Assembly (NCBI RefSeq): GCF_009653635.1
Contig: NZ_PPFD01000004.1
Location: forward strand, 186,001-250,000
Direction of reading: 5' to 3'
Origin: Endozoicomonas sp. OPT23
GTDB taxonomy: Bacteria > Pseudomonadota > Gammaproteobacteria > Pseudomonadales > Endozoicomonadaceae
Length of the DNA stretch: 64,000 nucleotides
Positions 1 through 64,000 of the stretch are shown piece by piece. The notes below the pieces were generated by a model, which was not told the DNA's origin, did no database searches, and worked only from the letters and a program-made list of their open reading frames with translations. Position 1 is the stretch's first letter. Every line of letters starts with the position of its first letter. The position numbers and the translations under genes were made by a program.

Positions 1-1061
1 GCTTTGCAAGGGTTCATCAGCTGGCTAATCGCTGGCAAAAACAGTTAACCAGACAACAGAAGCAACAAAGTGGCCATACTTCCTACGCAAGATTGTTAAT
101 GGCTGCTTATCCAGACAGAGTTGCTCAACGACGTGGTCAGACCCATCAATACCTGATGAATTCCGGTCAGGGCATTGAGTTGAATATGGATGACCCACTT
201 TGCGGTTCAGAATACCTTGTCGTTCCTGCTATGGGAGGTGCCAGCCAACGCTCTAATGCCAAAGCCTTCCTGGCCTGTGCAACGGATCTCAGTGAGATTT
301 ATGACGGTTTTGAACACCAGATCATTGATTGCACCAGCACTCGCTGGGACAGTCGTCTGCAGCGGGTTATCTCCAACAGGGAAGACAGACTTGGAGCACT
401 GATTCTGGAGCAGAAACCTTTACAACAGCCTCCTTCGGAAGCCGTTTCTGTTGCCATGCAAGCCGGTATTATAGAGGCTGGCCTAAATGTACTGCCATGG
501 ACTAAAGAGTCACAACAACTGAGAACCCGTATCGGTTTTTTGGCTCGCTTCAATGGTTCTGACGATGAGGGCTTTCCCGATGTTTCAGATACCGCTTTAT
601 GTAACAGCATCGAAAACTGGCTTGCCCCTTATCTGGATGGCTGTACCCGTTATGAGCATCTGAAAAAGCTGAACCTGAAAGAGATACTGTTAAGCATGCT
701 CAGCTGGCCACAACAGCAATTGTTGAATGAGCAAGCGCCTGAGCGTCTGAAAGTACCAAGTGGTTCGCGCATTCTTATTAATTATGAAAATCTGGAAGAA
801 CCCAAAGTTTCAGCTCGATTGCAGGAGCTGTTTGGCATGCTGGAGACACCGCTGATAGGCTTTGGTAAACAGCCTGTTACCATTGAGTTACTCTCCCCTG
901 CCCAACGCCCGGTACAGATTACCAAAGATCTGAAAAGCTTCTGGAACAACACTTACTCTGAAGTCAGGAAGGACCTTAAAGGTCGCTATCCCAAGCACTA
1001 TTGGCCAGAAGACCCTATGGAGGCAGAGGCTACACGGTTTGTCAGGCCAAGAAAGAGCTAG
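1..1061 (+). CDS. hrpB: ATP-dependent helicase HrpB, C-terminal part (5' truncated)
   Basis: The reading frame is open from base 3, so the true start lies left of the window; the first ATG (93) is internal. About 350 C-terminal residues are visible. The segment FPDRVAQRRG-like (AYPDRVAQRRG) and the ending with RPVQITKDLKSFW, EVRKDLKGRYPKHYWPEDP match the C-terminal domain of HrpB-type DEAH helicases, known in the family for the RYPKHxWPxDP motif. The helicase motor domains themselves are outside the window. HrpB is a putative RNA/DNA helicase of poorly defined role in gammaproteobacteria. The next gene starts 53 bases downstream on the same strand. Confidence 0.9.
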   Translation, partial: FARVHQLANRWQKQLTRQQKQQSGHTSYARLLMAAYPDRVAQRRGQTHQYLMNSGQGIELNMDDPLCGSEYLVVPAMGGASQRSNAKAFLACATDLSEIYDGFEHQIIDCTSTRWDSRLQRVISNREDRLGALILEQKPLQQPPSEAVSVAMQAGIIEAGLNVLPWTKESQQLRTRIGFLARFNGSDDEGFPDVSDTALCNSIENWLAPYLDGCTRYEHLKKLNLKEILLSMLSWPQQQLLNEQAPERLKVPSGSRILINYENLEEPKVSARLQELFGMLETPLIGFGKQPVTIELLSPAQRPVQITKDLKSFWNNTYSEVRKDLKGRYPKHYWPEDPMEAEATRFVRPRKS

Positions 1062-1114
1062 ACTTAGAAAGTATTGATACTGAAGCCCATTGGTAAGAAC
1101 AACAGGAGAGAGCC

Positions 1115-1849
1115 ATGCCACGCCCTACTTATCCGGTCACTCTTATCGAAAGACATCAGTTGAGCAGTAATACCATTCAACTGGACTTCAATGTCGATGG
1201 CAGTTTCTCTTACGAAGCCGGGCAGTTCATCCAGCTGCACTTCCACCATAACGGTGAGGACTTCAAGCGCAGTTACAGCATTGCCAACAGTCCGGCCTCT
1301 TTTGAAACGACTGGAATTCTGGAAGTCGCCCTGAGCTATGTGGAAGGTGGTGTGGCTTCAGGGTTTTTCTCTACTCTTGAAGCAGGCTCCGAGCTATCAC
1401 TGGGCGGCCCATTCGGAATCCTGACTGCGCCAGAAAATCCTGCTGGTCAGGTGGTTCTGGCAGGCACAGGAACCGGTATTGCCCCTTACCGGGCCATGTC
1501 TGAAGAACTTCTGGCTCTGGCAGAAAAAGGCACGAACATCACTCTACTGATGGGTGTACGCTCCAGAGGTGAGCTGATTTATGCCGAAGACCTGAAAGCT
1601 GTCGCTGATAGTCATCCGAATATCTCCTACAAAACCTGCTTCAGTCGGGAACCAGATGTTGACATCTCTGACTGTGAAAACAAGGGCTATATTCAGAACC
1701 AGTTTGATGGCCTGAATATCAACCCTGAGTCAGATATCGTTTACCTCTGCGGTAACCCAAAAATGATTGATGATGCTACAGAACTGCTAAAAGAGATGGG
1801 CCTTGGCGTCAGACAAATCAAACGCGAGAAGTATGTTTTTTCGAGCTAG
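1115..1849 (+). CDS. FAD-dependent ferredoxin/flavin NAD(P)H reductase
   Basis: This 244-residue protein has the two-domain ferredoxin-NADP reductase fold. The FAD-binding motif RSYS is at residues 52-55, the NAD(P)-binding glycine-rich GTGTGIAP at 117-124, and the CGNPKM motif at 212-217. It has no 2Fe-2S cluster motif, so it is a stand-alone reductase that would pass electrons from NAD(P)H to a ferredoxin, flavodoxin or free flavin. AGGAGAG sits just ahead of the ATG and supports this start. The gene follows hrpB in the same direction. It converges on the DedA/PAP2 gene with a gap of nine bases. The exact electron acceptor cannot be read from sequence. Confidence 0.8.
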   Translation: MPRPTYPVTLIERHQLSSNTIQLDFNVDGSFSYEAGQFIQLHFHHNGEDFKRSYSIANSPASFETTGILEVALSYVEGGVASGFFSTLEAGSELSLGGPFGILTAPENPAGQVVLAGTGTGIAPYRAMSEELLALAEKGTNITLLMGVRSRGELIYAEDLKAVADSHPNISYKTCFSREPDVDISDCENKGYIQNQFDGLNINPESDIVYLCGNPKMIDDATELLKEMGLGVRQIKREKYVFSS

Positions 1850-1862
1850 GCGTTCTGCCTAG
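1846..1862. other. Short hairpin spanning two convergent stop codons
   Basis: CTAGGC (1846-1851) and GCCTAG (1857-1862) form a perfect 6-bp stem with a 5-base loop. It covers the TAG of the reductase gene (1847-1849) and the TAG of the convergent DedA/PAP2 gene (1859-1861). No U-run follows on either strand, so it is at best a weak shared 3' end structure. Confidence 0.4.
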
Positions 1863-3082
1863 GTTCGACTCCGTTCCAGTACGACAACAATATAAAACCA
1901 CAGGCTACCAACCAGCAGACCAGCAATAACATCGCCCAACCAGTGAACTTCCAGCATCAGTCTGGAAAGAGCCACCAGCAAAATCAAAAGCATCGCTAAA
2001 GAGTAACCGCTTACTTTCACCAGCCACTTTCGCCCTCTGGTAAACAGAAAGACCGCCAATAACCAGACAAAGGTCGCTTGCGTCGTATGGCCTGAAGGGT
2101 AGGAAAACTGATCAAAGCCATCAAAATTGCCCGGTCTTGGTTTATCAATCAACCATTTCATGGCCCACAGCATGGCTTCCATTCCTAATAACCCAAGGGA
2201 CACTGTTTTAATTCCGGAAATGTCTTTCTGCCAGATCAGTGCAAAGTAACAGGTCAGCAAAGGTGCCCATAGCAGCCCCAAACTCCCTAACCAGGTTACC
2301 AGACTGAATGAATACACGACGAGCGTTTGATTGAACCGGGACAGAAACTGTTGCGTATGGAGATTAACCTCATCCATCTGGCCACTGAAATCCATTACCG
2401 TAAACAAACCCAGGGTAATATTGATCAACAATATCATGCCCAGAGGTGCAGCCAGCAGCAGGTCTTTTTTCTGGCAAACGAGGTCAATTTGCTTGGTGAT
2501 AACAGCAATAGTAAAAGCAGCAAAGATTAGTGATGTCAGTAGCCAGTAAAAACTGTCAGGCAGATTACTGTTTAACGCCGCGCCTGTGAGAAAACCTGGA
2601 ACCATATAGAGAAAAGCCCAGGGCACGGCAGACACAATATTGATGCTGTAAAAACGCCAGGGACTCATCTCCATCATACCAGCGACAGCGGGAATAATGG
2701 GGCGTATCGGGCCCACAAATCGTCCAAGAGCTATAGAAAGGCCACCATAATCAGAGAAAAAGCGCTCCCCCTTCTCAAGCCAGTCCGGATGCTTATCAAA
2801 AGGCCAGCTGCCCCTTACCTGAGTCTGAAGTTTTGCTCCTACCTGAAAGCTAATACCATCACCCAGCACGGCTCCGACGAAGGCCCAGACCAGCATGGTT
2901 TCCATATCCATAAGACCACTGCCTGCCAATGCCGCCAGTGCAAACAGCATGGCAACACCTGGCACCAGCAAACCAATAGCCAGCAAAGATTCCACCATTG
3001 CCACAATGGCAATCGCAGGTCCCAACCAGTCATTGTGAGTAGCCAGCCATGCGTGTGCTGCCTGAAAACTTTCTAATACCAC
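1859..3082 (-). CDS. DedA (VTT) - PAP2 phosphatase fusion membrane protein
   Basis: The 407-residue protein joins two membrane domains. Residues about 1-200 are a DedA/VTT (SNARE-associated) domain with the typical GDGISFQVGAK and GRFVGPIRPIIPAVAGM segments. Residues about 210-400 are a PAP2 phosphatase with all three signatures: KWLIDKPRP (K-x6-RP), PSGH and SRLMLEVHWLGD (SR-x5-H-x3-D). DedA proteins are lipid flippase/scramblase-like, and PAP2 domains dephosphorylate phosphatidic acid or undecaprenyl pyrophosphate. The fusion therefore suggests coupled lipid translocation and dephosphorylation in the inner membrane; the substrate is an inference. It is divergent from trmH. Confidence 0.85.
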   Translation of the reverse strand: MVLESFQAAHAWLATHNDWLGPAIAIVAMVESLLAIGLLVPGVAMLFALAALAGSGLMDMETMLVWAFVGAVLGDGISFQVGAKLQTQVRGSWPFDKHPDWLEKGERFFSDYGGLSIALGRFVGPIRPIIPAVAGMMEMSPWRFYSINIVSAVPWAFLYMVPGFLTGAALNSNLPDSFYWLLTSLIFAAFTIAVITKQIDLVCQKKDLLLAAPLGMILLINITLGLFTVMDFSGQMDEVNLHTQQFLSRFNQTLVVYSFSLVTWLGSLGLLWAPLLTCYFALIWQKDISGIKTVSLGLLGMEAMLWAMKWLIDKPRPGNFDGFDQFSYPSGHTTQATFVWLLAVFLFTRGRKWLVKVSGYSLAMLLILLVALSRLMLEVHWLGDVIAGLLVGSLWFYIVVVLERSRT

Positions 3083-3230
3083 TCATTCAGTCCTGTCAGT
3101 CAGGTACATCTATTAACCTGTAAAGGTATGTCTATAGCCGTTTTCATCCAGCCTGCTATCTGAGACAAATAAGTACTTAACAAAAAAATTTCGTACAATA
3201 GCCCAACATTTTTCCAGATAACGCCCCCAT

Positions 3231-3920
3231 ATGACACCGGAACGTTACCGAAAATTCAAAGCATTGCTGGATCGCCGCCAGCCGGATCTGACTGTCCTGA
3301 CCGATCAGGTTCACAAACCCCACAACCTTTCTGCAGTCATTCGCACCTGCGATGCTGTAGGTATTCACGATATTCACCTCACTCAGCCTAAGGAAGGTTA
3401 TCGAGACCTCAGAGGGCGAGCCATGGGCAGTCACAGATATGTGAATGTACACCATCATCAGGATATTCGAGGTGGTATCGCCAGTCTGAAGGAAAAAGGC
3501 TTTCAAATTCTTGCTGCTCATTTTTCCGAAACAGCTGTACCTTTCTATGACGTTGATTACACCCGGCCTACCGCACTGATTCTGGGCGCAGAAAAACGAG
3601 GCATCAGCCCTGAAGCAGAGGCTCTGGCTGATCAGCATGTGATTATACCCATGCAGGGTATGGTGGCATCGTTTAACGTGTCGGTAGCTGCAGCAGTGAT
3701 ATTGGTTGAAGCTCAGCGACAACGACTGGCTAAAGGTATGTACGACCAGCCACGCCTTGATTCACAGATATACCAACCCACTCTTTTCAAGCTCGGCTAT
3801 CCCGAGCTGGCTCGGTATTGCGATGAAAGAAATCTGGACTATCCGGAAATAGACGATGAAGGCCAACTGATTGAGCCTGCTCACTGGTATTCAGTGATTA
3901 GAAATCAAAGTAAATATTAG
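3231..3920 (+). CDS. trmH: tRNA (guanosine(18)-2'-O)-methyltransferase TrmH
   Basis: TrmH methylates the 2'-hydroxyl of G18 in tRNA with S-adenosylmethionine. The 229-residue protein shows the SpoU/TrmH trefoil-knot signatures: NLSAVIRT at residues 32-39 with the catalytic Arg38, LGAEKRGIS at 118-126, and IPMQGMVASFNVSVA at 139-153, which forms the SAM-binding knot. The C-terminal extension that recognises tRNA is present (about residues 165-229). Length fits the bacterial family. It stands alone between a divergent membrane gene and a secreted deacetylase gene. Confidence 0.93.
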   Translation: MTPERYRKFKALLDRRQPDLTVLTDQVHKPHNLSAVIRTCDAVGIHDIHLTQPKEGYRDLRGRAMGSHRYVNVHHHQDIRGGIASLKEKGFQILAAHFSETAVPFYDVDYTRPTALILGAEKRGISPEAEALADQHVIIPMQGMVASFNVSVAAAVILVEAQRQRLAKGMYDQPRLDSQIYQPTLFKLGYPELARYCDERNLDYPEIDDEGQLIEPAHWYSVIRNQSKY

Positions 3921-3959
3921 AAATACAATCTATGAACAAGCAATTTTGAAGAAGCTATT

Positions 3960-5024
3960 ATGAAAAAAACACTCAAAGGCCTCTGTAGCGCCTTGCTGCT
4001 AACCGCAGCATCATCTTATGCCGCCGACAGTGCGGTTTATCTACAATACCACCACGTCAGTGATAAAACTCCGGCAGTAACCAGTATCAGGCCGGATCGA
4101 TTCAAGGAGCATCTTGATTACCTTGATGCCAATGGCTATCAGGTAAAGGACATCGTAGAAGTCACCAACGCCATTCAAAGTGGCAAAAGCTTACCGGATA
4201 AAACCATTGTCATTACCTTTGATGATGCTTACCTGAACATTTATCAGAATGCTTTCCCCCTACTGAAAGAGAAAGGCTGGCCCTTTACAGTATTTGTCAG
4301 TACTGAACCGGTTGACCGTAATTTCGGAAAATTTCTGAACTGGGATCAGCTTCGTGAAATGGCAAAATCTGGTGCCACTATTGCCAACCATACGGTCAGT
4401 CACGATCACCTGCCAGAGAAGCTCGATAAGGAAACCGACAAACAATGGCTGACCAGAGTCAGAAAAGACGTTGAAGCCTCTGAAGCTCGAATCAAGGACA
4501 AAACCGGGCAGAGCGTTAAAATGCTGGCCTGGCCTTTTGGTGAAACCTCACCAGAGATTCGAAATCTGATAACAGAGATGGGCTATATCGGTTTTGGCCA
4601 GCAGTCTGGTGCGGTTGGGCCTCTGTCAGACTTCACACGCCTGCCCAGATACCCAATGTCTGGCAATTACACCTCTCTCAGCGGCTTTAAAACCAAAATC
4701 AAAACGTTGCCGCTGCCTGTTAAGGAGCGCCTTCCTGGCACGGCCATTATCACCAGAGATAACTTGAAGCCAACCATGGAAGTTGTTCTGGAAAACGGTG
4801 ATTATCAGAAGAAACTGTTACGTTGCTATGCAACCGGGCAAGGTGAACTGGAAGTCGATTGGCTGGATGAAGCGAAAACCCGTTTCAGCACTCAGGCTAA
4901 GGCTCCCTTGCCAGTGGGCAGAAGTCGCTATAATTGCACCGCTCCTTCCAACAGCGGCAGGCAATACTACTGGTACTCACACCAGTGGCTGCAATTCACA
5001 GCTAATGGCAAAGCCATTGACTAG
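3960..5024 (+). CDS. Secreted polysaccharide deacetylase (NodB-like)
   Basis: The 354-residue protein begins with a cleavable signal peptide (about residues 1-21, ending SSYAA). The NodB homology domain carries TFDDAY at 86-91 (Asp88/Asp89), the metal-binding H-x3-H in NHTVSH (His144, His148) and a downstream AWPFGE motif. Such enzymes remove N- or O-acetyl groups from polysaccharides such as chitin, peptidoglycan or PNAG in the periplasm or at the surface. The C-terminal 130 residues resemble no catalytic domain that I recognise and may bind substrate. A cytochrome c lipoprotein gene follows after 13 bases, so they are probably co-transcribed. Confidence 0.85.
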   Translation: MKKTLKGLCSALLLTAASSYAADSAVYLQYHHVSDKTPAVTSIRPDRFKEHLDYLDANGYQVKDIVEVTNAIQSGKSLPDKTIVITFDDAYLNIYQNAFPLLKEKGWPFTVFVSTEPVDRNFGKFLNWDQLREMAKSGATIANHTVSHDHLPEKLDKETDKQWLTRVRKDVEASEARIKDKTGQSVKMLAWPFGETSPEIRNLITEMGYIGFGQQSGAVGPLSDFTRLPRYPMSGNYTSLSGFKTKIKTLPLPVKERLPGTAIITRDNLKPTMEVVLENGDYQKKLLRCYATGQGELEVDWLDEAKTRFSTQAKAPLPVGRSRYNCTAPSNSGRQYYWYSHQWLQFTANGKAID

Positions 5025-5037
5025 ATTGAGGTGATAA

Positions 5038-5415
5038 ATGACTGGGCGATTACGGAACTCGGCACAGATCGTTACACTGTTGATAGCTGCACTGCTGTTG
5101 ATGACAGCCTGCTCAGAACAGAGTCCTGACCGCCCGGCCATAAAGATGACACCTCAGCTGACCGCCGCTCAGAACAGGGCCTTACAGCTCTGTGCTGGCT
5201 GCCATGGCCCTCAAGGGATAGGTACAGCCAGCTTTAACCCCAATCTAGCCTGCCAGAAGCAGGTTTATATGGTCAAACAGCTCAACGACTACCGTGAAGG
5301 AAAACGCACTAATCACCCCCCCATGACCGCTATATCCAGAATGCTGAGCCCACAGGAAGTGGAAGATATCAGTCTCTGGTACTCCCTACAAAACTGCCAA
5401 GTCATTGATATATAA
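5038..5415 (+). CDS. Small c-type cytochrome lipoprotein
   Basis: The 125-residue protein has a lipoprotein signal with lipobox LMTAC (Cys25). The single haem-attachment motif CAGCH is at residues 52-56, followed by GPQG, and HPPM offers Met96 as the sixth haem ligand. This is the class I monohaem cytochrome c layout. It should be anchored in a membrane facing the periplasm and carry electrons to a terminal oxidase or another periplasmic redox enzyme. Its partner is not evident. The gene starts 13 bases after the deacetylase gene. Confidence 0.85.
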   Translation: MTGRLRNSAQIVTLLIAALLLMTACSEQSPDRPAIKMTPQLTAAQNRALQLCAGCHGPQGIGTASFNPNLACQKQVYMVKQLNDYREGKRTNHPPMTAISRMLSPQEVEDISLWYSLQNCQVIDI

Positions 5416-5516
5416 GTATTAAGTATACCTAACAGCTCCGTCAGTCATATCCTCTTGTACAAGTGACATACTCTCATTCGCTGAAAAACCAATCAGCAAC
5501 ACACAGGAGGTGAACT

Positions 5517-6314
5517 ATGAGCATTGGAATGGATTTGGGGTTTGCAGCTGTTAACAGCTTTGCAGGCAGATGCACAGGAGGCTCTGTTACTGCCCAGGAA
5601 GCTGGACGTACAGAAGGAGCTCCTGCGAGCTCTGCAGGTTATGACACATTTTATTATGATCAGCCATATGCTGTTCAGCTTGGTGAATCCGGGGGCGGTA
5701 TTCTTTCAAAATGCGCCGGAAAAGCAGCCAAAGCTGCGAAATTCGGAGCCAAAGTTGTGGGCTGGATGGGGCGAGAGCTCTATAACACAAGACCTGCAAA
5801 AAGCATAAGAAGGACTGTCAGTTACTACTGCCAGGAGCGTCCTTATGCAGGCAGGCCTTTAAAAGACTGGTGTAAAATTGCAACTATCTACACCGCCTCA
5901 ATCATGATTGGCGCTACCGCTGGTTGCGGTGTTGCCGGTATCGCAGGTCTGATCGGCTCAGGGGGTAATGTACCTATCACGTTCTGCGCCGCTACTGCCG
6001 GTACCTTTTTAGGAGCAGGGGTTGGAGCGCTGGACGCCAAACGTAACGTTTCCGTTAAAGAGTCGTTAGGCGAGATAGGAAAGCCGATTTCTTTCGAGAA
6101 GTTTGTTGAAGGCTATCTACTGAAACGTAAAAGCCTGGCTGCACAGGATCAAGGTGAGATGGTTCAGAAAACCAAGCAGAAGCTGGACAAAGCCTCTCAG
6201 AAACACAAAGTAAAGCTTGAGCATAAACTGCAAGAGCGGCTTAAGGAACAAGAACTGAAACTTGTAAGTCTACAGGCAGAAGTAGAACGACTGCTTAGAC
6301 AGAGACAAGGCTGA
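5517..6314 (+). CDS. Unassigned protein with Gly-rich hydrophobic core and charged C-terminal helix
   Basis: I do not recognise a family for this 265-residue protein. The start is well supported by AGGAGGTG six bases ahead of the ATG. Residues 1-60 are small and polar, with many Gly, Ala and Ser. Two Gly/Ala-rich hydrophobic stretches (about 120-148 and 152-172) contain small-residue repeats like those of membrane-inserting hairpins. From about 195 to the end the protein is rich in Lys, Glu, Gln and Leu and probably forms a long coiled coil. Cysteines recur at 19, 66, 105, 119, 137 and 157. A membrane-associated or secreted role is possible. A strong terminator follows, so the gene is monocistronic. 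Confidence 0.7.
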   Translation: MSIGMDLGFAAVNSFAGRCTGGSVTAQEAGRTEGAPASSAGYDTFYYDQPYAVQLGESGGGILSKCAGKAAKAAKFGAKVVGWMGRELYNTRPAKSIRRTVSYYCQERPYAGRPLKDWCKIATIYTASIMIGATAGCGVAGIAGLIGSGGNVPITFCAATAGTFLGAGVGALDAKRNVSVKESLGEIGKPISFEKFVEGYLLKRKSLAAQDQGEMVQKTKQKLDKASQKHKVKLEHKLQERLKEQELKLVSLQAEVERLLRQRQG

Positions 6315-6324
6315 GCAAAATCAT

Positions 6325-6348
6325 GGGGCTTCGGCCCCTTTTCTTTTT
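6325..6348 (+). terminator. Rho-independent terminator
   Basis: GGGGC (6325-6329), a UUCG tetraloop and GCCCC (6334-6338) are followed directly by TTTTCTTTTT. This is a textbook intrinsic terminator for the gene ending at 6314. Confidence 0.93.
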
Positions 6349-6434
6349 GTCATGACTTGCCAAGCTCTAGGATGGAACTAGCTTTAATTTATAGAGGGAT
6401 TAATAACAAAATTCGGGAATGAGTGAAGCCTGCC

Positions 6435-6743
6435 ATGAATGAAGATACTGTCAAAAAACTGGCCCTGATTATCGCTGCCAACTGCACCAGAGAATCTGTT
6501 CTCGAAGAAAACCTTAAGAACGGATCTCTTGCCCAGAAAGACCTTGACGCTTTCAATAAGCAAATGTCTGATCGCCTATATACGTTCCTGACTTACCTGC
6601 TGAACAAGCCCGCAGACGAATATTCCGTGATGATGAGTGAGCTTTCAAAGCACTTCCCTGAGAACTGGGGAATGCCTGATCTGGACCAGAGTTTTATGCA
6701 CGTTATTAATCAACCGTCGGCACAGCCACCTACAGCTCACTGA
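6435..6743 (+). CDS. Small hypothetical protein
   Basis: This soluble protein of about 102 residues has no recognisable family. ATG 6435 gives an N-terminus of MNEDTVKKLAL; a GTG four codons upstream (6423) with GGGA ahead of it is an alternative start. It is predicted to be largely helical, with an acidic middle, no signal peptide and no membrane segment. It lies alone between a terminator and the two tandem paralogues that follow. Coding is supported by the open frame and amino-acid composition only. Confidence 0.6.
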   Translation: MNEDTVKKLALIIAANCTRESVLEENLKNGSLAQKDLDAFNKQMSDRLYTFLTYLLNKPADEYSVMMSELSKHFPENWGMPDLDQSFMHVINQPSAQPPTAH

Positions 6744-6802
6744 GCAATCTCTGATACAGCGGCTATCCTGATGATCATAACAATCAGGCAGATTCAAACA
6801 TC

Positions 6803-7753
6803 ATGATTCAAGTTGCTGCTAACCGGCTTGCACTGTTTTTAGTCATTCTAGGTTTTACCTTTGCTTGTCAGGCCACAGCAAAGCCTGACGCAACCATTAA
6901 AAATCTTCCTCTACCTGAGCCAGAACTGATTTCTACTCTGTCAGAACTCATGTCTGCTCTGGACATTCCACACCATAACAACCTGCATTCCTTGATTAAA
7001 GCGAGCCAAAGGTGGCGAAGAAAACCTGATCAGGAACGCTGGGAAGTCGCGGACCTGCAGCTCCCTGCGGAGAAACAGAGGCAAGTAATGGAACTGCTTT
7101 CCAAACTTGGGCTGACAGGTGGGGTCATGCCGAAATCCAAAAAATTTCATTACGCCATTATGCTCTCCGGAACCGCTCCCAGAATGCGAGCCAGACTCCA
7201 ACAACTGGTTAAAAACTGGGAAGCCGGTGTTAGGTTTAATCAGGTCATATTTCTAACCAGCCAACGAATCCTTAATCCTGCAATCGACAAAATTGATGAA
7301 CTTGTCGCTTCTTCAATTGGAGCTGATAAAACCGTCGAAGAACGATCAAAAGCGACTCCTGCCACCGAGTTTGAAGCAGCACAATTGGTTTACTTTTCGA
7401 CCCCAATGCCGGATGAAATGAGAAAACTGAAGGTTCACTACACATCCACACCCAGAGACTGGCTCGGCAGTCGCTGGCAACGTAAGAATACTCGACAGGG
7501 TATGCAGGAATGGCTATCAACAAAGCCAACGAAAGGAAGCACCTTGATTGTTTCCAACCAGCCCCATGTTCTCTATCAGGGGGAAGTTGCCTACCAGGAG
7601 TTCCCCCCCGGTTTTTCCATCGAGATGACCGGAGGTGTTGCTACACCGGATAACCAGAACCTGATTAATTATCTTGATGCTCTCGCTTTATGGCTTCATA
7701 ACCTTGAACCGAGACTGACAAATAAATCCCATATTCATTCAACTGATAAATAG
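6803..7753 (+). CDS. Secreted member of a tandem paralogous pair, unknown function
   Basis: The 316-residue protein has an N-terminal signal sequence (residues about 1-27, with AKP as a likely cleavage point). It is clearly paralogous to the next gene. Shared blocks are the IKASQ-WRRKPDQERWE segment, an FHYAIMLSGTAPRMRARL block followed by VIFLTSQRILN, a WLGSRWQRKNTR block, LIVSNQPHVLYQ and LDALALWLHNL at the end. The alternation of hydrophobic strands with Arg-rich helices suggests a Rossmann-like fold faintly resembling DUF218/ElyC proteins. That is a guess from pattern only. Function is unknown. Confidence 0.7.
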   Translation: MIQVAANRLALFLVILGFTFACQATAKPDATIKNLPLPEPELISTLSELMSALDIPHHNNLHSLIKASQRWRRKPDQERWEVADLQLPAEKQRQVMELLSKLGLTGGVMPKSKKFHYAIMLSGTAPRMRARLQQLVKNWEAGVRFNQVIFLTSQRILNPAIDKIDELVASSIGADKTVEERSKATPATEFEAAQLVYFSTPMPDEMRKLKVHYTSTPRDWLGSRWQRKNTRQGMQEWLSTKPTKGSTLIVSNQPHVLYQGEVAYQEFPPGFSIEMTGGVATPDNQNLINYLDALALWLHNLEPRLTNKSHIHSTDK

Positions 7754-7793
7754 CCGAGACATAGTCAAAGTGTCTCAGGCAGTTTAGTAACCT

Positions 7794-8594
7794 ATGAAAA
7801 ACAGCTCTTTTCAATCCTGGTTTCACTCCCATTCAGCTTTGTCTGAATCGCTACAGCCAGTGGCAGACATTCTGGATCTGCTGCATATACCCCATACACA
7901 AACTCCGGCAGGCATCATCAAAGCCAGTCAAATATGGCGCAGGAAACCGGACCAGGAACGATGGGAACTGAAAGATCTACCACTTGATACTCAACAGAAA
8001 AATCAGCTATTGAGTAAAGTGCAGGATCTTGGCTTTGCTAAAGAAATAAAACCCCGGACTAACCATTTTGATTACGCTCTACTATTGGGAGCAACCGTTC
8101 CCAGAATGAAAGATCGTCTAAACCATCTGATCAATCTATGGCAGCAAGGGTTACGCTATAACCGCCTTGTGTTTCTGGTCAGTAATCGCACACTGAACAG
8201 TCGGGGTGATCTAATGAAGCCTGAGCAGAACGAATCTATGCCTGAGACTGAAACAGAAGGTGCACTCTGGCTGTATAAAAACCAAAACCTTCCGGAAGCG
8301 ATGAAACAGGTTCCTGCGGAATATATCGACACGCCCGAAACATGGAATGGCAGCTACTGGCGAAGAGCCAATACCAGAGACACTTTAAAAGCTTGGTTAA
8401 AGCAAAATCCTGATAGTGGTAAAGCCTTAGTCATTTCCGACCAGCCCAATTCCCTCTATCAATTTGAAGTCGTCAGACAGGAACTGCCTGATGATTTTAC
8501 GATTGAACTGACTGCAGGCAAAGCCAGTGACTCTGTACCTGCTGTCTTATATCTTGATGCTCTCGCTCTGTGGCTACATAATCTTCAAAAATAA
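7794..8594 (+). CDS. Cytoplasmic member of the tandem paralogous pair, unknown function
   Basis: The 266-residue protein repeats the whole conserved core of the upstream neighbour: KASQIWRRKPDQERWE, FDYALLLGATVPRMKDRL, LVFLVSNRTLN, YWRRANTRDTLKAWL, LVISDQPNSLYQ and LDALALWLHNL. It lacks the signal sequence of its partner and begins directly with the mature-like region. The pair therefore looks like a gene duplication in which one copy is exported and the other stays in the cytoplasm. The 40-base gap between them fits co-transcription. The gene converges on ubiX with only two bases between stop codons. Confidence 0.7.
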   Translation: MKNSSFQSWFHSHSALSESLQPVADILDLLHIPHTQTPAGIIKASQIWRRKPDQERWELKDLPLDTQQKNQLLSKVQDLGFAKEIKPRTNHFDYALLLGATVPRMKDRLNHLINLWQQGLRYNRLVFLVSNRTLNSRGDLMKPEQNESMPETETEGALWLYKNQNLPEAMKQVPAEYIDTPETWNGSYWRRANTRDTLKAWLKQNPDSGKALVISDQPNSLYQFEVVRQELPDDFTIELTAGKASDSVPAVLYLDALALWLHNLQK

Positions 8595-8596
8595 AA

Positions 8597-9214
8597 TCAG
8601 TTAATGTAGCTTTCGCCCCAGCGCGGCATCAGTTCCTGCTTTATATCCAGCGTTTGCATGATTCTGGCCGCCATAAAGTCCACCATATCTTCCACGCTTT
8701 TCGGCTGATGATAAAAGCCTGGTGAAGCGGGAAGAATCACTGCCCCCATTCGTGTCAGCTTCAGCATATTTTCCAGATGAATCTCTGACAAAGGCGACTC
8801 ACGATGCACGAGGATAAGTTGGCGACGCTCTTTCAAAACGACATCTGCCGCTCTTTCAATCAGGTTATTACTGGCACCACAAGCTATCGCTGAAAGCGTT
8901 CCCGAGCTGCAGGGACAAATCACCATCTTCGAAGGTGCGCCACTGCCTGAAGCTACTGGCGACATCCAGTCTTCATGGCTCAGTACTGTTAGCTGCCCCT
9001 CTTTTGCAGCAGCAAAGTTCTGCAGAAAGCTCTGAAGTTCCTGATCCGCTTCCGGAAGCGTCAGGGAAGTTTCAGTATTAATAACAACCTTCGCAGCTCT
9101 GGAAACCAGACAAAATACCTGAACACCTGACCCCACCAGACACTGGAGAAGCCTGAGACCATACTGAGCACCGGACGCACCAGTAATTGCTAAGGTAATA
9201 CGTTCTTCAGCCAA
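8597..9214 (-). CDS. ubiX: Flavin prenyltransferase UbiX
   Basis: UbiX makes prenylated FMN, the cofactor of the UbiD decarboxylase in ubiquinone synthesis, from reduced FMN and dimethylallyl phosphate. The 205-residue protein has the N-terminal [10 protein letters not shown] motif (residues about 10-19), the [23 protein letters not shown] core split across the active site, and the [13 protein letters not shown] and P-x3-FYHQP segments typical of the family. It overlaps the 3' end of mpl by eight bases, which implies translational coupling. The ubiX-mpl pairing is common in gammaproteobacteria. Confidence 0.95.
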
Positions 9215-10580
9215 GCTGTTTTTCCTTCTTTAATGCATCAATCAGTCGCTGGTGAATACCTTCAAAACCACCGTTACTCATGATCACAAGGTGATCACCT
9301 GCTTTAGCGTTCTCGACCAATTTATCAATAATACTTTGCGTTGAGTTCATCACTTTTGCAGGAACAGGGCTTTTCACAAGCAGCGATTCCAGTTTCCAAT
9401 CGATATTGTCAGCCTGATACCAGATAACACTGGAAGCATCACTGGTGGACGCCATCAACGTATCTTTGTGAATACCCATAGTCATGGTATTTGATCTGGG
9501 TTCTATAACCGCCACAATATTCTGCTCAGGATACTTGGCTCTCAACCCTTGCAACGTGGTGGCAATCGCTGTCGGGTGATGGGCAAAGTCATCATAGATA
9601 CTGACACCATCAATCTCTGCCACCAGCTCCATACGACGTTTAACGCCTTTAAACTGACACAACGATTTACAAGACTGTTCAGCCGTTACTCCAACATGAC
9701 GAGCTGCTGCTATTGCCGCCATAGCGTTGGCAATGTTGTGCTGACCGGTATGCTGCCAATCGACCGTCCCTGCCTTCTGACCTTTATAAAGAACATCAAA
9801 CAGGCTGCCATCCTCTTTCAGAACCTTGTATTGCCAGTCCGAGTCTTTACCAAGACCGATTGTCTCCAGCTCTGACCAGCAACCTTTATCAATCACTTCA
9901 TTCATTGCCGTCGAATCATCAGGGATAATGACTCGCCCAGAACCGGGAATGGTTCTGACAAGGTGATGAAACTGTTTTTGAATAGCGGCCAGATCTTCAA
10001 AGATGTCTGCATGATCGTATTCAAGGTTATTCAGGATAGCTGTACGAGGTCTGTAATGAACAAACTTGGAACGCTTGTCAAAAAACGCAGTGTCATATTC
10101 ATCTGCTTCGACAACAAAGAACGGGGTTTCGCCCATTCGGGCGGAAATACCGAAGTTCGCTGGAATACCGCCTATCAGGAAACCCGGAGACATGCCTGCA
10201 TCTTCAAGAACCCATGCCAACATACTGCTGGTTGTGGTTTTGCCATGAGTCCCTGCGGCTGCAAGTACCCACTTGTCTTTCAATATGTAGTCTGCAAAAA
10301 ATTGAGGCCCTGATGTATAGGGCAATCCTTTTTCGAGAACATATTCAACGGCTTCATTACCCCGGCTCATGGCATTACCGATGACCACCAGGTCAGGAGC
10401 TGGCTGTAGATGCTCCACTTTATAACCCTGCATCAACTCAATACCCTGAGCTTCTAGCTGGGTGCTCATAGGTGGATAAACGTTCTGATCGGAGCCTGAT
10501 ATCTGCAACCCAAGGTCTCTGGCCAGTAAAGCCAGGCTCCCCATGAACGTGCCGCAGATACCCAATATATGTATATGCAT
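9207..10580 (-). CDS. mpl: UDP-MurNAc:L-Ala-gamma-D-Glu-meso-DAP ligase Mpl
   Basis: Mpl re-attaches the recycled murein tripeptide to UDP-N-acetylmuramate in the cytoplasm, saving de novo peptidoglycan synthesis. The 457-residue length fits. It starts with the family hallmark [14 protein letters not shown], carries the Mur ligase P-loop [11 protein letters not shown] near residue 110, the [16 protein letters not shown] segment distinctive of Mpl, and the C-terminal [11 protein letters not shown] and [10 protein letters not shown] motifs. It overlaps ubiX downstream. Upstream lies the 220-base divergent region shared with the phosphofructokinase gene. Confidence 0.95.
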
Positions 10581-10803
10581 CTAAATTTAACTCTTGGCGA
10601 TGACTCTCTGCTTTTATAAGGCGAATAACGATTCTGTTGAATGACCATATCAGAGTCTTCGCTTGAGCGCAGTTGAGTTACAAAATACACTGTAAAAAGC
10701 TTTATATTTGCAGGACTTTCAACTCATATTTGAGTATGATCCGAGCCTGAACTTTGCTTACCATAAAGTCACACAAGCTAACAAACAAAAGAGCTGCCCA
10801 GAA

Positions 10804-12069
10804 ATGTCAGTCAAGCATGCGTTTTATGCTCAGTCCGGGGGTGTTACACCTGTTATCAACGCCAGCGCCTGCGCTGTTATTGAAACAGCCCGCCGTTACC
10901 CGGACAAGATAGGGAAAGTCTACGCCGGTCATAACGGCATTCTGGGAGCACTGCGAGAAGAGCTGATTGATACCAGTCAGGAATCCCACGAAACCATTGG
11001 CGCCCTTCACAGAACTCCTGGTGGCGCATTTGGTTCCTGTCGTTACAAACTTAAATCCTTTGAGGAAAGCAGAGCTGAATATGAACGCCTGATCGAGGTT
11101 TTTCAGGCTCACAACATTGGCTACTTCTTCTATAACGGCGGCAATGACTCTATGGATACCGCTCTAAAGGTGTCCCAACTAAGCGAAAAAATGGGCTATC
11201 CGATCACCTGTATCGGTGTTCCCAAAACGATTGATAACGATCTTGCCGTAACCGATAACTGCCCGGGCTTTGGTTCTGCGGCTAAGTATCTGGCGGTTTC
11301 CACCAAGGAAGCCAGTCACGACATCGCGTCCATGTGCGACACGTCAACCAAGGTATTCGTTGTTGAGGTAATGGGGCGTCATGCTGGATGGCTGGCTGCC
11401 GCAGCGGGTCTAGCGGCTCGTCAGGACGGCGATCCACCTCATATCATCATCTTCCCCGAACTGCCTCTGAACAAAGAGAAGTTTCTGGCCAAGGTGAAAA
11501 AGACCGTTGATAGTGAAGGTTACTGTGTAATTATCGCTTCCGAAGGTGCCAAATATTCTGACGGTACATTCGTGTCAGCTTCTTCGACGGTTGTTGACTC
11601 CTTTGGTCACCAGCAGCTCGGTGGTGTTGCTCCGGCACTCTGTACCATGATCAAGCGTGAACATGGCTACAAGTATCACTATGCAGTGCCAGACTACCTT
11701 CAGCGTTCTGCCCGTCACGTTGCTTCAAGAGTCGATGTTGAGCAGGCTTATGCTGTTGGTAAAGCGGCTGTTGAGCTGGCTGTGACCGGCAAGAACGCCG
11801 TAATGCCAGGTATTATTCGTGAATCCAACGCTCCATATCGCTGGTCCATTGGTGAAATACCGCTGGTAGAAGTGGCTAACTTCGAAAAGAAAATGCCCCT
11901 GGACTTTATCAACAGTGAGGGCTTTGGTATCACGTCTACTTGCCGTGAATACCTTGAACCATTGATCGAGGGCGAAGAGTACCCTGCATACCTGAACGGT
12001 CTGCCAAGATTTGCCAAACTTAAGAAGGTTATGGTTGAGAAGAAACTGACAACAAAGTTCGAAATCTAA
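10804..12069 (+). CDS. PPi-dependent 6-phosphofructokinase
   Basis: This 421-residue enzyme interconverts fructose 6-phosphate and fructose 1,6-bisphosphate. Two signature positions indicate pyrophosphate rather than ATP use: GGND (residues 112-115) has Asp where ATP enzymes have Gly, and PKTIDND (140-146) has Lys141 where ATP enzymes have Gly. These are the accepted PPi-PFK determinants. PPi-PFK is reversible and can serve both glycolysis and gluconeogenesis. I chose ATG 10804 because it starts directly at the conserved SVKHAFYAQSGGVTPVIN; a further 32 codons upstream are open from a TTG but look non-coding. A strong terminator follows. Confidence 0.9.
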   Translation: MSVKHAFYAQSGGVTPVINASACAVIETARRYPDKIGKVYAGHNGILGALREELIDTSQESHETIGALHRTPGGAFGSCRYKLKSFEESRAEYERLIEVFQAHNIGYFFYNGGNDSMDTALKVSQLSEKMGYPITCIGVPKTIDNDLAVTDNCPGFGSAAKYLAVSTKEASHDIASMCDTSTKVFVVEVMGRHAGWLAAAAGLAARQDGDPPHIIIFPELPLNKEKFLAKVKKTVDSEGYCVIIASEGAKYSDGTFVSASSTVVDSFGHQQLGGVAPALCTMIKREHGYKYHYAVPDYLQRSARHVASRVDVEQAYAVGKAAVELAVTGKNAVMPGIIRESNAPYRWSIGEIPLVEVANFEKKMPLDFINSEGFGITSTCREYLEPLIEGEEYPAYLNGLPRFAKLKKVMVEKKLTTKFEI

Positions 12070-12095
12070 TGTTAAAGCGTAATAGCTGAAGCATA

Positions 12096-12128
12096 AAAAG
12101 GGCTGATCATCAGCCCTTTTCTCTTTTT
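12096..12128 (+). terminator. Rho-independent terminator of the phosphofructokinase gene
   Basis: GGGCTGA (12100-12106), a TCA loop and TCAGCCC (12110-12116) are flanked by an A-run on the left and TTTTCTCTTTTT on the right. The A/T flanks let it act in both directions, so it may also end the convergent small gene at 12146-12406. Confidence 0.92.
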
Positions 12129-12145
12129 AATAAAGACACATATGT

Positions 12146-12406
12146 TTAATGATGAAGTCGATCCTGCTCACCAATCATTTCATCATAAGCTGTTGGCATC
12201 ACCAGCTCCATATTGGCTGATATCTCTTTCCCTAAATGCTCCCTTGCCTGAAAGATACTGTGAAATTGCATAGGCCTTTTATCTGTCTGGCTGGTCAGCC
12301 AGGTATCGCCATTAATCCTGCAGAGGTAAATATCGCCCTCCGTTGAAACCAGTTCTATAGGTGCTGGATGATCACGAAATTCTCGGTGTAATTCTTTCAG
12401 GTTCAT
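12146..12406 (-). CDS. Small DUF6482-like protein
   Basis: The 86-residue soluble protein has the layout of small gammaproteobacterial proteins that I associate with DUF6482: an N-terminal MNLKELHREF, a central strand region with VSTEGDIYLCRING and a PMQFHSIFQAREHLG segment. The assignment is from memory of the pattern and is tentative. Function is unknown. A clear purine-rich ribosome site (GGAGG) precedes the ATG. It lies downstream of the small membrane protein gene on the same strand, with a 49-base gap. Confidence 0.65.
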   Translation of the reverse strand: MNLKELHREFRDHPAPIELVSTEGDIYLCRINGDTWLTSQTDKRPMQFHSIFQAREHLGKEISANMELVMPTAYDEMIGEQDRLHH

Positions 12407-12455
12407 ACTTCCTCCATGAAGTAATTTTTAAAGAGAACGTTGGACTAAACATTGG

Positions 12456-12998
12456 CTAGAAGTGCTTTCGCAACATCAATTGTCCTGCAAACGGGTTATC
12501 AATAGTGCTGGATCGACCTGCTGGAACAACCGATGGCATTTCTCTGACCAGAGCCTTTTTTAGCAGCTGTTCACTTTCCACATCAAGATCAACAATGACC
12601 AAAGCTCCACCTTGTTCCAGGTGATCATGAAATGGCTGTAAACGGTAGTTATCGCTGGAACTGCCAATCAGGCCTCCGAGCCAGGTCGAATAGCCCAGAA
12701 CGATAAGGCAGGCAAATAGAGTGATCATAGATGCAACCGGGTGCCCTTCAAGGAACTCATAGATAGCAAAGCCTGTCATGACCGACAGAATGATGCCTAT
12801 GAGAAAACCTCTCTCGCTGGAATGCAGAGTATCAAACTCCTCAAGGAAGCTGAGATCGTTTAAATGTCGTTTCTGTGTTCCCAGATGATCCTTGTGAGCT
12901 ATGTGAAGATGGTCGTGGGTTATACCCGCAGCCTCAGCCACATCATTGAATTTCTGAGCAGCTTTTAGGTCAGGGAATTTATAGAGCAGTTGTATCAT
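12456..12998 (-). CDS. Small membrane protein with two central membrane helices
   Basis: The 180-residue protein starts at ATG 12998, because AAAGGAG stands eight bases upstream; a further ATG at 13016 would overlap that ribosome site. Residues 1-65 form a soluble domain rich in His and Asp. Two membrane helices follow (about 66-84 and 89-115), then a soluble domain containing GGALVIVDLDVESEQLLKKAL, like the second half of stress-related DUF1269/17M-type proteins. That resemblance is in layout only. It is probably an inner-membrane protein of unknown role, perhaps co-transcribed with the DUF6482-like gene. Confidence 0.7.
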   Translation of the reverse strand: MIQLLYKFPDLKAAQKFNDVAEAAGITHDHLHIAHKDHLGTQKRHLNDLSFLEEFDTLHSSERGFLIGIILSVMTGFAIYEFLEGHPVASMITLFACLIVLGYSTWLGGLIGSSSDNYRLQPFHDHLEQGGALVIVDLDVESEQLLKKALVREMPSVVPAGRSSTIDNPFAGQLMLRKHF

Positions 12999-13124
12999 CC
13001 GGAAGACTCCTTTCATCCGAGTGATGCTGATATTGCAATCAGCGAGTAATTCCGTGTGCAGTGGCCGAGGTTACAGCACAGAACTTTCAGGAATAAAGAG
13101 CATGATATCTAGACAGTATTGTTC

Positions 13125-16100
13125 TCAATGCCTTTCGCTTCCCTTGATAACTGAATATAGACGATAACTGTTTTTGCCTTCTTTTTTTGCCTGATACATA
13201 GCAATATCAGCAGCCTTCAGCAATTTTTCCCCATTCAGGCCGACATCTTCAGTGGTAGCGACACCAATACTGACACCGATATTTTTCTCCCCGTCCGCCA
13301 ACTCATGAGTGGGTTTCATTGACTCCAAAAATTTACCGGCCACCAGGCCCACATCAGCTGCGTTGGCAACATCATCAAGAATCACTGCAAACTCATCGCC
13401 ACCCAGCCGAGCCAACAAATCCCCCTGACGAACCACTGATTTCAATCGACCAGCAACACTTTTCAGCAGCTCGTCCCCCGCATCATGCCCAAGAGAATCA
13501 TTCACTTCCTTGAAACCATCGAGATCAAGGAATAAAACACCAGTACACCTTGAGCGCCTTTTGCTGCGGCCAAGGGATGCTTCAAGATATTCCTGAAACA
13601 GTGCTCTGTTTGCCAGACCTGTAAGCTCATCATACCGAGCCATACGATTTAACTGCTGTTCACTTTCCTTACGTTTGGTGATGTTCTGGAAAAGTAATAC
13701 GGCGCCTTCAACTTTATCCTGCTCATCCAACACTGGCGTCAGACTGTACTCTGCGGGAAAAGAACCTTTGTTGCTGGTCCACAACCGATGGTCATCGGTC
13801 GAATATTTTTCACCTCGATCAAAACAGATTTTTTTCATGGCTGAATCAGTCCAGCTCATATCACCGCTTGTTTCACCACTTTTATCTTCACTGCTCTTAC
13901 CTTGGCTGTTTTCGCCAAAAATAAATGATTGTATGTTCTGGCCAATCAAACTCTGACCCGAAGCTTCCAGAAGTTCTTCCGCCAAAGGATTAGCAAAACT
14001 AATAACTCCGTACTCATCAATCCCTAAAATCCCCTCACCAGCACTGTCTAGCAAGTGTTTGTTCTTACGACTCGACAATTCAAGCTTTTCTGCCATTTTT
14101 TCCAGCTGAAGTCGTTGTCGCTCCAGGTCAATAAACACTTTGATCTTGCCTTTCAGTATTACCGGATCCAAAGGCTTGGAAAGATAGTCAACTGCTCCGG
14201 CCTGATACCCTTTCTTGATATAAAATTTATCTCGATGCAGAGCAGTTACAAAAATAATGGGAACATTCGCTGTTTCAGGTTTGCTGTGAATAATCGATGC
14301 CGCCTCAAAGCCATCCATTTCAGGCATTTGGACATCCATCAATATAACCGCAAAGCTTTTGGCTGAAGCTTGCTCCACCGCCTCTTCACCACTTATAGCT
14401 TTACAAACTTCAATATCAAAGCCTGACAACAACTTATCCAAAACCAGTAGGTTTTCAGAGCGATCATCAACCACCAGAACACTTATTGATGAACCTAGCC
14501 CGTTTTTATTTTTATCTACTAATTGAATTTCTGTTTCCTGCTGCTTTTTATTTACTTCTACTATCTCTGGCTGTTGCCATAAGCCTGTATCCAAAAGCCC
14601 TTGGGTAGTTATCGAACTCTGTATAGAAAGACCGGCCTCTTCTTTACCCGCCAATCTGGACGGCCCATCAGCAGGAAGAATCAGGCTAAAACTGGAGCCT
14701 TTATTTTCTTCGCTTTCAAGCTCTATCCAACCTTCAAGCAATCCCGACAGTTCTCTGGAAATAGCCAACCCCAAACCAGTACCACCAAACTTCCTGCTGG
14801 TTGAACCATCTGCCTGCTGAAACGCTTCAAAAATAATTTCTTTTTTGTCTGCTGGGATACCGACCCCGGTATCCTTTACCGTAAAAACGATACTGCTCTT
14901 AAACTCTGCACCAATACTTCTTGCTTCTTGTACAACTGAAAGCTCGACTGAACCTGATTGCGTAAACTTGAATGCATTGGATAGAAAGTTTTTAAGTACT
15001 TGTTGTAATCTTTGCGCATCAGAAATCAGGGCTGTATTAACACCGGAATCAATAGAAAGGCTCAATGACAGTTTTTTCTGCTCAGCCTGAGGCTTAAACA
15101 GACTCATCAGATTTTGGCACAACTCTTCTATATGAACTCGACTAAACTCGACATTCATCTTGCCTGCTTCAACTTTAGATAAATCCAGAATGTCATTAAT
15201 CAGTTCAAGCAATTCTTCACTGCCATGATGAATAACCTCGATAGATTCCAGCTGATCGTTGGTCAAATTCCCTTCAGAATTGTCCCTCATCATCTGCGCA
15301 AGAATGATCATTGAGTTAAGCGGAGTGCGAAGTTCATGGGAGATGTTGGCGAGAAACTCTGATTTATAACGGCTGGCTTTTTCCAGCTCTGCTACTTTCT
15401 CTATGAGCCTGCTACTGGATTCTTCAATCTCTTTATTCTTATGTTCAATCTCTTCTTTTCTGAAAAGTAACTGCTCACTTTTCTCTGCCAGTTCTGAATT
15501 GGACAGTTGCAGCTTCTTATTAGCTTTTTTTAAAGCTGACTGCTGCTCTCGCAATTGTTCTGTCATTTCATGCACACAGACGCTGAGCCAACCAATTTCA
15601 TTTTTATTCCTGATAATTCTCGTGGCTTCATAATCTCCGGCAGCGACCCTGTTAACTGAGCGAGTTACTTTGATGATCGGCTTTACCAGCCACCTCGATA
15701 CCAGGATGCTCAATAAAAGCACCACCAGAACAATAATCCCTGAGAGAAGCAAAATCCGGTTTCTAAAATGATGAATACTGCTGAATGCAACCGCTATTGG
15801 CACCTCAGAGATTAACACCAATTCAGTTCCTGCTATTTCAATAGGGTGATAAGTTCCCAGCACTTTCTCACCATTGATACCCAGATAGCTTTTTATATGC
15901 TTTCGCTCATGACTGGCCATTGAGCTGTAATCAGAGTGATGTTCTTCATGATCATGATGGTCGCTAAAGTCTGATCCTTCATGAAGATGCCCCAACCACT
16001 CTTCAACCAGACTCCCTTCCAGTCGTCTTTTCATTATCTGGCGGTGATCAAAGTCGGTCCCATATCTGATTTTCTGATCTCTGCCCAAAAGATATGAATT

Positions 16101-16817
16101 AATACCTTTAACACCGGTACTGAGATCATCAAAAAAGCCTTGGACCGTTAAAGCGGGTAGCTGAGCAGCCAGTAGCCCTTCATTATTTCCCCTGTCGTCC
16201 TGCAGAGGAAGAATAAAGAAGCTCACTTTCTCTCTACCTGTATGCGGATAGTTACTTACATCAGCATAAGCTGGTAACCCCAGTTCGAGAGCATGTCTGG
16301 CGGCTTGCGAAAAAGCCGTGTCAGCAAGCTTATCCTCAAACAAATTCAGACCAAGCTCACCATAGGAGTTGGCGGTATAAAGTATATTGCCATTAACATC
16401 TAGCAGAAGAAGGTTGGAAAAATCATGAAGCCGAATAAAACTAATAAAACTGCTGGAGTAATCATCAACCAGCTGTTGATACTCGGCTGATTTAGAAGGT
16501 TTTTCGCTATCCATTACCTGAGTAGAAGGTGAGTCTTTGAATGCTTTAATAAAAGCGCTGGCAGAATCAGCCGTGTCATACAAGCTCCGAACCAGTTGAT
16601 CAAAGTGATCATTAATTTGCTGGCTCAATAACTCATTAATTGTTGTTAGTTGCTCATAACGAGACGCTTCTATTGCCTCCCGACCTTCATGGTATTCATT
16701 CAAACCAATTAAAATGACTGGCCCAAGAGAGAGAATAAAGAACCAAAGTGACAGGGTAGTAGCAAGGCCACCAAAAATGCTTCTGAACTGTAATTCTGGA
16801 TACTTGCCTGAAGGCAT
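13125..16817 (-). CDS. Hybrid histidine kinase / response regulator / diguanylate cyclase
   Basis: This 1230-residue sensor combines phosphorelay and c-di-GMP output. In order: membrane helix 18-38; a periplasmic Cache-like sensor about 40-350 with a His-rich stretch (277-307); membrane helix 354-375; HAMP 376-430; coiled coil 420-485; HisKA with phospho-accepting His494 (NISHELRTPL); HATPase with N614, DTGVGIP 649-655 and GTGLGL 679-684; REC with Asp828 (LMDVQMPEMDG); PAS about 915-1045; GGDEF with GGDEF at 1139-1143. RxxD (1130-1133), five residues before GGDEF, is the product-inhibition I-site. There is no EAL domain, so it should make c-di-GMP. It is monocistronic by position. Confidence 0.92.
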   Translation of the reverse strand: MPSGKYPELQFRSIFGGLATTLSLWFFILSLGPVILIGLNEYHEGREAIEASRYEQLTTINELLSQQINDHFDQLVRSLYDTADSASAFIKAFKDSPSTQVMDSEKPSKSAEYQQLVDDYSSSFISFIRLHDFSNLLLLDVNGNILYTANSYGELGLNLFEDKLADTAFSQAARHALELGLPAYADVSNYPHTGREKVSFFILPLQDDRGNNEGLLAAQLPALTVQGFFDDLSTGVKGINSYLLGRDQKIRYGTDFDHRQIMKRRLEGSLVEEWLGHLHEGSDFSDHHDHEEHHSDYSSMASHERKHIKSYLGINGEKVLGTYHPIEIAGTELVLISEVPIAVAFSSIHHFRNRILLLSGIIVLVVLLLSILVSRWLVKPIIKVTRSVNRVAAGDYEATRIIRNKNEIGWLSVCVHEMTEQLREQQSALKKANKKLQLSNSELAEKSEQLLFRKEEIEHKNKEIEESSSRLIEKVAELEKASRYKSEFLANISHELRTPLNSMIILAQMMRDNSEGNLTNDQLESIEVIHHGSEELLELINDILDLSKVEAGKMNVEFSRVHIEELCQNLMSLFKPQAEQKKLSLSLSIDSGVNTALISDAQRLQQVLKNFLSNAFKFTQSGSVELSVVQEARSIGAEFKSSIVFTVKDTGVGIPADKKEIIFEAFQQADGSTSRKFGGTGLGLAISRELSGLLEGWIELESEENKGSSFSLILPADGPSRLAGKEEAGLSIQSSITTQGLLDTGLWQQPEIVEVNKKQQETEIQLVDKNKNGLGSSISVLVVDDRSENLLVLDKLLSGFDIEVCKAISGEEAVEQASAKSFAVILMDVQMPEMDGFEAASIIHSKPETANVPIIFVTALHRDKFYIKKGYQAGAVDYLSKPLDPVILKGKIKVFIDLERQRLQLEKMAEKLELSSRKNKHLLDSAGEGILGIDEYGVISFANPLAEELLEASGQSLIGQNIQSFIFGENSQGKSSEDKSGETSGDMSWTDSAMKKICFDRGEKYSTDDHRLWTSNKGSFPAEYSLTPVLDEQDKVEGAVLLFQNITKRKESEQQLNRMARYDELTGLANRALFQEYLEASLGRSKRRSRCTGVLFLDLDGFKEVNDSLGHDAGDELLKSVAGRLKSVVRQGDLLARLGGDEFAVILDDVANAADVGLVAGKFLESMKPTHELADGEKNIGVSIGVATTEDVGLNGEKLLKAADIAMYQAKKEGKNSYRLYSVIKGSERH

Positions 16818-16917
16818 TATGGCTTACCCTATTAAAAACCCGCCAACAAAGCGGGTATCTAATAGTGCATCGCCAATAAGGCTGCTTTTTTTAGCTTGCA
16901 GCCCATCACAGATCTGA

Positions 16918-17058
16918 TCAGGAAATAGCTTTCATCAACCAGACCAGCGCAGCTCCTATTGAGTAAAAAGAGCAAGCTAACAGGGCCATCTCCTTGCCCG
17001 ACAAACGATCATTTGACGTCTTCACAAACAATATTTCCTCTACAACAGGCTTTGGCAT
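16918..17058 (-). CDS. 46-residue single-pass membrane protein (paralogue of 23840-23962)
   Basis: This is a small open frame with ATG at 17058 and an AAGGG about ten bases upstream; a GTG at 17025 preceded by GAGGAA is the alternative start and gives 35 residues. The C-terminal half is one membrane helix (ALLACSFYSIGAALVWLM). It aligns without gaps to the C-terminal 28 residues of the small protein at the other end of the liv operon. The shared pattern is R/K-L-x3-E-M/I-x-L-L-A-x-S-x2-S-I-x-A-A, about 11 identities in 28. That similarity is the main coding evidence. Function is unknown. The gene fills most of the gap between livF and the hybrid kinase. Confidence 0.55.
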   Translation of the reverse strand: MPKPVVEEILFVKTSNDRLSGKEMALLACSFYSIGAALVWLMKAIS

Positions 17059-17117
17059 CCGGCCAACACCCTTTACTCCATTAAGCCCGAGGCAGTACGA
17101 CTACGAATCCTTCATAA

Positions 17118-17133
17118 GGGGGATTAAGCCCCC
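17118..17133 (-). other. G5/C5 hairpin over the livF stop codon
   Basis: GGGGG (17118-17122) and CCCCC (17129-17133) form a 5-bp GC stem whose 6-base loop contains the livF stop codon (17124-17126). No U-run follows, so it is a possible 3' stabiliser rather than a clear terminator. Confidence 0.4.
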
Positions 17134-17843
17134 AGATAAGCTTTTCGAACAGCTTCATCGGCCAGCAGGTCATCACCGGATCCCTGCAGGACAATTTGGC
17201 CATTTTCCAGAACATATCCACGATCAGCAAGCTTCAATGCCTGGTTGGCATTCTGCTCGACCAGGAAGATTGTCATACCCTCTTCTCTAAGACGCTCGAT
17301 TATTTCGAAAATCTGCTGAATAACAATAGGGGCAAGTCCCAGTGACGGTTCGTCCAGCAGCAAAAGCTTCGGACTGCTCATCAGGGCACGGCCAATGGCC
17401 AGCATCTGCTGCTCACCGCCCGACATTGTGCCACTGCGCTGATACAGGCGCTCTTTCAAACGCGGGAAAAGCTCAAGAACATGGTCATAATTCTTCTGAA
17501 ATTCTTCACCTTCAACAAAGAAACCACCCATGGTGAGATTCTCTTCTACTGTCAGACGGGAGAATACCCTTCGGCCTTCAGGCACCACAGCAATACCTGT
17601 ACGCATAATGTCAGAGGTATGATTCTGGGTGATTTCCTGGCCTTCGTAATAAATGTGACCTGAATGAGCCCTTGGCTCCCCACAAATAGTCATCAGAAGC
17701 GAAGACTTACCCGCGCCATTAGCGCCAATGAGAGTGACTATTTCACCCTCGGAAATATTTACACTGACAGAGTCCAGTGCCTGAATCTTTCCATAAAACG
17801 TTGATACGTTTTCAACAGCAAGCAATTGGTCAGGAGCTGACAT
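17124..17843 (-). CDS. livF: Branched-chain amino-acid ABC transporter ATPase LivF
   Basis: LivF is one of two ATPases powering import of Leu/Ile/Val-type amino acids. The 239-residue protein has Walker A GANGAGKSS, the signature MSGGEQQMLAIGRALM and Walker B LLLLDEPSLGLAP, plus the LivF-typical QNANQALKLADRGYVLENG. ATG 17843 is chosen because the homology begins at once (MSAPDQLLAVENV) and AAAGGA stands ten bases upstream; the frame is open a further 32 codons but those look non-coding. Unusually, it is separated from livG by a 1.3-kb gene on the opposite strand, so it needs antisense read-through or its own promoter. Confidence 0.93.
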   Translation of the reverse strand: MSAPDQLLAVENVSTFYGKIQALDSVSVNISEGEIVTLIGANGAGKSSLLMTICGEPRAHSGHIYYEGQEITQNHTSDIMRTGIAVVPEGRRVFSRLTVEENLTMGGFFVEGEEFQKNYDHVLELFPRLKERLYQRSGTMSGGEQQMLAIGRALMSSPKLLLLDEPSLGLAPIVIQQIFEIIERLREEGMTIFLVEQNANQALKLADRGYVLENGQIVLQGSGDDLLADEAVRKAYLGA

Positions 17844-17953
17844 AGTACAACTGTCCTTTATTTTCTTATCGTTATTGTTCGTTTCTTCAGAGGCTAGAGT
17901 ACCAAAAAAGAGTTTTCGCAGCATCCAGCTAAAAGCCATCTATATTGGATTGA

Positions 17954-19267
17954 ATGAAAAAAAACAACAGGTTTCTTATCATGAACAGGGCTGTCCGCAG
18001 AAAAACTTGCACTCTTTGGAGCATTTTTTTTTCGTGCGTAGTACTTTCCAACAATAATTGCAGCTCTGTTTCCCTTCCTGATAATCCAGCAGGAACACAT
18101 AAACTGCATCCACCAAAGTACAGTTATCTGTTTTGTAACGACTGTACGAAAACTACTTTGGATAGAGTTGATAAGAGCATATTTGTCGAACCGCCATTAC
18201 AAATAATTGATCTGCTAAAGTTTGAGCGTGGACTCAATAAATACAACCCTGCATCCAGCACCTATGGTTTCGAAATAAAAGGCTCTGGCTCAATGACTCT
18301 GGGTCTTCATATCAGCAGCATAGAAAGCCTTCAAAACAAGCACGTCAGAAGACTTGCCGGCTTCTGCAACGTGGACAAAGCCAGTCAACATATTCAGCAT
18401 ATACATACTTACAGAAAAAAATTACATCAACTGGGTATAGAGACAACAGATACTCAGCTGGCTGCTATAGAATCAAATCAATTTTCAGGGTGGGGAGTTT
18501 TTTCTGAATGGCAGGGTATTGTCTATGTCATTCAACCTTATCTCAATGAGCCTCAACTGGCTCACAAGCTTATTGAAACAGCCAGCGAAGAAACAAGAAA
18601 AGAGATCTTCGAAAAGCAACTGGGAATCGTTATAAAACTTCATTCACACAACCAACTGCACCCTGATGATCGTATAGCACTGGATACTGCTCTGAGTAAC
18701 TGGGAGGTCGACAATCAAAACGGCGAGCTGATACTCAGACTTAATGATCTGGCCCAGCCTCTTTATGAAGTTAATGGTCAGCAAGCCTATGACTGGCATG
18801 ATCAAGCTTCCACAGTTATCTGGGGGTTAAGCGGCAGAGCACAGGATGAAATGAAAGCACACTTCAATAAGTTGATGAGTATAAGAGAAGCTTTGATTGA
18901 ATTACTCTGGGGATATAAGGGTTACAATAATTCTCTCTATCGCGAACACGAACCATACCCTGACTGGGCACTATCAGATATAAATCTTTTACTGTCCGAG
19001 ATAGGCGAAGAACCTCTAGCCAGTGAAGAGGTTCTAACAAAGTTCGTAAATAATAACTACTCACTTGCCTGCCTACGTATGATCAAGGCAAAAACCAGCA
19101 GCCTGAGATATGCAGGGAGTTTTCTCTGGCTGACAAGCTCGATTCATTTAACCAAGCCTGCCAGTACCAAGGTTGACCTTTATGGTAACAGTGAAGCAGG
19201 GGTCTTCCAGTGCCTCAAAAACTCGGACGTTGCACCGGAAGGCTGGTATCAGGATTCTCCCAAATAA
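17954..19267 (+). CDS. Kinase-fold-like protein, signal-anchored, inserted antisense in the liv operon
   Basis: The 437-residue protein is of uncertain family. The N-terminus has basic residues and one hydrophobic stretch (about 22-33), a likely signal or anchor without a good lipobox. An ATG at 17981 is an alternative start. The core looks like an atypical kinase fold: a Gly/Ser-rich EIKGSGSMTLG segment near residue 97, VYVIQPYL as a hinge-like strand, LDTALSNWEV (Asp-x4-Asn as in kinase catalytic loops) and LILRLNDLAQPLYEVNG with Asp at the metal-binding position. It may belong to the DUF6206 group, but that is from memory. Its 3' end overlaps livG by 19 bases, and its 5' end diverges from livF. 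Confidence 0.7.
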   Translation: MKKNNRFLIMNRAVRRKTCTLWSIFFSCVVLSNNNCSSVSLPDNPAGTHKLHPPKYSYLFCNDCTKTTLDRVDKSIFVEPPLQIIDLLKFERGLNKYNPASSTYGFEIKGSGSMTLGLHISSIESLQNKHVRRLAGFCNVDKASQHIQHIHTYRKKLHQLGIETTDTQLAAIESNQFSGWGVFSEWQGIVYVIQPYLNEPQLAHKLIETASEETRKEIFEKQLGIVIKLHSHNQLHPDDRIALDTALSNWEVDNQNGELILRLNDLAQPLYEVNGQQAYDWHDQASTVIWGLSGRAQDEMKAHFNKLMSIREALIELLWGYKGYNNSLYREHEPYPDWALSDINLLLSEIGEEPLASEEVLTKFVNNNYSLACLRMIKAKTSSLRYAGSFLWLTSSIHLTKPASTKVDLYGNSEAGVFQCLKNSDVAPEGWYQDSPK

Positions 19268-20016
19268 GCCTTGATAACCTCCGGATTATTCCTGATTTCG
19301 TCAGGCGTACCAGAAGCCAGTGGACGGCCCTGATTGATCACGTAAATCCGGTCAGAAATTTCCATCACCAGTTTCATATCGTGCTCAATCAGGAGAACCG
19401 TGACACCGTGATCACGACGTAAATCCGAGATCAACTCATCCAGCTCAGCCGTTTCATTCGGATTCAAACCTGCTGCAGGTTCATCTAGCATTAACAGCTC
19501 AGGATTGGTCACCATACAGCGGGCAATCTCCAGCCTGCGCTGCTGACCGTAAGCTAGATTTCCTGCTTCACGATTAGCAAATTCGGTCAGGCCCACTTTA
19601 TCCAGCCAGAACTCAGATTTTGCGATAGCTTCAGTTTCACTCTTTTTAAACCCTGGTGTTTTAAACAATCCAGCAAGCAAGCCTGTATTCAGATGCCTGT
19701 GCTGAGCCACCAGCAGGTTTTCCAACACCGTCATAGCTTTAAACAGTCGTACATTCTGGAAAGTACGAACCACACCAAGACGAGCGATCTTGAATCCGGG
19801 CATACCTTCAATAGCCTGGCCTTTAAACCGGATGTCGCCGCCAGTGGCTTTATAGAAACCGGTCAGACAGTTAAATACTGTCGTTTTCCCGGCACCGTTT
19901 GGCCCAATCATGGAAACAATTTCGCCCTGATTAATTTTTAAAGCCATCTGATCTACGGCCAGCAAACCACCAAAGCGCATACTCAGGTCAGAAGCTTCTA
20001 GCAAACATTCGCTCAT
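19249..20016 (-). CDS. livG: Branched-chain amino-acid ABC transporter ATPase LivG
   Basis: LivG is the second ATPase of the LivKHMGF importer. The 255-residue protein has Walker A GPNGAGKTT, the LivG-typical GVVRTFQNVRLF, the signature LAYGQQRRLEIARCM, Walker B LLMLDEPAAGLNP and the H-loop LLIEHDMKLVM. It follows livM after 15 bases. Its last 19 bases overlap the convergent kinase-like gene, so the two 3' ends are interlocked. Confidence 0.95.
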   Translation of the reverse strand: MSECLLEASDLSMRFGGLLAVDQMALKINQGEIVSMIGPNGAGKTTVFNCLTGFYKATGGDIRFKGQAIEGMPGFKIARLGVVRTFQNVRLFKAMTVLENLLVAQHRHLNTGLLAGLFKTPGFKKSETEAIAKSEFWLDKVGLTEFANREAGNLAYGQQRRLEIARCMVTNPELLMLDEPAAGLNPNETAELDELISDLRRDHGVTVLLIEHDMKLVMEISDRIYVINQGRPLASGTPDEIRNNPEVIKAYLGES

Positions 20017-20031
20017 TTCTGTACTCCTTCC

Positions 20032-21354
20032 TTACACGCCTTCAGCAACAGGGGTTGCCATCGTTTTTTCATCAGATTCAGAACGGCCTTTTTTGGTTTC
20101 GATATGGGGACGCTTCATTGGCAGCAAACCTTCAGGGCGCCAAATCATCATGCAGACCATCATCAAACCAAACATCAGCATTCGGTATTCCTGGAACTCA
20201 CGGGCAAACTCAGGCAACACAGTCATGATTACTGCAGCCAAAATCACCCCCATCTGAGAACCCATTCCGCCCAGCACTACAATCGCGAGAATGATCGCTG
20301 ACTCTATGAAAGTGAACGACTCAGGACTGATAAAACCCTGACGAGCCGCAAAAAAGGTTCCCGCAAATCCTGCAAACGCAGCACCAATGGTAAATGCAGA
20401 CAGCTTGATAGCGGTTGGATTCAGACCCAGTGAACGGCAGGCAATATCATCTTCACGCAGTGCTTCCCAGGCTCTACCAATAGGCATTCTAAGCAAGCGG
20501 TTAATCACAAACAGAGTGGCAATAACCAGCAACACGGCAAGTATATAAAGGAAGATAACCTTGTACTCACTGCTGTAGGCAATACCAAAATACTCATGAA
20601 AAGGTACATTACCCTCTTCCTTTGCACGACGACCAAACTCCAGACCAAACAGGGTTGGCTTCGGAATCTGACTGATACCGTTTGGGCCACCGGTCAGAGC
20701 CGTCCAGTTATTCAGCAGGATCCGAATGATCTCACCAAAACCCAGCGTCACGATAGCAAGGTAATCACCGCGTAAACGGAGCACCGGGAAACCAAGCACA
20801 AAGCCAAAGAAAGCAGCCAGCAGGCCACCCATGACCAGACTGCTCCAGAAATCCAGCCCAAGATACTGATTCAGCAAGGCATAGCTGTAAGCACCAACGG
20901 CATAGAAACCCACATAACCAAGGTCCAGCAGACCTGCCAGACCTACAACGATGTTAAGTCCCAGTCCCAACATCACGTAAATCAGCGCCAGTGTTGCCAG
21001 ATCGACAGCACCGCGAGACACCATAAATGGCCAAATCATCAGGCCAGCAACCGCAAAACAGATCAGGGTTGTTTTAATACTTTTGTTTTCAGTAGCGGCC
21101 AGCATCCTGTCTGCACTGATAGAAGGCAAAGCACTTTTAACACCGGTCAGGCTTTTATCAACCGTTGAACGGAACAACTGGAAGAAGAAGACAACCAGCG
21201 CACCAATAGCAATCAGTGTTAAAGATTCACTGTCTGCTGTAGTGACGATTAGTCGTGTACCTTCCGGTTCAAGACGTATACCCAGCATCAGGCTGGTCAA
21301 TACCAGCAGTACTACTGCTGAAAGAATGGCAGGGGCAAAACGCAGCGACTTCAT
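20032..21354 (-). CDS. livM: Branched-chain amino-acid ABC permease LivM
   Basis: LivM is one of the two channel-forming subunits. The 440-residue length is that of the long LivM type, with an N-terminal extension of about 110 residues carrying extra hydrophobic segments before the conserved [26 protein letters not shown] block. The EAA-like loop [24 protein letters not shown] is present near residue 315. It is an inner-membrane protein with about ten helices. It overlaps livH by four bases (ATGA type), which indicates translational coupling, and is followed by livG. Confidence 0.94.
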
Positions 21355-22277
21355 ACTTTTTCTACCTCCGGTTTACCCAGAATGCCGGTTGGTTTGAACA
21401 GAAGAATCAGGATCAACAAACCAAACGCAACAACGTCTTTATACTCGGTACTGAAATAACCAGCGGTAAATGCTTCGGTCACACCAAGAATCAAGCCACC
21501 CAATACCGCACCAGGAATACTTCCGATGCCACCTAGCACTGCCGCCGTAAATGCCTTAAGACCTGCCATAAAGCCGATGTAAGGATTAATAACGCCGTAA
21601 TACATGCCAAGTAATACACCTGCTACTGCAGCAAGAGCAGCACCAATAACAAAGGTTAGAGAAATAATATGGTTGGTATTGATACCCAGCAGGTTGGTCA
21701 TTCCCAGATCTTCAGCACAGGCACGACAGGCACGCCCCATTTTTGATTTGGAAATAAACAGAGTCAGGGCTGTCATCGAAATAAAGGTGACAACAAAGAT
21801 AATCAACTGCATGTATGACACAGTGGTCTGAAAGCCATCTTCAGGACCAAACGACCAGCCGCCAGTAATAAGGCTCGGCATGGCAATGTCACGAGAACCC
21901 TGAGCCAGTCGTACGTAGTTCTGCAGGAAGATAGACATACCTATGGCAGAAATAAGGGCAATCAGGCGGTTGCTGTTGCGCAGAGGCCGGTAAGCTACCC
22001 GCTCTATTGCGAAGCCATAGGAACTGGTAATAATCACACTGATAACAAAGGCAGCTATCAGCATCAGGGAAACACTATCAACTCCCATCATGGCTAGCCC
22101 TGCCATAACGGCAAAGGCGATATAGCTACCAATCATGTAAATTTCACCATGAGCAAAATTGATCATGCCAATAATGCCGTACACCATGGTGTAGCCGATT
22201 GCGATGAGGGCGTAGGTGCTGCCCACTGTCAAGCCGTTCAGCAGCTGCTGAATAAAATATAAGACGGACTCAGGCAT
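21351..22277 (-). CDS. livH: Branched-chain amino-acid ABC permease LivH
   Basis: The 308-residue inner-membrane permease begins with the family-typical [33 protein letters not shown] region (residues about 12-44) and carries the loop [20 protein letters not shown] near residue 190. It pairs with LivM to form the membrane channel. It lies 207 bases after livK. That gap contains two strong hairpins, which probably lower expression of the membrane genes relative to the binding protein. Confidence 0.95.
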
Positions 22278-22400
22278 GTTATATATTCTCCGCCACCCTA
22301 TAGACTGTGTCGTCTATGAGGCTACGTACATCGTTCTTATTCTTTTTATTGAGTTGATCACTTCACCGGTAATGAAGAACCAATCATTCGAATTCAGGTA

Positions 22401-22470
22401 TTATTTGCTCGCCAGAAACGAGCAAATAAACGACAGGATTTGATTGAGCACATAAAAGCACTCAATCAAA
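22401..22470 (-). promoter_or_regulatory. Two tandem intercistronic hairpins between livK and livH
   Basis: TTATTTGCTCG (22401-22411) pairs with CGAGCAAATAA (22419-22429), an 11-bp stem. TTTGATTGAG (22439-22448) pairs with CTCAATCAAA (22461-22470), a 10-bp stem 15 bases after the livK stop. Neither has a good U-run. They are likely to block 3' exonucleases or partly terminate, giving more binding protein than permease. Confidence 0.65.
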
Positions 22471-22484
22471 GTGCCCGGCGATTT

Positions 22485-23612
22485 TTACTCGGATACTGCA
22501 GTCTTGGTGCCGTCAGCGTGCCAGCTGTAAACAACAAAACTGAAATCCTTCAGGTCGCCCTTGGCATCAAATGCCAGGTTACCCGTTGGCGTTTTGAAGC
22601 TTTGGCTACGCAGAGTGTCAGCAACCTTATCAGGGCTTTCGCTCTTGGTTACCTTCATACCTTCAGCCATAACCTGTACTGCAGAGTATGATGGGAATAC
22701 GAATGGACCTGTTGCATCTTCACCTTTAGCCTTGAATGCAGCAACCAGCTCAGCATTGGCCGGGTCCTTGTCAAAGCTCTTTGGCAGAGTCACCAGTAGA
22801 CCTTCAGAAGCCTTACCTGCGATAGCAGAGATGTCCTTGTTACCAACACCTTCCGGCCCCATGAACTTAGCCTTCAGACCTTTTTCTGCACTCTGACGCA
22901 AAATCAGACCCAGCTCAGGGTGATAACCACCGTAATAAATGAACTCAACCTTTTCTTTCTTGAGCTTGGCAATCAGAGCAGAAAAATCCTTGTCGCCCGG
23001 TGTTACACCTTCAAACAGAGCAACATCAATACCGGCTTTCTCAACAGTATTCTTAACTGCAGTAGCAATACCTTCGCCATACTGCTGTTTGTCGTGAATA
23101 ACCGCCATGCGCTTTGGCTTAACCTGCTCAACAATGAACTTACCAGCGGTTGGGCCCTGCAGACTGTCTAGACCAATGGTACGGAAAATCATTTCATAAC
23201 CACGACTGGTGATGTCCGGGCTGGTAGAAGCTGCAGTCACCATCATGATGCCTTCATCTTCATAGATGTCGGAAGCTGGCTGTGTGGAAGAAGAACAAAG
23301 GTGACCGACAACAAAGCTGATTTCATCGTTAACAATTTTGTTAGCAACAGCAACGGCCTGTTTAGGATCGCAAGCGTCATCGTATACGACAGCTTCTAAT
23401 TGCTTGCCGTTAACACCGCCTTTTTTGTTGATTTGATCAATCGCCATTTTGGCACCGGTAAACTGCATGTCACCGTACTGGGCAACAGGACCTGTAACCG
23501 GGCCCGCCAGGGCAATCTTGATTGTGTCAGCAGCCTGAGCCACTCCAGCAGCACTTGCTACTGCAGCAGAAATAGCCATCGCGGCCAGAGTCTTGTTTAT
23601 TTTTCTTATCAT
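22485..23612 (-). CDS. livK: Branched-chain amino-acid periplasmic binding protein LivK
   Basis: The 375-residue protein has a cleavable signal peptide (residues 1-27, ending AQA) and the mature start ADTIKIALAGPVTGPVAQYG, which is typical of Leu/Ile/Val-binding proteins. The VVGHLCSSSTQPASDIYEDEGI and MVTAASTSPDIT segments contact ligand in the family. It delivers leucine-type amino acids to LivHM in the periplasm. It is the first gene of the operon; the promoter should lie in the 230-base region shared with the small divergent membrane gene at 23840. Confidence 0.95.
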   Translation of the reverse strand: MIRKINKTLAAMAISAAVASAAGVAQAADTIKIALAGPVTGPVAQYGDMQFTGAKMAIDQINKKGGVNGKQLEAVVYDDACDPKQAVAVANKIVNDEISFVVGHLCSSSTQPASDIYEDEGIMMVTAASTSPDITSRGYEMIFRTIGLDSLQGPTAGKFIVEQVKPKRMAVIHDKQQYGEGIATAVKNTVEKAGIDVALFEGVTPGDKDFSALIAKLKKEKVEFIYYGGYHPELGLILRQSAEKGLKAKFMGPEGVGNKDISAIAGKASEGLLVTLPKSFDKDPANAELVAAFKAKGEDATGPFVFPSYSAVQVMAEGMKVTKSESPDKVADTLRSQSFKTPTGNLAFDAKGDLKDFSFVVYSWHADGTKTAVSE

Positions 23613-23839
23613 TTTGTTGATCTCTCTTGAAGGAGCTAATTCCGTTTAATTATCAATTCAATCCATATTGCTCACAATTGGCTATATTAAGGATTTTTTT
23701 CTTCCATAACAGTCTTTTTTGGTACTTTTTTCCAGACCAATTGACAACCGAGACTAACGTAGTAGAGCGTCTGCTCAGATTTCGACCTAAATTTATGGAA
23801 TCCAGTAAGGAAACCCTTTATGTAGTAGGGAGGCGCAGT

Positions 23840-23962
23840 ATGGATATGAGAGAGCAGCCAGATGGAAATCAAAAGCTGGAGTTCGGGGAAATAGTTCTGC
23901 TGGCCCTGTCGATGGGCAGTATTTTGGCAGCGGTACATTTCTTTCTTGGTTCTGTTTTCTGA
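23840..23962 (+). CDS. 40-residue single-pass membrane protein (paralogue of 16918-17058)
   Basis: A near-perfect ribosome site AGGGAGG (23827-23833) stands six bases before ATG 23840, which picks this start within a longer open frame. The product is a polar N-terminus followed by one membrane helix (IVLLALSMGSILAAVHFFL). It resembles the micro-protein downstream of livF, as described there. It is divergent from livK. Function is unknown; small helices of this kind often bind a larger membrane complex, but that is an inference. A hairpin at 24003-24024 follows. Confidence 0.6.
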   Translation: MDMREQPDGNQKLEFGEIVLLALSMGSILAAVHFFLGSVF

Positions 23963-24002
23963 AGAACCTTACTTAACCGCTACTATCGCTACGAGCTAAA
24001 CC

Positions 24003-24024
24003 ACAGGCTGCATTCGCAGCCTGT
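24003..24024. terminator. Bidirectional hairpin between convergent genes
   Basis: ACAGGCTGC (24003-24011) and GCAGCCTGT (24016-24024) form a 9-bp stem with loop ATTC, between the stop of the small membrane gene (23962) and the stop of rpiA (24037). The U-rich tails are weak (CGTCGTTT on plus, GGTTTAG on minus). Confidence 0.55.
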
Positions 24025-24036
24025 CGTCGTTTCAGC

Positions 24037-24717
24037 CTACTGATTCTTAGCCTTAACAGTTTTCACACCGTCTTTGGTTCCCAGCATCAATACATTGGCA
24101 GGACGATCTGCAAACAGACCGTTAGTAACAACACCGGCAATTTGATTGATCTTCGCTTCGGTGGTGATCGGGTCAACGATGCTCATATTCCAGACATCCA
24201 GAATAATATTGCCGTTATCCGTTACAACACCTTCACGATAAGCAGGGTCACCGCCCAGCTTAACCAGCTCACGGGCTACATGGCTGCGAGCCATTGGAAT
24301 CACTTCCACTGGCAGCGGGAAGTTACCCAGGACATCAACCTTCTTGCTCTCGTCAGCAATGCAGACAAACTCTTTGGCTACTGCTGCAACAATCTTTTCA
24401 CGGGTCAGAGCCGCACCACCGCCCTTGATCAGATGCAGATGTTCGTTGGACTCATCAGCACCATCAATGTAGAACTCCATCTCGCTGATGGTATTCAGGT
24501 CGTAAACCTCAATACCATGTTCCTTCAGGCGTCGAGCGGTTTCTTCTGAACTGGCTACACAGCCATCAAACTTTGTTTTATGCACAGCCAGCGCATCAAT
24601 AAAGAAATTGGCAGTTGAACCTGTACCAACACCAACGATCATATCTTCTTCCAGTCTGGGCAGAATATACTGCACAGCTGCATCGGCTACCGCTTTCTTC
24701 AGCTCGTCCTGTGTCAT
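24037..24717 (-). CDS. rpiA: Ribose-5-phosphate isomerase A
   Basis: RpiA interconverts ribose 5-phosphate and ribulose 5-phosphate in the pentose phosphate pathway. The 226-residue protein (from ATG 24717, with AAGG eight bases upstream) has [39 protein letters not shown] and [15 protein letters not shown], which are the conserved active-site blocks. The frame extends five codons further up to a TTG that is not needed. It is divergent from ilvA, an arrangement widely seen in gammaproteobacteria. Confidence 0.96.
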
Positions 24718-24908
24718 CACACTACCTTGCAAGGAGGTTGTTGAGTAAAGCCGAAAATTATACCGCCAGAACCCGCTAAACGCTGAAACTTTTTTCTGCT
24801 GTGGCAGTCACTGATTAGAGGAATAGCTGGAATGAGTTTCACCAAGCCCCTGCTTTTCCATTAGAATGGCAGTCAATCTCGACTAAGACAGTACAAAAAG
24901 CGAAGATC

Positions 24909-26423
24909 ATGCCTCATCAATACATAAGAAAGATACTGGAAGCCAAGGTTTACGATGTGGCGGTTGAAACGCCTATTCACCCTGCTCCCTTTCTAAGTAA
25001 ACGCCTGAACAATACCGTGCTGCTCAAGCGGGAAGATCTTCAGCCTGTCTTTTCATTCAAGATTCGTGGTGCTTACAACAAGATTATTCAGCTTACTGAA
25101 GAAGAAAGAGCCAAAGGCGTTGTCTGTGCCTCTGCGGGCAACCATGCTCAGGGGGTAGCTCTGGCTTCTCAACACCTGGGGATACATGCCGTTATTGTCA
25201 TGCCCGGTACAACACCAGAGATCAAGTACAAAGCCTGTCAGGCCAGAGGTGCAGAGGTTGTACTCCACGGAGACACCTTTGATCAGGCTTTGACCTACGC
25301 CCAGTCACTGGTTGAAGAGAAAGGTCTGACTTTTATTCACCCATACGATGATCCATACACCATTGCCGGTCAGGGCACGATTGGTATGGAAATCCTGCGC
25401 CAGCATACTGGCCAGCTGGACGTTGTCTTTATTCCTGTTGGTGGCGGTGGTCTGGCAGCTGGTGTTGCTACCTACATCAAATACCTTCGTCCGGACATCA
25501 AAGTCGTCGGTGTTGAGTATGAAGAATCAGCCTGTTTGAAAGCAGCACTGGAAGCTGATGAAAGAGTCGTGCTTCCACATGTAGGTTTGTTTGCTGATGG
25601 TGTCGCTGTTGCCCAGATCGGCGAAGAAACATTCAAACTCTGTCGTGAATACCTTGATGAGGTTATCACCGTTTCAGCCGACGAAATCTGTGCTGCCATA
25701 AAAGATATTTTCGACGACACCCGTTCGGTATGTGAGCCTGCCGGGGCAGTTGGCCTTGCGGGGTTGAAAAAATACTCAACTGAGAACCAGCTTTCTGGTC
25801 AAAGCCTGATGGCTATTGCCAGTGGCGCCAATATCAACTTCGACCGTCTTCGCTATGTTTCTGAGCGTGCCGAACTCGGTGAAAAGCGTGAAGCTATTAT
25901 TGCTGTCACCATTCCAGAAGAACCTGGTAGCTTTAAACAGTTCTGTGAAACGTTGGGCAAGCGCAATATCACCGAATTCAACTATCGCTATCATGACGCG
26001 AGAAGTGCCAGAATTTTTGTTGGCGTTCAAGTTCATCCTGACCAGATGCCTGTTGAGAACCTTGTCGGTGAGCTAAGAGAACATGGTTATCCTGTTGCCA
26101 ATTTCACTGATAACGAAATGGCCAAACTGCATGTTCGCCACATGGTGGGCGGGCACAGCAAAGAGGTCGAGAATGAAGTGGTTTATCGCTTTGAGTTTCC
26201 GGAAAGACCCGGCGCTCTCTTGAACTTCCTGATGAAACTCGGCAAGCGCTGGAACATCAGCATGTTCCATTACCGCAACCATGGTGCTGCTTATGGCCGT
26301 GTTGCTGTTGGTCTGGACGTTCCACCTGAAGACCGTCAGCACATAGCCGGTTTCCTTGAAGAGCTGGGTTATCACTACTGCGAAGAGACCACTAATCTGG
26401 CTTATCAGGCTTTCCTTGGCTAA
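24909..26423 (+). CDS. ilvA: Threonine ammonia-lyase, biosynthetic (IlvA)
   Basis: IlvA deaminates threonine to 2-oxobutyrate, the first step of isoleucine synthesis, with pyridoxal phosphate. The 504-residue length is that of the long biosynthetic type. The PLP lysine lies in FSFKIRGAYN (about residue 58), the phosphate-binding loop is VGGGGLAAG near 180, and two C-terminal ACT-like domains (about 325-400 and 420-500, with EEPGSFKQFC and ERPGALLNFL) carry feedback control by isoleucine and valine. A stem-loop follows the stop. Confidence 0.96.
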   Translation: MPHQYIRKILEAKVYDVAVETPIHPAPFLSKRLNNTVLLKREDLQPVFSFKIRGAYNKIIQLTEEERAKGVVCASAGNHAQGVALASQHLGIHAVIVMPGTTPEIKYKACQARGAEVVLHGDTFDQALTYAQSLVEEKGLTFIHPYDDPYTIAGQGTIGMEILRQHTGQLDVVFIPVGGGGLAAGVATYIKYLRPDIKVVGVEYEESACLKAALEADERVVLPHVGLFADGVAVAQIGEETFKLCREYLDEVITVSADEICAAIKDIFDDTRSVCEPAGAVGLAGLKKYSTENQLSGQSLMAIASGANINFDRLRYVSERAELGEKREAIIAVTIPEEPGSFKQFCETLGKRNITEFNYRYHDARSARIFVGVQVHPDQMPVENLVGELREHGYPVANFTDNEMAKLHVRHMVGGHSKEVENEVVYRFEFPERPGALLNFLMKLGKRWNISMFHYRNHGAAYGRVAVGLDVPPEDRQHIAGFLEELGYHYCEETTNLAYQAFLG

Positions 26424-26431
26424 GGCTTCTC

Positions 26432-26462
26432 GCAAGCCTTCTCACAGCTATAGAAGGCTTGC
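26432..26462 (+). terminator. Stem-loop after ilvA
   Basis: GCAAGCCTTCT (26432-26442) pairs with AGAAGGCTTGC (26452-26462), an 11-bp stem with a 9-base loop starting eight bases after the ilvA stop. The tail is AAATTCCTTATT rather than a clean U-run, so it is a moderate terminator. Confidence 0.6.
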
Positions 26463-26522
26463 AAATTCCTTATTCCACGGTAATATACTGCAGCACTTGG
26501 TGGCTCATACTACCAAGCATGT

Positions 26523-26599
26523 CGGAGCGTAGCGCAGCATGGTAGCGCACTTCACTGGGGGTGAAGGGGTCGGAGGTTCGAATCCTCTCGTTCCGACCA
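26523..26599 (+). tRNA. tRNA-Pro (anticodon GGG)
   Basis: The 77 bases fold as a full cloverleaf with encoded CCA. The acceptor stem CGGAGCG pairs with CGTTCCG (one G-U), the anticodon stem CTTCA/TGAAG encloses loop CTGGGGG with anticodon GGG, and the T-arm contains GGTTCGAATCC. It reads the proline codon CCC. A terminator follows two bases after the CCA. Confidence 0.95.
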
Positions 26600-26600
26600 G

Positions 26601-26640
26601 ACATAAAAAAAGCAGCTTTTCATAGCTGCTTTTTTTATGT
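26601..26640 (+). terminator. Terminator of the tRNA-Pro gene
   Basis: AGCAGCT (26611-26617) and AGCTGCT (26624-26630) form the GC core, flanked by a run of A on the left and seven T on the right; the pairing extends through ACAT/ATGT at the ends. This is a strong intrinsic terminator. Confidence 0.92.
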
Positions 26641-26759
26641 CTCTCAGTCTTATATTAACTCTACGTATTACTCTTCATATAAGTCCTCTGAAGACATTTC
26701 TTAAAATCAGTGGCATTCTCTGTCATCCGGATGTTTTGATACTCTGATCAGCAATCTTG

Positions 26760-27344
26760 ATGACAAACTCTTTCTACGATAAAAATGCTGGCGACTTTTT
26801 TAGTTCAACAGCACAGATCGATGCTTCTGATTTATACGACCAGTTTCTTCCGTATATACCGAAAAACGGTCTAATTCTTGATGCGGGTTGTGGTTCGGGC
26901 AGAGACTCCCTTGCCTTTAAGCTGAAGAACTTTCAGGTTACTGCATTTGATGCCAGCCATGCGATGTCGGCTCTTGCACAAGTTGCCACAGGGTTAACCA
27001 TTCAAACCTGCCGGTTTGATGAGTTCATATCCAGCAATCAATACGATGGCATCTGGGCCTGTGCTTCCCTTCTTCACATTCCACTTTTCAACCTGTCGAA
27101 CAACATTACTCATCTCGCTCAATTTTTAAAGGCTGATGGTGTTTTTTACTGTTCATTTAAATTCGGTGATGAGGAAGTGGAAAGAGACGGACGACATTTT
27201 ACCAACCTGACCGAAGACTCTTTAGCCTCTGTTCTGATTGGTACTCCTCTGGCGATAAAAAAGAGCTGGCTCTCCAATGATCTGAGACCAGGCAGGGAAA
27301 AGGAACAATGGCTAAATGCCATTTTGCAACGTAAGGAAATGTGA
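26760..27344 (+). CDS. Class I SAM-dependent methyltransferase
   Basis: The 194-residue protein starts at ATG 26760 (a TTG one codon upstream is also open). It has motif I LDAGCGSGRDS (about residues 40-50), the acidic end of strand 2 in VTAFDASHAM, and a motif IV-like region YDGIWACASLLHIP. The missing NPPY/DPPY motif argues against a DNA N6-adenine methylase; it resembles the small tellurite-resistance/UbiE-like class of methyltransferases. Its stop codon overlaps the GTG start of the helicase gene by four bases, so the two proteins are made together. The substrate is unknown. Confidence 0.85.
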   Translation: MTNSFYDKNAGDFFSSTAQIDASDLYDQFLPYIPKNGLILDAGCGSGRDSLAFKLKNFQVTAFDASHAMSALAQVATGLTIQTCRFDEFISSNQYDGIWACASLLHIPLFNLSNNITHLAQFLKADGVFYCSFKFGDEEVERDGRHFTNLTEDSLASVLIGTPLAIKKSWLSNDLRPGREKEQWLNAILQRKEM

Positions 27345-29743
27345 CCGTGATTCAATCACAGGCTCTCTTAACGGTTGGTGGCTATGATGACCCTCTTCTT
27401 CCAAAACTGATTGCTGCCATTAATCAGGCTCAGGAAATAGAAGTTGCAGTTTCGTTTGTACGAATGAGCGGCTATGCCCTGCTATCAGGTGCATTAATAG
27501 ACGCTCTTGAGCGGGGAGCAAAAATCAGCTTCCTAACGTCTGACTATCTTGGTGTTACAGAACCAGCTGCTCTACGCAGCCTGATGCTACTGAAAGAACG
27601 TGGCGCTGATATTCGCGCACATCAATATGCAGATGGTCAGAGCTTTCATATGAAGTCGTACATTTTTCTGCGTTCCCGGAAAGGTGAAAATATTGAAGGC
27701 TGCGCCTATATCGGTTCCAGTAATATCAGTAAAGCAGCACTGACAACCGGGCACGAATGGAACCTTCGGCTGGAGTGCAATGGCAGTAGCCATGACCCTT
27801 ATGTTCAGCAATTCCAGCATGTTCGTCATCAGTTTGAGCAGATATTCCAGCACTCACAATCCTATACGTTGAGTCATGAATGGATCGCTGAGTACATAAC
27901 ACGATACCAGCAAAAAAAACTGATAGCTGTCGAGGCATTAACAGCAGAAGACGTTGAATCGCTGGAAATATCGCCTTCATCTGTGCAACAGGATGCACTG
28001 GCTGCTTTGTATAGCAGTAGAAAAGAGGGATACCAGAGAGGGCTTGTTGTGTTGGCAACAGGATTAGGCAAAACCTGGTTGTCTGCGTTTGACAGCATTC
28101 AAAGCAAGGCCGAAACAGTTCTCTTCGTTGCCCACAGGGAAGAAATTCTGCTTCAGGCAGAAGAAACCTTTGTTCGTCTTCGCCCCGAGGATAAAACCGG
28201 TTTTTATAACGGCAGTGAACAGACAACCGATGCTGATCTGCTGTTTGCATCTATCCAGACTCTGGGGAAAACGAACCACCTTGAGAAGTTCTCTCCCGAC
28301 CACTTTGATTACATCGTGGTTGATGAATTTCATCATGCCAGTGCACAAACCTACCAACGATTGCTCAGCTACTTTAAACCCAAATTTTTGCTGGGTTTAA
28401 CAGCCACACCAGAGCGAACCGATCAGGCCGACATCCTCAGCCTGTGCGACAATAATCTGGTTTTTGAACGTAATCTGTCTTTTGGTATTAATGCCAAATT
28501 GCTCTCACCTTTTCATTATTACGGCATACAAGATCAGCATGTTGATTATGAAGAAATCCCCTGGCGCAGCGGTCGATTTGATACAGAGACTTTAGCGACT
28601 GCCTTCGCCAGCAGGAGAAGAGCTAAGCATATTCTTGGACACTGGGAACAGAGAAAACAGAGTCGTACATTGGCTTTCTGTATATCGAAAAGTCATGCGG
28701 AGTTTATGGCTCATTTTTTCAGAAAGGCTGGCTACAAGTCTGCAGCCGTTTATAGTGGTTCTCAGACGCCTCGTAACCAGGCTCTATCAGAGCTGAGCAG
28801 CGGCACTCTTGATATTATCTTCTCCATAGACCTTTTCAATGAAGGTACTGACCTGCCTGCTATTGATACGCTTCTAATGTTGCGCCCAACAGAATCAAAA
28901 ATCGTTTTTCTTCAACAGCTTGGCCGTGGCCTTCGTCTTTATGACAGAAAAGACCATCTGGTTGTTATCGACTTTATCGGTAACCACCAATCCTTTCTTC
29001 TTAAACCACTGGCACTCCATAATTGCAGTACCCCGGCTCAGCTGGCACAGACTATCAAAGAGCCAATGTTAACCCTGCCTGATAGCTGCCACGTCAACTA
29101 CGAACCCATCGTTATAGATCTTCTGGGGAGAATGATACGAAAGCAGAAAGCGAATATTGACGATGAATATCAAAGCCTGAAATCCATACTTGGTTATCGC
29201 CCAACCGCAACCGAGTTCTATCACTACCTGAATCAGGCAGGGATTCCCTTCAATAAAGTACGGCAGCGGTATGGTAGTTGGTTCGAAATGCTGTCTGAAC
29301 AGCAAGAACTAAAAACCGACGAAGATACTGCAGTCGCTGCTTTTAAAACCTTCTTATTAGATGCCGTAGAAAAAGCACCAATGACTAAATGCTTCAAAAT
29401 GATTCTTCTGGAAGCATTTATAGAATTAGATGGTTTTGTTACTCCGCCAACCGAGCAGGAGCTGGCGGAAAGAAGCTGGTACATCCTGAGTCGCCGTCCT
29501 GACCTGCTCGCAAAAGATCTGCCAGAGCGTTTAGAGGGCGTTACAGCTGATAGCAAAGAATGGCTGAAATACTGGCGCAGTAATCCTATAAAAGCCTTTA
29601 TCAGCGGTGAAAAACCATGGTTTTCTGTAGAATCCGGTTCATTCTCACTGACTCAGACTATTGAACCTGATCAGGCTATTTATCTCACGCAAATGACGCG
29701 AGAGTTGGTACAAATGAGATTAGAGCAGTATAAAAAGCGATAA
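27341..29743 (+). CDS. PLD-domain DEAD/DEAH (SF2) helicase
   Basis: The 800-residue protein fuses a phospholipase D-like domain to a superfamily 2 helicase. The PLD part (about 10-175) has FHMKSYIF with the H-x-K pair and GSSNISKAAL. The helicase has ATGLGKT (Walker A, near 245), VDEFHHA (motif II), LTATPERTD (motif III), FNEGTDLPAID and QQLGRGLR (motif VI). The C-terminal 260 residues resemble the tail seen in DUF3427-type helicases, but this is uncertain. Such proteins occur in DNA repair and phage-defence settings. The start is GTG 27341, coupled to the methyltransferase. Confidence 0.88.
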   Translation: MTVIQSQALLTVGGYDDPLLPKLIAAINQAQEIEVAVSFVRMSGYALLSGALIDALERGAKISFLTSDYLGVTEPAALRSLMLLKERGADIRAHQYADGQSFHMKSYIFLRSRKGENIEGCAYIGSSNISKAALTTGHEWNLRLECNGSSHDPYVQQFQHVRHQFEQIFQHSQSYTLSHEWIAEYITRYQQKKLIAVEALTAEDVESLEISPSSVQQDALAALYSSRKEGYQRGLVVLATGLGKTWLSAFDSIQSKAETVLFVAHREEILLQAEETFVRLRPEDKTGFYNGSEQTTDADLLFASIQTLGKTNHLEKFSPDHFDYIVVDEFHHASAQTYQRLLSYFKPKFLLGLTATPERTDQADILSLCDNNLVFERNLSFGINAKLLSPFHYYGIQDQHVDYEEIPWRSGRFDTETLATAFASRRRAKHILGHWEQRKQSRTLAFCISKSHAEFMAHFFRKAGYKSAAVYSGSQTPRNQALSELSSGTLDIIFSIDLFNEGTDLPAIDTLLMLRPTESKIVFLQQLGRGLRLYDRKDHLVVIDFIGNHQSFLLKPLALHNCSTPAQLAQTIKEPMLTLPDSCHVNYEPIVIDLLGRMIRKQKANIDDEYQSLKSILGYRPTATEFYHYLNQAGIPFNKVRQRYGSWFEMLSEQQELKTDEDTAVAAFKTFLLDAVEKAPMTKCFKMILLEAFIELDGFVTPPTEQELAERSWYILSRRPDLLAKDLPERLEGVTADSKEWLKYWRSNPIKAFISGEKPWFSVESGSFSLTQTIEPDQAIYLTQMTRELVQMRLEQYKKR

Positions 29744-29961
29744 TGGCCAGTTTGGTATCATTTAAAGTCAGCATTCAGAGATAGGTAAAACTGATTCCCA
29801 CATGCTGCTAATGAGTTTCGTACAAGCTAAAAAATACTTCCGTAGAAGAAACCTTTGAACCATTCTTTAAAGCAACCCGCCAGTCCTTCACCCAACAGGA
29901 CAAAGGACTTCTGATTTTAGGTATCTGAACATCTTTAACACTTAACAAAAAGCAAAAGTAT

Positions 29962-32043
29962 TCAGTTAAAAAAGTCTTTTTCAGTGCCGCAAGTTAAAAA
30001 ATACTCAGCAGGTTTCCAATACTTAGCTCCCATCGTTTCTTCAAAACCCTGCAAAGTTTGTTTAACCTTACCTAAGCCAAGCTCTTTAGCGTATTGCATT
30101 GGTCCCCCTCTAAACCGTGGAAAGCCATACCCATTCAGCCAGATAACATCTATATCACTGGCCTTGTTAACAACACCCTCTTCAAGAATACGGGCACCTT
30201 CATTGATCAGAGCAAAAATCAGTCGATTCTGAATCTCCGTATTACTTATAGCCCGCTGTATGATATTCAGTCTGACAGATTCCCGAGTCAAAATATCTTC
30301 AACATCCGGATCATTCAGTGATTTACCATCGACGTACTTATAAAAACCGGCAGAGGTTTTTCGCCCCAGACGACCATTTTCAACCATCAGGTCAGCTGCT
30401 CTGAAATAGCGGGGATCATCGGGCAGGTTCGGGTTCTCACGGCGCGCCTTGTAGGCAATATCAATACCGGACATATCGTTAACTGCCAGCGGCCCCATAG
30501 CCATTCCCCAGGATTCCATGGCATGATCTATCTGCTCCGGGGTGGCTCCTTCGAGTAACAGCATATTGGCTTCACGGCCATAGCAGGCATACATACGATT
30601 ACCGACAAAGCCATAACAATGTCCTACCGCAACACTGATCTTGCCAATATTCTTACCAACAGCCATGGCTGTAACCAGAGTTTGATCACTGGTTTGATCG
30701 GCTTTAACCACTTCAAGAAGCTTCATGATATTGGCCGGGCTGAAAAAATGCATACCCAGTACTTTCTCTGGCCGTTGAGTCGCTGCAGCTATCCGGTTTA
30801 TATCCAGGTAAGAAGTATTGGATGCCAGAATAGCGTCAGGCTTACAGATCTGATCCAGCTGACTGAAGATCTCTTCCTTGACCGCCATACTCTCGAAAGC
30901 AGCTTCAATGACCAGATCACAGTCTGAAAGATCAGGGTAGGAACAACTGCCAGTGATCAGACTGATATTCGTCTGTCGCTGTTCTGTTGATAGACGACCA
31001 CGACTCACAGACTGTTGATAGCGATCTGCAATGGCCTGCAAACCAGTCTGCAGCGATGCTTCGGTCATTTCCAGCATGTGAACAGAAAAGTCGGCTGAAG
31101 CAAAGCACATGGCAATGCCCTGCCCCATGGTTCCAGCACCAATCACTCCAATTCTGATGATTTTTTCAGGCTCAATGGACTTATCTATGTCTGGTAATAA
31201 AGACGCTTTTTTCTCGGCAAAAAAGGCATGGCGCATGGCTCTGGACTGTGCAGATTCACGACAATTAACAAACATCTCCCGCTCTTTGCTGATGCCCTCA
31301 TTGAATGAAAGCTGTGTCGCATTTTCAACAGCAGTAACAATACATTGTTGTGCTTGTTGGCCTCTGGCCCTTTTCAGAAGTTTCTTTCGCCAGCCGTCAA
31401 AGTAATCCGTTGAAAGGTTTGAAGCTAAAACTGTCCTCTCGGGTATAGGAGTGACTGTTCGCTTTTCAGCAATAACACGTTGGGCAAAATTAATAGCTGC
31501 TTGCAAAACATTATCGCTCACCACCTCATCAACCAGTCCACTCTTGTCGTCACTTTTGAGCGCTACAGGTTTGCCACTGGTCATCATAGTCAACGCCTGT
31601 TCGACAGGCACAATTCTGGGGAGCAACTGAGTGCCATTTGAACCCGGAATAAGGCCAAGACTAACTTCTGGCAGGCCAACTTTTGTTCCTGCAATAGCTA
31701 CTCGAAAATGACAGGACAAGGCCAGTTCAAAACCTCCGCCCAGAACACTGCCATGAAGAGCTGCCACTATAGGTTTAGGAAACGTTTGAAGCTTTGCTAT
31801 TACCTCTGGCAACAAAGGTTCTTGCTGAGGTTTACCGAACTCGGAAATATCAGCTCCGGCAATAAAGGTTCTGCCTGCACAGGCTATAACAACAGCCTTA
31901 ATCTGCTGATTTTTTGCAATCTCAGCCAGTACATTTACCAACCCTTCCCTGACACTATGGGAAAGAGCATTGACTGGCGGGTTATTAACCGTAATCACGG
32001 CTATGGATTCAGGATTGATGGTAAAGGTTATTGTTTTATTCAT
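29962..32043 (-). CDS. Enoyl-CoA hydratase / 3-hydroxyacyl-CoA dehydrogenase fusion (phenylacetate beta-oxidation)
   Basis: The 693-residue protein joins a crotonase domain (1-190) to an NAD-dependent 3-hydroxyacyl-CoA dehydrogenase (295-690). The crotonase half has the oxyanion-hole AGADISEFG and both catalytic Glu positions (GGGFELALS and GLPEVSLG). The dehydrogenase half has IGVIGAGTMGQGIA, the catalytic His in GMHFFSPANIMKLLE and GHCYGFVGNRM. It is the FadJ type without a thiolase-binding extension. As the last gene after paaX it probably replaces PaaF and PaaH, turning 2,3-dehydroadipyl-CoA into 3-oxoadipyl-CoA. Assignment to this pathway is by context. Confidence 0.88.
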   Translation of the reverse strand: MNKTITFTINPESIAVITVNNPPVNALSHSVREGLVNVLAEIAKNQQIKAVVIACAGRTFIAGADISEFGKPQQEPLLPEVIAKLQTFPKPIVAALHGSVLGGGFELALSCHFRVAIAGTKVGLPEVSLGLIPGSNGTQLLPRIVPVEQALTMMTSGKPVALKSDDKSGLVDEVVSDNVLQAAINFAQRVIAEKRTVTPIPERTVLASNLSTDYFDGWRKKLLKRARGQQAQQCIVTAVENATQLSFNEGISKEREMFVNCRESAQSRAMRHAFFAEKKASLLPDIDKSIEPEKIIRIGVIGAGTMGQGIAMCFASADFSVHMLEMTEASLQTGLQAIADRYQQSVSRGRLSTEQRQTNISLITGSCSYPDLSDCDLVIEAAFESMAVKEEIFSQLDQICKPDAILASNTSYLDINRIAAATQRPEKVLGMHFFSPANIMKLLEVVKADQTSDQTLVTAMAVGKNIGKISVAVGHCYGFVGNRMYACYGREANMLLLEGATPEQIDHAMESWGMAMGPLAVNDMSGIDIAYKARRENPNLPDDPRYFRAADLMVENGRLGRKTSAGFYKYVDGKSLNDPDVEDILTRESVRLNIIQRAISNTEIQNRLIFALINEGARILEEGVVNKASDIDVIWLNGYGFPRFRGGPMQYAKELGLGKVKQTLQGFEETMGAKYWKPAEYFLTCGTEKDFFN

Positions 32044-32073
32044 TCACTTTCCTGTGCCCACCAGTCTTCCAAG

Positions 32074-33042
32074 CTATTTCAAACCACCGAATCGATGATA
32101 AAAGTCAGCTCTGGGGTCTGGCAGGTGTCCATTAACACTTTCAAGGTTACTGGTGATGTAGCTGACCGAACGGTCTGTCAGCCTTCGATACAAACGGTGC
32201 AGCAAATCATGGGCTTCATAGCCAATCCAGCCATGGGGCAACATGGCATCTGGAAAGTTGGGATCACGCAGCAAAATACGCCGGAAGTCGTGAATCAGCA
32301 TGGAACGCATTAAAAAACAGTCTTTGCCTGATGGCAGTTTACTGCTGGCATCCTGATGCCAGGGCCGGTAGAACTCTAGAAATTCACTGTACGAACGTTG
32401 CAGCTCGTCGATATTCCAGCGCTCTCTGGACAGCTCCCTGATAGCTTGAGTCGAATGGGCATCATCAGTACTGGCCGACATCACTATCACACTGTTGACC
32501 AGCCCCAATTCCAACAGTGTTTCGTCCAGTGAACGGCGATCCGGTGACGGATGGGCAAGAATGCCATTACTCAAGACATTGAAGCCCTGCCAACCAAGAC
32601 TCTTGCGAAATTCATCTCGCTGTTCTTCCGAAACTGACACGGGAATAACCAGAGTCCAGCAGCCATTCCACTCCTGCTGACTGGAATGGTAGATACGCCT
32701 TGCCGCTTTTTCGTAGTGATTCTTCGCTGTTTCAGTAAAACAGTAATAACTACAGCGACCGACCTTTTTGGTCATCAGCCATTCACTCTGCACCAGCCGG
32801 TAAACGGCGGTTCTAACCAGTCGTTCGCTGAAACCAAAGGGTTTCATGGCATTAATCAGACTTCCCAGCCAGATCCAGCCACCATGCTGGGACACCACAT
32901 CACCAAACACAGTAACAACCATAGACGTACAACTGATACTGCTGGCAGCAATACGCTGCTGAACCTGCTGCTCTTTGCTTTTTATTGCAGCCGCTTGTTT
33001 TTTTGGCACTGACGTCAATCCATCATTTAGTGATGACAGCAT
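32074..33042 (-). CDS. paaX: Phenylacetate-responsive repressor PaaX
   Basis: PaaX represses paa genes until phenylacetyl-CoA binds. The 322-residue protein has an N-terminal winged helix (about 40-110, with ISCTSMVVTVFGDVV, GGWIWLGSLI and ERLVRTAVYRLVQSEWL), the central PaaX domain and the C-terminal region with RSMLIHDFRRILLRDPNFPDAMLP-HGWIG and AHDLLHRLYR. The leader of about 35 residues before the HTH is rich in Lys and Gln. It sits between paaE and the fused beta-oxidation gene, inside the operon that it should control, so repression would be autoregulated. Confidence 0.95.
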   Translation of the reverse strand: MLSSLNDGLTSVPKKQAAAIKSKEQQVQQRIAASSISCTSMVVTVFGDVVSQHGGWIWLGSLINAMKPFGFSERLVRTAVYRLVQSEWLMTKKVGRCSYYCFTETAKNHYEKAARRIYHSSQQEWNGCWTLVIPVSVSEEQRDEFRKSLGWQGFNVLSNGILAHPSPDRRSLDETLLELGLVNSVIVMSASTDDAHSTQAIRELSRERWNIDELQRSYSEFLEFYRPWHQDASSKLPSGKDCFLMRSMLIHDFRRILLRDPNFPDAMLPHGWIGYEAHDLLHRLYRRLTDRSVSYITSNLESVNGHLPDPRADFYHRFGGLK

Positions 33043-33090
33043 TGTAATCGCCTCATGTTTCCGGCTGCAAACGTACGAGCATAAGCCCTC

Positions 33091-34182
33091 TTAGCGCTGA
33101 TCAAAATCCAGCTCGACTTCATCGGATACCGGGTGGGCCTGACAGCTCAGCACAAAACCAGCTTCCACCTCATGAAGTTCCAGGCCATGGCTGATATCCA
33201 TATCCACCTGTCCCTTAACCAGTTTGCACTTACAGGTAGAGCAGACTCCAGCCTTGCAGGCATAAGGCAGCTCCATACCTTTATTGATTCCAGCATCCAG
33301 AATATTCTCCCCCACTGTCGCCAGATCAAATGAAATTGCCCTGCCATCAGCTCGGACAGTCACCTTGCTGGTTTTCTCTTCGCCATACTCATGAATCCTT
33401 TGTTGGGCTTTCCTTAGTCGTTCCTGAGCATCTTCAGCAGAAATGGCAAACAATTCATAGTGAATCTGTTCTTTCCCGAGACCTTCCAGACGAAAGCCTC
33501 TGGATACTTCCGACATCATGGATTCAGGGCCACAAATAAAGGCTTCATCAGTATTTCTGATGTCAATCAGTTTCATTTTCTGAAGCTGGTAACCTTTTTT
33601 GTTATCAATTCGGCCATTAAGAAGGTCAGTTCCCTGATCCTCCTGTGACATGATGTTGATCCACTTAAAGCGATTCAGATAAGCATTTTTCAAAAAACTG
33701 AGTTCTTCCCTGAACATGCTTCCATGAGTACTTTTGTTGCCATAAACAAGAGTCACATCACTGTTCGGTTCAGCAGTCAGCACAGTTCTTATATTGGATA
33801 GTATCGGTGTAATACCACTGCCAACCGCCAGAAACATATAGCTTTTACGGTGTTCAGGACAGGTAGCTACAGAGAAGCTGCCCTGTGGCGGCATAACATC
33901 GACAACCATGCCCGGTTTGAAATGGTCGTTGGCATGGTTGGAAAACAGCCCTCCCCTGATCCGCTTGATAGCGACACGCAATGAACCACCTGCTTCCGAG
34001 CAGATAGAGTAAGAACGTCGTACTTCTTTGTGATCAATGGCCGTTCTCAAAGTCAGAAACTGCCCCGGTGTAAATCGAAATCTTTCCTTAAGATGCTCCG
34101 GCACCTCGAAAATCACCGATACAGCGGTTTCTGTTTCCGGCTGAACACTGGCTATGCTCAGCGGATAAAATTGGGTATCCAT
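33091..34182 (-). CDS. paaE: Phenylacetyl-CoA epoxidase reductase PaaE
   Basis: PaaE passes electrons from NADPH to the PaaA di-iron site. The 363-residue protein has an FAD-binding domain with RRSYSIC, an NAD(P) domain with FLAVGSGITPILSN and ICGPESMM, and a C-terminal plant-type 2Fe-2S ferredoxin domain with CKAGVCSTCKCKL and a later Cys in LSCQA. This order is diagnostic of PaaE. ATG 34182 has AAGGTGAGG upstream. It is the fifth gene of paaABCDE. Confidence 0.96.
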   Translation of the reverse strand: MDTQFYPLSIASVQPETETAVSVIFEVPEHLKERFRFTPGQFLTLRTAIDHKEVRRSYSICSEAGGSLRVAIKRIRGGLFSNHANDHFKPGMVVDVMPPQGSFSVATCPEHRKSYMFLAVGSGITPILSNIRTVLTAEPNSDVTLVYGNKSTHGSMFREELSFLKNAYLNRFKWINIMSQEDQGTDLLNGRIDNKKGYQLQKMKLIDIRNTDEAFICGPESMMSEVSRGFRLEGLGKEQIHYELFAISAEDAQERLRKAQQRIHEYGEEKTSKVTVRADGRAISFDLATVGENILDAGINKGMELPYACKAGVCSTCKCKLVKGQVDMDISHGLELHEVEAGFVLSCQAHPVSDEVELDFDQR

Positions 34183-34197
34183 AGCCTCACCTTATAA

Positions 34198-34758
34198 TTA
34201 TATTTTTTTGAAGTAGTCAAAAGGCTCGTCACAACTCTGGCATTGAAACAGAGCCTTGCAGGCCGTTGATCCGAACTCACTGACTCTGCGAGTATCTGCA
34301 GAGCTACATCTTGGACAGCTGACCCCTGTTTCCGGCGTCTCACTATCTTCACCAGTTTCAGGTGCATCATCAGGCGCAGCAATACCGTAAGCTCGTAACC
34401 CGGTTCGACCTTTTTCTGTCATCCATTCCGAGGTCCAGGCTGGCGCAAGTCGGGTTTTAACCTTTACCTGGTCAAATCCCTTTTGGTTCAGAGCTTCAGT
34501 GATATCGTCGCGCATCTGATCCATAGCGGGGCAGCCCGAGTATGTCGGTGTGATGGTCACCTGCACCCTGTTGCCCTCAAGACCAATATCCTGCAATACA
34601 CCCATATCCCAGAGAGACAGAACTGGAATTTCGGGATCACTGACTTCATCAAGAATGTCCCAAAGTTGCTGGCAGGAGGACTCTATACGCACTCTTTCAC
34701 GCTGATATCGGCTTTCCGACATCAGGGGGATTTTCTGGCAATCGTCGGTAGCGTTCAT
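34198..34758 (-). CDS. paaD: Phenylacetyl-CoA epoxidase maturation protein PaaD
   Basis: PaaD is thought to help assemble the iron centres of the epoxidase. The protein of about 186 residues has a MIP18/DUF59 domain (DEVSDPEIPVLSLWDMGVLQDI, TPTYSGCPAMDQM) and a C-terminal zinc-binding CPRC...CQSC pair. I place the start at ATG 34758, five bases after the paaC stop; the frame continues six codons upstream to a TTG. An acidic linker (Asp-Ala-Pro-Glu-Thr repeats) between the two domains is longer than in the E. coli protein. Confidence 0.93.
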   Translation of the reverse strand: MNATDDCQKIPLMSESRYQRERVRIESSCQQLWDILDEVSDPEIPVLSLWDMGVLQDIGLEGNRVQVTITPTYSGCPAMDQMRDDITEALNQKGFDQVKVKTRLAPAWTSEWMTEKGRTGLRAYGIAAPDDAPETGEDSETPETGVSCPRCSSADTRRVSEFGSTACKALFQCQSCDEPFDYFKKI

Positions 34759-34763
34759 CACCG

Positions 34764-35531
34764 TTACCACTGACAATCAGGATGAGCACGATGAACACTT
34801 TGCATCACTGACAGCATCTGCCCCAGATGTTCAGTGTGATAACCCTGTCGTCCACCTCTCACAGCCCACTCTTCTTCAGGCAACTTCAGTGTGGCTTCTG
34901 TCAACACTTCACTGACATCGTTCAACCACTGTTGTTTGAATTCCTTGGTATTAACAGCAATACCTTTTTCAGCCAGTTCCAGCTCAAGCTGATCCTGTTC
35001 AAATAGTTCATGGGTGAACCCCCAGAGGTCGTCCAGAGCCTGCTGCATTTTCAGATGGCTTTCTTCGGTGCCATCACCTAATCTCAGCGTCCAGTGACGA
35101 CTGCGACGCAGGTGGTAACGGGTTTCTTTCAAACCTTTTTCTGCAATAGCAGCCAGTGTTTGATCCCTGGAATCACAGAGTCTGGTCAAGTAATGCAGGT
35201 TGAAAGCATCAATCAATAGTTGTCGAATGGTGGTATTGGCAAAATCTCCTCTAGGCAGCTCATTAATCAGGTAATTCTGAAACTCTCTTTCACTGCGCAT
35301 AAAAGCTAGGTCATCTTCAGTTTTACCGTCACCCATCAGTTCCGCTGCATAGCTGTACAGCATGCGAGCCCGGCCAATATAGTCCAGCGCTACATTGCCC
35401 AGAGCAATGTCTTCTTCAAGAAACGGTCCATAGCTAATCCACTCGGATACCCGGTGGCCAAGCACCATTGAGTCATCACCCAGTCGCGATGCATAGGTGA
35501 TAATATTTTGCAGTTCATTGTTATCGCTCAT
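34764..35531 (-). CDS. paaC: Phenylacetyl-CoA epoxidase structural subunit PaaC
   Basis: The 255-residue ferritin-like subunit lacks a di-iron site and forms the stable core with PaaA. Family segments include DDSMVLGHRVSEWISYGPFLEEDIALGNVALDYIGRAR split over two helices, GDFANTTIRQLL, KETRYHLRRSRHWTLRLGDGTEES and GRQGYHTEHLGQML. ATG 35531 has AAGGAG eight bases ahead; the frame is open three codons further. Confidence 0.95.
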   Translation of the reverse strand: MSDNNELQNIITYASRLGDDSMVLGHRVSEWISYGPFLEEDIALGNVALDYIGRARMLYSYAAELMGDGKTEDDLAFMRSEREFQNYLINELPRGDFANTTIRQLLIDAFNLHYLTRLCDSRDQTLAAIAEKGLKETRYHLRRSRHWTLRLGDGTEESHLKMQQALDDLWGFTHELFEQDQLELELAEKGIAVNTKEFKQQWLNDVSEVLTEATLKLPEEEWAVRGGRQGYHTEHLGQMLSVMQSVHRAHPDCQW

Positions 35532-35543
35532 GTCACGCACTCC

Positions 35544-35831
35544 TTACATGTTGCCCACTTCTTTGGGCAGCGGATAATAGGTGGCATGACGATATGGCTT
35601 GTCATCAGACGGATCGAAAAAACTACTGCTGTCGTCTTCCTGGGAAGCACAGATGTCTCTGGATTTCACTACCCAGATACTGACGCCTTCATTGCGACGG
35701 GTATAAACATCTCGGGCGTAGTCCATAGCCTGCTCATGATCTTCGGCATGCAGACTGCCAATATGTTTGTGATCCAGACCACGTTTGGAGCGAATAAATA
35801 CTTCAAAAAGCTCAAGGTTCTCGAGAGTCAT
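35544..35831 (-). CDS. paaB: Phenylacetyl-CoA epoxidase subunit PaaB
   Basis: The 95-residue PaaB matches the normal family length when read from ATG 35831. It contains LFEVFIRSKRGLDHKHIGSLH, ARDVYTRRNEGVSIWVVKS and FFDPSDDKPYRHATYY. An open extension of 43 codons upstream overlaps paaA and is not part of the gene. PaaB bridges PaaAC heterodimers in the epoxidase complex. Confidence 0.96.
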   Translation of the reverse strand: MTLENLELFEVFIRSKRGLDHKHIGSLHAEDHEQAMDYARDVYTRRNEGVSIWVVKSRDICASQEDDSSSFFDPSDDKPYRHATYYPLPKEVGNM

Positions 35832-35841
35832 TTGCCTATCC

Positions 35842-36789
35842 TCAGTTGTTTTTATTCTTTTTTGCGTTATAAGCCAGTTGAGCGTCTCGAACCCAGGCTC
35901 CTTCTTCATGGGCCTTGATATGGTGTTGAATTCTTTGGCGGTTGCAGTACCCATCACCATTAATCACTTTGTAGAATTCATCCCAATTTATCTCACCACT
36001 GTCGTAATGACCTCGCTCTTCATTCCAGCGAATTTCTTTATCGGGATGCTCCAGACCCAGGTACTCAATCTGGGGAACCGTTTGATCGATAAACTTCTGA
36101 CGAAGATCATCATTAGTTTCCCGCTTGATTTTCCATTTCATGGACTGTGCTGAATGAGCCGATTCAGTATCATGAGGACCAAACATCATTAACGCTGGCC
36201 AATAAAAGCGGTTCAGGGAGTCTTGTGCCATCTGCTTCTGCTCAGCTGACCCCTTAGCCAGAGCCAATATGGCCTGGTAGCCCTGACGCTGATGGAAACT
36301 CTCTTCCTTACATATTTTGATCATTGCCCGTGAATAAGGACCGTAAGAAGTGCGCTGCAGGGAAACCTGATTAACGATTGCAGCACCATCCACTAGCCAG
36401 CCAATAGCGCCTACATCGCCCCAGGTCTGAGTTGGATAGTTAAAAATCGATGCATATTTAGCCTTGCCACTTTGCAGAGCTTCAATCATTTCAGAACGAG
36501 AAATACCCAGTGATTCAGCAGCACTGTATAGATACAGACCATGTCCGGCTTCATCCTGAACCTTGGCCATTAACACGGCTTTTCGTCTTAGTGACGGAGC
36601 TCTGGTAATCCAGTTACCTTCAGGCTGTTCACCAATAACTTCAGAGTGCGCATGTTGTGAAATCTGGCGTATCAGGTTCTTGCGATAACCTTCGGGCATC
36701 CAGTCTTTCGGTTCTACTTTCTGTTCATCATCAACACGCTGTTGAAATCTGAAACCCAACTCTTCGGCAGCAAATCGGTATTCCGTCAT
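35842..36789 (-). CDS. paaA: Phenylacetyl-CoA epoxidase catalytic subunit PaaA
   Basis: PaaA carries the di-iron site that epoxidises phenylacetyl-CoA. The 315-residue protein keeps both carboxylate-His ligand motifs, DEAGHG (about 100-105) and [10 protein letters not shown] (about 185-194), and the CoA-binding [10 protein letters not shown] region. It opens the paaABCDE-paaX-fusion operon, and a conserved inverted repeat (36821-36860) lies 32-71 bases upstream of its start codon. The C-terminus is Lys/Asn-rich. Confidence 0.97.
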
Positions 36790-36820
36790 CGTACCTTCCC
36801 GTCATTATTATTTTTTACTT

Positions 36821-36860
36821 ATGATACATATTTATTTGATTATTTATATACTTGTATCAT
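36821..36860 (-). promoter_or_regulatory. Putative PaaX operator ahead of paaA
   Basis: ATGATACA (36821-36828) and TGTATCAT (36853-36860) form a perfect 8-bp inverted repeat whose half-sites start 32 bases apart, three helical turns. The same pair recurs between paaZ and paaK and ahead of the TRAP genes. Its position upstream of paaA and the presence of PaaX suggest the repressor; binding is inferred. Confidence 0.65.
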
Positions 36861-36870
36861 ATAAGGTTAA

Positions 36871-36896
36871 AAATATAAGTCTCAATCACTTGAGAC
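36871..36896 (-). terminator. Terminator-like hairpin after paaJ
   Basis: Read on the minus strand, GTCTCAA and TTGAGAC (36879-36885 and 36890-36896) form a 7-bp stem with a 4-base loop, followed by TTATATTTTTAA. It lies 18 bases past the thiolase stop and just before the paaA promoter, so it should separate the two transcription units. Confidence 0.65.
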
Positions 36897-36913
36897 CTAT
36901 TGATTACAGCGTT

Positions 36914-38116
36914 TTAAACCTTCTCTATGATCAAGGCAGTTCCCTGACCAACACCAATACACATACTACAGAGTCCATAACGCCCCCCTGTTCTGTGCAG
37001 CTGGTGCATCGCTGTAGTCACTAGTCGTGCACCACTGGCTCCCAGTGGATGCCCGAGAGCAATAGCCCCACCGTTAGGATTCACTCTTACTTCATCATCG
37101 TTCAGACCAAGATCACGAAGCACTGCCAGACTCTGGGAGGCAAAGGCCTCGTTTATTTCGATAACATCCATCTGCTCCAGAGAAAGGCCCGACTTCTCCA
37201 GTACCCTGCGAATAGCCGGTGCAGGACCAAAGCCCATGATCGATGGCTCCAGTCCTACCGTTGCCATACAGACAATCCGAGCTTTTGCCGTTAACTTGTG
37301 GGTTTCCAGTGCTGACTCCGAGGCCAGCAGCAGTGCACAGGCACCGTCGTTTACACCCGAGGCATTACCAGCAGTGACTGAACCATTCTCTCGAAAGGGA
37401 GTTCGTAGCCCGGCCAGAGTGTCGAGAGATGTTTCCCGTATGTGCTCGTCCCTGGAAAAGACCAGAGGCTCCTGCTTTCTGCGCGGAATGGATACCGTTA
37501 CGGTTTCCACATCAAAGACCCCTGCCTCTCTGGCAGCCGCTGCCTTTCTTTGACTGTTGAAGGCAAACAGGTCCTGATCTTCCCGACTGATATTAAAGCG
37601 TTCGGCAACATTTTCCGCCGTCTCCGGCATTGAGTCAGTGCCGTACTGCTGCTTCAGCAGCTTATTGACAAAGCGCCAGCCAATGGTGGTATCAAATATC
37701 TCAGCACTGCGACTAAAAGCCGTTTCTGCCTTGGCCATGACAAAAGGGGCCCGGGACATGGATTCGACACCACCGGCAATCACCAGGTCCTGCTCACCAC
37801 TGCGAATGGCTCTGGAACCAGTGCCGATAGCATCCATACCGGAGGCGCATAAACGATTGATGGTCATACCCGGTACAGTCTCCGGCAGTCCCGCCAGCAG
37901 CGCGCTCATTCTGGCAACATTACGGTTGTCTTCACCGGCCTGGTTGGCACAGCCATAATAGACGTCTTCAATCGCCTGCCAGTCCAGTGCAGGATTTCTC
38001 TCCATCAGTGCTTTAAGAGGTATGGCTCCCAGGTCATCGGCTCTGATCGAGGACAGACTGCCTCCATACCGGCCAAAAGGTGTTCTGACAGCATCACAAA
38101 TATAGGCATTGGTCAT
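36914..38116 (-). CDS. paaJ: 3-oxoadipyl-CoA thiolase PaaJ
   Basis: PaaJ splits 3-oxoadipyl-CoA to succinyl-CoA and acetyl-CoA, the last step of the pathway. The 400-residue thiolase has the acyl-accepting Cys in NRLCASGMDAIG, the IEINEAFASQ block, HPLGASGAR and the second Cys in CSMCIGVGQG. The FSRSAEIFDTTIGWRFVN and QYGTDSMPETAENVAE blocks are those of PaaJ/PcaF rather than acetoacetyl-CoA thiolases. It is third in the paaG-paaI-paaJ unit. Confidence 0.95.
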   Translation of the reverse strand: MTNAYICDAVRTPFGRYGGSLSSIRADDLGAIPLKALMERNPALDWQAIEDVYYGCANQAGEDNRNVARMSALLAGLPETVPGMTINRLCASGMDAIGTGSRAIRSGEQDLVIAGGVESMSRAPFVMAKAETAFSRSAEIFDTTIGWRFVNKLLKQQYGTDSMPETAENVAERFNISREDQDLFAFNSQRKAAAAREAGVFDVETVTVSIPRRKQEPLVFSRDEHIRETSLDTLAGLRTPFRENGSVTAGNASGVNDGACALLLASESALETHKLTAKARIVCMATVGLEPSIMGFGPAPAIRRVLEKSGLSLEQMDVIEINEAFASQSLAVLRDLGLNDDEVRVNPNGGAIALGHPLGASGARLVTTAMHQLHRTGGRYGLCSMCIGVGQGTALIIEKV

Positions 38117-38143
38117 TGTTATTATTCCCTTGTTCTACCTCAG

Positions 38144-38590
38144 TTACTGAGACACTACCGGCTTGTTCAGGCGGGCTGAGTTACCCTGAAACCTGGCTAT
38201 CAACTTGTCGTCCTGATTGAAGACACTTATCTCGTAGATACCGGTGCGCTTGCCTTGATAGACAACGCTGGCTTTTGCCGTCAGTAGATCACCACGAAAA
38301 GCCGGGCGAATAAAATCGATGGAACAGTGAGCCGCTACTGCCACTTCATTGAAGGAGTTACAGGCAAAGGCAAAAGCCGAATCGGCTAAAGAAAAAATCA
38401 TGCCGCCATGGCAGGTATCGTGACCATTGACCATGTCCTGTCGTACTTCCATGACCACTACCGAACAGCCTGGAGAAACTTGCTCGATCTTCATTCCGAG
38501 ATTCTGCGAAACCAAATCCTCAGCAAACATGGTTTCAGCACATTGCTCAGCCAGTCTCCGGGCATCTTCTGTCGAGTTACTGTTCACCAT
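38144..38590 (-). CDS. paaI: Hydroxyphenylacetyl-CoA thioesterase PaaI
   Basis: The 148-residue hotdog-fold thioesterase has the family segment NGHDTCHGGMIFSLADSAFAFACNS, with the catalytic Asp and the HGG turn. PaaI is regarded as a rescue enzyme that frees CoA from dead-end thioesters when the epoxide or downstream CoA intermediates build up. Its ATG shares one base with the paaG stop (TAATG), which signals translational coupling. Confidence 0.94.
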   Translation of the reverse strand: MVNSNSTEDARRLAEQCAETMFAEDLVSQNLGMKIEQVSPGCSVVVMEVRQDMVNGHDTCHGGMIFSLADSAFAFACNSFNEVAVAAHCSIDFIRPAFRGDLLTAKASVVYQGKRTGIYEISVFNQDDKLIARFQGNSARLNKPVVSQ

Positions 38591-39381
38591 TATTCGCCTC
38601 TGAAAACTGGCTTGCGTTTTTCCATAAAGGCCGCAACCCCTTCCCGGTAATCATGGCTCTGCCCAAGCTTTCTCATAGCATCCTTTTCCAGTTCCAGCTG
38701 GTGATGCAGTGAGTTCGAGAAGGATTCATTGAGCAGCTTTTTGGTCATTCCAAGGCCCAGTGTTGGCTGATTTGCCAGGTGCTCGGCCATATGAATGGTT
38801 TCTGGCATCAACTCGTCATCGCCCACACACTGCCAGATCATGCCCCACTGCTCTGCTTGCTCCGCACTCAGCTTATTGCCCAGCATGGCCAATGCTTTGG
38901 CCCTTGGCAGTCCAAGCATTCTCGGCAAATTCCAGGTTCCAGCAGAGTCAGGCACCAGACCTATTTTGCAGAAGGCCTGCACAAAACTGGCACTCTCCGC
39001 CGCAATCACAATATCGCAGGCCAGGGCAATACTGGCTCCCGCACCTGCTGCAACACCGTTGACAGCAGCAATCACCGGTTTTTCCAGTGTCATGATGTTG
39101 CGAATCAGCGGGTTATAGTTTTTCTCTACGGACTCTCCTAGATCCGGCACTTCATCCGCTGCCTTGACTGATCGATCGTTAAGATCCTGACCGGCACTGA
39201 AACCACGACCAGTCCCGGTAATGACCAGACACCTGACCTCAGTATTATCGCGGGCATCGCTCAGAGCCCGACGCACTTCCTCATGCATCAGGGTATTAAA
39301 ACTGTTCAGGGTTTCGGGACGGTTCAGGGTCAGCAGGGCTACGCCTCTGGTTACTTCGTATACGATGGTTTCAAATGCCAT
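38590..39381 (-). CDS. paaG: 1,2-epoxyphenylacetyl-CoA isomerase PaaG
   Basis: PaaG converts the ring-epoxide to the seven-membered oxepin-CoA. The crotonase-fold protein of about 263 residues has GFSAGQDLNDR, the mark of PaaG, and the second oxyanion loop GVAAGAGASIALACD with the catalytic Asp in GLVPDSAGTW. ATG 39381 has AGGA nine bases upstream; a TTG two codons earlier is also open. It is the first gene of the paaGIJ unit, divergent from paaY. Confidence 0.94.
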   Translation of the reverse strand: MAFETIVYEVTRGVALLTLNRPETLNSFNTLMHEEVRRALSDARDNTEVRCLVITGTGRGFSAGQDLNDRSVKAADEVPDLGESVEKNYNPLIRNIMTLEKPVIAAVNGVAAGAGASIALACDIVIAAESASFVQAFCKIGLVPDSAGTWNLPRMLGLPRAKALAMLGNKLSAEQAEQWGMIWQCVGDDELMPETIHMAEHLANQPTLGLGMTKKLLNESFSNSLHHQLELEKDAMRKLGQSHDYREGVAAFMEKRKPVFRGE

Positions 39382-39485
39382 ATTCAAGATTCCTCGCTCC
39401 TGCTAGAGCTGTTATTAGAGTTATTTTCAGACGACAGGCTTGTGTTAATGTACGAGCACCATCATTTATAAAAAGAACAAGAACC

Positions 39486-40076
39486 ATGCCTGTTTACGCT
39501 ATTGAAGACCTGATTCCCGTTGTCGATCCATCAGCCTATATCCATCCAACAGCGGTTCTGATTGGTGATGTTATTATTGGCGCCCACTGTTACGTCGGTC
39601 CTAACGCTGTCCTCAGAGGCGACTTCGGCCGTATTGTTATGGAAGCTGGCAGTAATATTCAGGACACCTGTGTCGCCCATAGTTTTCCCAATAAAGATTG
39701 CATCATTGAACAGGATGGTCATATCGGTCATGGTGCCGTTCTCCATGGCTGCAGGGTCGGCCGCAATGCTCTGGTGGGTATGAATGCTGTTGTCATGGAC
39801 GATGCCGTGATAGGAGCAGAGTCACTTGTAGCAGCTTCAGCCTTCGTAAAATCAGGCTTCAGCTGTCCACCTAGAAGTCTTCTGGCTGGCAGCCCTGCTA
39901 CTGTTAAACGACAACTCAGCGATAAAGAAGTCGCCTGGAAGTCATCGGGAACAGAGGAATACCAGCACCTGACCAGAAGAAGCCATGAATCACTGCGGGA
40001 AGTGTCTGCTCTGATAGAAGTGCAGCAGAACAGACCCAGATTCATTGACAGCAGTCATAAACCTAAACAGTCATGA
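39486..40076 (+). CDS. paaY: PaaY-type hexapeptide-repeat thioesterase
   Basis: The 196-residue protein is built of left-handed beta-helix hexapeptide repeats (AVLIGDVIIGAHCYVGPNAVLRGDFG and further turns) with the gamma-carbonic-anhydrase His ligands in VAHSFPN, HIGHGAVLHG. The C-terminal helix typical of PaaY follows. PaaY is reported as a thioesterase that relieves CoA depletion during phenylacetate breakdown. The frame is open for 37 codons before ATG 39486 but shows no coding features there. Confidence 0.92.
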   Translation: MPVYAIEDLIPVVDPSAYIHPTAVLIGDVIIGAHCYVGPNAVLRGDFGRIVMEAGSNIQDTCVAHSFPNKDCIIEQDGHIGHGAVLHGCRVGRNALVGMNAVVMDDAVIGAESLVAASAFVKSGFSCPPRSLLAGSPATVKRQLSDKEVAWKSSGTEEYQHLTRRSHESLREVSALIEVQQNRPRFIDSSHKPKQS

Positions 40077-40137
40077 CTCAAAACCGCTTTGAGTTCAGAC
40101 AGTCTTCCCGAGAAGACTGTCTGCCAAATTCAGGCCG

Positions 40138-42186
40138 TTACTCTCCCCTTCGCTCCACAAGAGTCATAATGTCGTACAGGGCCACCATTTCCTGATTCTG
40201 GTTAATCACTTCCACATCCCAGACCACCACACCGGTTGATCGGTCTTCATCAGGCCTACGAGTTTTCTTGATCTTCTTTTTAACGGTAATTTTTACCTGA
40301 ATGGTGTCACCAATACCGACCGGCTCAATAAAACGCAGATTTTCTAGACCATAGTTAGCCAGAACCGGGCCTGGAGCGGGCTCCACAAACATTCCCGCAG
40401 CGGCAGAAATCACGAAATAACCATGGGCAACCCGCTTACCAAACAGTGAATCCTTTGCAGCCTGCTCATCAAAATGAGCGTAGAAGTGATCGCCCGAGAG
40501 ACAGCCGAAGTTAACAATATCCGCCTCAGTTACTGTACGACGATGGGTTAGCAAGCTCTCGCCGACCTGCAAGTCTTCGAAGTATTTTTTGAACGGATGA
40601 AGGTCGGTAGAAACGGTATCAGCACCGGCAATATATTCGCGGGAGATAGCCATCAGAGTGGTTGGAGAGCCCTGCAACGCAGTTCTCTGCATGTAGTGCT
40701 TGATGGCTCGACTGCCACCCAGCTCTTCACCACCACCAGCACGTCCGGGTCCACCGTGAACCAAAGCAGCCAGAGGTGAGCCGTGACCAGTTGATTCTTT
40801 GGCACAATCCCTGTTCAGAATGAGCATACGACCATGATAGGCGGCTGCTCCCATCACCAGCTTTCTGGCTTCATTATTATCATAAGTCACGATTGACCCT
40901 GCCAGGCTGCCTTTACCCAGTTGAGCCAGCTCAATAGCTTCATCGATATTGTTGTAAGGCATCAGGGTACTGACCGGGCCAAAGGCCTCTATGCTGTGAG
41001 GTGCATCAGTTTCAAAAGGTTTATCGCAGTAGAGCAGTGTTGGCGGATAAAAAGCACCAACTTCCGCATCTGCGGCAGTTACTTTCAGGTCAGAACTGTT
41101 TCCACCCAGCAGCAGATCACAATGTTCCTGTAACTGCGCTACCTTGTTCTGAACATCTTCCCGCTGAGAAATGCCAACCAGTGGCCCCATTCGTACACCT
41201 TCGGCAGACGGATCACCTACAGTCGTCTGACTGAGGCGCTTCTTAAGCGCTTCTGCCACGTCATCCACTTTATTTCTTGGCACAAAGATTCGGCGAATAG
41301 CTGTACACTTCTGCCCCGCCTTTACAGTCATCTCTTTACAGATTTCTTTGATAAACAATGAAAACTCGGGATCATCTTTCTGAACATTTTCGCCCAGAAT
41401 AGAGCAGTTCAGTGAGTCGGCTTCCATATTGAATGGAATGCTGTTGGCAACAATATTGGGGTGGCTTTTAAGCATTTGTCCGGTTGAGGCTGAACCGGTA
41501 AATGTCACTACATCCTGCTCATTAAGCTGATCCAGAAGATCTCCGGTACTGCCACAAATCAGCTGCAACGAACCTTCAGGCAACAGACCTGATTCAATAA
41601 TCATCTGGACCATGGCTTCCGTAAGATAAGCAGATGCAGTTCCCGGCTTAACAATCACGGGCATACCGGCAATCAGGCTTGGTGCAATTTTTTCCAGCAT
41701 GCCCCAGCAGGGAAAGTTAAAGGCGTTGATATGTAACGACACGCCCGGCTTGGCGGTAAGAATGTGCTGACCAACGAAGGTGCCTTCAGCAGACAGCCGC
41801 TCCGGAGCACCTTCAACAATGAACGTTTCATTAGCAAATTCACGACGGGCGATGGATGAATAGGAAAACATGGTTCCTATACCACCCTCTATATCAATCC
41901 AGCTGTCTGTCTTTGTGGCACCCGTACGAGAAGACACTTCATAAAGTTCTTTCTTTCGGGACATCAGTACCTTGCCAAGTTCTTTCAAGGCATTGGCACG
42001 TTCATGAATGGTCATTGCCCGCAGAGCTTTACCGCCCAAATTCCGACCATGTTCAACAACTTGGCCAAAATCGATACCGGTACTGTCGACGATACTGACT
42101 GTTTCTCCTGTAACTGCATGTTTAACATCTATGCCCTGGCCAGTGCCTGCGAACCACTCACCATATACATAACTTTGTGTTTTCAT
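40138..42186 (-). CDS. paaZ: Bifunctional oxepin-CoA hydrolase / 3-oxo-5,6-dehydrosuberyl-CoA semialdehyde dehydrogenase PaaZ
   Basis: The 682-residue protein has an N-terminal aldehyde dehydrogenase (1-520), with the catalytic Cys in [13 protein letters not shown], and a C-terminal MaoC-like hydratase (540-682), with [11 protein letters not shown] and [12 protein letters not shown]. The hydratase opens the oxepin ring and the dehydrogenase oxidises the reactive aldehyde before it can cyclise, so fusion is functionally important. It is divergent from paaK across a region with a PaaX-like inverted repeat. Confidence 0.96.
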
Positions 42187-42281
42187 ACAGTCTTCCTTTC
42201 TTATCCTGTTGCCTGGTACTCACCCATACCTGTAAATCCGGGCACTTACTTCAGGCTTTTGTCGTTTTTATTTTGAAAGTT

Positions 42282-42322
42282 ATGATACACATTAATTGAT
42301 ATGGATCAAATTTATGTATTAT
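42282..42322. promoter_or_regulatory. Putative PaaX operator between paaZ and paaK
   Basis: ATGATACA (42282-42289) and TGTATTAT (42315-42322) repeat the paaA-site half-sites with one mismatch. The half-sites start 33 bases apart, against 32 at the other two sites. The element lies between the divergent starts and could control both genes. Confidence 0.6.
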
Positions 42323-42374
42323 ATTCACCGACAGAAAGAGAAAAACAAAAATAACCAGAAATCACGGGCACGGA

Positions 42375-43679
42375 ATGTCGAATAACTCTAATAAAAAGTT
42401 ACTACCGGGACTTGAAGCCATTGAGACTGCCAGTATCGATGAGATTCGCAGCCTTCAACTGAGTCGTTTGCGCAAAACTCTTGAACACGCCTATAACAAC
42501 TCACCGGTATATCGAAACAAGTTTGATCAGGCTGGCGTCCACCCGGACGACCTGAAAGATTTGAGTGATCTCGCAAAATTTCCTTTCACCAGTAAGGCTG
42601 ACCTCAGAGACAACTATCCATTTGGTATGTTTGCCCTGCCGCAGAAGGATATCGTTCGCATCCATGCTTCCAGTGGCACAACAGGTAAACCTACTGTAGT
42701 GGGTTACTCAAAAAATGATATAAGCATTTGGTCGGACGTTGTTGCCCGTTCAATTTATGCAGCAGGTGGCCGTCCGGAAGATAAAGTGCATATTTCCTAT
42801 GGCTATGGATTGTTCACTGGCGGACTGGGCGCTCACTATGGTGCTGAACGCTTGGGCTGCACTGTCATCCCTATGAGTGGCGGTCAGACAGAAAAGCAGG
42901 TGCAGCTGATCAAAGATTTCGACCCTGACATTATTATGGTAACGCCGTCTTATATGCTGAATATTGCAGATGAAATGGAGCGTGAAGACATTGATCCACA
43001 CAAGTGTTCACTGAGAGTTGGTATTTTCGGTGCAGAACCCTGGACCAATGCGATGCGTCAGGATATTGAACAGCGACTGAATATTGATGCTGTTGATATT
43101 TATGGTCTATCCGAAGTCATGGGGCCAGGCGTTGCTCAAGAGTGTGTCGAAGCTAAAGATGGTCCAATTATCTGGGAAGATCATTTCTACCCGGAAATCA
43201 TTGACCCGAAAACCGGTGAAGTATTGCCCGACGGTGAAGAGGGAGAGCTGGTTTTCACCAGCCTGACCAAGGAAGCCATGCCTGTAATTCGTTATCGTAC
43301 CCGTGACCTTACCCGCCTCTTGCCAGGCACATCCAGAAGCATGCGCCGTATGGATAAAATCACCGGGCGCAGTGATGACATGCTGATTATTCGTGGTGTA
43401 AACGTATTCCCGACCCAGATTGAGGAACAAATCTGTAATATTGAAGAACTGACACCGCACTATATGATCGAAGTAAACAAGACTGGCAACATGGACACAG
43501 TTAGAGTCAGTGTTGAAAGCGGGCTTAGCAACTCGACTGAACTGAATCAGCAGCTGGCCTCATCCCTGCGCCACAAGATCAAATCCTACATAGGCATATC
43601 CGCCAGTATTGATATCGTTGAACCTGGAGAGCTGCCACGCTCTGAGGGTAAGGCGAAAAGAGTTATAGATAATCGTTAA
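42375..43679 (+). CDS. paaK: Phenylacetate-CoA ligase PaaK
   Basis: PaaK activates phenylacetate with ATP and CoA, the entry step. The 434-residue adenylate-forming enzyme has the P-loop IHASSGTTGKPTVVGYS (near residue 98), the YGLSEVMGPGVAQEC motif with the AMP-binding region, and the C-terminal TGRSDDMLIIRGVNVFPTQIEE. All are PaaK hallmarks. It is monocistronic with its own terminator. Confidence 0.97.
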   Translation: MSNNSNKKLLPGLEAIETASIDEIRSLQLSRLRKTLEHAYNNSPVYRNKFDQAGVHPDDLKDLSDLAKFPFTSKADLRDNYPFGMFALPQKDIVRIHASSGTTGKPTVVGYSKNDISIWSDVVARSIYAAGGRPEDKVHISYGYGLFTGGLGAHYGAERLGCTVIPMSGGQTEKQVQLIKDFDPDIIMVTPSYMLNIADEMEREDIDPHKCSLRVGIFGAEPWTNAMRQDIEQRLNIDAVDIYGLSEVMGPGVAQECVEAKDGPIIWEDHFYPEIIDPKTGEVLPDGEEGELVFTSLTKEAMPVIRYRTRDLTRLLPGTSRSMRRMDKITGRSDDMLIIRGVNVFPTQIEEQICNIEELTPHYMIEVNKTGNMDTVRVSVESGLSNSTELNQQLASSLRHKIKSYIGISASIDIVEPGELPRSEGKAKRVIDNR

Positions 43680-43700
43680 AGCTGCTCATTAGAGATGGAA

Positions 43701-43726
43701 AAGCCAGCATCACGCTGGCTTTTTTA
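43701..43726 (+). terminator. Rho-independent terminator of paaK
   Basis: AGCCAGC (43702-43708) and GCTGGCT (43714-43720) form the stem with loop ATCAC, followed by six T. Confidence 0.92.
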
Positions 43727-43750
43727 ATGGTCGACGATAGAAACCTGGCT

Positions 43751-43851
43751 CTAGTGCAGCCAAACGCTTGACCTCATACTAATAATACGCAGGTTATCCC
43801 CGCGCAAGCGGGGATAACGACTGCACGTATATCAGGGCTTTCCTGCACTAG
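43751..43851. repeat. Nested inverted-repeat element, CRISPR-repeat-like hairpin at its centre
   Basis: The outer arms CTAGTGCAG (43751-43759) and CTGCACTAG (43843-43851) enclose a perfect 11-bp hairpin, GTTATCCCCGC (43793-43803) with loop GCAA and GCGGGGATAAC (43808-43818). The right arm overlaps the dctM stop codon. The hairpin resembles the core of type I-E CRISPR repeats, but only one copy is present. It may be a small mobile repeat (REP/MITE-like) or a 3' stabiliser; no U-run follows. Confidence 0.55.
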
Positions 43852-45152
43852 TGACTGTAAAGCAACCCCGGTAACCAAAGAGAAATAGCCGGTACCAGAA
43901 GTAGCAGCACTAATCGCACTATATCAGCACACCAGAAGGGTGTAACACCACGAAAAATAGTACTGGTCTTGATGTCTTTGATAACACTGCTCAACACAAA
44001 GATATTCAATCCTACCGGTGGCGTAATCAGACTGATCTCGGTTACAACCACAACGATTATTCCAAACCAGACCAGGTCAAACCCCATACTCTGCACCAAG
44101 GGAAAGAACACGGGCACCGTCAACAACAACATAGACAGGCTTTCGAACACCGTTCCCAATATGATGTAAATGGCAATAATGGCCAGCATCACGAGAAAAG
44201 GTTCAGCGCCCACCGATTGAATCAGACCCACCAGTTCCTGAGGCAAGCCAGCCCTGTTAACGAAGTTGGAATAGATCAGTGCACCTATTATCACCCCGAA
44301 CAGCATAGTCGAAGTTCGTGCTGTTTCGATAAGGATTTCCTTTAAAACAGCAAGCGTTAGGGTTCCCCGAAACAGAGCAATAAAGAAGGCTCCGGCTGCG
44401 CCAATACCAGCGGCTTCTGTAGGTGTAAATATACCGCCATAGATCCCCCCCATTACCAGCGCAAACAGACCCAGTATTGACGACACTGACCGTAAGGCAT
44501 GCCACTTTTCCTTACTGGATAACTTCTCTCCTGCAGGGCCCGCCTTCGGATTGCGCCATACGACATAACGGGTCGCCAGCATATAAAAAACAATGCCCAG
44601 TAAACCTGGCAGGAAGCCTGCGGCAAACAGATCACGAATACTCTGCTCGGTCAGAACACCGTAGATTATCAGAATGACACTGGGAGGAATCAGAATCCCT
44701 AAAGTTCCACCCGCAGCAATGGAGGCTGAAGCCAGAGCATCGGAATAGCCATACTTGCGCATGGATGGCATGGCTACCTTGGCCATAGTGGCAGAAGTTG
44801 CCAGGCTGGAACCGGAAATAGCCGAGAAGCCACCGCAGGCAGCGACGGTAGCCATTGCCAGGCCGCCCCGCTTATGTCCAAGAAAGGCATAACAGGCTTT
44901 GTACAGTTCCTGCGAAAGACCTGCGCGGGTAATAAAATTACCCATCAGGATAAACATCGGGATAACCGACAGGCCATAATCCTGAGCAGTATCAATCATA
45001 CGACGAGCACTGACTGAAAGAGCCCCGTTGAAATTCCAGTCGCCCAGAGCCGCATAGCCAATAAAACCAATTGTACCCATCGCGAAAGCAATGGGCATGC
45101 GCAATAGAATAAGAAACATCAGGGCCGCGAAGCCGATCAGAGTGATTGTCAT
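43848..45152 (-). CDS. TRAP transporter large permease DctM
   Basis: The 434-residue inner-membrane protein has the DctM layout of about 12 helices and family segments GALSVSARRMIDTAQDYGLSVIPMFILMGN split over two blocks, GGFSAISGSSLATSATMAKVAMPSM and ITPPVGLNIFVLSSV. It imports carboxylates with sodium. It follows dctQ after five bases. The context next to phenylacetate genes and the shared operator suggest an aromatic or arylacetic acid substrate, which is an inference. Confidence 0.94.
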   Translation of the reverse strand: MTITLIGFAALMFLILLRMPIAFAMGTIGFIGYAALGDWNFNGALSVSARRMIDTAQDYGLSVIPMFILMGNFITRAGLSQELYKACYAFLGHKRGGLAMATVAACGGFSAISGSSLATSATMAKVAMPSMRKYGYSDALASASIAAGGTLGILIPPSVILIIYGVLTEQSIRDLFAAGFLPGLLGIVFYMLATRYVVWRNPKAGPAGEKLSSKEKWHALRSVSSILGLFALVMGGIYGGIFTPTEAAGIGAAGAFFIALFRGTLTLAVLKEILIETARTSTMLFGVIIGALIYSNFVNRAGLPQELVGLIQSVGAEPFLVMLAIIAIYIILGTVFESLSMLLLTVPVFFPLVQSMGFDLVWFGIIVVVVTEISLITPPVGLNIFVLSSVIKDIKTSTIFRGVTPFWCADIVRLVLLLLVPAISLWLPGLLYSH

Positions 45153-45157
45153 GCGGG

Positions 45158-45679
45158 TTACTCCTGATTCTCGTACTCTTTGTCCACCAGCCGGGTAATG
45201 ACCAGTACAAACGCCGTCACCGATGTCAGAAAACAGGATGCAGCGATAAAGTGAATGAAGTAGCTGACCGGAATTTCCAGATACTCGGTCACCTCTTCGT
45301 AGCCGGCCGCCCTATCTGCCAATCCCCAGACCTTCATACCAATGACAGCGAGACTGGAACCAATGCAAAGATCAAAGAACATATCACGGACTTTCTTTAA
45401 CCCTTCTGGAAATAGGTTATCGATCAGATCGACGACAATGTGTTCCTTGCGCCAGGTAATCAGAGGCATAGCGGAAAAGATCAGACAACCGAGCAACAGC
45501 TCGGTAATTTCGACACTACCAATCAAAGGGCTGTCAAATAGATACCGACCCAAAACATCGATACAGGTCACTACCATCAGGAAAAACAGTACACTGGCAG
45601 CGAACCATTTCAGGAGCCACTCGAAGCGCATGGCTCCGAGCTCCCAAAACCGGATCAGTGTGATAACGGTCTCTTTCAT
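45158..45679 (-). CDS. TRAP transporter small permease DctQ
   Basis: The 173-residue protein has four predicted membrane helices and the DctQ pattern FDSPLIGSVEITELLLGCLIF-SAMPLITWRKEHIVVDLI. It joins the binding protein and DctM into the complex. AAGAGG precedes the ATG at 45679. It lies nine bases after the binding-protein gene. Confidence 0.9.
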   Translation of the reverse strand: MKETVITLIRFWELGAMRFEWLLKWFAASVLFFLMVVTCIDVLGRYLFDSPLIGSVEITELLLGCLIFSAMPLITWRKEHIVVDLIDNLFPEGLKKVRDMFFDLCIGSSLAVIGMKVWGLADRAAGYEEVTEYLEIPVSYFIHFIAASCFLTSVTAFVLVITRLVDKEYENQE

Positions 45680-45688
45680 TACTGCCTC

Positions 45689-46717
45689 TTACAGTTGTAA
45701 AGGCTTATAATTACGAGCTTCTTCCTTGAAGGCATTAAGTGCCGCTTGTGCATCCACCTTGCGCTTCTTGACCGAACTCAGCCACTTATCTTCCATATCA
45801 GCAACCAACTGATTGAAGTAAGCAACATCCTCTTCCGAGGCAGGGATCACTTTACTGCCAGAGGCAATAATATCGGCTTCACCGACCTTGTCTGCCCTAT
45901 CCCAGAGCCTGCCAGCCAGAGCCGACAGTTTCTCACCGGAAACTGACAACACAGCCTTACGATCGCTGTCGGACAGTCGATCCAGAAAGTCAGGGCTCAG
46001 GAAAATACCAAAGGAGCCTAGATACAGACCGTTAGGCAGCTTGACGGTATAAGGTGCAACGTCCTTGAATCGTGCCACCTTCATCATATCCATCTGCATG
46101 AACAAACCATCCGCGACGCCCTGGGAAAGCATCTCATAGGCCTTATTGGCCGGAGCACTGACACCGGAAACACCTAGGCGCTTACCGACTTCTGCTGACA
46201 TACCACCGCCAATACGGACTTTCTTTCCCTTAAGATCTTTCAGTGATTTCAGCGGTTCACGCATATGCACCTGACCCGGACCATGGACAAACAAGCCTGC
46301 CAGTTGAATACCATTGTACTCACCGGATTTATTGAAGAACTGCTCATTTACCCGCCAGTGGGCAACAGAAATAGCTTCCGGTGAACCTTTAATATTGGGC
46401 AGTTCAGCCATCTGGGGGAGACGAAAACGTCCTGGCAGATAACCATGGAATGTCCATGAAGCATCTACGGCACCATCCTCAACCATATCCACCAGACTCT
46501 TTGGATGACCAACGTCGTATTCAAGTTTGACCTTGACCCGACCTTCCGTAGCCTCTTCGATCCATTTCCCCCAGGTCGGCAGGACATCTTTATTCATGGT
46601 ATGGGTCGGGCTCAGCCAGGTTGCTATCCGCAGCTGAGTATCTGCTGCCCAGGTGCCAGCCGCTGAAAGTCCCAGACCAATTGCCAGAATGCCGGTTGTT
46701 ATTTTTCTTTTAAGCAC
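45689..46717 (-). CDS. TRAP transporter solute-binding protein DctP
   Basis: The protein of about 342 residues starts at GTG 46717, preceded six bases upstream by AAGGAG, and has a cleavable signal peptide ending GTWA. The mature part begins ADTQLRIATWLSPTHTMN. The ligand-carboxylate Arg typical of DctP proteins probably lies in LKGKKVRIGGGMSAEVGKRLG. Upstream codons to 46828 are open but lack coding features. The substrate is not fixed by sequence. The operator-like repeat at 46815-46854 is about 100 bases ahead. Confidence 0.92.
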   Translation of the reverse strand: MLKRKITTGILAIGLGLSAAGTWAADTQLRIATWLSPTHTMNKDVLPTWGKWIEEATEGRVKVKLEYDVGHPKSLVDMVEDGAVDASWTFHGYLPGRFRLPQMAELPNIKGSPEAISVAHWRVNEQFFNKSGEYNGIQLAGLFVHGPGQVHMREPLKSLKDLKGKKVRIGGGMSAEVGKRLGVSGVSAPANKAYEMLSQGVADGLFMQMDMMKVARFKDVAPYTVKLPNGLYLGSFGIFLSPDFLDRLSDSDRKAVLSVSGEKLSALAGRLWDRADKVGEADIIASGSKVIPASEEDVAYFNQLVADMEDKWLSSVKKRKVDAQAALNAFKEEARNYKPLQL

Positions 46718-46814
46718 GGGCCACTCCTTGTTGTTATTTTCTGTGGAAACTCTCCCATCACTGAGTAGGAAAATTTCTGTATCCACAGCTTTTGTGTTGC
46801 CTTGAACGCATAAA

Positions 46815-46854
46815 GTGACACAGATCAATTTTTATTACAAAATTTTTGTATCAT
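46815..46854 (-). promoter_or_regulatory. Putative PaaX-type operator ahead of the TRAP operon
   Basis: GTGACACA (46815-46822) and TGTATCAT (46847-46854) match the paaA-site half-sites (6/8 and 8/8) with the identical 32-base spacing. The right half continues as TGTATCATATAAG, exactly as at the paaA site. The rest of the 347-base gap between dctP (46717) and the IS (47065) holds no gene that I can see. Confidence 0.6.
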
Positions 46855-47064
46855 ATAAGAGCAAAAAAACAGGCAATCACTTTTCAATGTTTGATCTCTC
46901 AAAAATGAAACACAGTCACACTCACCTGCCTAACCCTCAGTAAACTCATGCTCATGAAACCATGCCGTATACTTTGGTGCTTTTTTAGTCTGAGGCCACT
47001 CTTTAAGCATCAGTTGTACTGCCTTCAATGATATCAAAGAGATTTCTATAGCAAGACAGCCTAA

Positions 47065-47945
47065 GAGACTGTCTCAAAAGTGATCAGACACTAGCATGGA
47101 AGAATTTACAGACTTGAGCTAAATATTCCTCATCACCTGCTACGAGAGGAATATTATGTATCCCTCAGATTTGACCGATGATGAATGGAAACTTATCAAG
47201 CCTTTTTTTCCTGACCCTGGTTATGATAAGCCAAAAAATGGCAGGCTTAGAGACTGGCCTTACAGGCTAATTCTTGATGCCATTTTTTACGTTGATAAGA
47301 CGGGGTGCCAATGGCGACAAATGCCTTCTGATTTCCCTCCATGGGGTACCGTTTACACGTATTTTCGGAATTGGAAACTAGATGGCACATGGAAAATGGT
47401 TCACGACGCCTTGAGAGATCAAGTTCGAATTAATGCGAGGAAGTGCCCACAGCCAACAGCAGCTAGCATTGACACCCAAAGCGTTAAAACCTCTTTAAAA
47501 GGGGGCTCCGCGGATACGATGGCGGTAAAAAGTGCAAAGGTAGAAAGAGGCATATTGCAGTAGATACCTTTGGCTTGATTCTCGTGCTGTGGGTTCATTC
47601 AGCAGCTCTCAGTGACAGCCTCACAGGTCATATAATTCTTGCCTGTATAAAAAAGCACTTCAAAAAAGTGCGCAAAGTTTGGTCCGACTGTGGCTATAGA
47701 GGTTTTCTTGAAGAATGGTTTTATCGGCGTAAACCTAAAAGAGAGCTTGAGATAACTAAAAGACCACAGGGCAAATTCGTTGTTCAGGCAAAGCGCTGGG
47801 TAGTCGAGCGAACATTTGGCTGGTTTGAAGGCTCTCGCCGTCTGTCAAAGGACTATGAACAACTGCCAGAGAGCTCCGAGTTCTTTATCTATATATGTAT
47901 GATTCGAATGATGGTAAGGCGGCTTGTGTAGTTTTAAAACAGCCT
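47065..47945 (+). mobile_element. IS5-family insertion sequence (IS427-like)
   Basis: The element is about 880 bases long. Imperfect terminal inverted repeats are AGACTGTCTCAAAAGT (47066-47081) on the left and, on the right, the complement of AGGCTGTTTTAAAACT (47930-47945), 12 of 16 bases matching. It encodes a two-frame transposase. The exact outer bases and target duplication are uncertain; CTA on the left and TATA on the right hint at a TA-type target. A decayed relative lies at 54917-55265 in inverse orientation. Confidence 0.85.
47156..47931 (+). CDS. IS5-family transposase, two frames joined by a -1 shift
   Basis: The first frame (47156-47563) has the DUF4096 N-terminal domain (MYPSDLTDDEWKLIKPFFP, GCQWRQMPSDFPPWGTVY) and the first catalytic Asp in ASIDTQSVK. 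The second frame, one base back, is open from about 47497 to 47931 and contains RGYDGGKKCKGRKRH, the second Asp in VWSDCGYRG and the Glu in VERTFGWFEGSRRL. The change of frame falls at TTAAAAGGGGG (47495-47505). There the family consensus GGLRGYDGG is restored by slipping back one base on the G-run. This is either programmed frameshifting, known in this group, or a one-base loss. Confidence 0.82.
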
Positions 47946-48064
47946 ATACCACTCATTAGCTCACCAGCAAGACAAACTCAGCATCAACTATAGACAAATT
48001 AAAACACCTCTTCCTGAAGCCTTTAAAGTGAGCGATAACACTCCAGTCAATACTGAACTATGGA

Positions 48065-48095
48065 GGTCGGAGGCACACGCGCGCCCTCTCCGACC
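48065..48095. terminator. Hairpin downstream of the M20 gene and the IS
   Basis: GGTCGGAG (48065-48072) and CTCCGACC (48088-48095) form an 8-bp stem with a 15-base loop, followed on the plus strand by ACATTTTT. It lies 15 bases beyond the M20 stop. It could end transcription out of the IS. Confidence 0.5.
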
Positions 48096-48110
48096 ACATT
48101 TTTCACAATC

Positions 48111-49268
48111 TCATTTCTTTGCTGGCAGTCGGTTCTCAACCAGAGTCTGCCAGTAAGCGACACCTTTCATAAGTATATTGTCATTAAAATCATAGTTTGG
48201 CTTGTGCAGGGCATTACCGCCTTCAGTATCCACACCATTTCCCATAAGTATGTAGCAACTGTTCACTTCCCTTTGCATAAATGAAAAGTCTTCACTTATG
48301 GTCAGGGGCTGACAATCACCATCAACGTTTTCTGCGCCCAGCGCTTCCTGTGCAGCCTGAATAGCGTATTCAGTCTCTCTGGGTGAGTTGATGGTAGAAA
48401 GGAAGGTATTGGTGAATTTATATTTGTACTCAACACCTGCAGATGCACATTGCCCTGCAACAACCCGCTCAATCGCTGCTTCTATTTTCGCCAGTGCTTC
48501 GTCAGTAAAAGAACGGGTATCACCAGTAATTCTTACGTGAGATGGAATGACATTAACAGTGCCGTTGGTTGCAAATTCTGTCACCGAGATAACAGCGGTT
48601 TCACTGATTGCACTGAGGTTACGTGAAACAATAGTCTGCAGGGCACAAACAATCTGCGCACCCACAACAATAGGATCTGTTCCCATATGTGGTAGAGCGG
48701 CATGACCACCTGTTGCAATAATATCTATCTCGAAACTGCTCTCGCTTGCCATTATTGAACCAGAGCGGGTCAGTACCTGTCCGGCTCGAATGCCTGGCAT
48801 ATTATGGATAGCGTAGACAGCATCAATACTCCAGCGAGTGAACAGCCCGTCAGCTATCATCGCCTTGGCACCCATGCCATGTTCTTCGTCTGGCTGAAAA
48901 ATAAAATAGACTGTGCCGTCGAAGTTTCGGGTACGTGACAGTTCTGAAGCCGCCCCCAGTAACATAGAGGTATGTCCATCATGCCCACAGGCGTGCATAA
49001 CGCCTTCATTGACAGATTTATAGTCGAAATCATTGGTTTCATTAATCATCAGAGCATCCATATCAGCGCGTAAGCCGATAGAACGATCACTGTTGCCACA
49101 TTTCAGTATGCCAACAACACCTGTGCCACCAATATTTTGATGGACCTCTATACCAAACTCTTCCAGTTTCGCAGCAACAAAGCCGGCTGTCTGGTGTTCT
49201 TTTAACCCTGTCTCAGGATGCTTATGGAGGTGGTGTCTCCACCCAATGATCTGTTCCTGGATACTCAT
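48111..49268 (-). CDS. M20-family metallo-amidohydrolase
   Basis: The 385-residue enzyme has the M20D pattern of hippurate and N-acyl-amino-acid hydrolases: HHLHKHPETG near residue 12, GLRADMDAL (65-73), the metal-binding MHACGHDGHTSMLLG, FQPDEEHGMGAKAMI with the catalytic Glu, and the lid-domain GGHAALPHMGTDP. It removes an acyl group from an amino-acid-like amide in the cytoplasm. Next to a transporter and a diaminopropionate lyase, it may release 2,3-diaminopropionate from an N-acyl derivative; that is an inference. A terminator-like hairpin separates it from the BCCT gene. Confidence 0.88.
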   Translation of the reverse strand: MSIQEQIIGWRHHLHKHPETGLKEHQTAGFVAAKLEEFGIEVHQNIGGTGVVGILKCGNSDRSIGLRADMDALMINETNDFDYKSVNEGVMHACGHDGHTSMLLGAASELSRTRNFDGTVYFIFQPDEEHGMGAKAMIADGLFTRWSIDAVYAIHNMPGIRAGQVLTRSGSIMASESSFEIDIIATGGHAALPHMGTDPIVVGAQIVCALQTIVSRNLSAISETAVISVTEFATNGTVNVIPSHVRITGDTRSFTDEALAKIEAAIERVVAGQCASAGVEYKYKFTNTFLSTINSPRETEYAIQAAQEALGAENVDGDCQPLTISEDFSFMQREVNSCYILMGNGVDTEGGNALHKPNYDFNDNILMKGVAYWQTLVENRLPAKK

Positions 49269-49290
49269 AATTCAGTCTCAACAATTCGAA

Positions 49291-49326
49291 AATAAAAAAC
49301 CCCTTTCCGTTAAACGGTCAGGGGCG
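49291..49326 (-). terminator. Rho-independent terminator after the BCCT gene
   Basis: On the minus strand CCCCTGACCG and CGGAAAGGGG pair around a TTTAA loop and are followed by TTTTTTATTTT (down to about 49291). It lies between the BCCT stop and the M20 start and should reduce read-through into the M20 gene. Confidence 0.75.
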
Positions 49327-49353
49327 TGTTTGTTATGCCGATACTTTATTTTC

Positions 49354-50931
49354 TCAAGCTACCTGAGGGTTAGCCTCAATGGTTTTCGGCTGGCTCTCTT
49401 CCGCGAACTCCTTTACCGCTTCATCTGAAAATTCACTGCGGAACATTTTCACAGTACTTACCAGACAGAGGAATAGTACGAAAATGAGAGGAAGTGCAAA
49501 AATCAAACTGATGCTTTGAAGCAACTCGATACCTGAAGTACTACCCATCATCAGGGTAAGAGCCATAGCTGCCTGTGCAATAACCCAGATTGTGCGCATT
49601 TTGTTACTTGGGTTATCAGAGCCATCTTCACACATACTGCTCAGTACAAAGGTTGAACTATTGAGAGAAGTAATGAAGCAGGTGAACAAGGCAATAACCA
49701 CACCAAAGGAAATCAGTTTACCCATCGGGAAGTCTTCCAGCACAATAAACGTTGCGGCTTTAGAAGAAGCGGCAGCAGCCTTCAGGACTTCAGGTGAAGA
49801 TTCCAGACCGATAGTGCCGAAGAACGCTACCCAGATGAAGATACCGAGGCAAGGCAGAACCAGAGAGCCCAGAATGAATTCTTTAACGGTACGACCCTTG
49901 GATACGCGAGCAATGAAAGGACCAACAAAAGGAGCCCAGGCAATTGCCCATGCGTAGTAATAGATCGGCCAGCCGGAGATCCAGGAGGTTTCATCCTTGG
50001 CAGCAAAAGTTGGCAGCTTCAAAGCGTCGCTGAAGAAACCGTTGAGGTAGTTACCCAGGGTGTCAAAGTAAACGTTAACCATCAACTTGGTTGGGCCGAG
50101 GAGACCAACAAGGATGATCAGACCTGCCAATAAATAGAGGTTATAGTCAGAAAGACGACGGATACCGCCTTCCAGGCCGGTAGTAGTACAAATAATGGTA
50201 ATAACAGCAATCACACCAACCAGACAAGCCGTTACCAGATTAGAGGAAGGGATACCGAACAGGTATTCAATACTCACGCCCAGAGACAAACCGGTCTGTC
50301 CCAGAGAGGTAGATATACCGGCAATAGCACCAAATACACAGATGATATTGATCATCTTACCCATGGAACCATTCGCTTTATCACGTCCCCATGGCAGCAG
50401 GATGTTACTTACCAGACCATTTTCGTTCTTGCGGTACATCAGGTAACCGATAACCAGGCCCAGCACTGCAAATGAAGCCCATGCCTGAATACCCTGATGA
50501 ATAAAGGAGCGCTTCAGTGCAAAGGAAGCGGCAGCTGGAGTCATTGGTTCAATACCAGTAGTGACCAGTGGGTTCACGTAGTGGTAAACCGGCTCCGCCA
50601 CACCCCAATACAGCATAACTGTACCCATACCGGCGGAGAACAGCAGACCGATCCAGGAAATAGTGGAAAACTCAGGTTTCGCATCGTCCGGACCGAGACG
50701 AATCTGGCCATATTTACTGAAAGCAAAGAACATCATCATGGCTACAAATACAAAGGAGCCCGCGATGTAGACATAACCGAAAGTGTCAGTCAGATAGTTC
50801 ATGGTACCTATACCAACGGTATAGAGTGTATCCGGGAACAGAAGCCCCGCTAAAACGGTGATGACAATGAATGTCATCGTGCAGGTAAATAGCAGTTTAC
50901 CCTGTTTAAGTTCTTGTGTTTTTTCAGTCAT
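49354..50931 (-). CDS. BCCT-family transporter
   Basis: The 525-residue protein has the 12-helix betaine/choline/carnitine transporter fold, with MLYWGVAEPVYHYV (helix 4 signature) and PIYYYAWAIAWAPFVGPFIARVSKGRTVKEF (helix 8 signature, written here in two family blocks). In the aromatic box of helix 8 the betaine transporter pattern W-A-W-W-x2-W reads Y-A-W-A-x2-W, so two of four Trp are replaced. This suggests a substrate other than glycine betaine. Long C-terminal osmosensing extensions are absent. It belongs to the same minus-strand unit as the M24 and M20 genes. Confidence 0.9.
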   Translation of the reverse strand: MTEKTQELKQGKLLFTCTMTFIVITVLAGLLFPDTLYTVGIGTMNYLTDTFGYVYIAGSFVFVAMMMFFAFSKYGQIRLGPDDAKPEFSTISWIGLLFSAGMGTVMLYWGVAEPVYHYVNPLVTTGIEPMTPAAASFALKRSFIHQGIQAWASFAVLGLVIGYLMYRKNENGLVSNILLPWGRDKANGSMGKMINIICVFGAIAGISTSLGQTGLSLGVSIEYLFGIPSSNLVTACLVGVIAVITIICTTTGLEGGIRRLSDYNLYLLAGLIILVGLLGPTKLMVNVYFDTLGNYLNGFFSDALKLPTFAAKDETSWISGWPIYYYAWAIAWAPFVGPFIARVSKGRTVKEFILGSLVLPCLGIFIWVAFFGTIGLESSPEVLKAAAASSKAATFIVLEDFPMGKLISFGVVIALFTCFITSLNSSTFVLSSMCEDGSDNPSNKMRTIWVIAQAAMALTLMMGSTSGIELLQSISLIFALPLIFVLFLCLVSTVKMFRSEFSDEAVKEFAEESQPKTIEANPQVA

Positions 50932-50987
50932 GGGAACCTCTTAATCCTGATTGAGCGTACCGGAACATAAAATCGCTACGCTGTAAT

Positions 50988-51009
50988 CGGAACCAGCAAG
51001 CTGGCTCCG
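50988..51009 (-). other. Intercistronic hairpin between the M24 and BCCT genes
   Basis: CGGAACCAG (50988-50996) and CTGGCTCCG (51001-51009) pair with one G-U on the transcribed strand around a 4-base loop, nine bases past the M24 stop. There is no U-run, so it may stabilise the mRNA rather than end it. Confidence 0.45.
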
Positions 51010-51017
51010 ACCAGAAG

Positions 51018-52184
51018 TTACTTAATAACGATAAGTTCAGGTTCAGCGCGCTCGCTCAACCACTCAGCACCATCTTCGGTAATCACAATATTTTCTTCAT
51101 GAACCATGGACTTACCCGGTGCGTACAACATGCCAGGCTCTAATGTCATGATCATGCCGGGCTTCAACACTGTGTTGTCTGTTGCAGTATTGGAAGGACG
51201 CTCGGTCAGCTCAATACCCAGACCGTGGCCCAGACGACCAACGTCGTTACCCAGAGCACCATTCGCTTCCAGTACGCCCCACATAGCATTGTAAATATCA
51301 GTTGTAGTGTTGCCTGGACGGGCTGCTTCAAAACCTTTGGTAGTGGACTCATAAACCGCACGATAAGCTGCTTTGGTCTGTTCACTGGCATGGCCAAAGG
51401 CCCAGTTTCGGTCAAAGTCAGAAAAGTAACCGTCAAATACGGCACCGGTATCGATGATCAGTACATCACCTTTCTCAACAACACGATCAGTTGGCCCCAT
51501 GATAATGCTGTCGTAACCGTCAGGACCGGAACCGGCAATGATGTACGGACATTCGTCAGCGCCTTCGCGCAACATATCAATGCGGAACTGCTTACAAATT
51601 TCACGTTCGCTCATGCCGGCACGGGCATATTCAGGCAGTTTGGAAAAGCCAACATTGGTAATGCGGCAGGCTTCACGGGTTTTATCGATTTCAGCCTGAG
51701 ACTTGATCTGACGCAGACCATGAACAGCCAGAGAAACATCAACAAAGTCTTTGTTGACCATACCTTTCAACTGATTGAAGTTGTTAACCGGCATGCGCAG
51801 GTGAGACTCAATACCCAGCGTGGCACCTACACGACCGAAACGGGAAGCGATACCGTTAATAACGCCAGCAACCAGCGTAATTCCGTCGTCTTCCGGTTCT
51901 GGGGAAGGCCAGGTGATGATCTCATCAACCCAGGTGCTGGCCATGCCAGTCGCACCAATCTCCGGAATGATAGCTACAGGCTTTCCTTCAGCAGGAACAA
52001 CAAGAAACCATGGACGGGTAGGGCTGTGCCAGAATTGAGTGTGAAAGCCAGTGAAGTAGCGGACATTAGGCTCGGTAGTAAAAAGCATTGCATCCAACTG
52101 CATCTCACGCATCACAGTTTGAGCTCGTGCTGTACGGTTTTCGAATTCAGCTGTTTCAAAACCGCGACGTAGGAAATCAGTCAT
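51018..52184 (-). CDS. M24 (creatinase/aminopeptidase P fold) hydrolase
   Basis: The 388-residue protein has a creatinase-type N-domain (NVRYFTGFHTQFWHSPTRPW) and a pita-bread M24 catalytic domain. Metal ligands are seen as Asp in IIDTGAVFDGYFSDFDRNW (two Asp), His in LGHGLGIELTERP, Glu in TLEPGMLY and Glu in VHEENIV. M24 proteins include Xaa-Pro peptidases, creatinase, ectoine hydrolase (DoeA) and the DMSP lyase DddP, so family alone does not give the substrate. It is the first gene of the unit with the BCCT and M20 genes and is divergent from the YheO-type regulator. Confidence 0.85.
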   Translation of the reverse strand: MTDFLRRGFETAEFENRTARAQTVMREMQLDAMLFTTEPNVRYFTGFHTQFWHSPTRPWFLVVPAEGKPVAIIPEIGATGMASTWVDEIITWPSPEPEDDGITLVAGVINGIASRFGRVGATLGIESHLRMPVNNFNQLKGMVNKDFVDVSLAVHGLRQIKSQAEIDKTREACRITNVGFSKLPEYARAGMSEREICKQFRIDMLREGADECPYIIAGSGPDGYDSIIMGPTDRVVEKGDVLIIDTGAVFDGYFSDFDRNWAFGHASEQTKAAYRAVYESTTKGFEAARPGNTTTDIYNAMWGVLEANGALGNDVGRLGHGLGIELTERPSNTATDNTVLKPGMIMTLEPGMLYAPGKSMVHEENIVITEDGAEWLSERAEPELIVIK

Positions 52185-52291
52185 AACACCCTCACTGGCT
52201 GCAACCGCTCGTGAATGGCAAGTCGCTGCTCGGTTAAATATTGGGCACTATGATATATAGATAAAAGTTAAATATTTTGACCTGAATCACT

Positions 52292-52307
52292 GTTAACAAT
52301 AGTTAAC
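52292..52307. promoter_or_regulatory. GTTAAC-AATA-GTTAAC repeat in the divergent promoter
   Basis: Two copies of the palindrome GTTAAC (52292-52297 and 52302-52307) ten bases apart lie in the 308-base AT-rich region between the M24 gene and the regulator gene. They are a candidate operator for that regulator. No gene is seen in the region. Confidence 0.4.
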
Positions 52308-52492
52308 TTTTTATTATTTAAAATCAACTAAATACAACTAGGCTAATTGTAAAATGACCTTATTAGTGCACTTTATAGTCAAAAATACAGTCATATAATT
52401 AAAAATACTTAACTATACGGATTGATAATGCTGTTTACTTCGCACACAATACAGCCCTCAAAGTTCACTATATTTACCTAAGTATTGATTTT

Positions 52493-53200
52493 ATGAACGC
52501 AAAGAATTCCACTGGAAGCTCTTCAATTAATATGACTTTTACCAAGAAGGATGAAGAGTGCCTGGCTCGCCATGGTCTGCTGGCGGAAACCATTGCTGAC
52601 CTGATTGGCCCACACTGTGAAGTTGTTATCCACTCTTTTAAAAGCTTTGAAGACTCTGTGGTCAAGATAGTGAACGGTCATCATACAGGCCGAAAGATCG
52701 GTGCTCCTATCACAGATCTTGGTTTGAAAGTGTTCCGTGAATTTGAAGAGACAGGTGTCATGGCTCCCAAGAGCTATTTCACCAAGAATAAAGATGGGTC
52801 TCTGATGAAATCTACCAGTTGTATTTTGACTGGAGAGGATGACAGGGCAGTAGGTATGTTTTGCATCAATATTAACCTGTCTCACCCATTCCCGGAAATC
52901 ATGAAAACCTTGATGCCAGGAAACCTTGAAACGACCAACTTACAGACCAGTGAAAATTTCAGTACTTCCCCGTCAGATATTATTGAACAGGCATTGAGCA
53001 CTGCAATTCATGACATTGAAAACAATGCATCTGTAAATGCTAAAGGCAGAAAGAAAGCTATTACCAGAATACTCTTTGATAACGGTATTTTTGAATTCAA
53101 GGAAGCAACGACAATTGTTGCCGATGGACTGCAAATTACACGACATGCCGTTTACAAATACATTCGTGAGTTTAAATCGCAATTAAAGATCCAGAAATAA
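52493..53200 (+). CDS. YheO-type PAS/HTH transcriptional regulator
   Basis: The 235-residue protein has an N-terminal YheO-like PAS domain (about 25-140, with GPHCEVVIHSF, NGHHTGRKIGAPITDLGL and a TSCILTGEDDRAVGMFCININL core). The C-terminal HTH_22 domain (about 175-230) contains RKKAITRILFDNGIFEFKEA and ITRHAVYKYIREF. Regulators of this type sit next to amino-acid or D-amino-acid catabolic genes and usually sense a small ligand. It faces the M24-BCCT-M20 genes and precedes ridA and the lyase gene, so it probably controls both arms. Confidence 0.85.
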   Translation: MNAKNSTGSSSINMTFTKKDEECLARHGLLAETIADLIGPHCEVVIHSFKSFEDSVVKIVNGHHTGRKIGAPITDLGLKVFREFEETGVMAPKSYFTKNKDGSLMKSTSCILTGEDDRAVGMFCININLSHPFPEIMKTLMPGNLETTNLQTSENFSTSPSDIIEQALSTAIHDIENNASVNAKGRKKAITRILFDNGIFEFKEATTIVADGLQITRHAVYKYIREFKSQLKIQK

Positions 53201-53251
53201 ACTCTCGCACATCACACCTACAAACCAATAACTTGTTCCAAAGGTAGTATC

Positions 53252-53635
53252 ATGAAAAAAGTTATTAACACCGACCTCGCTCCTGCTGCTATCGGCCCTT
53301 ACTCTCAGGGTATCGCATTCCAGAACCTGACTTTTACTTCCGGGCAGCTTCCTCTTGACCCGAAAACAATGGCGTTTGTTGAAGGTGGCATCAGGGAGCA
53401 GTCCTATCAGTCTCTTAAGAACCTGAAGTCTGTTCTGGAAAAAAGCGGTGCTTCCATTGATTCCGTCATCAAAACCACGTGCTTCCTGGCCGACATGAAC
53501 GACTTTGCAGCTTTTAATGAGGTTTACACCGAAGTGTTCGGCACTGAGAATGCACCTTCCCGATCTTGCATTCAAGCAGCCTGCCTGCCTAAAAATGCAC
53601 TGGTAGAAGTTGAAGCTATCGCTTTCATTAATTGA
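53252..53635 (+). CDS. RidA-family enamine/imine deaminase
   Basis: The 127-residue protein has the RidA signatures APAAIGPYSQG (residues about 9-19), TSGQLPLDP and the conserved Arg in APSRSCIQAACLPKNALVEVE. RidA hydrolyses reactive enamine/imine intermediates such as 2-aminoacrylate released by PLP lyases. Its place directly before a diaminopropionate ammonia-lyase, which makes 2-aminoacrylate, fits that role closely. AAAGGTAG stands ahead of the ATG. Confidence 0.93.
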   Translation: MKKVINTDLAPAAIGPYSQGIAFQNLTFTSGQLPLDPKTMAFVEGGIREQSYQSLKNLKSVLEKSGASIDSVIKTTCFLADMNDFAAFNEVYTEVFGTENAPSRSCIQAACLPKNALVEVEAIAFIN

Positions 53636-53718
53636 GTAACACTTCGAAAGCTGTGCTGATAACTCAAAGGTCAGTCTGACTGGCCTTTACCTGCAATGCC
53701 ATTTTCAAGTGACTGATC

Positions 53719-54897
53719 ATGCTCAAATTCTCTAAAAACACTTTTTATACGGGCACGACCAGCCCTTTATTTACCAGCGAAATAGCCAGGAAAGTACGTT
53801 CCTTCCATAAGAAAATTGAAGGTTACACTCCAACTCCTCTGGTTTCGCTGCCTGCACTGGCAGAAAGGCTGGGCGTTAAATCAATTCAGGTTAAAGACGA
53901 ATCCTATCGTTTCGGGTTGAATGCTTTTAAAGTTCTCGGTGGCTCCTATGCCTTAGGTCGATTACTGGCAGAACACCTGCAAATTGATATTGATGAAGTA
54001 GATCTGAAAACTATCTCGTCAAAACTGAAAAAACCTCTGATTTTTGCCACAGCCACTGCAGGCAATCATGGCACAGGTGTCGCATGGGCTGCTCGCGAAA
54101 TGGGACAGACCGCGGTTGTCTATATGCCGAAAGGTTCTCCTCAAGCGAGTGTCGACCGCATTCGAGGTCTGGGAGCAGAGTGTATAGTAACCGACGTCAA
54201 CTATGACGATACGGTTCGCCTTGCCAGCCAGACATCAGATAAAAATGGCTGGATGCTGGTTCAGGATACCGCTTGGGAAGGGTACGAAAAGATTCCAACC
54301 TGGATCTCTCAAGGTTACACAACCATGGCTGCAGAAGCTCTGGAGCAAACTGCAGAAGCGCCGACACACGTAATGCTTCAGGCTGGCGTAGGAGCCATGG
54401 CTGGAGGCATTCTGGGGTATCTGGCTGATGAGTTGGGATCAGAGAATTTCAACACCGTTATATCCGAACCCAGAGCTGCTGACTGTATTTATCGATCAGG
54501 TACTAGTAAAGCTGGTGACATGATTAGTGTTGATGGAGACCTCAACTCAATTATGGCTGGTTTGGCCTGTGGTGAACCCAATCCTTTAACATGGCCTGTG
54601 CTTCGCGATTGTAGCAATGCCTTTGCATCTGTAACAGATAGTGTAACAGCTACCGGTATGCGTATACTTGGCAATCCTCTACAGGGAGATACAGCTATAA
54701 TCAGTGGTGAGTCAGGCGGCATTAACATGGGCCTTCTTTACCAGATGGCTGTACATCCGGAAGGAAAATTACTTGCTGAAACCGTAGGCTTAAATAAAGA
54801 TTCTGTTGTTCTTATCTTCAGCACAGAGGGTGATACAAACCCTGAGCGTTATCGACATATTGTCTGGGAAGGTTCTCTCCCAACAACCAAAGACTAA
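53719..54897 (+). CDS. dpaL: Diaminopropionate ammonia-lyase
   Basis: DpaL (YgeX) is a PLP enzyme that converts 2,3-diaminopropionate to pyruvate and two ammonia. The 392-residue length and the blocks EGYTPTPLVSLPALAERLG, RFGLNAFKVLGGSYA with the PLP Lys, ATAGNHGTGVAWAAR, QDTAWEGYEKIPTWI, MLQAGVGAMAGGILGYL and GLACGEPNP are diagnostic. Related threonine dehydratases lack the WEGYEKIPTWI block. It follows ridA and ends beside an IS remnant. Confidence 0.94.
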   Translation: MLKFSKNTFYTGTTSPLFTSEIARKVRSFHKKIEGYTPTPLVSLPALAERLGVKSIQVKDESYRFGLNAFKVLGGSYALGRLLAEHLQIDIDEVDLKTISSKLKKPLIFATATAGNHGTGVAWAAREMGQTAVVYMPKGSPQASVDRIRGLGAECIVTDVNYDDTVRLASQTSDKNGWMLVQDTAWEGYEKIPTWISQGYTTMAAEALEQTAEAPTHVMLQAGVGAMAGGILGYLADELGSENFNTVISEPRAADCIYRSGTSKAGDMISVDGDLNSIMAGLACGEPNPLTWPVLRDCSNAFASVTDSVTATGMRILGNPLQGDTAIISGESGGINMGLLYQMAVHPEGKLLAETVGLNKDSVVLIFSTEGDTNPERYRHIVWEGSLPTTKD

Positions 54898-54916
54898 TTC
54901 CGGTTGCTATTCATAA

Positions 54917-55265
54917 AAGCAGGCAGCTTATTTTGAAGCTGCCACCCAGCTTCCAGTTCCGAAAATACGTGTAAACGGTGCCCCATAAAGGGAAGTCAGA
55001 AGGCACCTGTCGCCATTGGCAGTCCGTCTTATCAACGTAAAAAATGGCATCAAGAAACAGCCCTTAAGGCCAGTCTCCTCCTGGTCTGCCATTTTTTGAT
55101 TTATCGTAACCAGGATCAGGAAAAAAACTTGATAAGTTTCCATTCATCAGCGATCAAATCTGAGGGATACATAATATTTCCCTCGTAGCAGGTGATGAGA
55201 GATATTTAACTCAAACCTGTAAATTCTTCCATGTTAGTGCCCGGTCACTTTTCAAATAGTCTCCA
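54917..55265 (-). mobile_element. IS5-family remnant (left end only), relative of 47065-47945
   Basis: Read on the minus strand, this stretch follows the left 340 bases of the IS at 47065 at roughly 85% identity: terminal repeat, leader, ribosome site region and the start MYPSDL-ADEWKLIK. A two-base loss near 55133 shifts the frame, and a 71-codon open frame (54928-55143) is the decayed continuation. The right half of the element, including the catalytic region, is gone. It fills the gap between dpaL and iolA/mmsA. A hairpin GGCAGCTT/AAGCTGCC (54922-54943) lies at the broken end. Confidence 0.85.
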
Positions 55266-55326
55266 GAATGAAAATATCTGACCAAACTGCACTGGCAGCA
55301 GCAACTGGTCAGAACTTTCAATTTCT

Positions 55327-56829
55327 TTATCCCATCGTTGGCATCGTAAAAACAGACTCGGCCTTGTCATGCTCAGTCCAGCGGGTCGTTACCATTTTCA
55401 TACGGGTATAAAAACGAACACTATCCGGCCCGTGCATATGCAGAGGTCCAAACAAGGATTTCTTCCATCCGCCGAAACTGTGGAAAGCCATAGGAACGGG
55501 TACAGGAACATTCACTCCAACCATACCTACCTGAATATGTTGAGCAAACTCTCTGGCTGCCTTACCGTCTCGGGTAAACAGCGCTGTGCCATTGCCATAT
55601 TCATGATTGTTAATCAGTTCTACTGCATCCTTAAAGCTATCTACACGGCAGACGGATAAAACAGGGCCAAAGATCTCCTCCTTGTAGACAGTCATTTCAG
55701 GGGTAACACGATCAAATAAAGAAGGTCCTGTGAAATGCCCCCCTTCATGTCCTTCAACAGTCAGTCCGCGGCCATCAATCAGAAGTTCTGCGCCTTCATT
55801 AACGCCTGTGTTTATATAACCTGTTACCTTTGCCAGATGCTGCTCACTGATCAATGCACCCATGTCGTTTTCCGGCCCTTCGACAATACCCGGGCCTACT
55901 TTCAGTGCGTCTATCTTTGGCATCAGTGCGCTTAACAGTTTTTCAGCGGTACCTTCTCCCACTGGAACCGCTACAGAAATAGCCATGCAGCGTTCGCCAG
56001 CAGCGCCATAAGCTGCGCCCATCAGTGCATTGGCTGCAGCTTCCATATCTGCGTCTGGCATAATAACCATATGATTTTTAGCACCACCGAGTGCCTGAAC
56101 CCGCTTGCCGTGCTTACAACCAGTGTTGTAAATATGTTCTGCCACCGGCGTAGAACCTACAAAACTGATCGCTTCTACCTTTGGGTGAGTCAGTAGCACA
56201 TCAGCTACTTCCCGGTCACCGTTTACGATATTGAAAACACCATCGGGCAATCCGGCTTCTTTCAACAACTCTGCCAGCCGCATCATGGCACCGGGCACTT
56301 TTTCAGAAGGCTTCAATACAAAGGTATTACCGCAGGCCAGCGCTACCGGGAACATCCACATAGGCACCATCACCGGGAAGTTAAATGGCACGACTCCGGC
56401 GCATACACCCAGCGGCATCATCTGTGACCAGCTATCAACACCTGAACCTACGTTCATGGAGTGTTCGCCTTTTAATAGATGTGGAATCCCTGTTGCAAAC
56501 TCAACAACCTCCAGGCCTCTGGTCAACTCTCCCTTTGCATCAGATAAAATCTTGCCGTGTTCACGAGAAATAATATGGGCCAGTTCATCGGCATTCTGTT
56601 CGACCAGCTCTTTGAATCGAGCCATGATGCGTGCTCGTTTTAGTGGACTGGTCAAGGACCATGCTGGAAATGCTCTTGATGCTATTTCGATAGCCTGAGC
56701 TGTTTCGTCCGCTGTAGACAATTGCACAACCGCAGTTTGCTCGCCTGTGGCTGGATTGAATACTGCACCGACCCGATCAGAAACACTGGGTTCAGAATGG
56801 CCGTTTATAAAGTTGTAGATGGTTTTCAT
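55327..56829 (-). CDS. mmsA: Methylmalonate-semialdehyde dehydrogenase (IolA/MmsA)
   Basis: The enzyme oxidises malonate or methylmalonate semialdehyde with CoA to acetyl- or propionyl-CoA, the last step of inositol breakdown. The 500-residue ALDH has PFNFPVMVPMWMFP, GAAYGAAGERCMAISVAV with the catalytic Cys and LGGAKNHMVIMPDAD. These blocks separate the CoA-acylating family from other ALDHs. Its place beside iolG and iolB points to the inositol role (iolA), although valine breakdown is also possible. Confidence 0.95.
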   Translation of the reverse strand: MKTIYNFINGHSEPSVSDRVGAVFNPATGEQTAVVQLSTADETAQAIEIASRAFPAWSLTSPLKRARIMARFKELVEQNADELAHIISREHGKILSDAKGELTRGLEVVEFATGIPHLLKGEHSMNVGSGVDSWSQMMPLGVCAGVVPFNFPVMVPMWMFPVALACGNTFVLKPSEKVPGAMMRLAELLKEAGLPDGVFNIVNGDREVADVLLTHPKVEAISFVGSTPVAEHIYNTGCKHGKRVQALGGAKNHMVIMPDADMEAAANALMGAAYGAAGERCMAISVAVPVGEGTAEKLLSALMPKIDALKVGPGIVEGPENDMGALISEQHLAKVTGYINTGVNEGAELLIDGRGLTVEGHEGGHFTGPSLFDRVTPEMTVYKEEIFGPVLSVCRVDSFKDAVELINNHEYGNGTALFTRDGKAAREFAQHIQVGMVGVNVPVPVPMAFHSFGGWKKSLFGPLHMHGPDSVRFYTRMKMVTTRWTEHDKAESVFTMPTMG

Positions 56830-56871
56830 TGTAATTTTTTTCCCGGATAACTTACGACGTAAAGTGATTAA

Positions 56872-57858
56872 TCAAAGATAAACTGTCTGACCAGACTTCA
56901 GGGACTGGTAGCAGGCATCAGCCAGTTCGAGTGCTTTCACACCATCATCGATGGATACATCCGGTTTATTTCCTTCTGTCACAGAATCAACAAAGGATTG
57001 AAGTTCTCTTCTATAGGCCGGCATGTAACGTTCAAGGAAGAAATGCAGAGGTTTTTCACTGATATCGCCTTCAGAACCCAAGTAGCGAACTTCGTTCTCT
57101 TTATGGTTCGCTGCTTGCAACATGCCCTTTTCACCCAGCAGTTCAATGCGCTGATCGTAACCGTAAGCTGCACGACGACTGTTGTTGATGTGGCATAATT
57201 TTCCGCTGGCTGTTTTCAGCGTAACCATCGCTGAATCGATATCACCTGCTTCAGCAATCGCCGGATCTACCAGGCAGCTGCCAGTGGCATGAACCTCTAC
57301 CGGCTCTTCTCCCAGCATCCAGCGGGCCATATCCAGGTCATGAATCATCATATCCCTGAACAAACCTCCGGATACCTTGATATAGCTAACAGGTGGCGGA
57401 GAAGGATCACGACTGGTAATCACTAATTGTTCAAGATTGCCTATTCGTCCGGCTTGTTTGTCCTGATAGAGCGCATTGAAGGTCGGGTCAAAACGGCGAT
57501 TAAAACCAAGGAAACAAAGCACACCTGTTTCTTTGATGATGTCTGCAACGTGACGAGCTCGATCAATATCCAGATCTACCGGTTTTTCACAGAAAATTGC
57601 TTTGCCTGCCAGAGCCGCTTTTTCAATCAATCCGGAGTGAGTATCTGTTGGGCTGCAAATCAGAACAGCATCGATGGCTGAGTCTGCAAAAACAACATCA
57701 GCGTCCACCACTTTAGCCTGGAATTTTTTTGCTACGGCCATCGCGGCATCCGGAAAAGGATCAACCACGTATTTGAGGTTCGCGTCAGGGTGCTCACTTA
57801 AAGTCTGACCATGGACGTTGGCAATACGTCCTGCACCAAACATGGCAAAATTAAGCAT
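56872..57858 (-). CDS. iolG: Inositol 2-dehydrogenase
   Basis: IolG oxidises myo-inositol to 2-keto-myo-inositol with NAD. The 328-residue Gfo/Idh/MocA protein has the Rossmann motif FGAGRIANVHG at residues 7-17, the catalytic EKPVDLD segment, GFNRRFDPTF and the active-site DMMIHDLDMARWMLG. These are the typical IolG residues. It lies between iolB and iolA in one minus-strand unit. Confidence 0.94.
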   Translation of the reverse strand: MLNFAMFGAGRIANVHGQTLSEHPDANLKYVVDPFPDAAMAVAKKFQAKVVDADVVFADSAIDAVLICSPTDTHSGLIEKAALAGKAIFCEKPVDLDIDRARHVADIIKETGVLCFLGFNRRFDPTFNALYQDKQAGRIGNLEQLVITSRDPSPPPVSYIKVSGGLFRDMMIHDLDMARWMLGEEPVEVHATGSCLVDPAIAEAGDIDSAMVTLKTASGKLCHINNSRRAAYGYDQRIELLGEKGMLQAANHKENEVRYLGSEGDISEKPLHFFLERYMPAYRRELQSFVDSVTEGNKPDVSIDDGVKALELADACYQSLKSGQTVYL

Positions 57859-57948
57859 GATGATTCTCTTTTAATTTTTATTCTTACGACAACTATTTCC
57901 TGAATACCGGCTTTCTTTTGAATATCAGCTTTCGGAATTCAGATTTTA

Positions 57949-58761
57949 TTACTTCTTATTTGCTTCAACAATCCACTCGTGGGCAGGATCATTTTTAAAA
58001 ACCCAGTTACGTTTTGGGCCTGCCATAACATTCAGGTAGTAGAGATCGTAACCATGCGCAGCACCTACCGGGTGATAGCCTCTTGGTACCATCACAACGT
58101 TGTTATTCTCTACGGCCATGGTTTCATCCAGAGAGCGATCGTCGGTATAAACGCGTTGAAAAGCAAAGCCTTGAGGAGGGTTAACCTTGTGATAATAGGT
58201 TTCTTCCAACAGGGTTTCGACAGGTTCTGCATCCTGATCGTGCTTATGGGGAGGGTAACTCGACCAATGCCCGTTGGGGGTAATGACCTCACACACCAGC
58301 AAGCTTTCAGCAGAGCCTTCGTTAAACAAAATATTGCAGACATGTCGCTGGTTAGTGCCGGTGCCACGAGTCTGATATTCACACTCTTCAGGAAGAATCA
58401 GTTTTGCCGGGAAACGCCCTTCAGCAGGAGCCTTACAAACAGCCAGTTCGATATCGGTTTCAGCGACAATCGAAAAGAGATCAGAAGGTGGTATATAAAC
58501 ACTGTAAGGCGCTTTTTGATCGAAAACAGAATCACGGTCGCCAATTTGATTCCAGTTTTCATTACGAGTAGAGACATTTGCCTTGCCACTAACCAGTACC
58601 AGGCACACTTCATTGTTAACTGTCAGTTGCTCCAGGGACTGGCCTGCTTTCAATTGAAAGACTTCAAACCCCACATACTTCCAGTCTGCAGATTCAGGCG
58701 TAATGCTCTGAATACGCCCCTGTTGATCGGGCAGGGTCGGACGAGATAATAAAAACGACAT
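57949..58761 (-). CDS. iolB: 5-deoxy-glucuronate isomerase
   Basis: IolB converts 5-deoxy-glucuronate to 5-dehydro-2-deoxygluconate. The 270-residue cupin-like protein has HWSSYPPHKHDQD with the metal-binding His residues, LEETYYHKVNPPQGFAFQRVYT and VMVPRGYHPVGAAHGYDLYYLNVMAGP, all family marks. ATG 58761 has AGGA six bases upstream; the frame runs six codons further. It is the first gene of the iolB-iolG-iolA unit. Confidence 0.95.
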   Translation of the reverse strand: MSFLLSRPTLPDQQGRIQSITPESADWKYVGFEVFQLKAGQSLEQLTVNNEVCLVLVSGKANVSTRNENWNQIGDRDSVFDQKAPYSVYIPPSDLFSIVAETDIELAVCKAPAEGRFPAKLILPEECEYQTRGTGTNQRHVCNILFNEGSAESLLVCEVITPNGHWSSYPPHKHDQDAEPVETLLEETYYHKVNPPQGFAFQRVYTDDRSLDETMAVENNNVVMVPRGYHPVGAAHGYDLYYLNVMAGPKRNWVFKNDPAHEWIVEANKK

Positions 58762-58870
58762 AAAAAATCCTGTTATCAAACGCTATGCCCACCACCTTGA
58801 AAGACGGTAGACATATCAGAATACTCCATTAAATGGCGCTTATTCTGGATTCACTTTCAGTCTTCTCTGT

Positions 58871-58910
58871 AAAAAATGCCATTTGCCAGAACAATCCAAA
58901 ACAAATGGCA
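58871..58910 (-). terminator. Rho-independent terminator of the binding-protein gene
   Basis: TGCCATTTG (58877-58885) and CAAATGGCA (58902-58910) form a 9-bp stem; on the minus strand it is followed by TTTTTT. It lies 20 bases past the stop at 58930, so iolB needs its own promoter in 58762-58870. Confidence 0.85.
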
Positions 58911-58929
58911 CTGACTTTTTACATTCTAC

Positions 58930-59904
58930 TTAACGAATTTCACCAGCCAGTTTCTCAACCTGGGCAATATTGTCTTTGGTGATGAATCCGGGGCCGGAGT
59001 TAATGTTGTTGCTAGGAATAATGCCGTAGCGGCTGTACAAAGTAAGGGCAACTACTGGCAGATAACCTTGCAGGTAAGGTTGCTGGTCAATAGCAAACTT
59101 CACTTCACCTGATTTGATCGCCTTGGCAATGTCATCGCTAACATCAAATGTGCCAAAGTAGATGTCATCTGACTTATGCATCTTTTTCAGTGCACGAATA
59201 GTCGGATGTGCAGACGTTGGACCGAGGGCCAACACAGCATTTGTTTCAGGCTTTTGTCTCAGGTGAGCCATTACTTTCTTTTCAATCGCTGTCGGGTCAC
59301 TGCCAACATCAATCATGTTGCCATCAAGTGTTACACCAATTGCATCAGCAAACCCCTTGCATCGTTCAACGGACGCCGGGTTAGTAATATAGTGATTAAT
59401 GCAGGCAAAGCTGGTCACACCATCAGCCTTTGCTTTCTTACCAGCGCCATAACCCGCGTCGTATTCAGGTTGTCCAACATGGAGCAATGCGCCCAGTTGT
59501 TCACTTTGCTCATGGGTACCGGAATTGATCGTGATAACAGGGATGTTTTTGAGTTTAGCTTTTCTGAGTGGTTTCTTCAGTACATCGTAATCAGCAATGG
59601 TCAGGATTAAACCGTCGGGATTGGAGGCAATGGCCTGCTCGACGATTCTTGCCATATCAGCCAGATCACCAGTAGGCGGATTTCGGTATTCAACGGACAC
59701 ATCCATATCAGTACCGGCTGCTTTTACTGCATTCTTGATGGTGTTCCACCAGGAGTCTGAATCCGGTGCATGACTGACCAGAACAAAGCGTTCATCGGCC
59801 GCACTGGCTGACAACGGTGTCATCATGGTCGCTGCTGCAATACCTCCTAATAATACGGCTGCAGTCGTTTTTCTGAGAGTTTTCAGTTTTGTTGTTTTTG
59901 TCAT
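58930..59904 (-). CDS. Sugar/inositol ABC transporter periplasmic binding protein
   Basis: The 324-residue protein has a cleavable signal peptide (about 1-35, ending ASA) and the periplasmic-binding-protein type 1 fold of the ribose/inositol group: FVLVSHAPDSDSWWNTIKNAVKAAG, PDGLILTIADYD, VITINSGT and QQPYLQGYLPVVAL. Its neighbours suggest myo-inositol as ligand (IbpA-like). It is divergent from the permease gene, and GGAGAG precedes its ATG. Confidence 0.9.
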   Translation of the reverse strand: MTKTTKLKTLRKTTAAVLLGGIAAATMMTPLSASAADERFVLVSHAPDSDSWWNTIKNAVKAAGTDMDVSVEYRNPPTGDLADMARIVEQAIASNPDGLILTIADYDVLKKPLRKAKLKNIPVITINSGTHEQSEQLGALLHVGQPEYDAGYGAGKKAKADGVTSFACINHYITNPASVERCKGFADAIGVTLDGNMIDVGSDPTAIEKKVMAHLRQKPETNAVLALGPTSAHPTIRALKKMHKSDDIYFGTFDVSDDIAKAIKSGEVKFAIDQQPYLQGYLPVVALTLYSRYGIIPSNNINSGPGFITKDNIAQVEKLAGEIR

Positions 59905-59987
59905 TATTTCTCTCCGGAATACATTTCGATGAAAGCCTGATTTTCACCTTCTCTCACCGAATAAAATATTTATTGTTTTTTATTTAT

Positions 59988-60132
59988 AGAATTTTTATTC
60001 CACAAACACTTTCCACCTAAAAACAAATCTTGTCAATAATGAACCGGACTTAACAGTGCACAGCTTCACTCAGTGGATATTAATACTTCATCACATTAAT
60101 TCCAACTCTTGTTTTTTTGGAAATATTATTCC
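59988..60132. promoter_or_regulatory. GGAA-N6-TTCC motifs in the divergent inositol promoter
   Basis: GGAA (60119-60122) and TTCC (60129-60132) are six bases apart; a second near-match, AGAA-N6-TTCC, is at 59988-60001. This is the pattern I recall for the rhizobial IolR repressor. They lie in the AT-rich 315-base region between the binding protein and permease genes, which otherwise shows no gene. No iolR is seen in the window. Confidence 0.45.
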
Positions 60133-60219
60133 ATTATGACTTCAATCATTGTTATGCATACGAACTATTCATCAGATGGCATAACAGATAATAAGAATAA
60201 TATGATCGGAGTTATCACA

Positions 60220-61341
60220 GTGGATGTACCTGCGACCCAATCTGCATCGAATACAAAACCTGACGAACGAGTCCGGGAAGAATCCCGATTAAAAAAACTA
60301 TTGAGTAAGCCAGAACTAGGCTCAGTGTCAGGCGCTATTCTCGTACTACTGTTTTTTGCAGTATTTGCTGGTGACTCAGGCATGTTCAGTGCCGACGGCA
60401 TTCTTAACTGGACGACAGTATCTGCGCAATTGGGCATTCTGGCGATAGGTGCCTGCCTGTTGATGATCGCCGGTGAGTTCGATCTTTCTATTGGTTCGAT
60501 GATTGGCTTCGCAGGAATGATGATCGCTATTCCTGCTACTTACTGGGGCTGGCCAGTCTGGGTAAGTATCATTTTTGCCATGGCCGGAGCCATGGCTATA
60601 GGTGCACTAATCGGTTACACAGTTGTCAGGACCGGTCTGCCGTCGTTTATTGTTTCTCTAGCCTTTCTCTTTATTCTTCGTGGCCTGACCATTGCTCTGT
60701 CTATTTTAATGACCAACAAAACCATCATCAGTGGCGTCAGTGAAATTGCTGAGAATGACTGGTTGGCACCCTTCTTTGGCGGTGAACTGGGCACTTCATT
60801 TTTTCAATGGCTGGTCACCAAAGGCTGGCTTGAAGCTTATGCCGATGGCACTCCGGTTTTCACGGGTATTCCCATGGTCGTTGTCTGGTGTCTGGTACTG
60901 GCCACAGTGTCCAGCTGGGTGCTAATGCGCACCTCTTTTGGTAACTGGATCTTTGCAACCGGTGGTGATGATAAAGCGGCTAAAAATGTCGGTGTTCCTA
61001 CTGACAAGGTAAAAATACTGTTGTTCGTTTTCACTGCATTCTGTGCCGCTCTTTATGCTTCCTGTCAGGTTCTGGAATTCGGGTCAGCGGCGGCAGACCG
61101 TGGGTTGCTCAAGGAATTTGAAGCCATTATTGCTGTGGTTATCGGTGGTGCCCTGTTAACCGGAGGTTATGGTTCGGTGATTGGTGCCTGCTTTGGTGCT
61201 TTGATATTCGGTGTTGTGCAGATGGGCATATTTTTTACCGGCATAAATTCAGATTGGTTCAGGGTTTTCCTGGGTGTGATGCTTCTTATGGCTGTGCTGT
61301 TTAACAACTACATTCGCAAGCGGGTGACAGAAGCCCGTTAA
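60220..61341 (+). CDS. Sugar/inositol ABC transporter permease
   Basis: The inner-membrane protein of about 373 residues is of the RbsC/IatP type, with about ten helices and the segments ICLLMIAGEFDLSIGSMIGFAGM-like (CLLMIAGEFDLSIGSMIG), RTGLPSFIVSLAFLFILRG, NVGVPTDKVKILLFVF and FEAIIAVVIGGALLTGGYGSVIG. GTG 60220 has GGAG eight bases upstream and is my preferred start; ATG 60202 and an earlier in-frame start at 60109 are possible. It works with the binding protein and the ATPase that flank it. Confidence 0.88.
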   Translation: MDVPATQSASNTKPDERVREESRLKKLLSKPELGSVSGAILVLLFFAVFAGDSGMFSADGILNWTTVSAQLGILAIGACLLMIAGEFDLSIGSMIGFAGMMIAIPATYWGWPVWVSIIFAMAGAMAIGALIGYTVVRTGLPSFIVSLAFLFILRGLTIALSILMTNKTIISGVSEIAENDWLAPFFGGELGTSFFQWLVTKGWLEAYADGTPVFTGIPMVVVWCLVLATVSSWVLMRTSFGNWIFATGGDDKAAKNVGVPTDKVKILLFVFTAFCAALYASCQVLEFGSAAADRGLLKEFEAIIAVVIGGALLTGGYGSVIGACFGALIFGVVQMGIFFTGINSDWFRVFLGVMLLMAVLFNNYIRKRVTEAR

Positions 61342-61433
61342 ACCGCTTTACCTAAATTAATCACACTTAATACGAACGCTAGACGACAAGAATATAAAAA
61401 CAAAAAGCGTTCAGAAAAACAGGTATTTGTGAA

Positions 61434-62270
61434 ATGAGCGAATTCATTCTCGAACTCAAAAAAGTCAGTCGTTATTTCGGCTCTGTTATTGCCCTGAAAG
61501 ATATCGACATGCAGGTGAAAATGGGTGAAGTCCATTGCCTTCTTGGTGATAACGGCGCAGGCAAATCCACCCTGATCAAAACACTGGCGGGTGTTCATGT
61601 ACCGTCTGAAGGCGAGTTTCTGCTTGATGGTCAACCCACCTGTTTCAACTCGCCAAGAAGTGCGCTGGATGCAGGTATTGCAACGGTTTACCAGGATCTG
61701 GCTCTGGTGCCTTTAATGAGCGTGACCCGGAACTTTTTTATGGGCAGGGAACTGACCAAAAAATGGGGCCCTTTTAAAGTATTTGATACCAAAGAAGCCA
61801 ACAAAATTGCCTGCGCCGGACTGGCAGAAATGGGTATTGATGTTCGAGACCCCGAACACGCTATAGGCACCATGTCCGGTGGTGAGAAGCAGTGCCTTGC
61901 CATTGCCAGAGCCATTCACTTTGGCGCCAAGGTGTTGATACTTGATGAACCCACTGCAGCTCTGGGTGTTAAACAATCCGCTAATGTTCTGAAAGTCGTG
62001 GCCAAGGCAAAGGCTAAAGGACTTGCAGTCATTCTGATCACTCACAATGTTCATCATGCTTACCCTGTTGGGGATCGTTTTACATTGCTGAATCGTGGAC
62101 ACAGCCTTGGTACTTTTTTGAAGTCAGACGTTAGTCGTGAAGAGATACTGGAAATGATGGCGGGAGGGCAAGAACTCGAAGCTCTTGAATCCGAACTGGA
62201 AGAGTTCGCTCGTCTGGATTCAGTAAAAAACAGTGTGACACAAGAACCTGAAGCAGCTGCTATTGCTTGA
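61434..62270 (+). CDS. Sugar/inositol ABC transporter ATPase
   Basis: The 278-residue protein has one ABC domain: Walker [10 protein letters not shown] (about 37-45), signature [15 protein letters not shown], Walker [13 protein letters not shown] and an H-loop [15 protein letters not shown]. Ribose-type ATPases usually have two fused domains, but the single-domain form is usual in inositol (IatA-like) systems. It follows the permease gene and has a Glu-rich C-terminus. Confidence 0.92.
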
Positions 62271-62297
62271 GACACCGTCGATTATCAGGATATAAAA

Positions 62298-63479
62298 ATG
62301 AAAGTAATCCGGGTAGGACTGATTGGTACCGGCTATATGGGGAAAGCTCACGCCATTGCCTTTAAAACGGCACCGGCCGTTTTTCCCCTCAGCGCAAAAC
62401 TAGTCTGTGAAATGGTTGCAGAGGTTGATGCCGACATTGCTGCAGAGAAAGCTGAAGAGCTTGGGTTTAACCGTTCAACGGGAGACTGGCAGCAACTGGT
62501 CAACGATCCGGATATCGATGTCGTAGACATCTGTTCGCCCAACTATTTGCATAAAAAGATGGCACTGGCGGCTATAGCAGCAGGTAAACATGTTTACTCC
62601 GAGAAGCCTCTGGCTCTGAATGCGGCTGATGCTCTGGAAATGACACTGGCAGCGGAGAAAGCCGGTGTAAAAACACTGGTGGGATTCAATTACGCTAAAA
62701 ACCCTACTCTTCAATTGGCAAAAGAGATCATTGAGCAGGGTGAGTTAGGAGACATTGTCCACTTTCGCGGTACGTTTAATGAAGACTACCTGGCTGATGC
62801 CAATACGCCTTTCTCATGGCGATTAAAGCGACAGTTTTCAGGCTCGGGAGCTCTTGGGGATCTGGGTTCTCACATTATTAATCTGGCCCAGTATCTGATC
62901 GCGCCTATTAATGAACTCTGTGCTGATTCACAAACAGTGCATGTTAACCGTCCATTGAATGGTCAACCGGATCAATACGACACCGTCGAAAACGACGATC
63001 AAATGCATATGATGCTGCGTTTCGCTAATGGCGCCATCGGTACTATTGAATCGTCACGCATAGCCTGGGGTAGAAAAAACAGTCTCTGGTTTGAAATTAA
63101 CGGCACCAAGGGCTCGCTCATTTACGACCAGGAGCGCTTATCAGAATTGCAGCTGTTCAAACCGGAAGGTCCATCTGACCGACACGGATTCAAGCGCATT
63201 CTAACCGGACCTGAACATCCGGATTATCAACATTTTTGCGTCAGCGCCGGACACGGTCTGGGCTACAACGATATGAAAACGGTAGAAGTGAGAGATCTCG
63301 TGGAAGGGCTGGCAGGCAATAAGCCTTTATGGCCAGACTTCAGGGCAGCTTACAGTGTTAATGTCATTCTCGATGCCGCTGAACAGTCCTGCAAGGACAG
63401 GTGCTGGATCACTGTCGATCGTGATGCTCAGGTACTGCCAAAAAATAACAAGAAGTCAGTGCAGAGTTCTGACCAATGA
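62298..63479 (+). CDS. Gfo/Idh/MocA-family oxidoreductase, probable inositol-related
   Basis: The 393-residue protein has the Rossmann motif GLIGTGYMGKAHA (about 7-19), the EKPLALN catalytic segment, GFNYAKNPTL and GALGDLGSHIINLAQYL with the active-site His. It is longer than and distinct from IolG and resembles dehydrogenases acting on scyllo-inositol or other inositol stereoisomers and keto-sugars. Its place between the transporter and iolC suggests that it feeds a second polyol into the same pathway. Confidence 0.85.
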   Translation: MKVIRVGLIGTGYMGKAHAIAFKTAPAVFPLSAKLVCEMVAEVDADIAAEKAEELGFNRSTGDWQQLVNDPDIDVVDICSPNYLHKKMALAAIAAGKHVYSEKPLALNAADALEMTLAAEKAGVKTLVGFNYAKNPTLQLAKEIIEQGELGDIVHFRGTFNEDYLADANTPFSWRLKRQFSGSGALGDLGSHIINLAQYLIAPINELCADSQTVHVNRPLNGQPDQYDTVENDDQMHMMLRFANGAIGTIESSRIAWGRKNSLWFEINGTKGSLIYDQERLSELQLFKPEGPSDRHGFKRILTGPEHPDYQHFCVSAGHGLGYNDMKTVEVRDLVEGLAGNKPLWPDFRAAYSVNVILDAAEQSCKDRCWITVDRDAQVLPKNNKKSVQSSDQ

Positions 63480-63510
63480 CGTCGAACCTCTGTCAGGGAG
63501 TACACATAGA

Positions 63511-64000
63511 ATGTTAACGAACAATCCATCAAGCCTGCGATCACTGGACGTAATTTGCCTTGGCAGAGCAGCTGTTGATCTCTACGGGGAACAAGTAGGC
63601 AGTCGACTGGAAGACATGGCCGGTTTTGCCAAATATCTGGGCGGTTCTTCCGGAAATATTGCCTACGGCACAGCGCGCCTTGGCCTGAAGTCGGCCATGC
63701 TGACTCGTGTTGGTGACGAACATATGGGGCGCTTTGTCCGGGAAGAACTTGCCCGCGGCGGCGTTGATATCAGTCATGTAGTGACGGATAAAAATCGTCT
63801 TACGGGTCTGGTGATTCTGGGCATCAAAGACAAAGATACTTTCCCTCTTATTTTTTATCGCAATGACTGCGCTGACATGGCACTGAGCAGCGAAGACTTT
63901 ACGCCGGAATTCATAGCGTCCAGTAAAAGCCTGCTGATTACCGGTACGCACCTTTCTACTGCCAGCACTTTCGAAACGTGCAAAACCGCTATCAACTATG
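63511..64000 (+). CDS. iolC: 5-dehydro-2-deoxygluconokinase IolC, N-terminal part (cut by window end)
   Basis: The frame opens at ATG 63511 with AGGGAG ten bases upstream and stays open to the last base, 163 codons. The visible part is a PfkB-family kinase: LDVICLGRAAVDLYGEQ at the start (IolC mark), AKYLGGSSGNIAYGTARLGL, TRVGDEHMGRF and LLITGTHLS. IolC phosphorylates 2-deoxy-5-keto-gluconate in inositol breakdown. The ATP-binding C-terminal part lies outside the window, so completeness cannot be judged. Confidence 0.93.
   Translation, partial: MLTNNPSSLRSLDVICLGRAAVDLYGEQVGSRLEDMAGFAKYLGGSSGNIAYGTARLGLKSAMLTRVGDEHMGRFVREELARGGVDISHVVTDKNRLTGLVILGIKDKDTFPLIFYRNDCADMALSSEDFTPEFIASSKSLLITGTHLSTASTFETCKTAINY

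Follow-up and report, generated by a model that had tools for sequence, protein, structure and literature searches.

A 64,000-nucleotide stretch of Endozoicomonas sp. OPT23 DNA (the window) carries a conserved six-gene set that we interpret, with a probability of roughly 0.55, as an inducible, patchily spread route for an ectoine-like, doubly N-substituted 2,3-diaminopropionate derivative or a close beta-substituted alanine. The N-substituents may be acyl, carbamoyl, or a cyclic amidine/urea, and the compound would be used as a source of carbon and nitrogen. At positions 48111-54897, genes for an M20 enzyme, a BCCT transporter, and an M24 enzyme are divergent from those for a YheO-type regulator, RidA, and a diaminopropionate ammonia-lyase (DAL):

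48111..49268, minus strand: M20D amidohydrolase/aminoacylase (P0003; PF01546), proposed second deacylation
49354..50931, minus strand: BCCT transporter with altered betaine box (P0002; PF02028), proposed importer
51018..52184, minus strand: M24 metallohydrolase (P0001; PF00557 and PF01321), proposed first hydrolysis
52185..52492, no strand: divergent promoter region with TTAACT/AGTTAA, candidate regulator sites at 52266, 52301, 52303, and 52409
52493..53200, plus strand: YheO-type PAS_6 and HTH_22 regulator (P0004; PF08348 and PF13309, both over cut-off)
53252..53635, plus strand: RidA enamine/imine deaminase (P0005; TIGR00004, 162 bits versus a cut-off of 106)
53719..54897, plus strand: DAL-family PLP lyase of the Ala120 clade (P0006; TIGR03528, 561 bits versus a cut-off of 532)

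These genes and their divergent layout had been described in an initial annotation, with which the ORF coordinates and Pfam agree. More specifically, all six families were confirmed by Pfam, and NCBIfam matches were obtained for five of the six genes, the regulator having none. Gaps within each arm are 51-86 bp, and the divergent region between the arms is 308 bp. In the route that we propose, the BCCT would import the substrate, a dinuclear M24 metallohydrolase would cut the first C-N bond (of a linear amide or a ring), and the M20 enzyme would strip whichever acyl or carbamoyl group is left. Beta-elimination of ammonia by the DAL-family lyase would then give 2-aminoacrylate and hence pyruvate and ammonia, with RidA clearing the free aminoacrylate.

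The six-gene set is a conserved unit

The six genes co-occur more often than expected by chance and form a genuine, conserved unit. We assembled 76 M24 loci, comprising the window and 75 loci from an M24-seeded scan (best 80 of 87 candidates), the reach of which is mostly limited to close M24s; these are counts of loci rather than of genomes, because there are genomes with two of them and because L031 overlaps with L040. DAL lay within 9 kb of M24 in 60 of the 76 loci, and YheO, DAL, and M24 occurred together in 50, 49 of which also carried M20. Similarly, a tblastn recount that did without ORF picking (75 loci from the same best 80 of 87) returned DAL in 59 and YheO plus DAL in 49, with M20 in 48 and RidA in all 49 of the latter; this recount recovered the RidA of L007 and the YgeY of L067 and L075, which were absent from the ORF-picked counts, as was the RidA of the window. 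Among 247 genomes of the Vibrionaceae, the family of Photobacterium proteolyticum, a DAL at least 68% identical was present in 35 (in one, G323, split over two frames), an M24 at least 76% identical in 32, and both in 32. Thus, every M24 genome carried the DAL (32/32) and 32/35 DAL genomes carried the M24, on the same contig and a few kb apart; Fisher values for this sample overstate the evidence because the genomes are related. Searching other genomes for the gene set revealed wide co-occurrence, both at M24 loci and among Vibrionaceae genomes, which, together with the gene families, supports the earlier suggestion of a cluster for uptake and degradation with a DAL-family lyase and RidA at its end. 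In the open-licence literature, we found no paper on this gene set.

The PLP enzyme varied between loci: besides the 60 with DAL, seven of the 76 M24 loci carried cystathionine beta-lyase, three SHMT, and one another PALP, and five had none (four of these sit at contig ends). DAL was likewise absent near M24 in three of ten plasmid regions viewed (Aminobacter, Bosea, and Mesorhizobium), the Aminobacter region combining a EutA-like gene, M24, M20, and cystathionine beta-lyase. A catabolic set conserved in several marine bacterial families may point to a nitrogen compound that is abundant enough in the ocean or in its animals to repay a dedicated pathway, and for which the gene set yields a short list of candidates.

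The lyase belongs to a clade distinct from uric-acid YgeX

Equivalents of YgeX Lys77 and Asp189 are kept in the window DAL, and the PLP lysine (Lys77) is present there and in 60/60 cluster DALs. In contrast, the window DAL has Ala114 at the position of YgeX Asp120, which we take to be one of the two catalytic bases of the E. coli enzyme, and Thr119 at that of Arg125. Position 120 was Ala in 84/84 A-type rows (a count that includes the same genomes doubled under two locus identifiers) and Asp in 13/13 others, in a comparison that left out six divergent DALs and a 36-39% type. In a quick tree of 59 rows picked for diversity, which gave long-branch warnings, the Ala120 DALs formed one group (SH-aLRT 99). 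By sequence, then, the cluster lyase is placed in a separate clade, distinct from the uric-acid YgeX, and the loss of Asp120 suggests that its substrate or stereochemistry may differ. Free 2,3-diaminopropionate is an uncertain substrate for it because Ala replaces Asp120 and because 11 of the 76 loci swap DAL for cystathionine beta-lyase, SHMT, or another PALP. No second close DAL was found in the window genome.

In E. coli, the anaerobic degradation of purine (uric acid) finishes with YgeX, and YgeY plus YgeX convert albizziin (3-ureido-2-aminopropionate) to pyruvate (PMC12507026). The DAL could thus be an accessory of that pathway, with the other genes as unrelated neighbors, and the cluster resembles the reductive uric-acid pathway (ygeVWXY-hyuA-yqeA) in having a TIGR03528 DAL as the last enzyme and an M20 enzyme just before it. 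However, the DAL is of the Ala120/Thr125 clade, and M24, BCCT, RidA, and YheO stand in place of YgeV/W/Y and HyuA; none of YgeV/W/Y, HyuA, and YqeA is among the window cluster genes, nor was a YgeY over cut-off found in the window genome. Moreover, the uric-acid YgeX of Vibrionaceae is a separate paralogue with its own neighbors: DALs of this 57-61% class occur in 27 genomes, and all six that we inspected adjoin YgeW, YgeY, HyuA, and YqeA (YgeV in 5/6) and keep Asp120, whereas the cluster-type M24 was found in 0/17 Vibrionaceae genomes that have this class and no Ala120 DAL. The accessory reading is already contradicted by these data and is highly improbable, and neighbors, DAL clade, and the lack of YgeY rule out membership in the uric-acid route. 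TIGR03528 and RefSeq-type annotation (dpaL, diaminopropionate ammonia-lyase) do not separate the two DAL clades, the second of which is here set apart from the uric-acid enzyme.

Transporters and the EutA-like gene point to a possible ectoine-like substrate

The window BCCT scored 498 bits to PF02028 and 456 bits to the betaine equivalog NF047988, which is under the cut-off of 650. With the aromatic box placed as in BetP, the window protein reads YYYAWAIAW where aligned trimethylamine and choline transporters read FYWAWWIAW and FFWAWWVAW, respectively, and HQG where these read HWG/HYG, which amounts to two replacements of W in TM8 (by Y and by A) and one of W/Y by Q in TM4. This agrees with the alteration of the aromatic box noted in the initial annotation, and the box was altered in 14/14 cluster-type BCCTs.

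Relatives of the cluster use other transporters, of which EamA was the commonest (46/76 M24 loci; best 80 of 87); this family is often linked to export, a point against the proposed uptake route. The two TRAP binding proteins compared from related clusters (L086 and L003) came closest to the ectoine binders UehA and TeaA and to 4PFI; a gap separated their nearest matches, 3FXB, 3GYY/2VPN, and 4PFI, from the lower-ranked ones. In addition, ehuBCDA-annotated genes adjoin a Bosea M24 (~46% identity). We also considered the window's own TRAP transporter (43848-46828) as a part of the system and rejected it: identity to the L003 cluster type is 20.9% for the binding protein and ~31% for the large permease, and an IS lies between it and the cluster.

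A EutA-like gene was present in 54/76 M24 loci (best 80 of 87), and both racemase-type cysteines were found in 55/55 EutA-like proteins, although the one from L003 scored 170 bits to TIGR02990, under the cut-off of 318. Cluster-type BCCT and EutA-like genes were almost mutually exclusive, the latter occurring in 1/14 BCCT loci, in 52/57 loci with only another transporter, and in 1/5 with none called; no EutA-like gene was found in the window genome. The relatives with other transporters that usually add this racemase may thereby supply the isomer for the lyase. Presence of the racemase and absence of Asp120 were not neatly associated, as EutA-like genes accompany 38/52 Ala120 and 3/8 Asp120 loci. 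In five further loci, a distant (~30%) BCCT occurred together with a EutA-like gene nearby.

The M24 enzyme is a predicted prolidase-like metallohydrolase

The initial annotation had cast the M24 protein as a ring hydrolase by analogy with EutD, a view that our data do not bear out. The five metal-ligand positions are kept (D245, D256, H320, E349, and E363), a D,D,H,E,E pattern common to 85 of 92 aligned M24-fold rows; this alignment left out rows shorter than 350 aa from the 75 loci, and the L087 M24 is absent from it owing to ORF picking. In contrast, six EutD-type rows (L078 over the EutD cut-off, four scoring 485-574 bits, and one 207) read E, P/A, Y, M/I, and T/S at these positions, i.e., they are without metal ligands, as is a seventh row, a second Bosea M24. 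Against the EutD model TIGR02993, the window M24 reached 81-82 bits, far below the cut-off of 613, and no EutD over this cut-off was found in the window genome, the best match being the window M24 itself. In structural comparisons of the predicted M24 model (pLDDT 90.4), prolidase, dipeptidase, and Xaa-Pro aminopeptidase ranked first to third, creatinase fourth, and EutD fifteenth. As all five ligands missing in EutD-type rows are retained, the protein is predicted to be a prolidase-like metallohydrolase.

The window M24 shares its fold and five metal-ligand positions with Xaa-Pro dipeptidases/prolidases; it differs from them in its own N-terminal motif (QFWxSPTRPWF, almost invariant among 35 aligned members), in that it usually adjoins a PLP lyase and a deacylase, and in scoring far under dipeptidase-model cut-offs. 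Its dipeptidase score (141 bits) is above its EutD score, both being far below cut-off, so dipeptides are possible substrates. The cluster might scavenge dipeptides or N-acyl-dipeptides that contain diaminopropionate, cysteine, or serine, with the M24 as a true imido/dipeptidase, the M20 uncapping the N-acyl group, and the PLP enzyme matching the freed amino acid. This would fit the kept ligands, the top three structural matches, and the changing PLP enzyme, yet the EutA-like genes and the two ectoine-type TRAP binding proteins would be odd for dipeptides, the near-invariant motif also argues against it, and we know of no BCCT or TRAP dipeptide carriers; overall, we consider it unlikely. Among the differences between M24s of seven cystathionine-beta-lyase loci and those of 14 Ala120-DAL loci were T49S, Y214F, S226D/E, I228L, I243L, V315I, and V361L.

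With regard to the ectoine-like derivative that we favor, the parallel to ectoine breakdown drawn previously stands in part: the EutA-like genes and UehA/TeaA-like TRAP proteins speak for it, whereas the M24, with its metal ligands, is not EutD-like. Ectoine/5-hydroxyectoine catabolism (eutABCDE/doeAB) likewise employs an M24-fold hydrolase and a deacylase and yields a diamino acid, and the cluster and its relatives resemble it in BCCT/TRAP/Ehu-type uptake, in the EutA-like racemase of relatives, and in the Lrp regulators of sister clusters. It ends, however, with Atf/Ssd under EnuR, none of which is among the six cluster genes, which end with DAL and RidA and include a YheO-type regulator. 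The EutD, DoeB2, and EutA models all scored under their cut-offs, and model cut-offs and M24 residues rule out membership in the eut/doe route itself. An ectoine-like substrate is partly supported, being favored by the EutA-like gene, the TRAP proteins, and the altered BCCT box.

The M20 enzyme is of the aminoacylase type

The window M20 scored 337 bits to TIGR01891 (cut-off 154) and 317 bits to the DoeB2 model (cut-off 550). C94, H96, E128/E129, H155, and H355, presumably the metal/catalytic residues, were identical in 64/64 aligned M20s; the M20 subtype comparison set aside L003, L021, L031, L056, L058, L060, L074, and L076. An M20 of the window type held the deacylase place in 63/76 M24 loci (best 80 of 87), and a YgeY-like M20 held it instead in six Thermodesulfobacteriota loci (tblastn recount). 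The YgeY-like enzyme of L065, one of these six loci, is over the YgeY cut-off (585 versus 321.5 bits), and two Rhizobiales plasmids (L087 and L088) carry a carbamoylase over the TIGR01879 cut-off, in each case beside M24 and DAL.

These last cases would suit a cyclic ureide/guanidine route, as in hydantoin or aminothiazoline-carboxylate breakdown, for a substrate that is the amino acid closed into a cyclic urea or guanidine. A racemase, an M24 ring hydrolase, a decarbamoylase (M20/YgeY/HyuC type), and a PLP lyase would act in turn, and cysteine-type clusters would take the sulfur analogue. Conversion of 2-aminothiazoline-4-carboxylate to cysteine proceeds through a racemase, a ring hydrolase, and an N-carbamoylase to the amino acid, its known ring hydrolase being from another family than M24. 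The cystathionine beta-lyase sister clusters, including the Aminobacter gene set, resemble this route, whereas the window cluster has no sulfur enzyme and its M20 is of the M20D aminoacylase type, neither YgeY nor HyuC. We regard such a route as doubtful.

A further, rather improbable reading is that the substrate is a natural five-membered-ring ectoine analogue built on 2,3-diaminopropionate, such as 2-methyl-2-imidazoline-4-carboxylate, which we take to be the solute DHMICA, to our knowledge only a synthetic one. The M24 family would then be a second, metal-dependent cyclic-amidine hydrolase with a mechanism unlike that of EutD, and sister clusters would serve thiazoline (sulfur) and oxazoline (oxygen) analogues; the presence of cystathionine beta-lyase or SHMT in place of DAL would be accounted for in this way.

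TTAACT repeats are enriched in the divergent promoter

The TTAACT repeats between the two arms may be the sites from which the YheO-type regulator acts. TTAACT occurred at 10.9 per kb across 49 YheO-M24 intergenic regions versus 1.2-1.4 per kb outside clusters, and it was also dense in other intergenic regions inside clusters (7.7 per kb).

Gene content and proposed route

The six-gene layout claimed in the initial annotation was borne out, with two divergent arms flanking a YheO-type PAS/HTH regulator. The cluster and its neighbors are as follows:

42375-46828: AMP-binding ligase gene and TRAP transporter
47156-47931: split IS4/5-type transposase in two frames, adjoining the M20 end of the cluster
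48111-54897: the cluster, with M20, BCCT, and M24 genes on the minus strand and YheO-type regulator, RidA, and diaminopropionate ammonia-lyase (DAL) genes on the plus strand
55327-59904: myo-inositol-breakdown-like genes (aldehyde dehydrogenase, GFO/IDH/MocA oxidoreductase, KduI/IolB, and periplasmic binding protein)

The myo-inositol-type genes lie downstream of DAL and outside the set, and relatives carry ectoine-type TRAPs to which the window TRAP is related only distantly.

In profile searches, the window DAL exceeded the curated TIGR03528 cutoff (561 versus 532 bits); M24, M20, and BCCT were confirmed at the family level only. None of these three reached an equivalog model, the scores against the cutoffs being 141 versus 630 bits (PepQ, the best) and 82 versus 613 (EutD) for M24, 317 versus 550 (DoeB2) for M20, and 456 versus 650 (betaine) for BCCT. 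We infer every reaction of the scheme that we favor, with a probability of about 0.55: the substrate would be imported, two hydrolyses would follow, and beta-elimination would then precede the action of RidA. Two rivals, scavenging of dipeptides and a ureide/guanidine version of the route, we regard as unlikely. Naming a particular cyclic amidine as the substrate is a guess, and probably a wrong one. According to PMC5924519, EctC of H. elongata hydrolyzes DL-DHMICA, a synthetic analogue of ectoine; enzymes able to act on such a ring thus exist.

A distinct lyase clade

Alignment placed Ala and Thr in the window DAL at the positions of Asp120 and Arg125 in YgeX, the E. coli enzyme. Comparison of 84 Ala120-type (A-type) DAL rows, some of them duplicates, with 13 others revealed fixed differences at YgeX positions 105, 120, 125, 150, 153, 203, and 284; at position 120, all 84 A-type rows have Ala and all 13 others have Asp. 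In a quick tree of 59 rows, 30 A-type rows formed one group (SH-aLRT, 99). On these alignments, the window lyase belongs to a distinct DAL clade. A second Vibrionaceae DAL (57-61% identical, 27 genomes) sits in a uric-acid gene set and retains Asp120 in all six cases inspected; an accessory role of the window DAL in uric-acid breakdown is hardly credible. Structural work on the E. coli enzyme reportedly put forward Asp120 and Lys77 as the two bases. YgeX is described in PMC12507026 as using the L and D isomers with equal activity. The loss of Asp120 thus suggests that the Ala120 lyase may be specific for one enantiomer or act on another beta-substituted alanine. Two loci carry RidA-DAL-M20 units without M24, and their DAL has Asp120.

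The M24 hydrolase

We ruled out that the window M24 is EutD, the ectoine hydrolase: its five metal-ligand positions are intact, as in 85 of 92 aligned M24-fold rows, window included. The seven rows lacking these ligands comprise a second Bosea M24 and six EutD-type proteins (one above the EutD cutoff, four at 485-574 bits, and one at 207 bits). The AlphaFold model (pLDDT, 90.4) best matched prolidase 4fkc (TM, 0.86/0.90), with creatinase at rank 4 and EutD at rank 15; given the similar TM scores, the fold alone is not decisive. An N-terminal motif, QFWxSPTRPWF, is nearly invariant among 35 aligned members. M24s from 7 cystathionine-beta-lyase loci and 14 Ala120-DAL loci differ at T49, Y214, S226, I228, I243, V315, V361, and other positions, I243 and V361 each lying two residues from a metal ligand. 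Thus, M24 seems to be tuned to the PLP enzyme that it supplies.

Transport and regulation

The alteration noted in the BCCT aromatic box stood up to alignment: the window has YYYAWAIAW, versus FYWAWWIAW and FFWAWWVAW in the aligned trimethylamine and choline transporters, and HQG versus their HWG and HYG, respectively. Twelve of 14 cluster-type BCCTs have exactly these window motifs; two Stappiaceae copies read YYYAWGVAW.

In 49 intergenic regions between YheO and M24, we counted 212 copies of the hexamer TTAACT versus a shuffled mean of 28. Its density there is 10.9 per kb, versus 1.2-1.4 in intergenic regions outside clusters; other intergenic regions within clusters have 7.7 per kb, and the regions upstream of seven cystathionine-beta-lyase operons have 3 in 2.8 kb. 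Because the YheO-M24 regions share descent, this enrichment marks the repeat as a candidate operator and is not proof of one.

Conservation and co-occurrence

All co-occurrence counts were drawn from related genomes. An M24-seeded scan of the genome collection, keeping the best 80 of 87 candidates, gave 75 loci (counted as loci, not genomes). The expectation that the genes recur as a set was upheld, in that YheO, DAL, and M24 occur together in 50 of 76 loci, window included. Across the same 76, we found DAL within 9 kb of M24 in 60, an M20 clustering with that of the window in 63, a EutA-like (putative racemase) gene in 54, and a window-type BCCT in 14. A tblastn recount of the 75 gave DAL in 59, M20 in 62, EutA-like in 54, and YheO plus DAL in 49. 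Apart from the window, the 49 loci with YheO, DAL, and M24 come from Shewanella (16), Photobacterium (11), Vibrio (8), Enterovibrio (5), Pseudovibrio (5), Polycladidibacter (2), Endozoicomonas (1), and an unplaced gammaproteobacterium (1). Instead of a nearby DAL, the remaining 16 of the 76 loci have cystathionine beta-lyase (7), SHMT (3), another PALP enzyme (1), or no PLP enzyme (5, in 4 of which a contig end cuts beside M24).

As the scan was M24-seeded, we also counted from both the DAL and M24 sides. Of the 247 genomes covered in Vibrionaceae, the family that includes Photobacterium proteolyticum, 35 have DAL (at least 68% identity), 32 have M24 (at least 76%), and 32 have both; the other set genes were not found in the 7- to 16-kb regions of the three DAL-only genomes. 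In a set of 57 genomes made up of the window genome and its relatives, M24 is present in 5, and in 4 of 29 genera; the unit therefore comes and goes, a pattern that fits horizontal transfer.

Plasmid relatives of M24 are 43-86% identical, and DAL lies near M24 in 7 of the 10 plasmid regions read, whose genes were annotated or re-called. Sinorhizobium and Agrobacterium plasmids combine Lrp, DAL, M24, ABC, and carbamoylase genes. The Aliiroseovarius plasmid has M20, DAL, M24, and EutA-like genes, and that of Aminobacter has EutA-like, M24, M20, and cystathionine beta-lyase. On the Bosea plasmid, ehuBCDA-annotated genes precede M24; neither this region nor that of Mesorhizobium has DAL near M24.

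Seven sister clusters, in which DAL was not found, contain Lrp, cystathionine beta-lyase, M24 (75-80%), EutA-like, M20, and an APC or EamA carrier; one of six sister-type M20s compared resembles those of DAL clusters. Three Desulfobacterota loci pair M24 with an SHMT-like gene and a Lentisphaerae locus pairs it with an unusual 496-aa PALP enzyme (M24, 67-79% across the four). A second Vibrionaceae type, seen in three loci, has Lrp, divergent DAL, EutA-like, M20, TRAP, and M24 (58-59%); M24 of 56-59% occurs in 19 of the 247 Vibrionaceae genomes, and DAL of 36-39% in all 19 and in 25 overall. In three loci, a single DAL-RidA and a single YheO are surrounded by two copies of M24 and three of EamA.

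Ectoine-like traits in relatives

With respect to ectoine catabolism, the EutA-like gene of L003, a locus of another genome, scored 170 bits to EutA and 105 bits to arylmalonate decarboxylase, both below cutoff. Two cysteines, presumably those of racemase type, are conserved in 55/55 EutA-like proteins. A query that detected a EutA-like gene in two other genomes (G207 and G214) found none in that of the window; the window route must therefore run without one.

Two TRAP binding proteins were compared. The structures 3FXB, 3GYY (which we take to be TeaA), 2VPN, and 4PFI scored 210-181 bits with that of L086 (Photobacterium) before a drop to 111, and 176-170 bits with that of L003 before a drop to 132. 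The Glu, Arg, and Asn of TeaA, presumably ligand anchors, are retained in the aligned proteins, and one TeaA aromatic residue is replaced by His in that of L086. According to PMC5924519, 3FXB is UehA, and 2VPN is TeaA holding ectoine; 4PFI comes without a named ligand.

According to PMC13188858, diverse transporters, BCCT among them, adjoin putative ectoine genes in Bacillaceae; the portions on these loci do not describe the six-gene set. Among the 76 loci, cluster-type BCCT and EutA-like genes are nearly mutually exclusive, the latter occurring in 1 of 14 BCCT loci.
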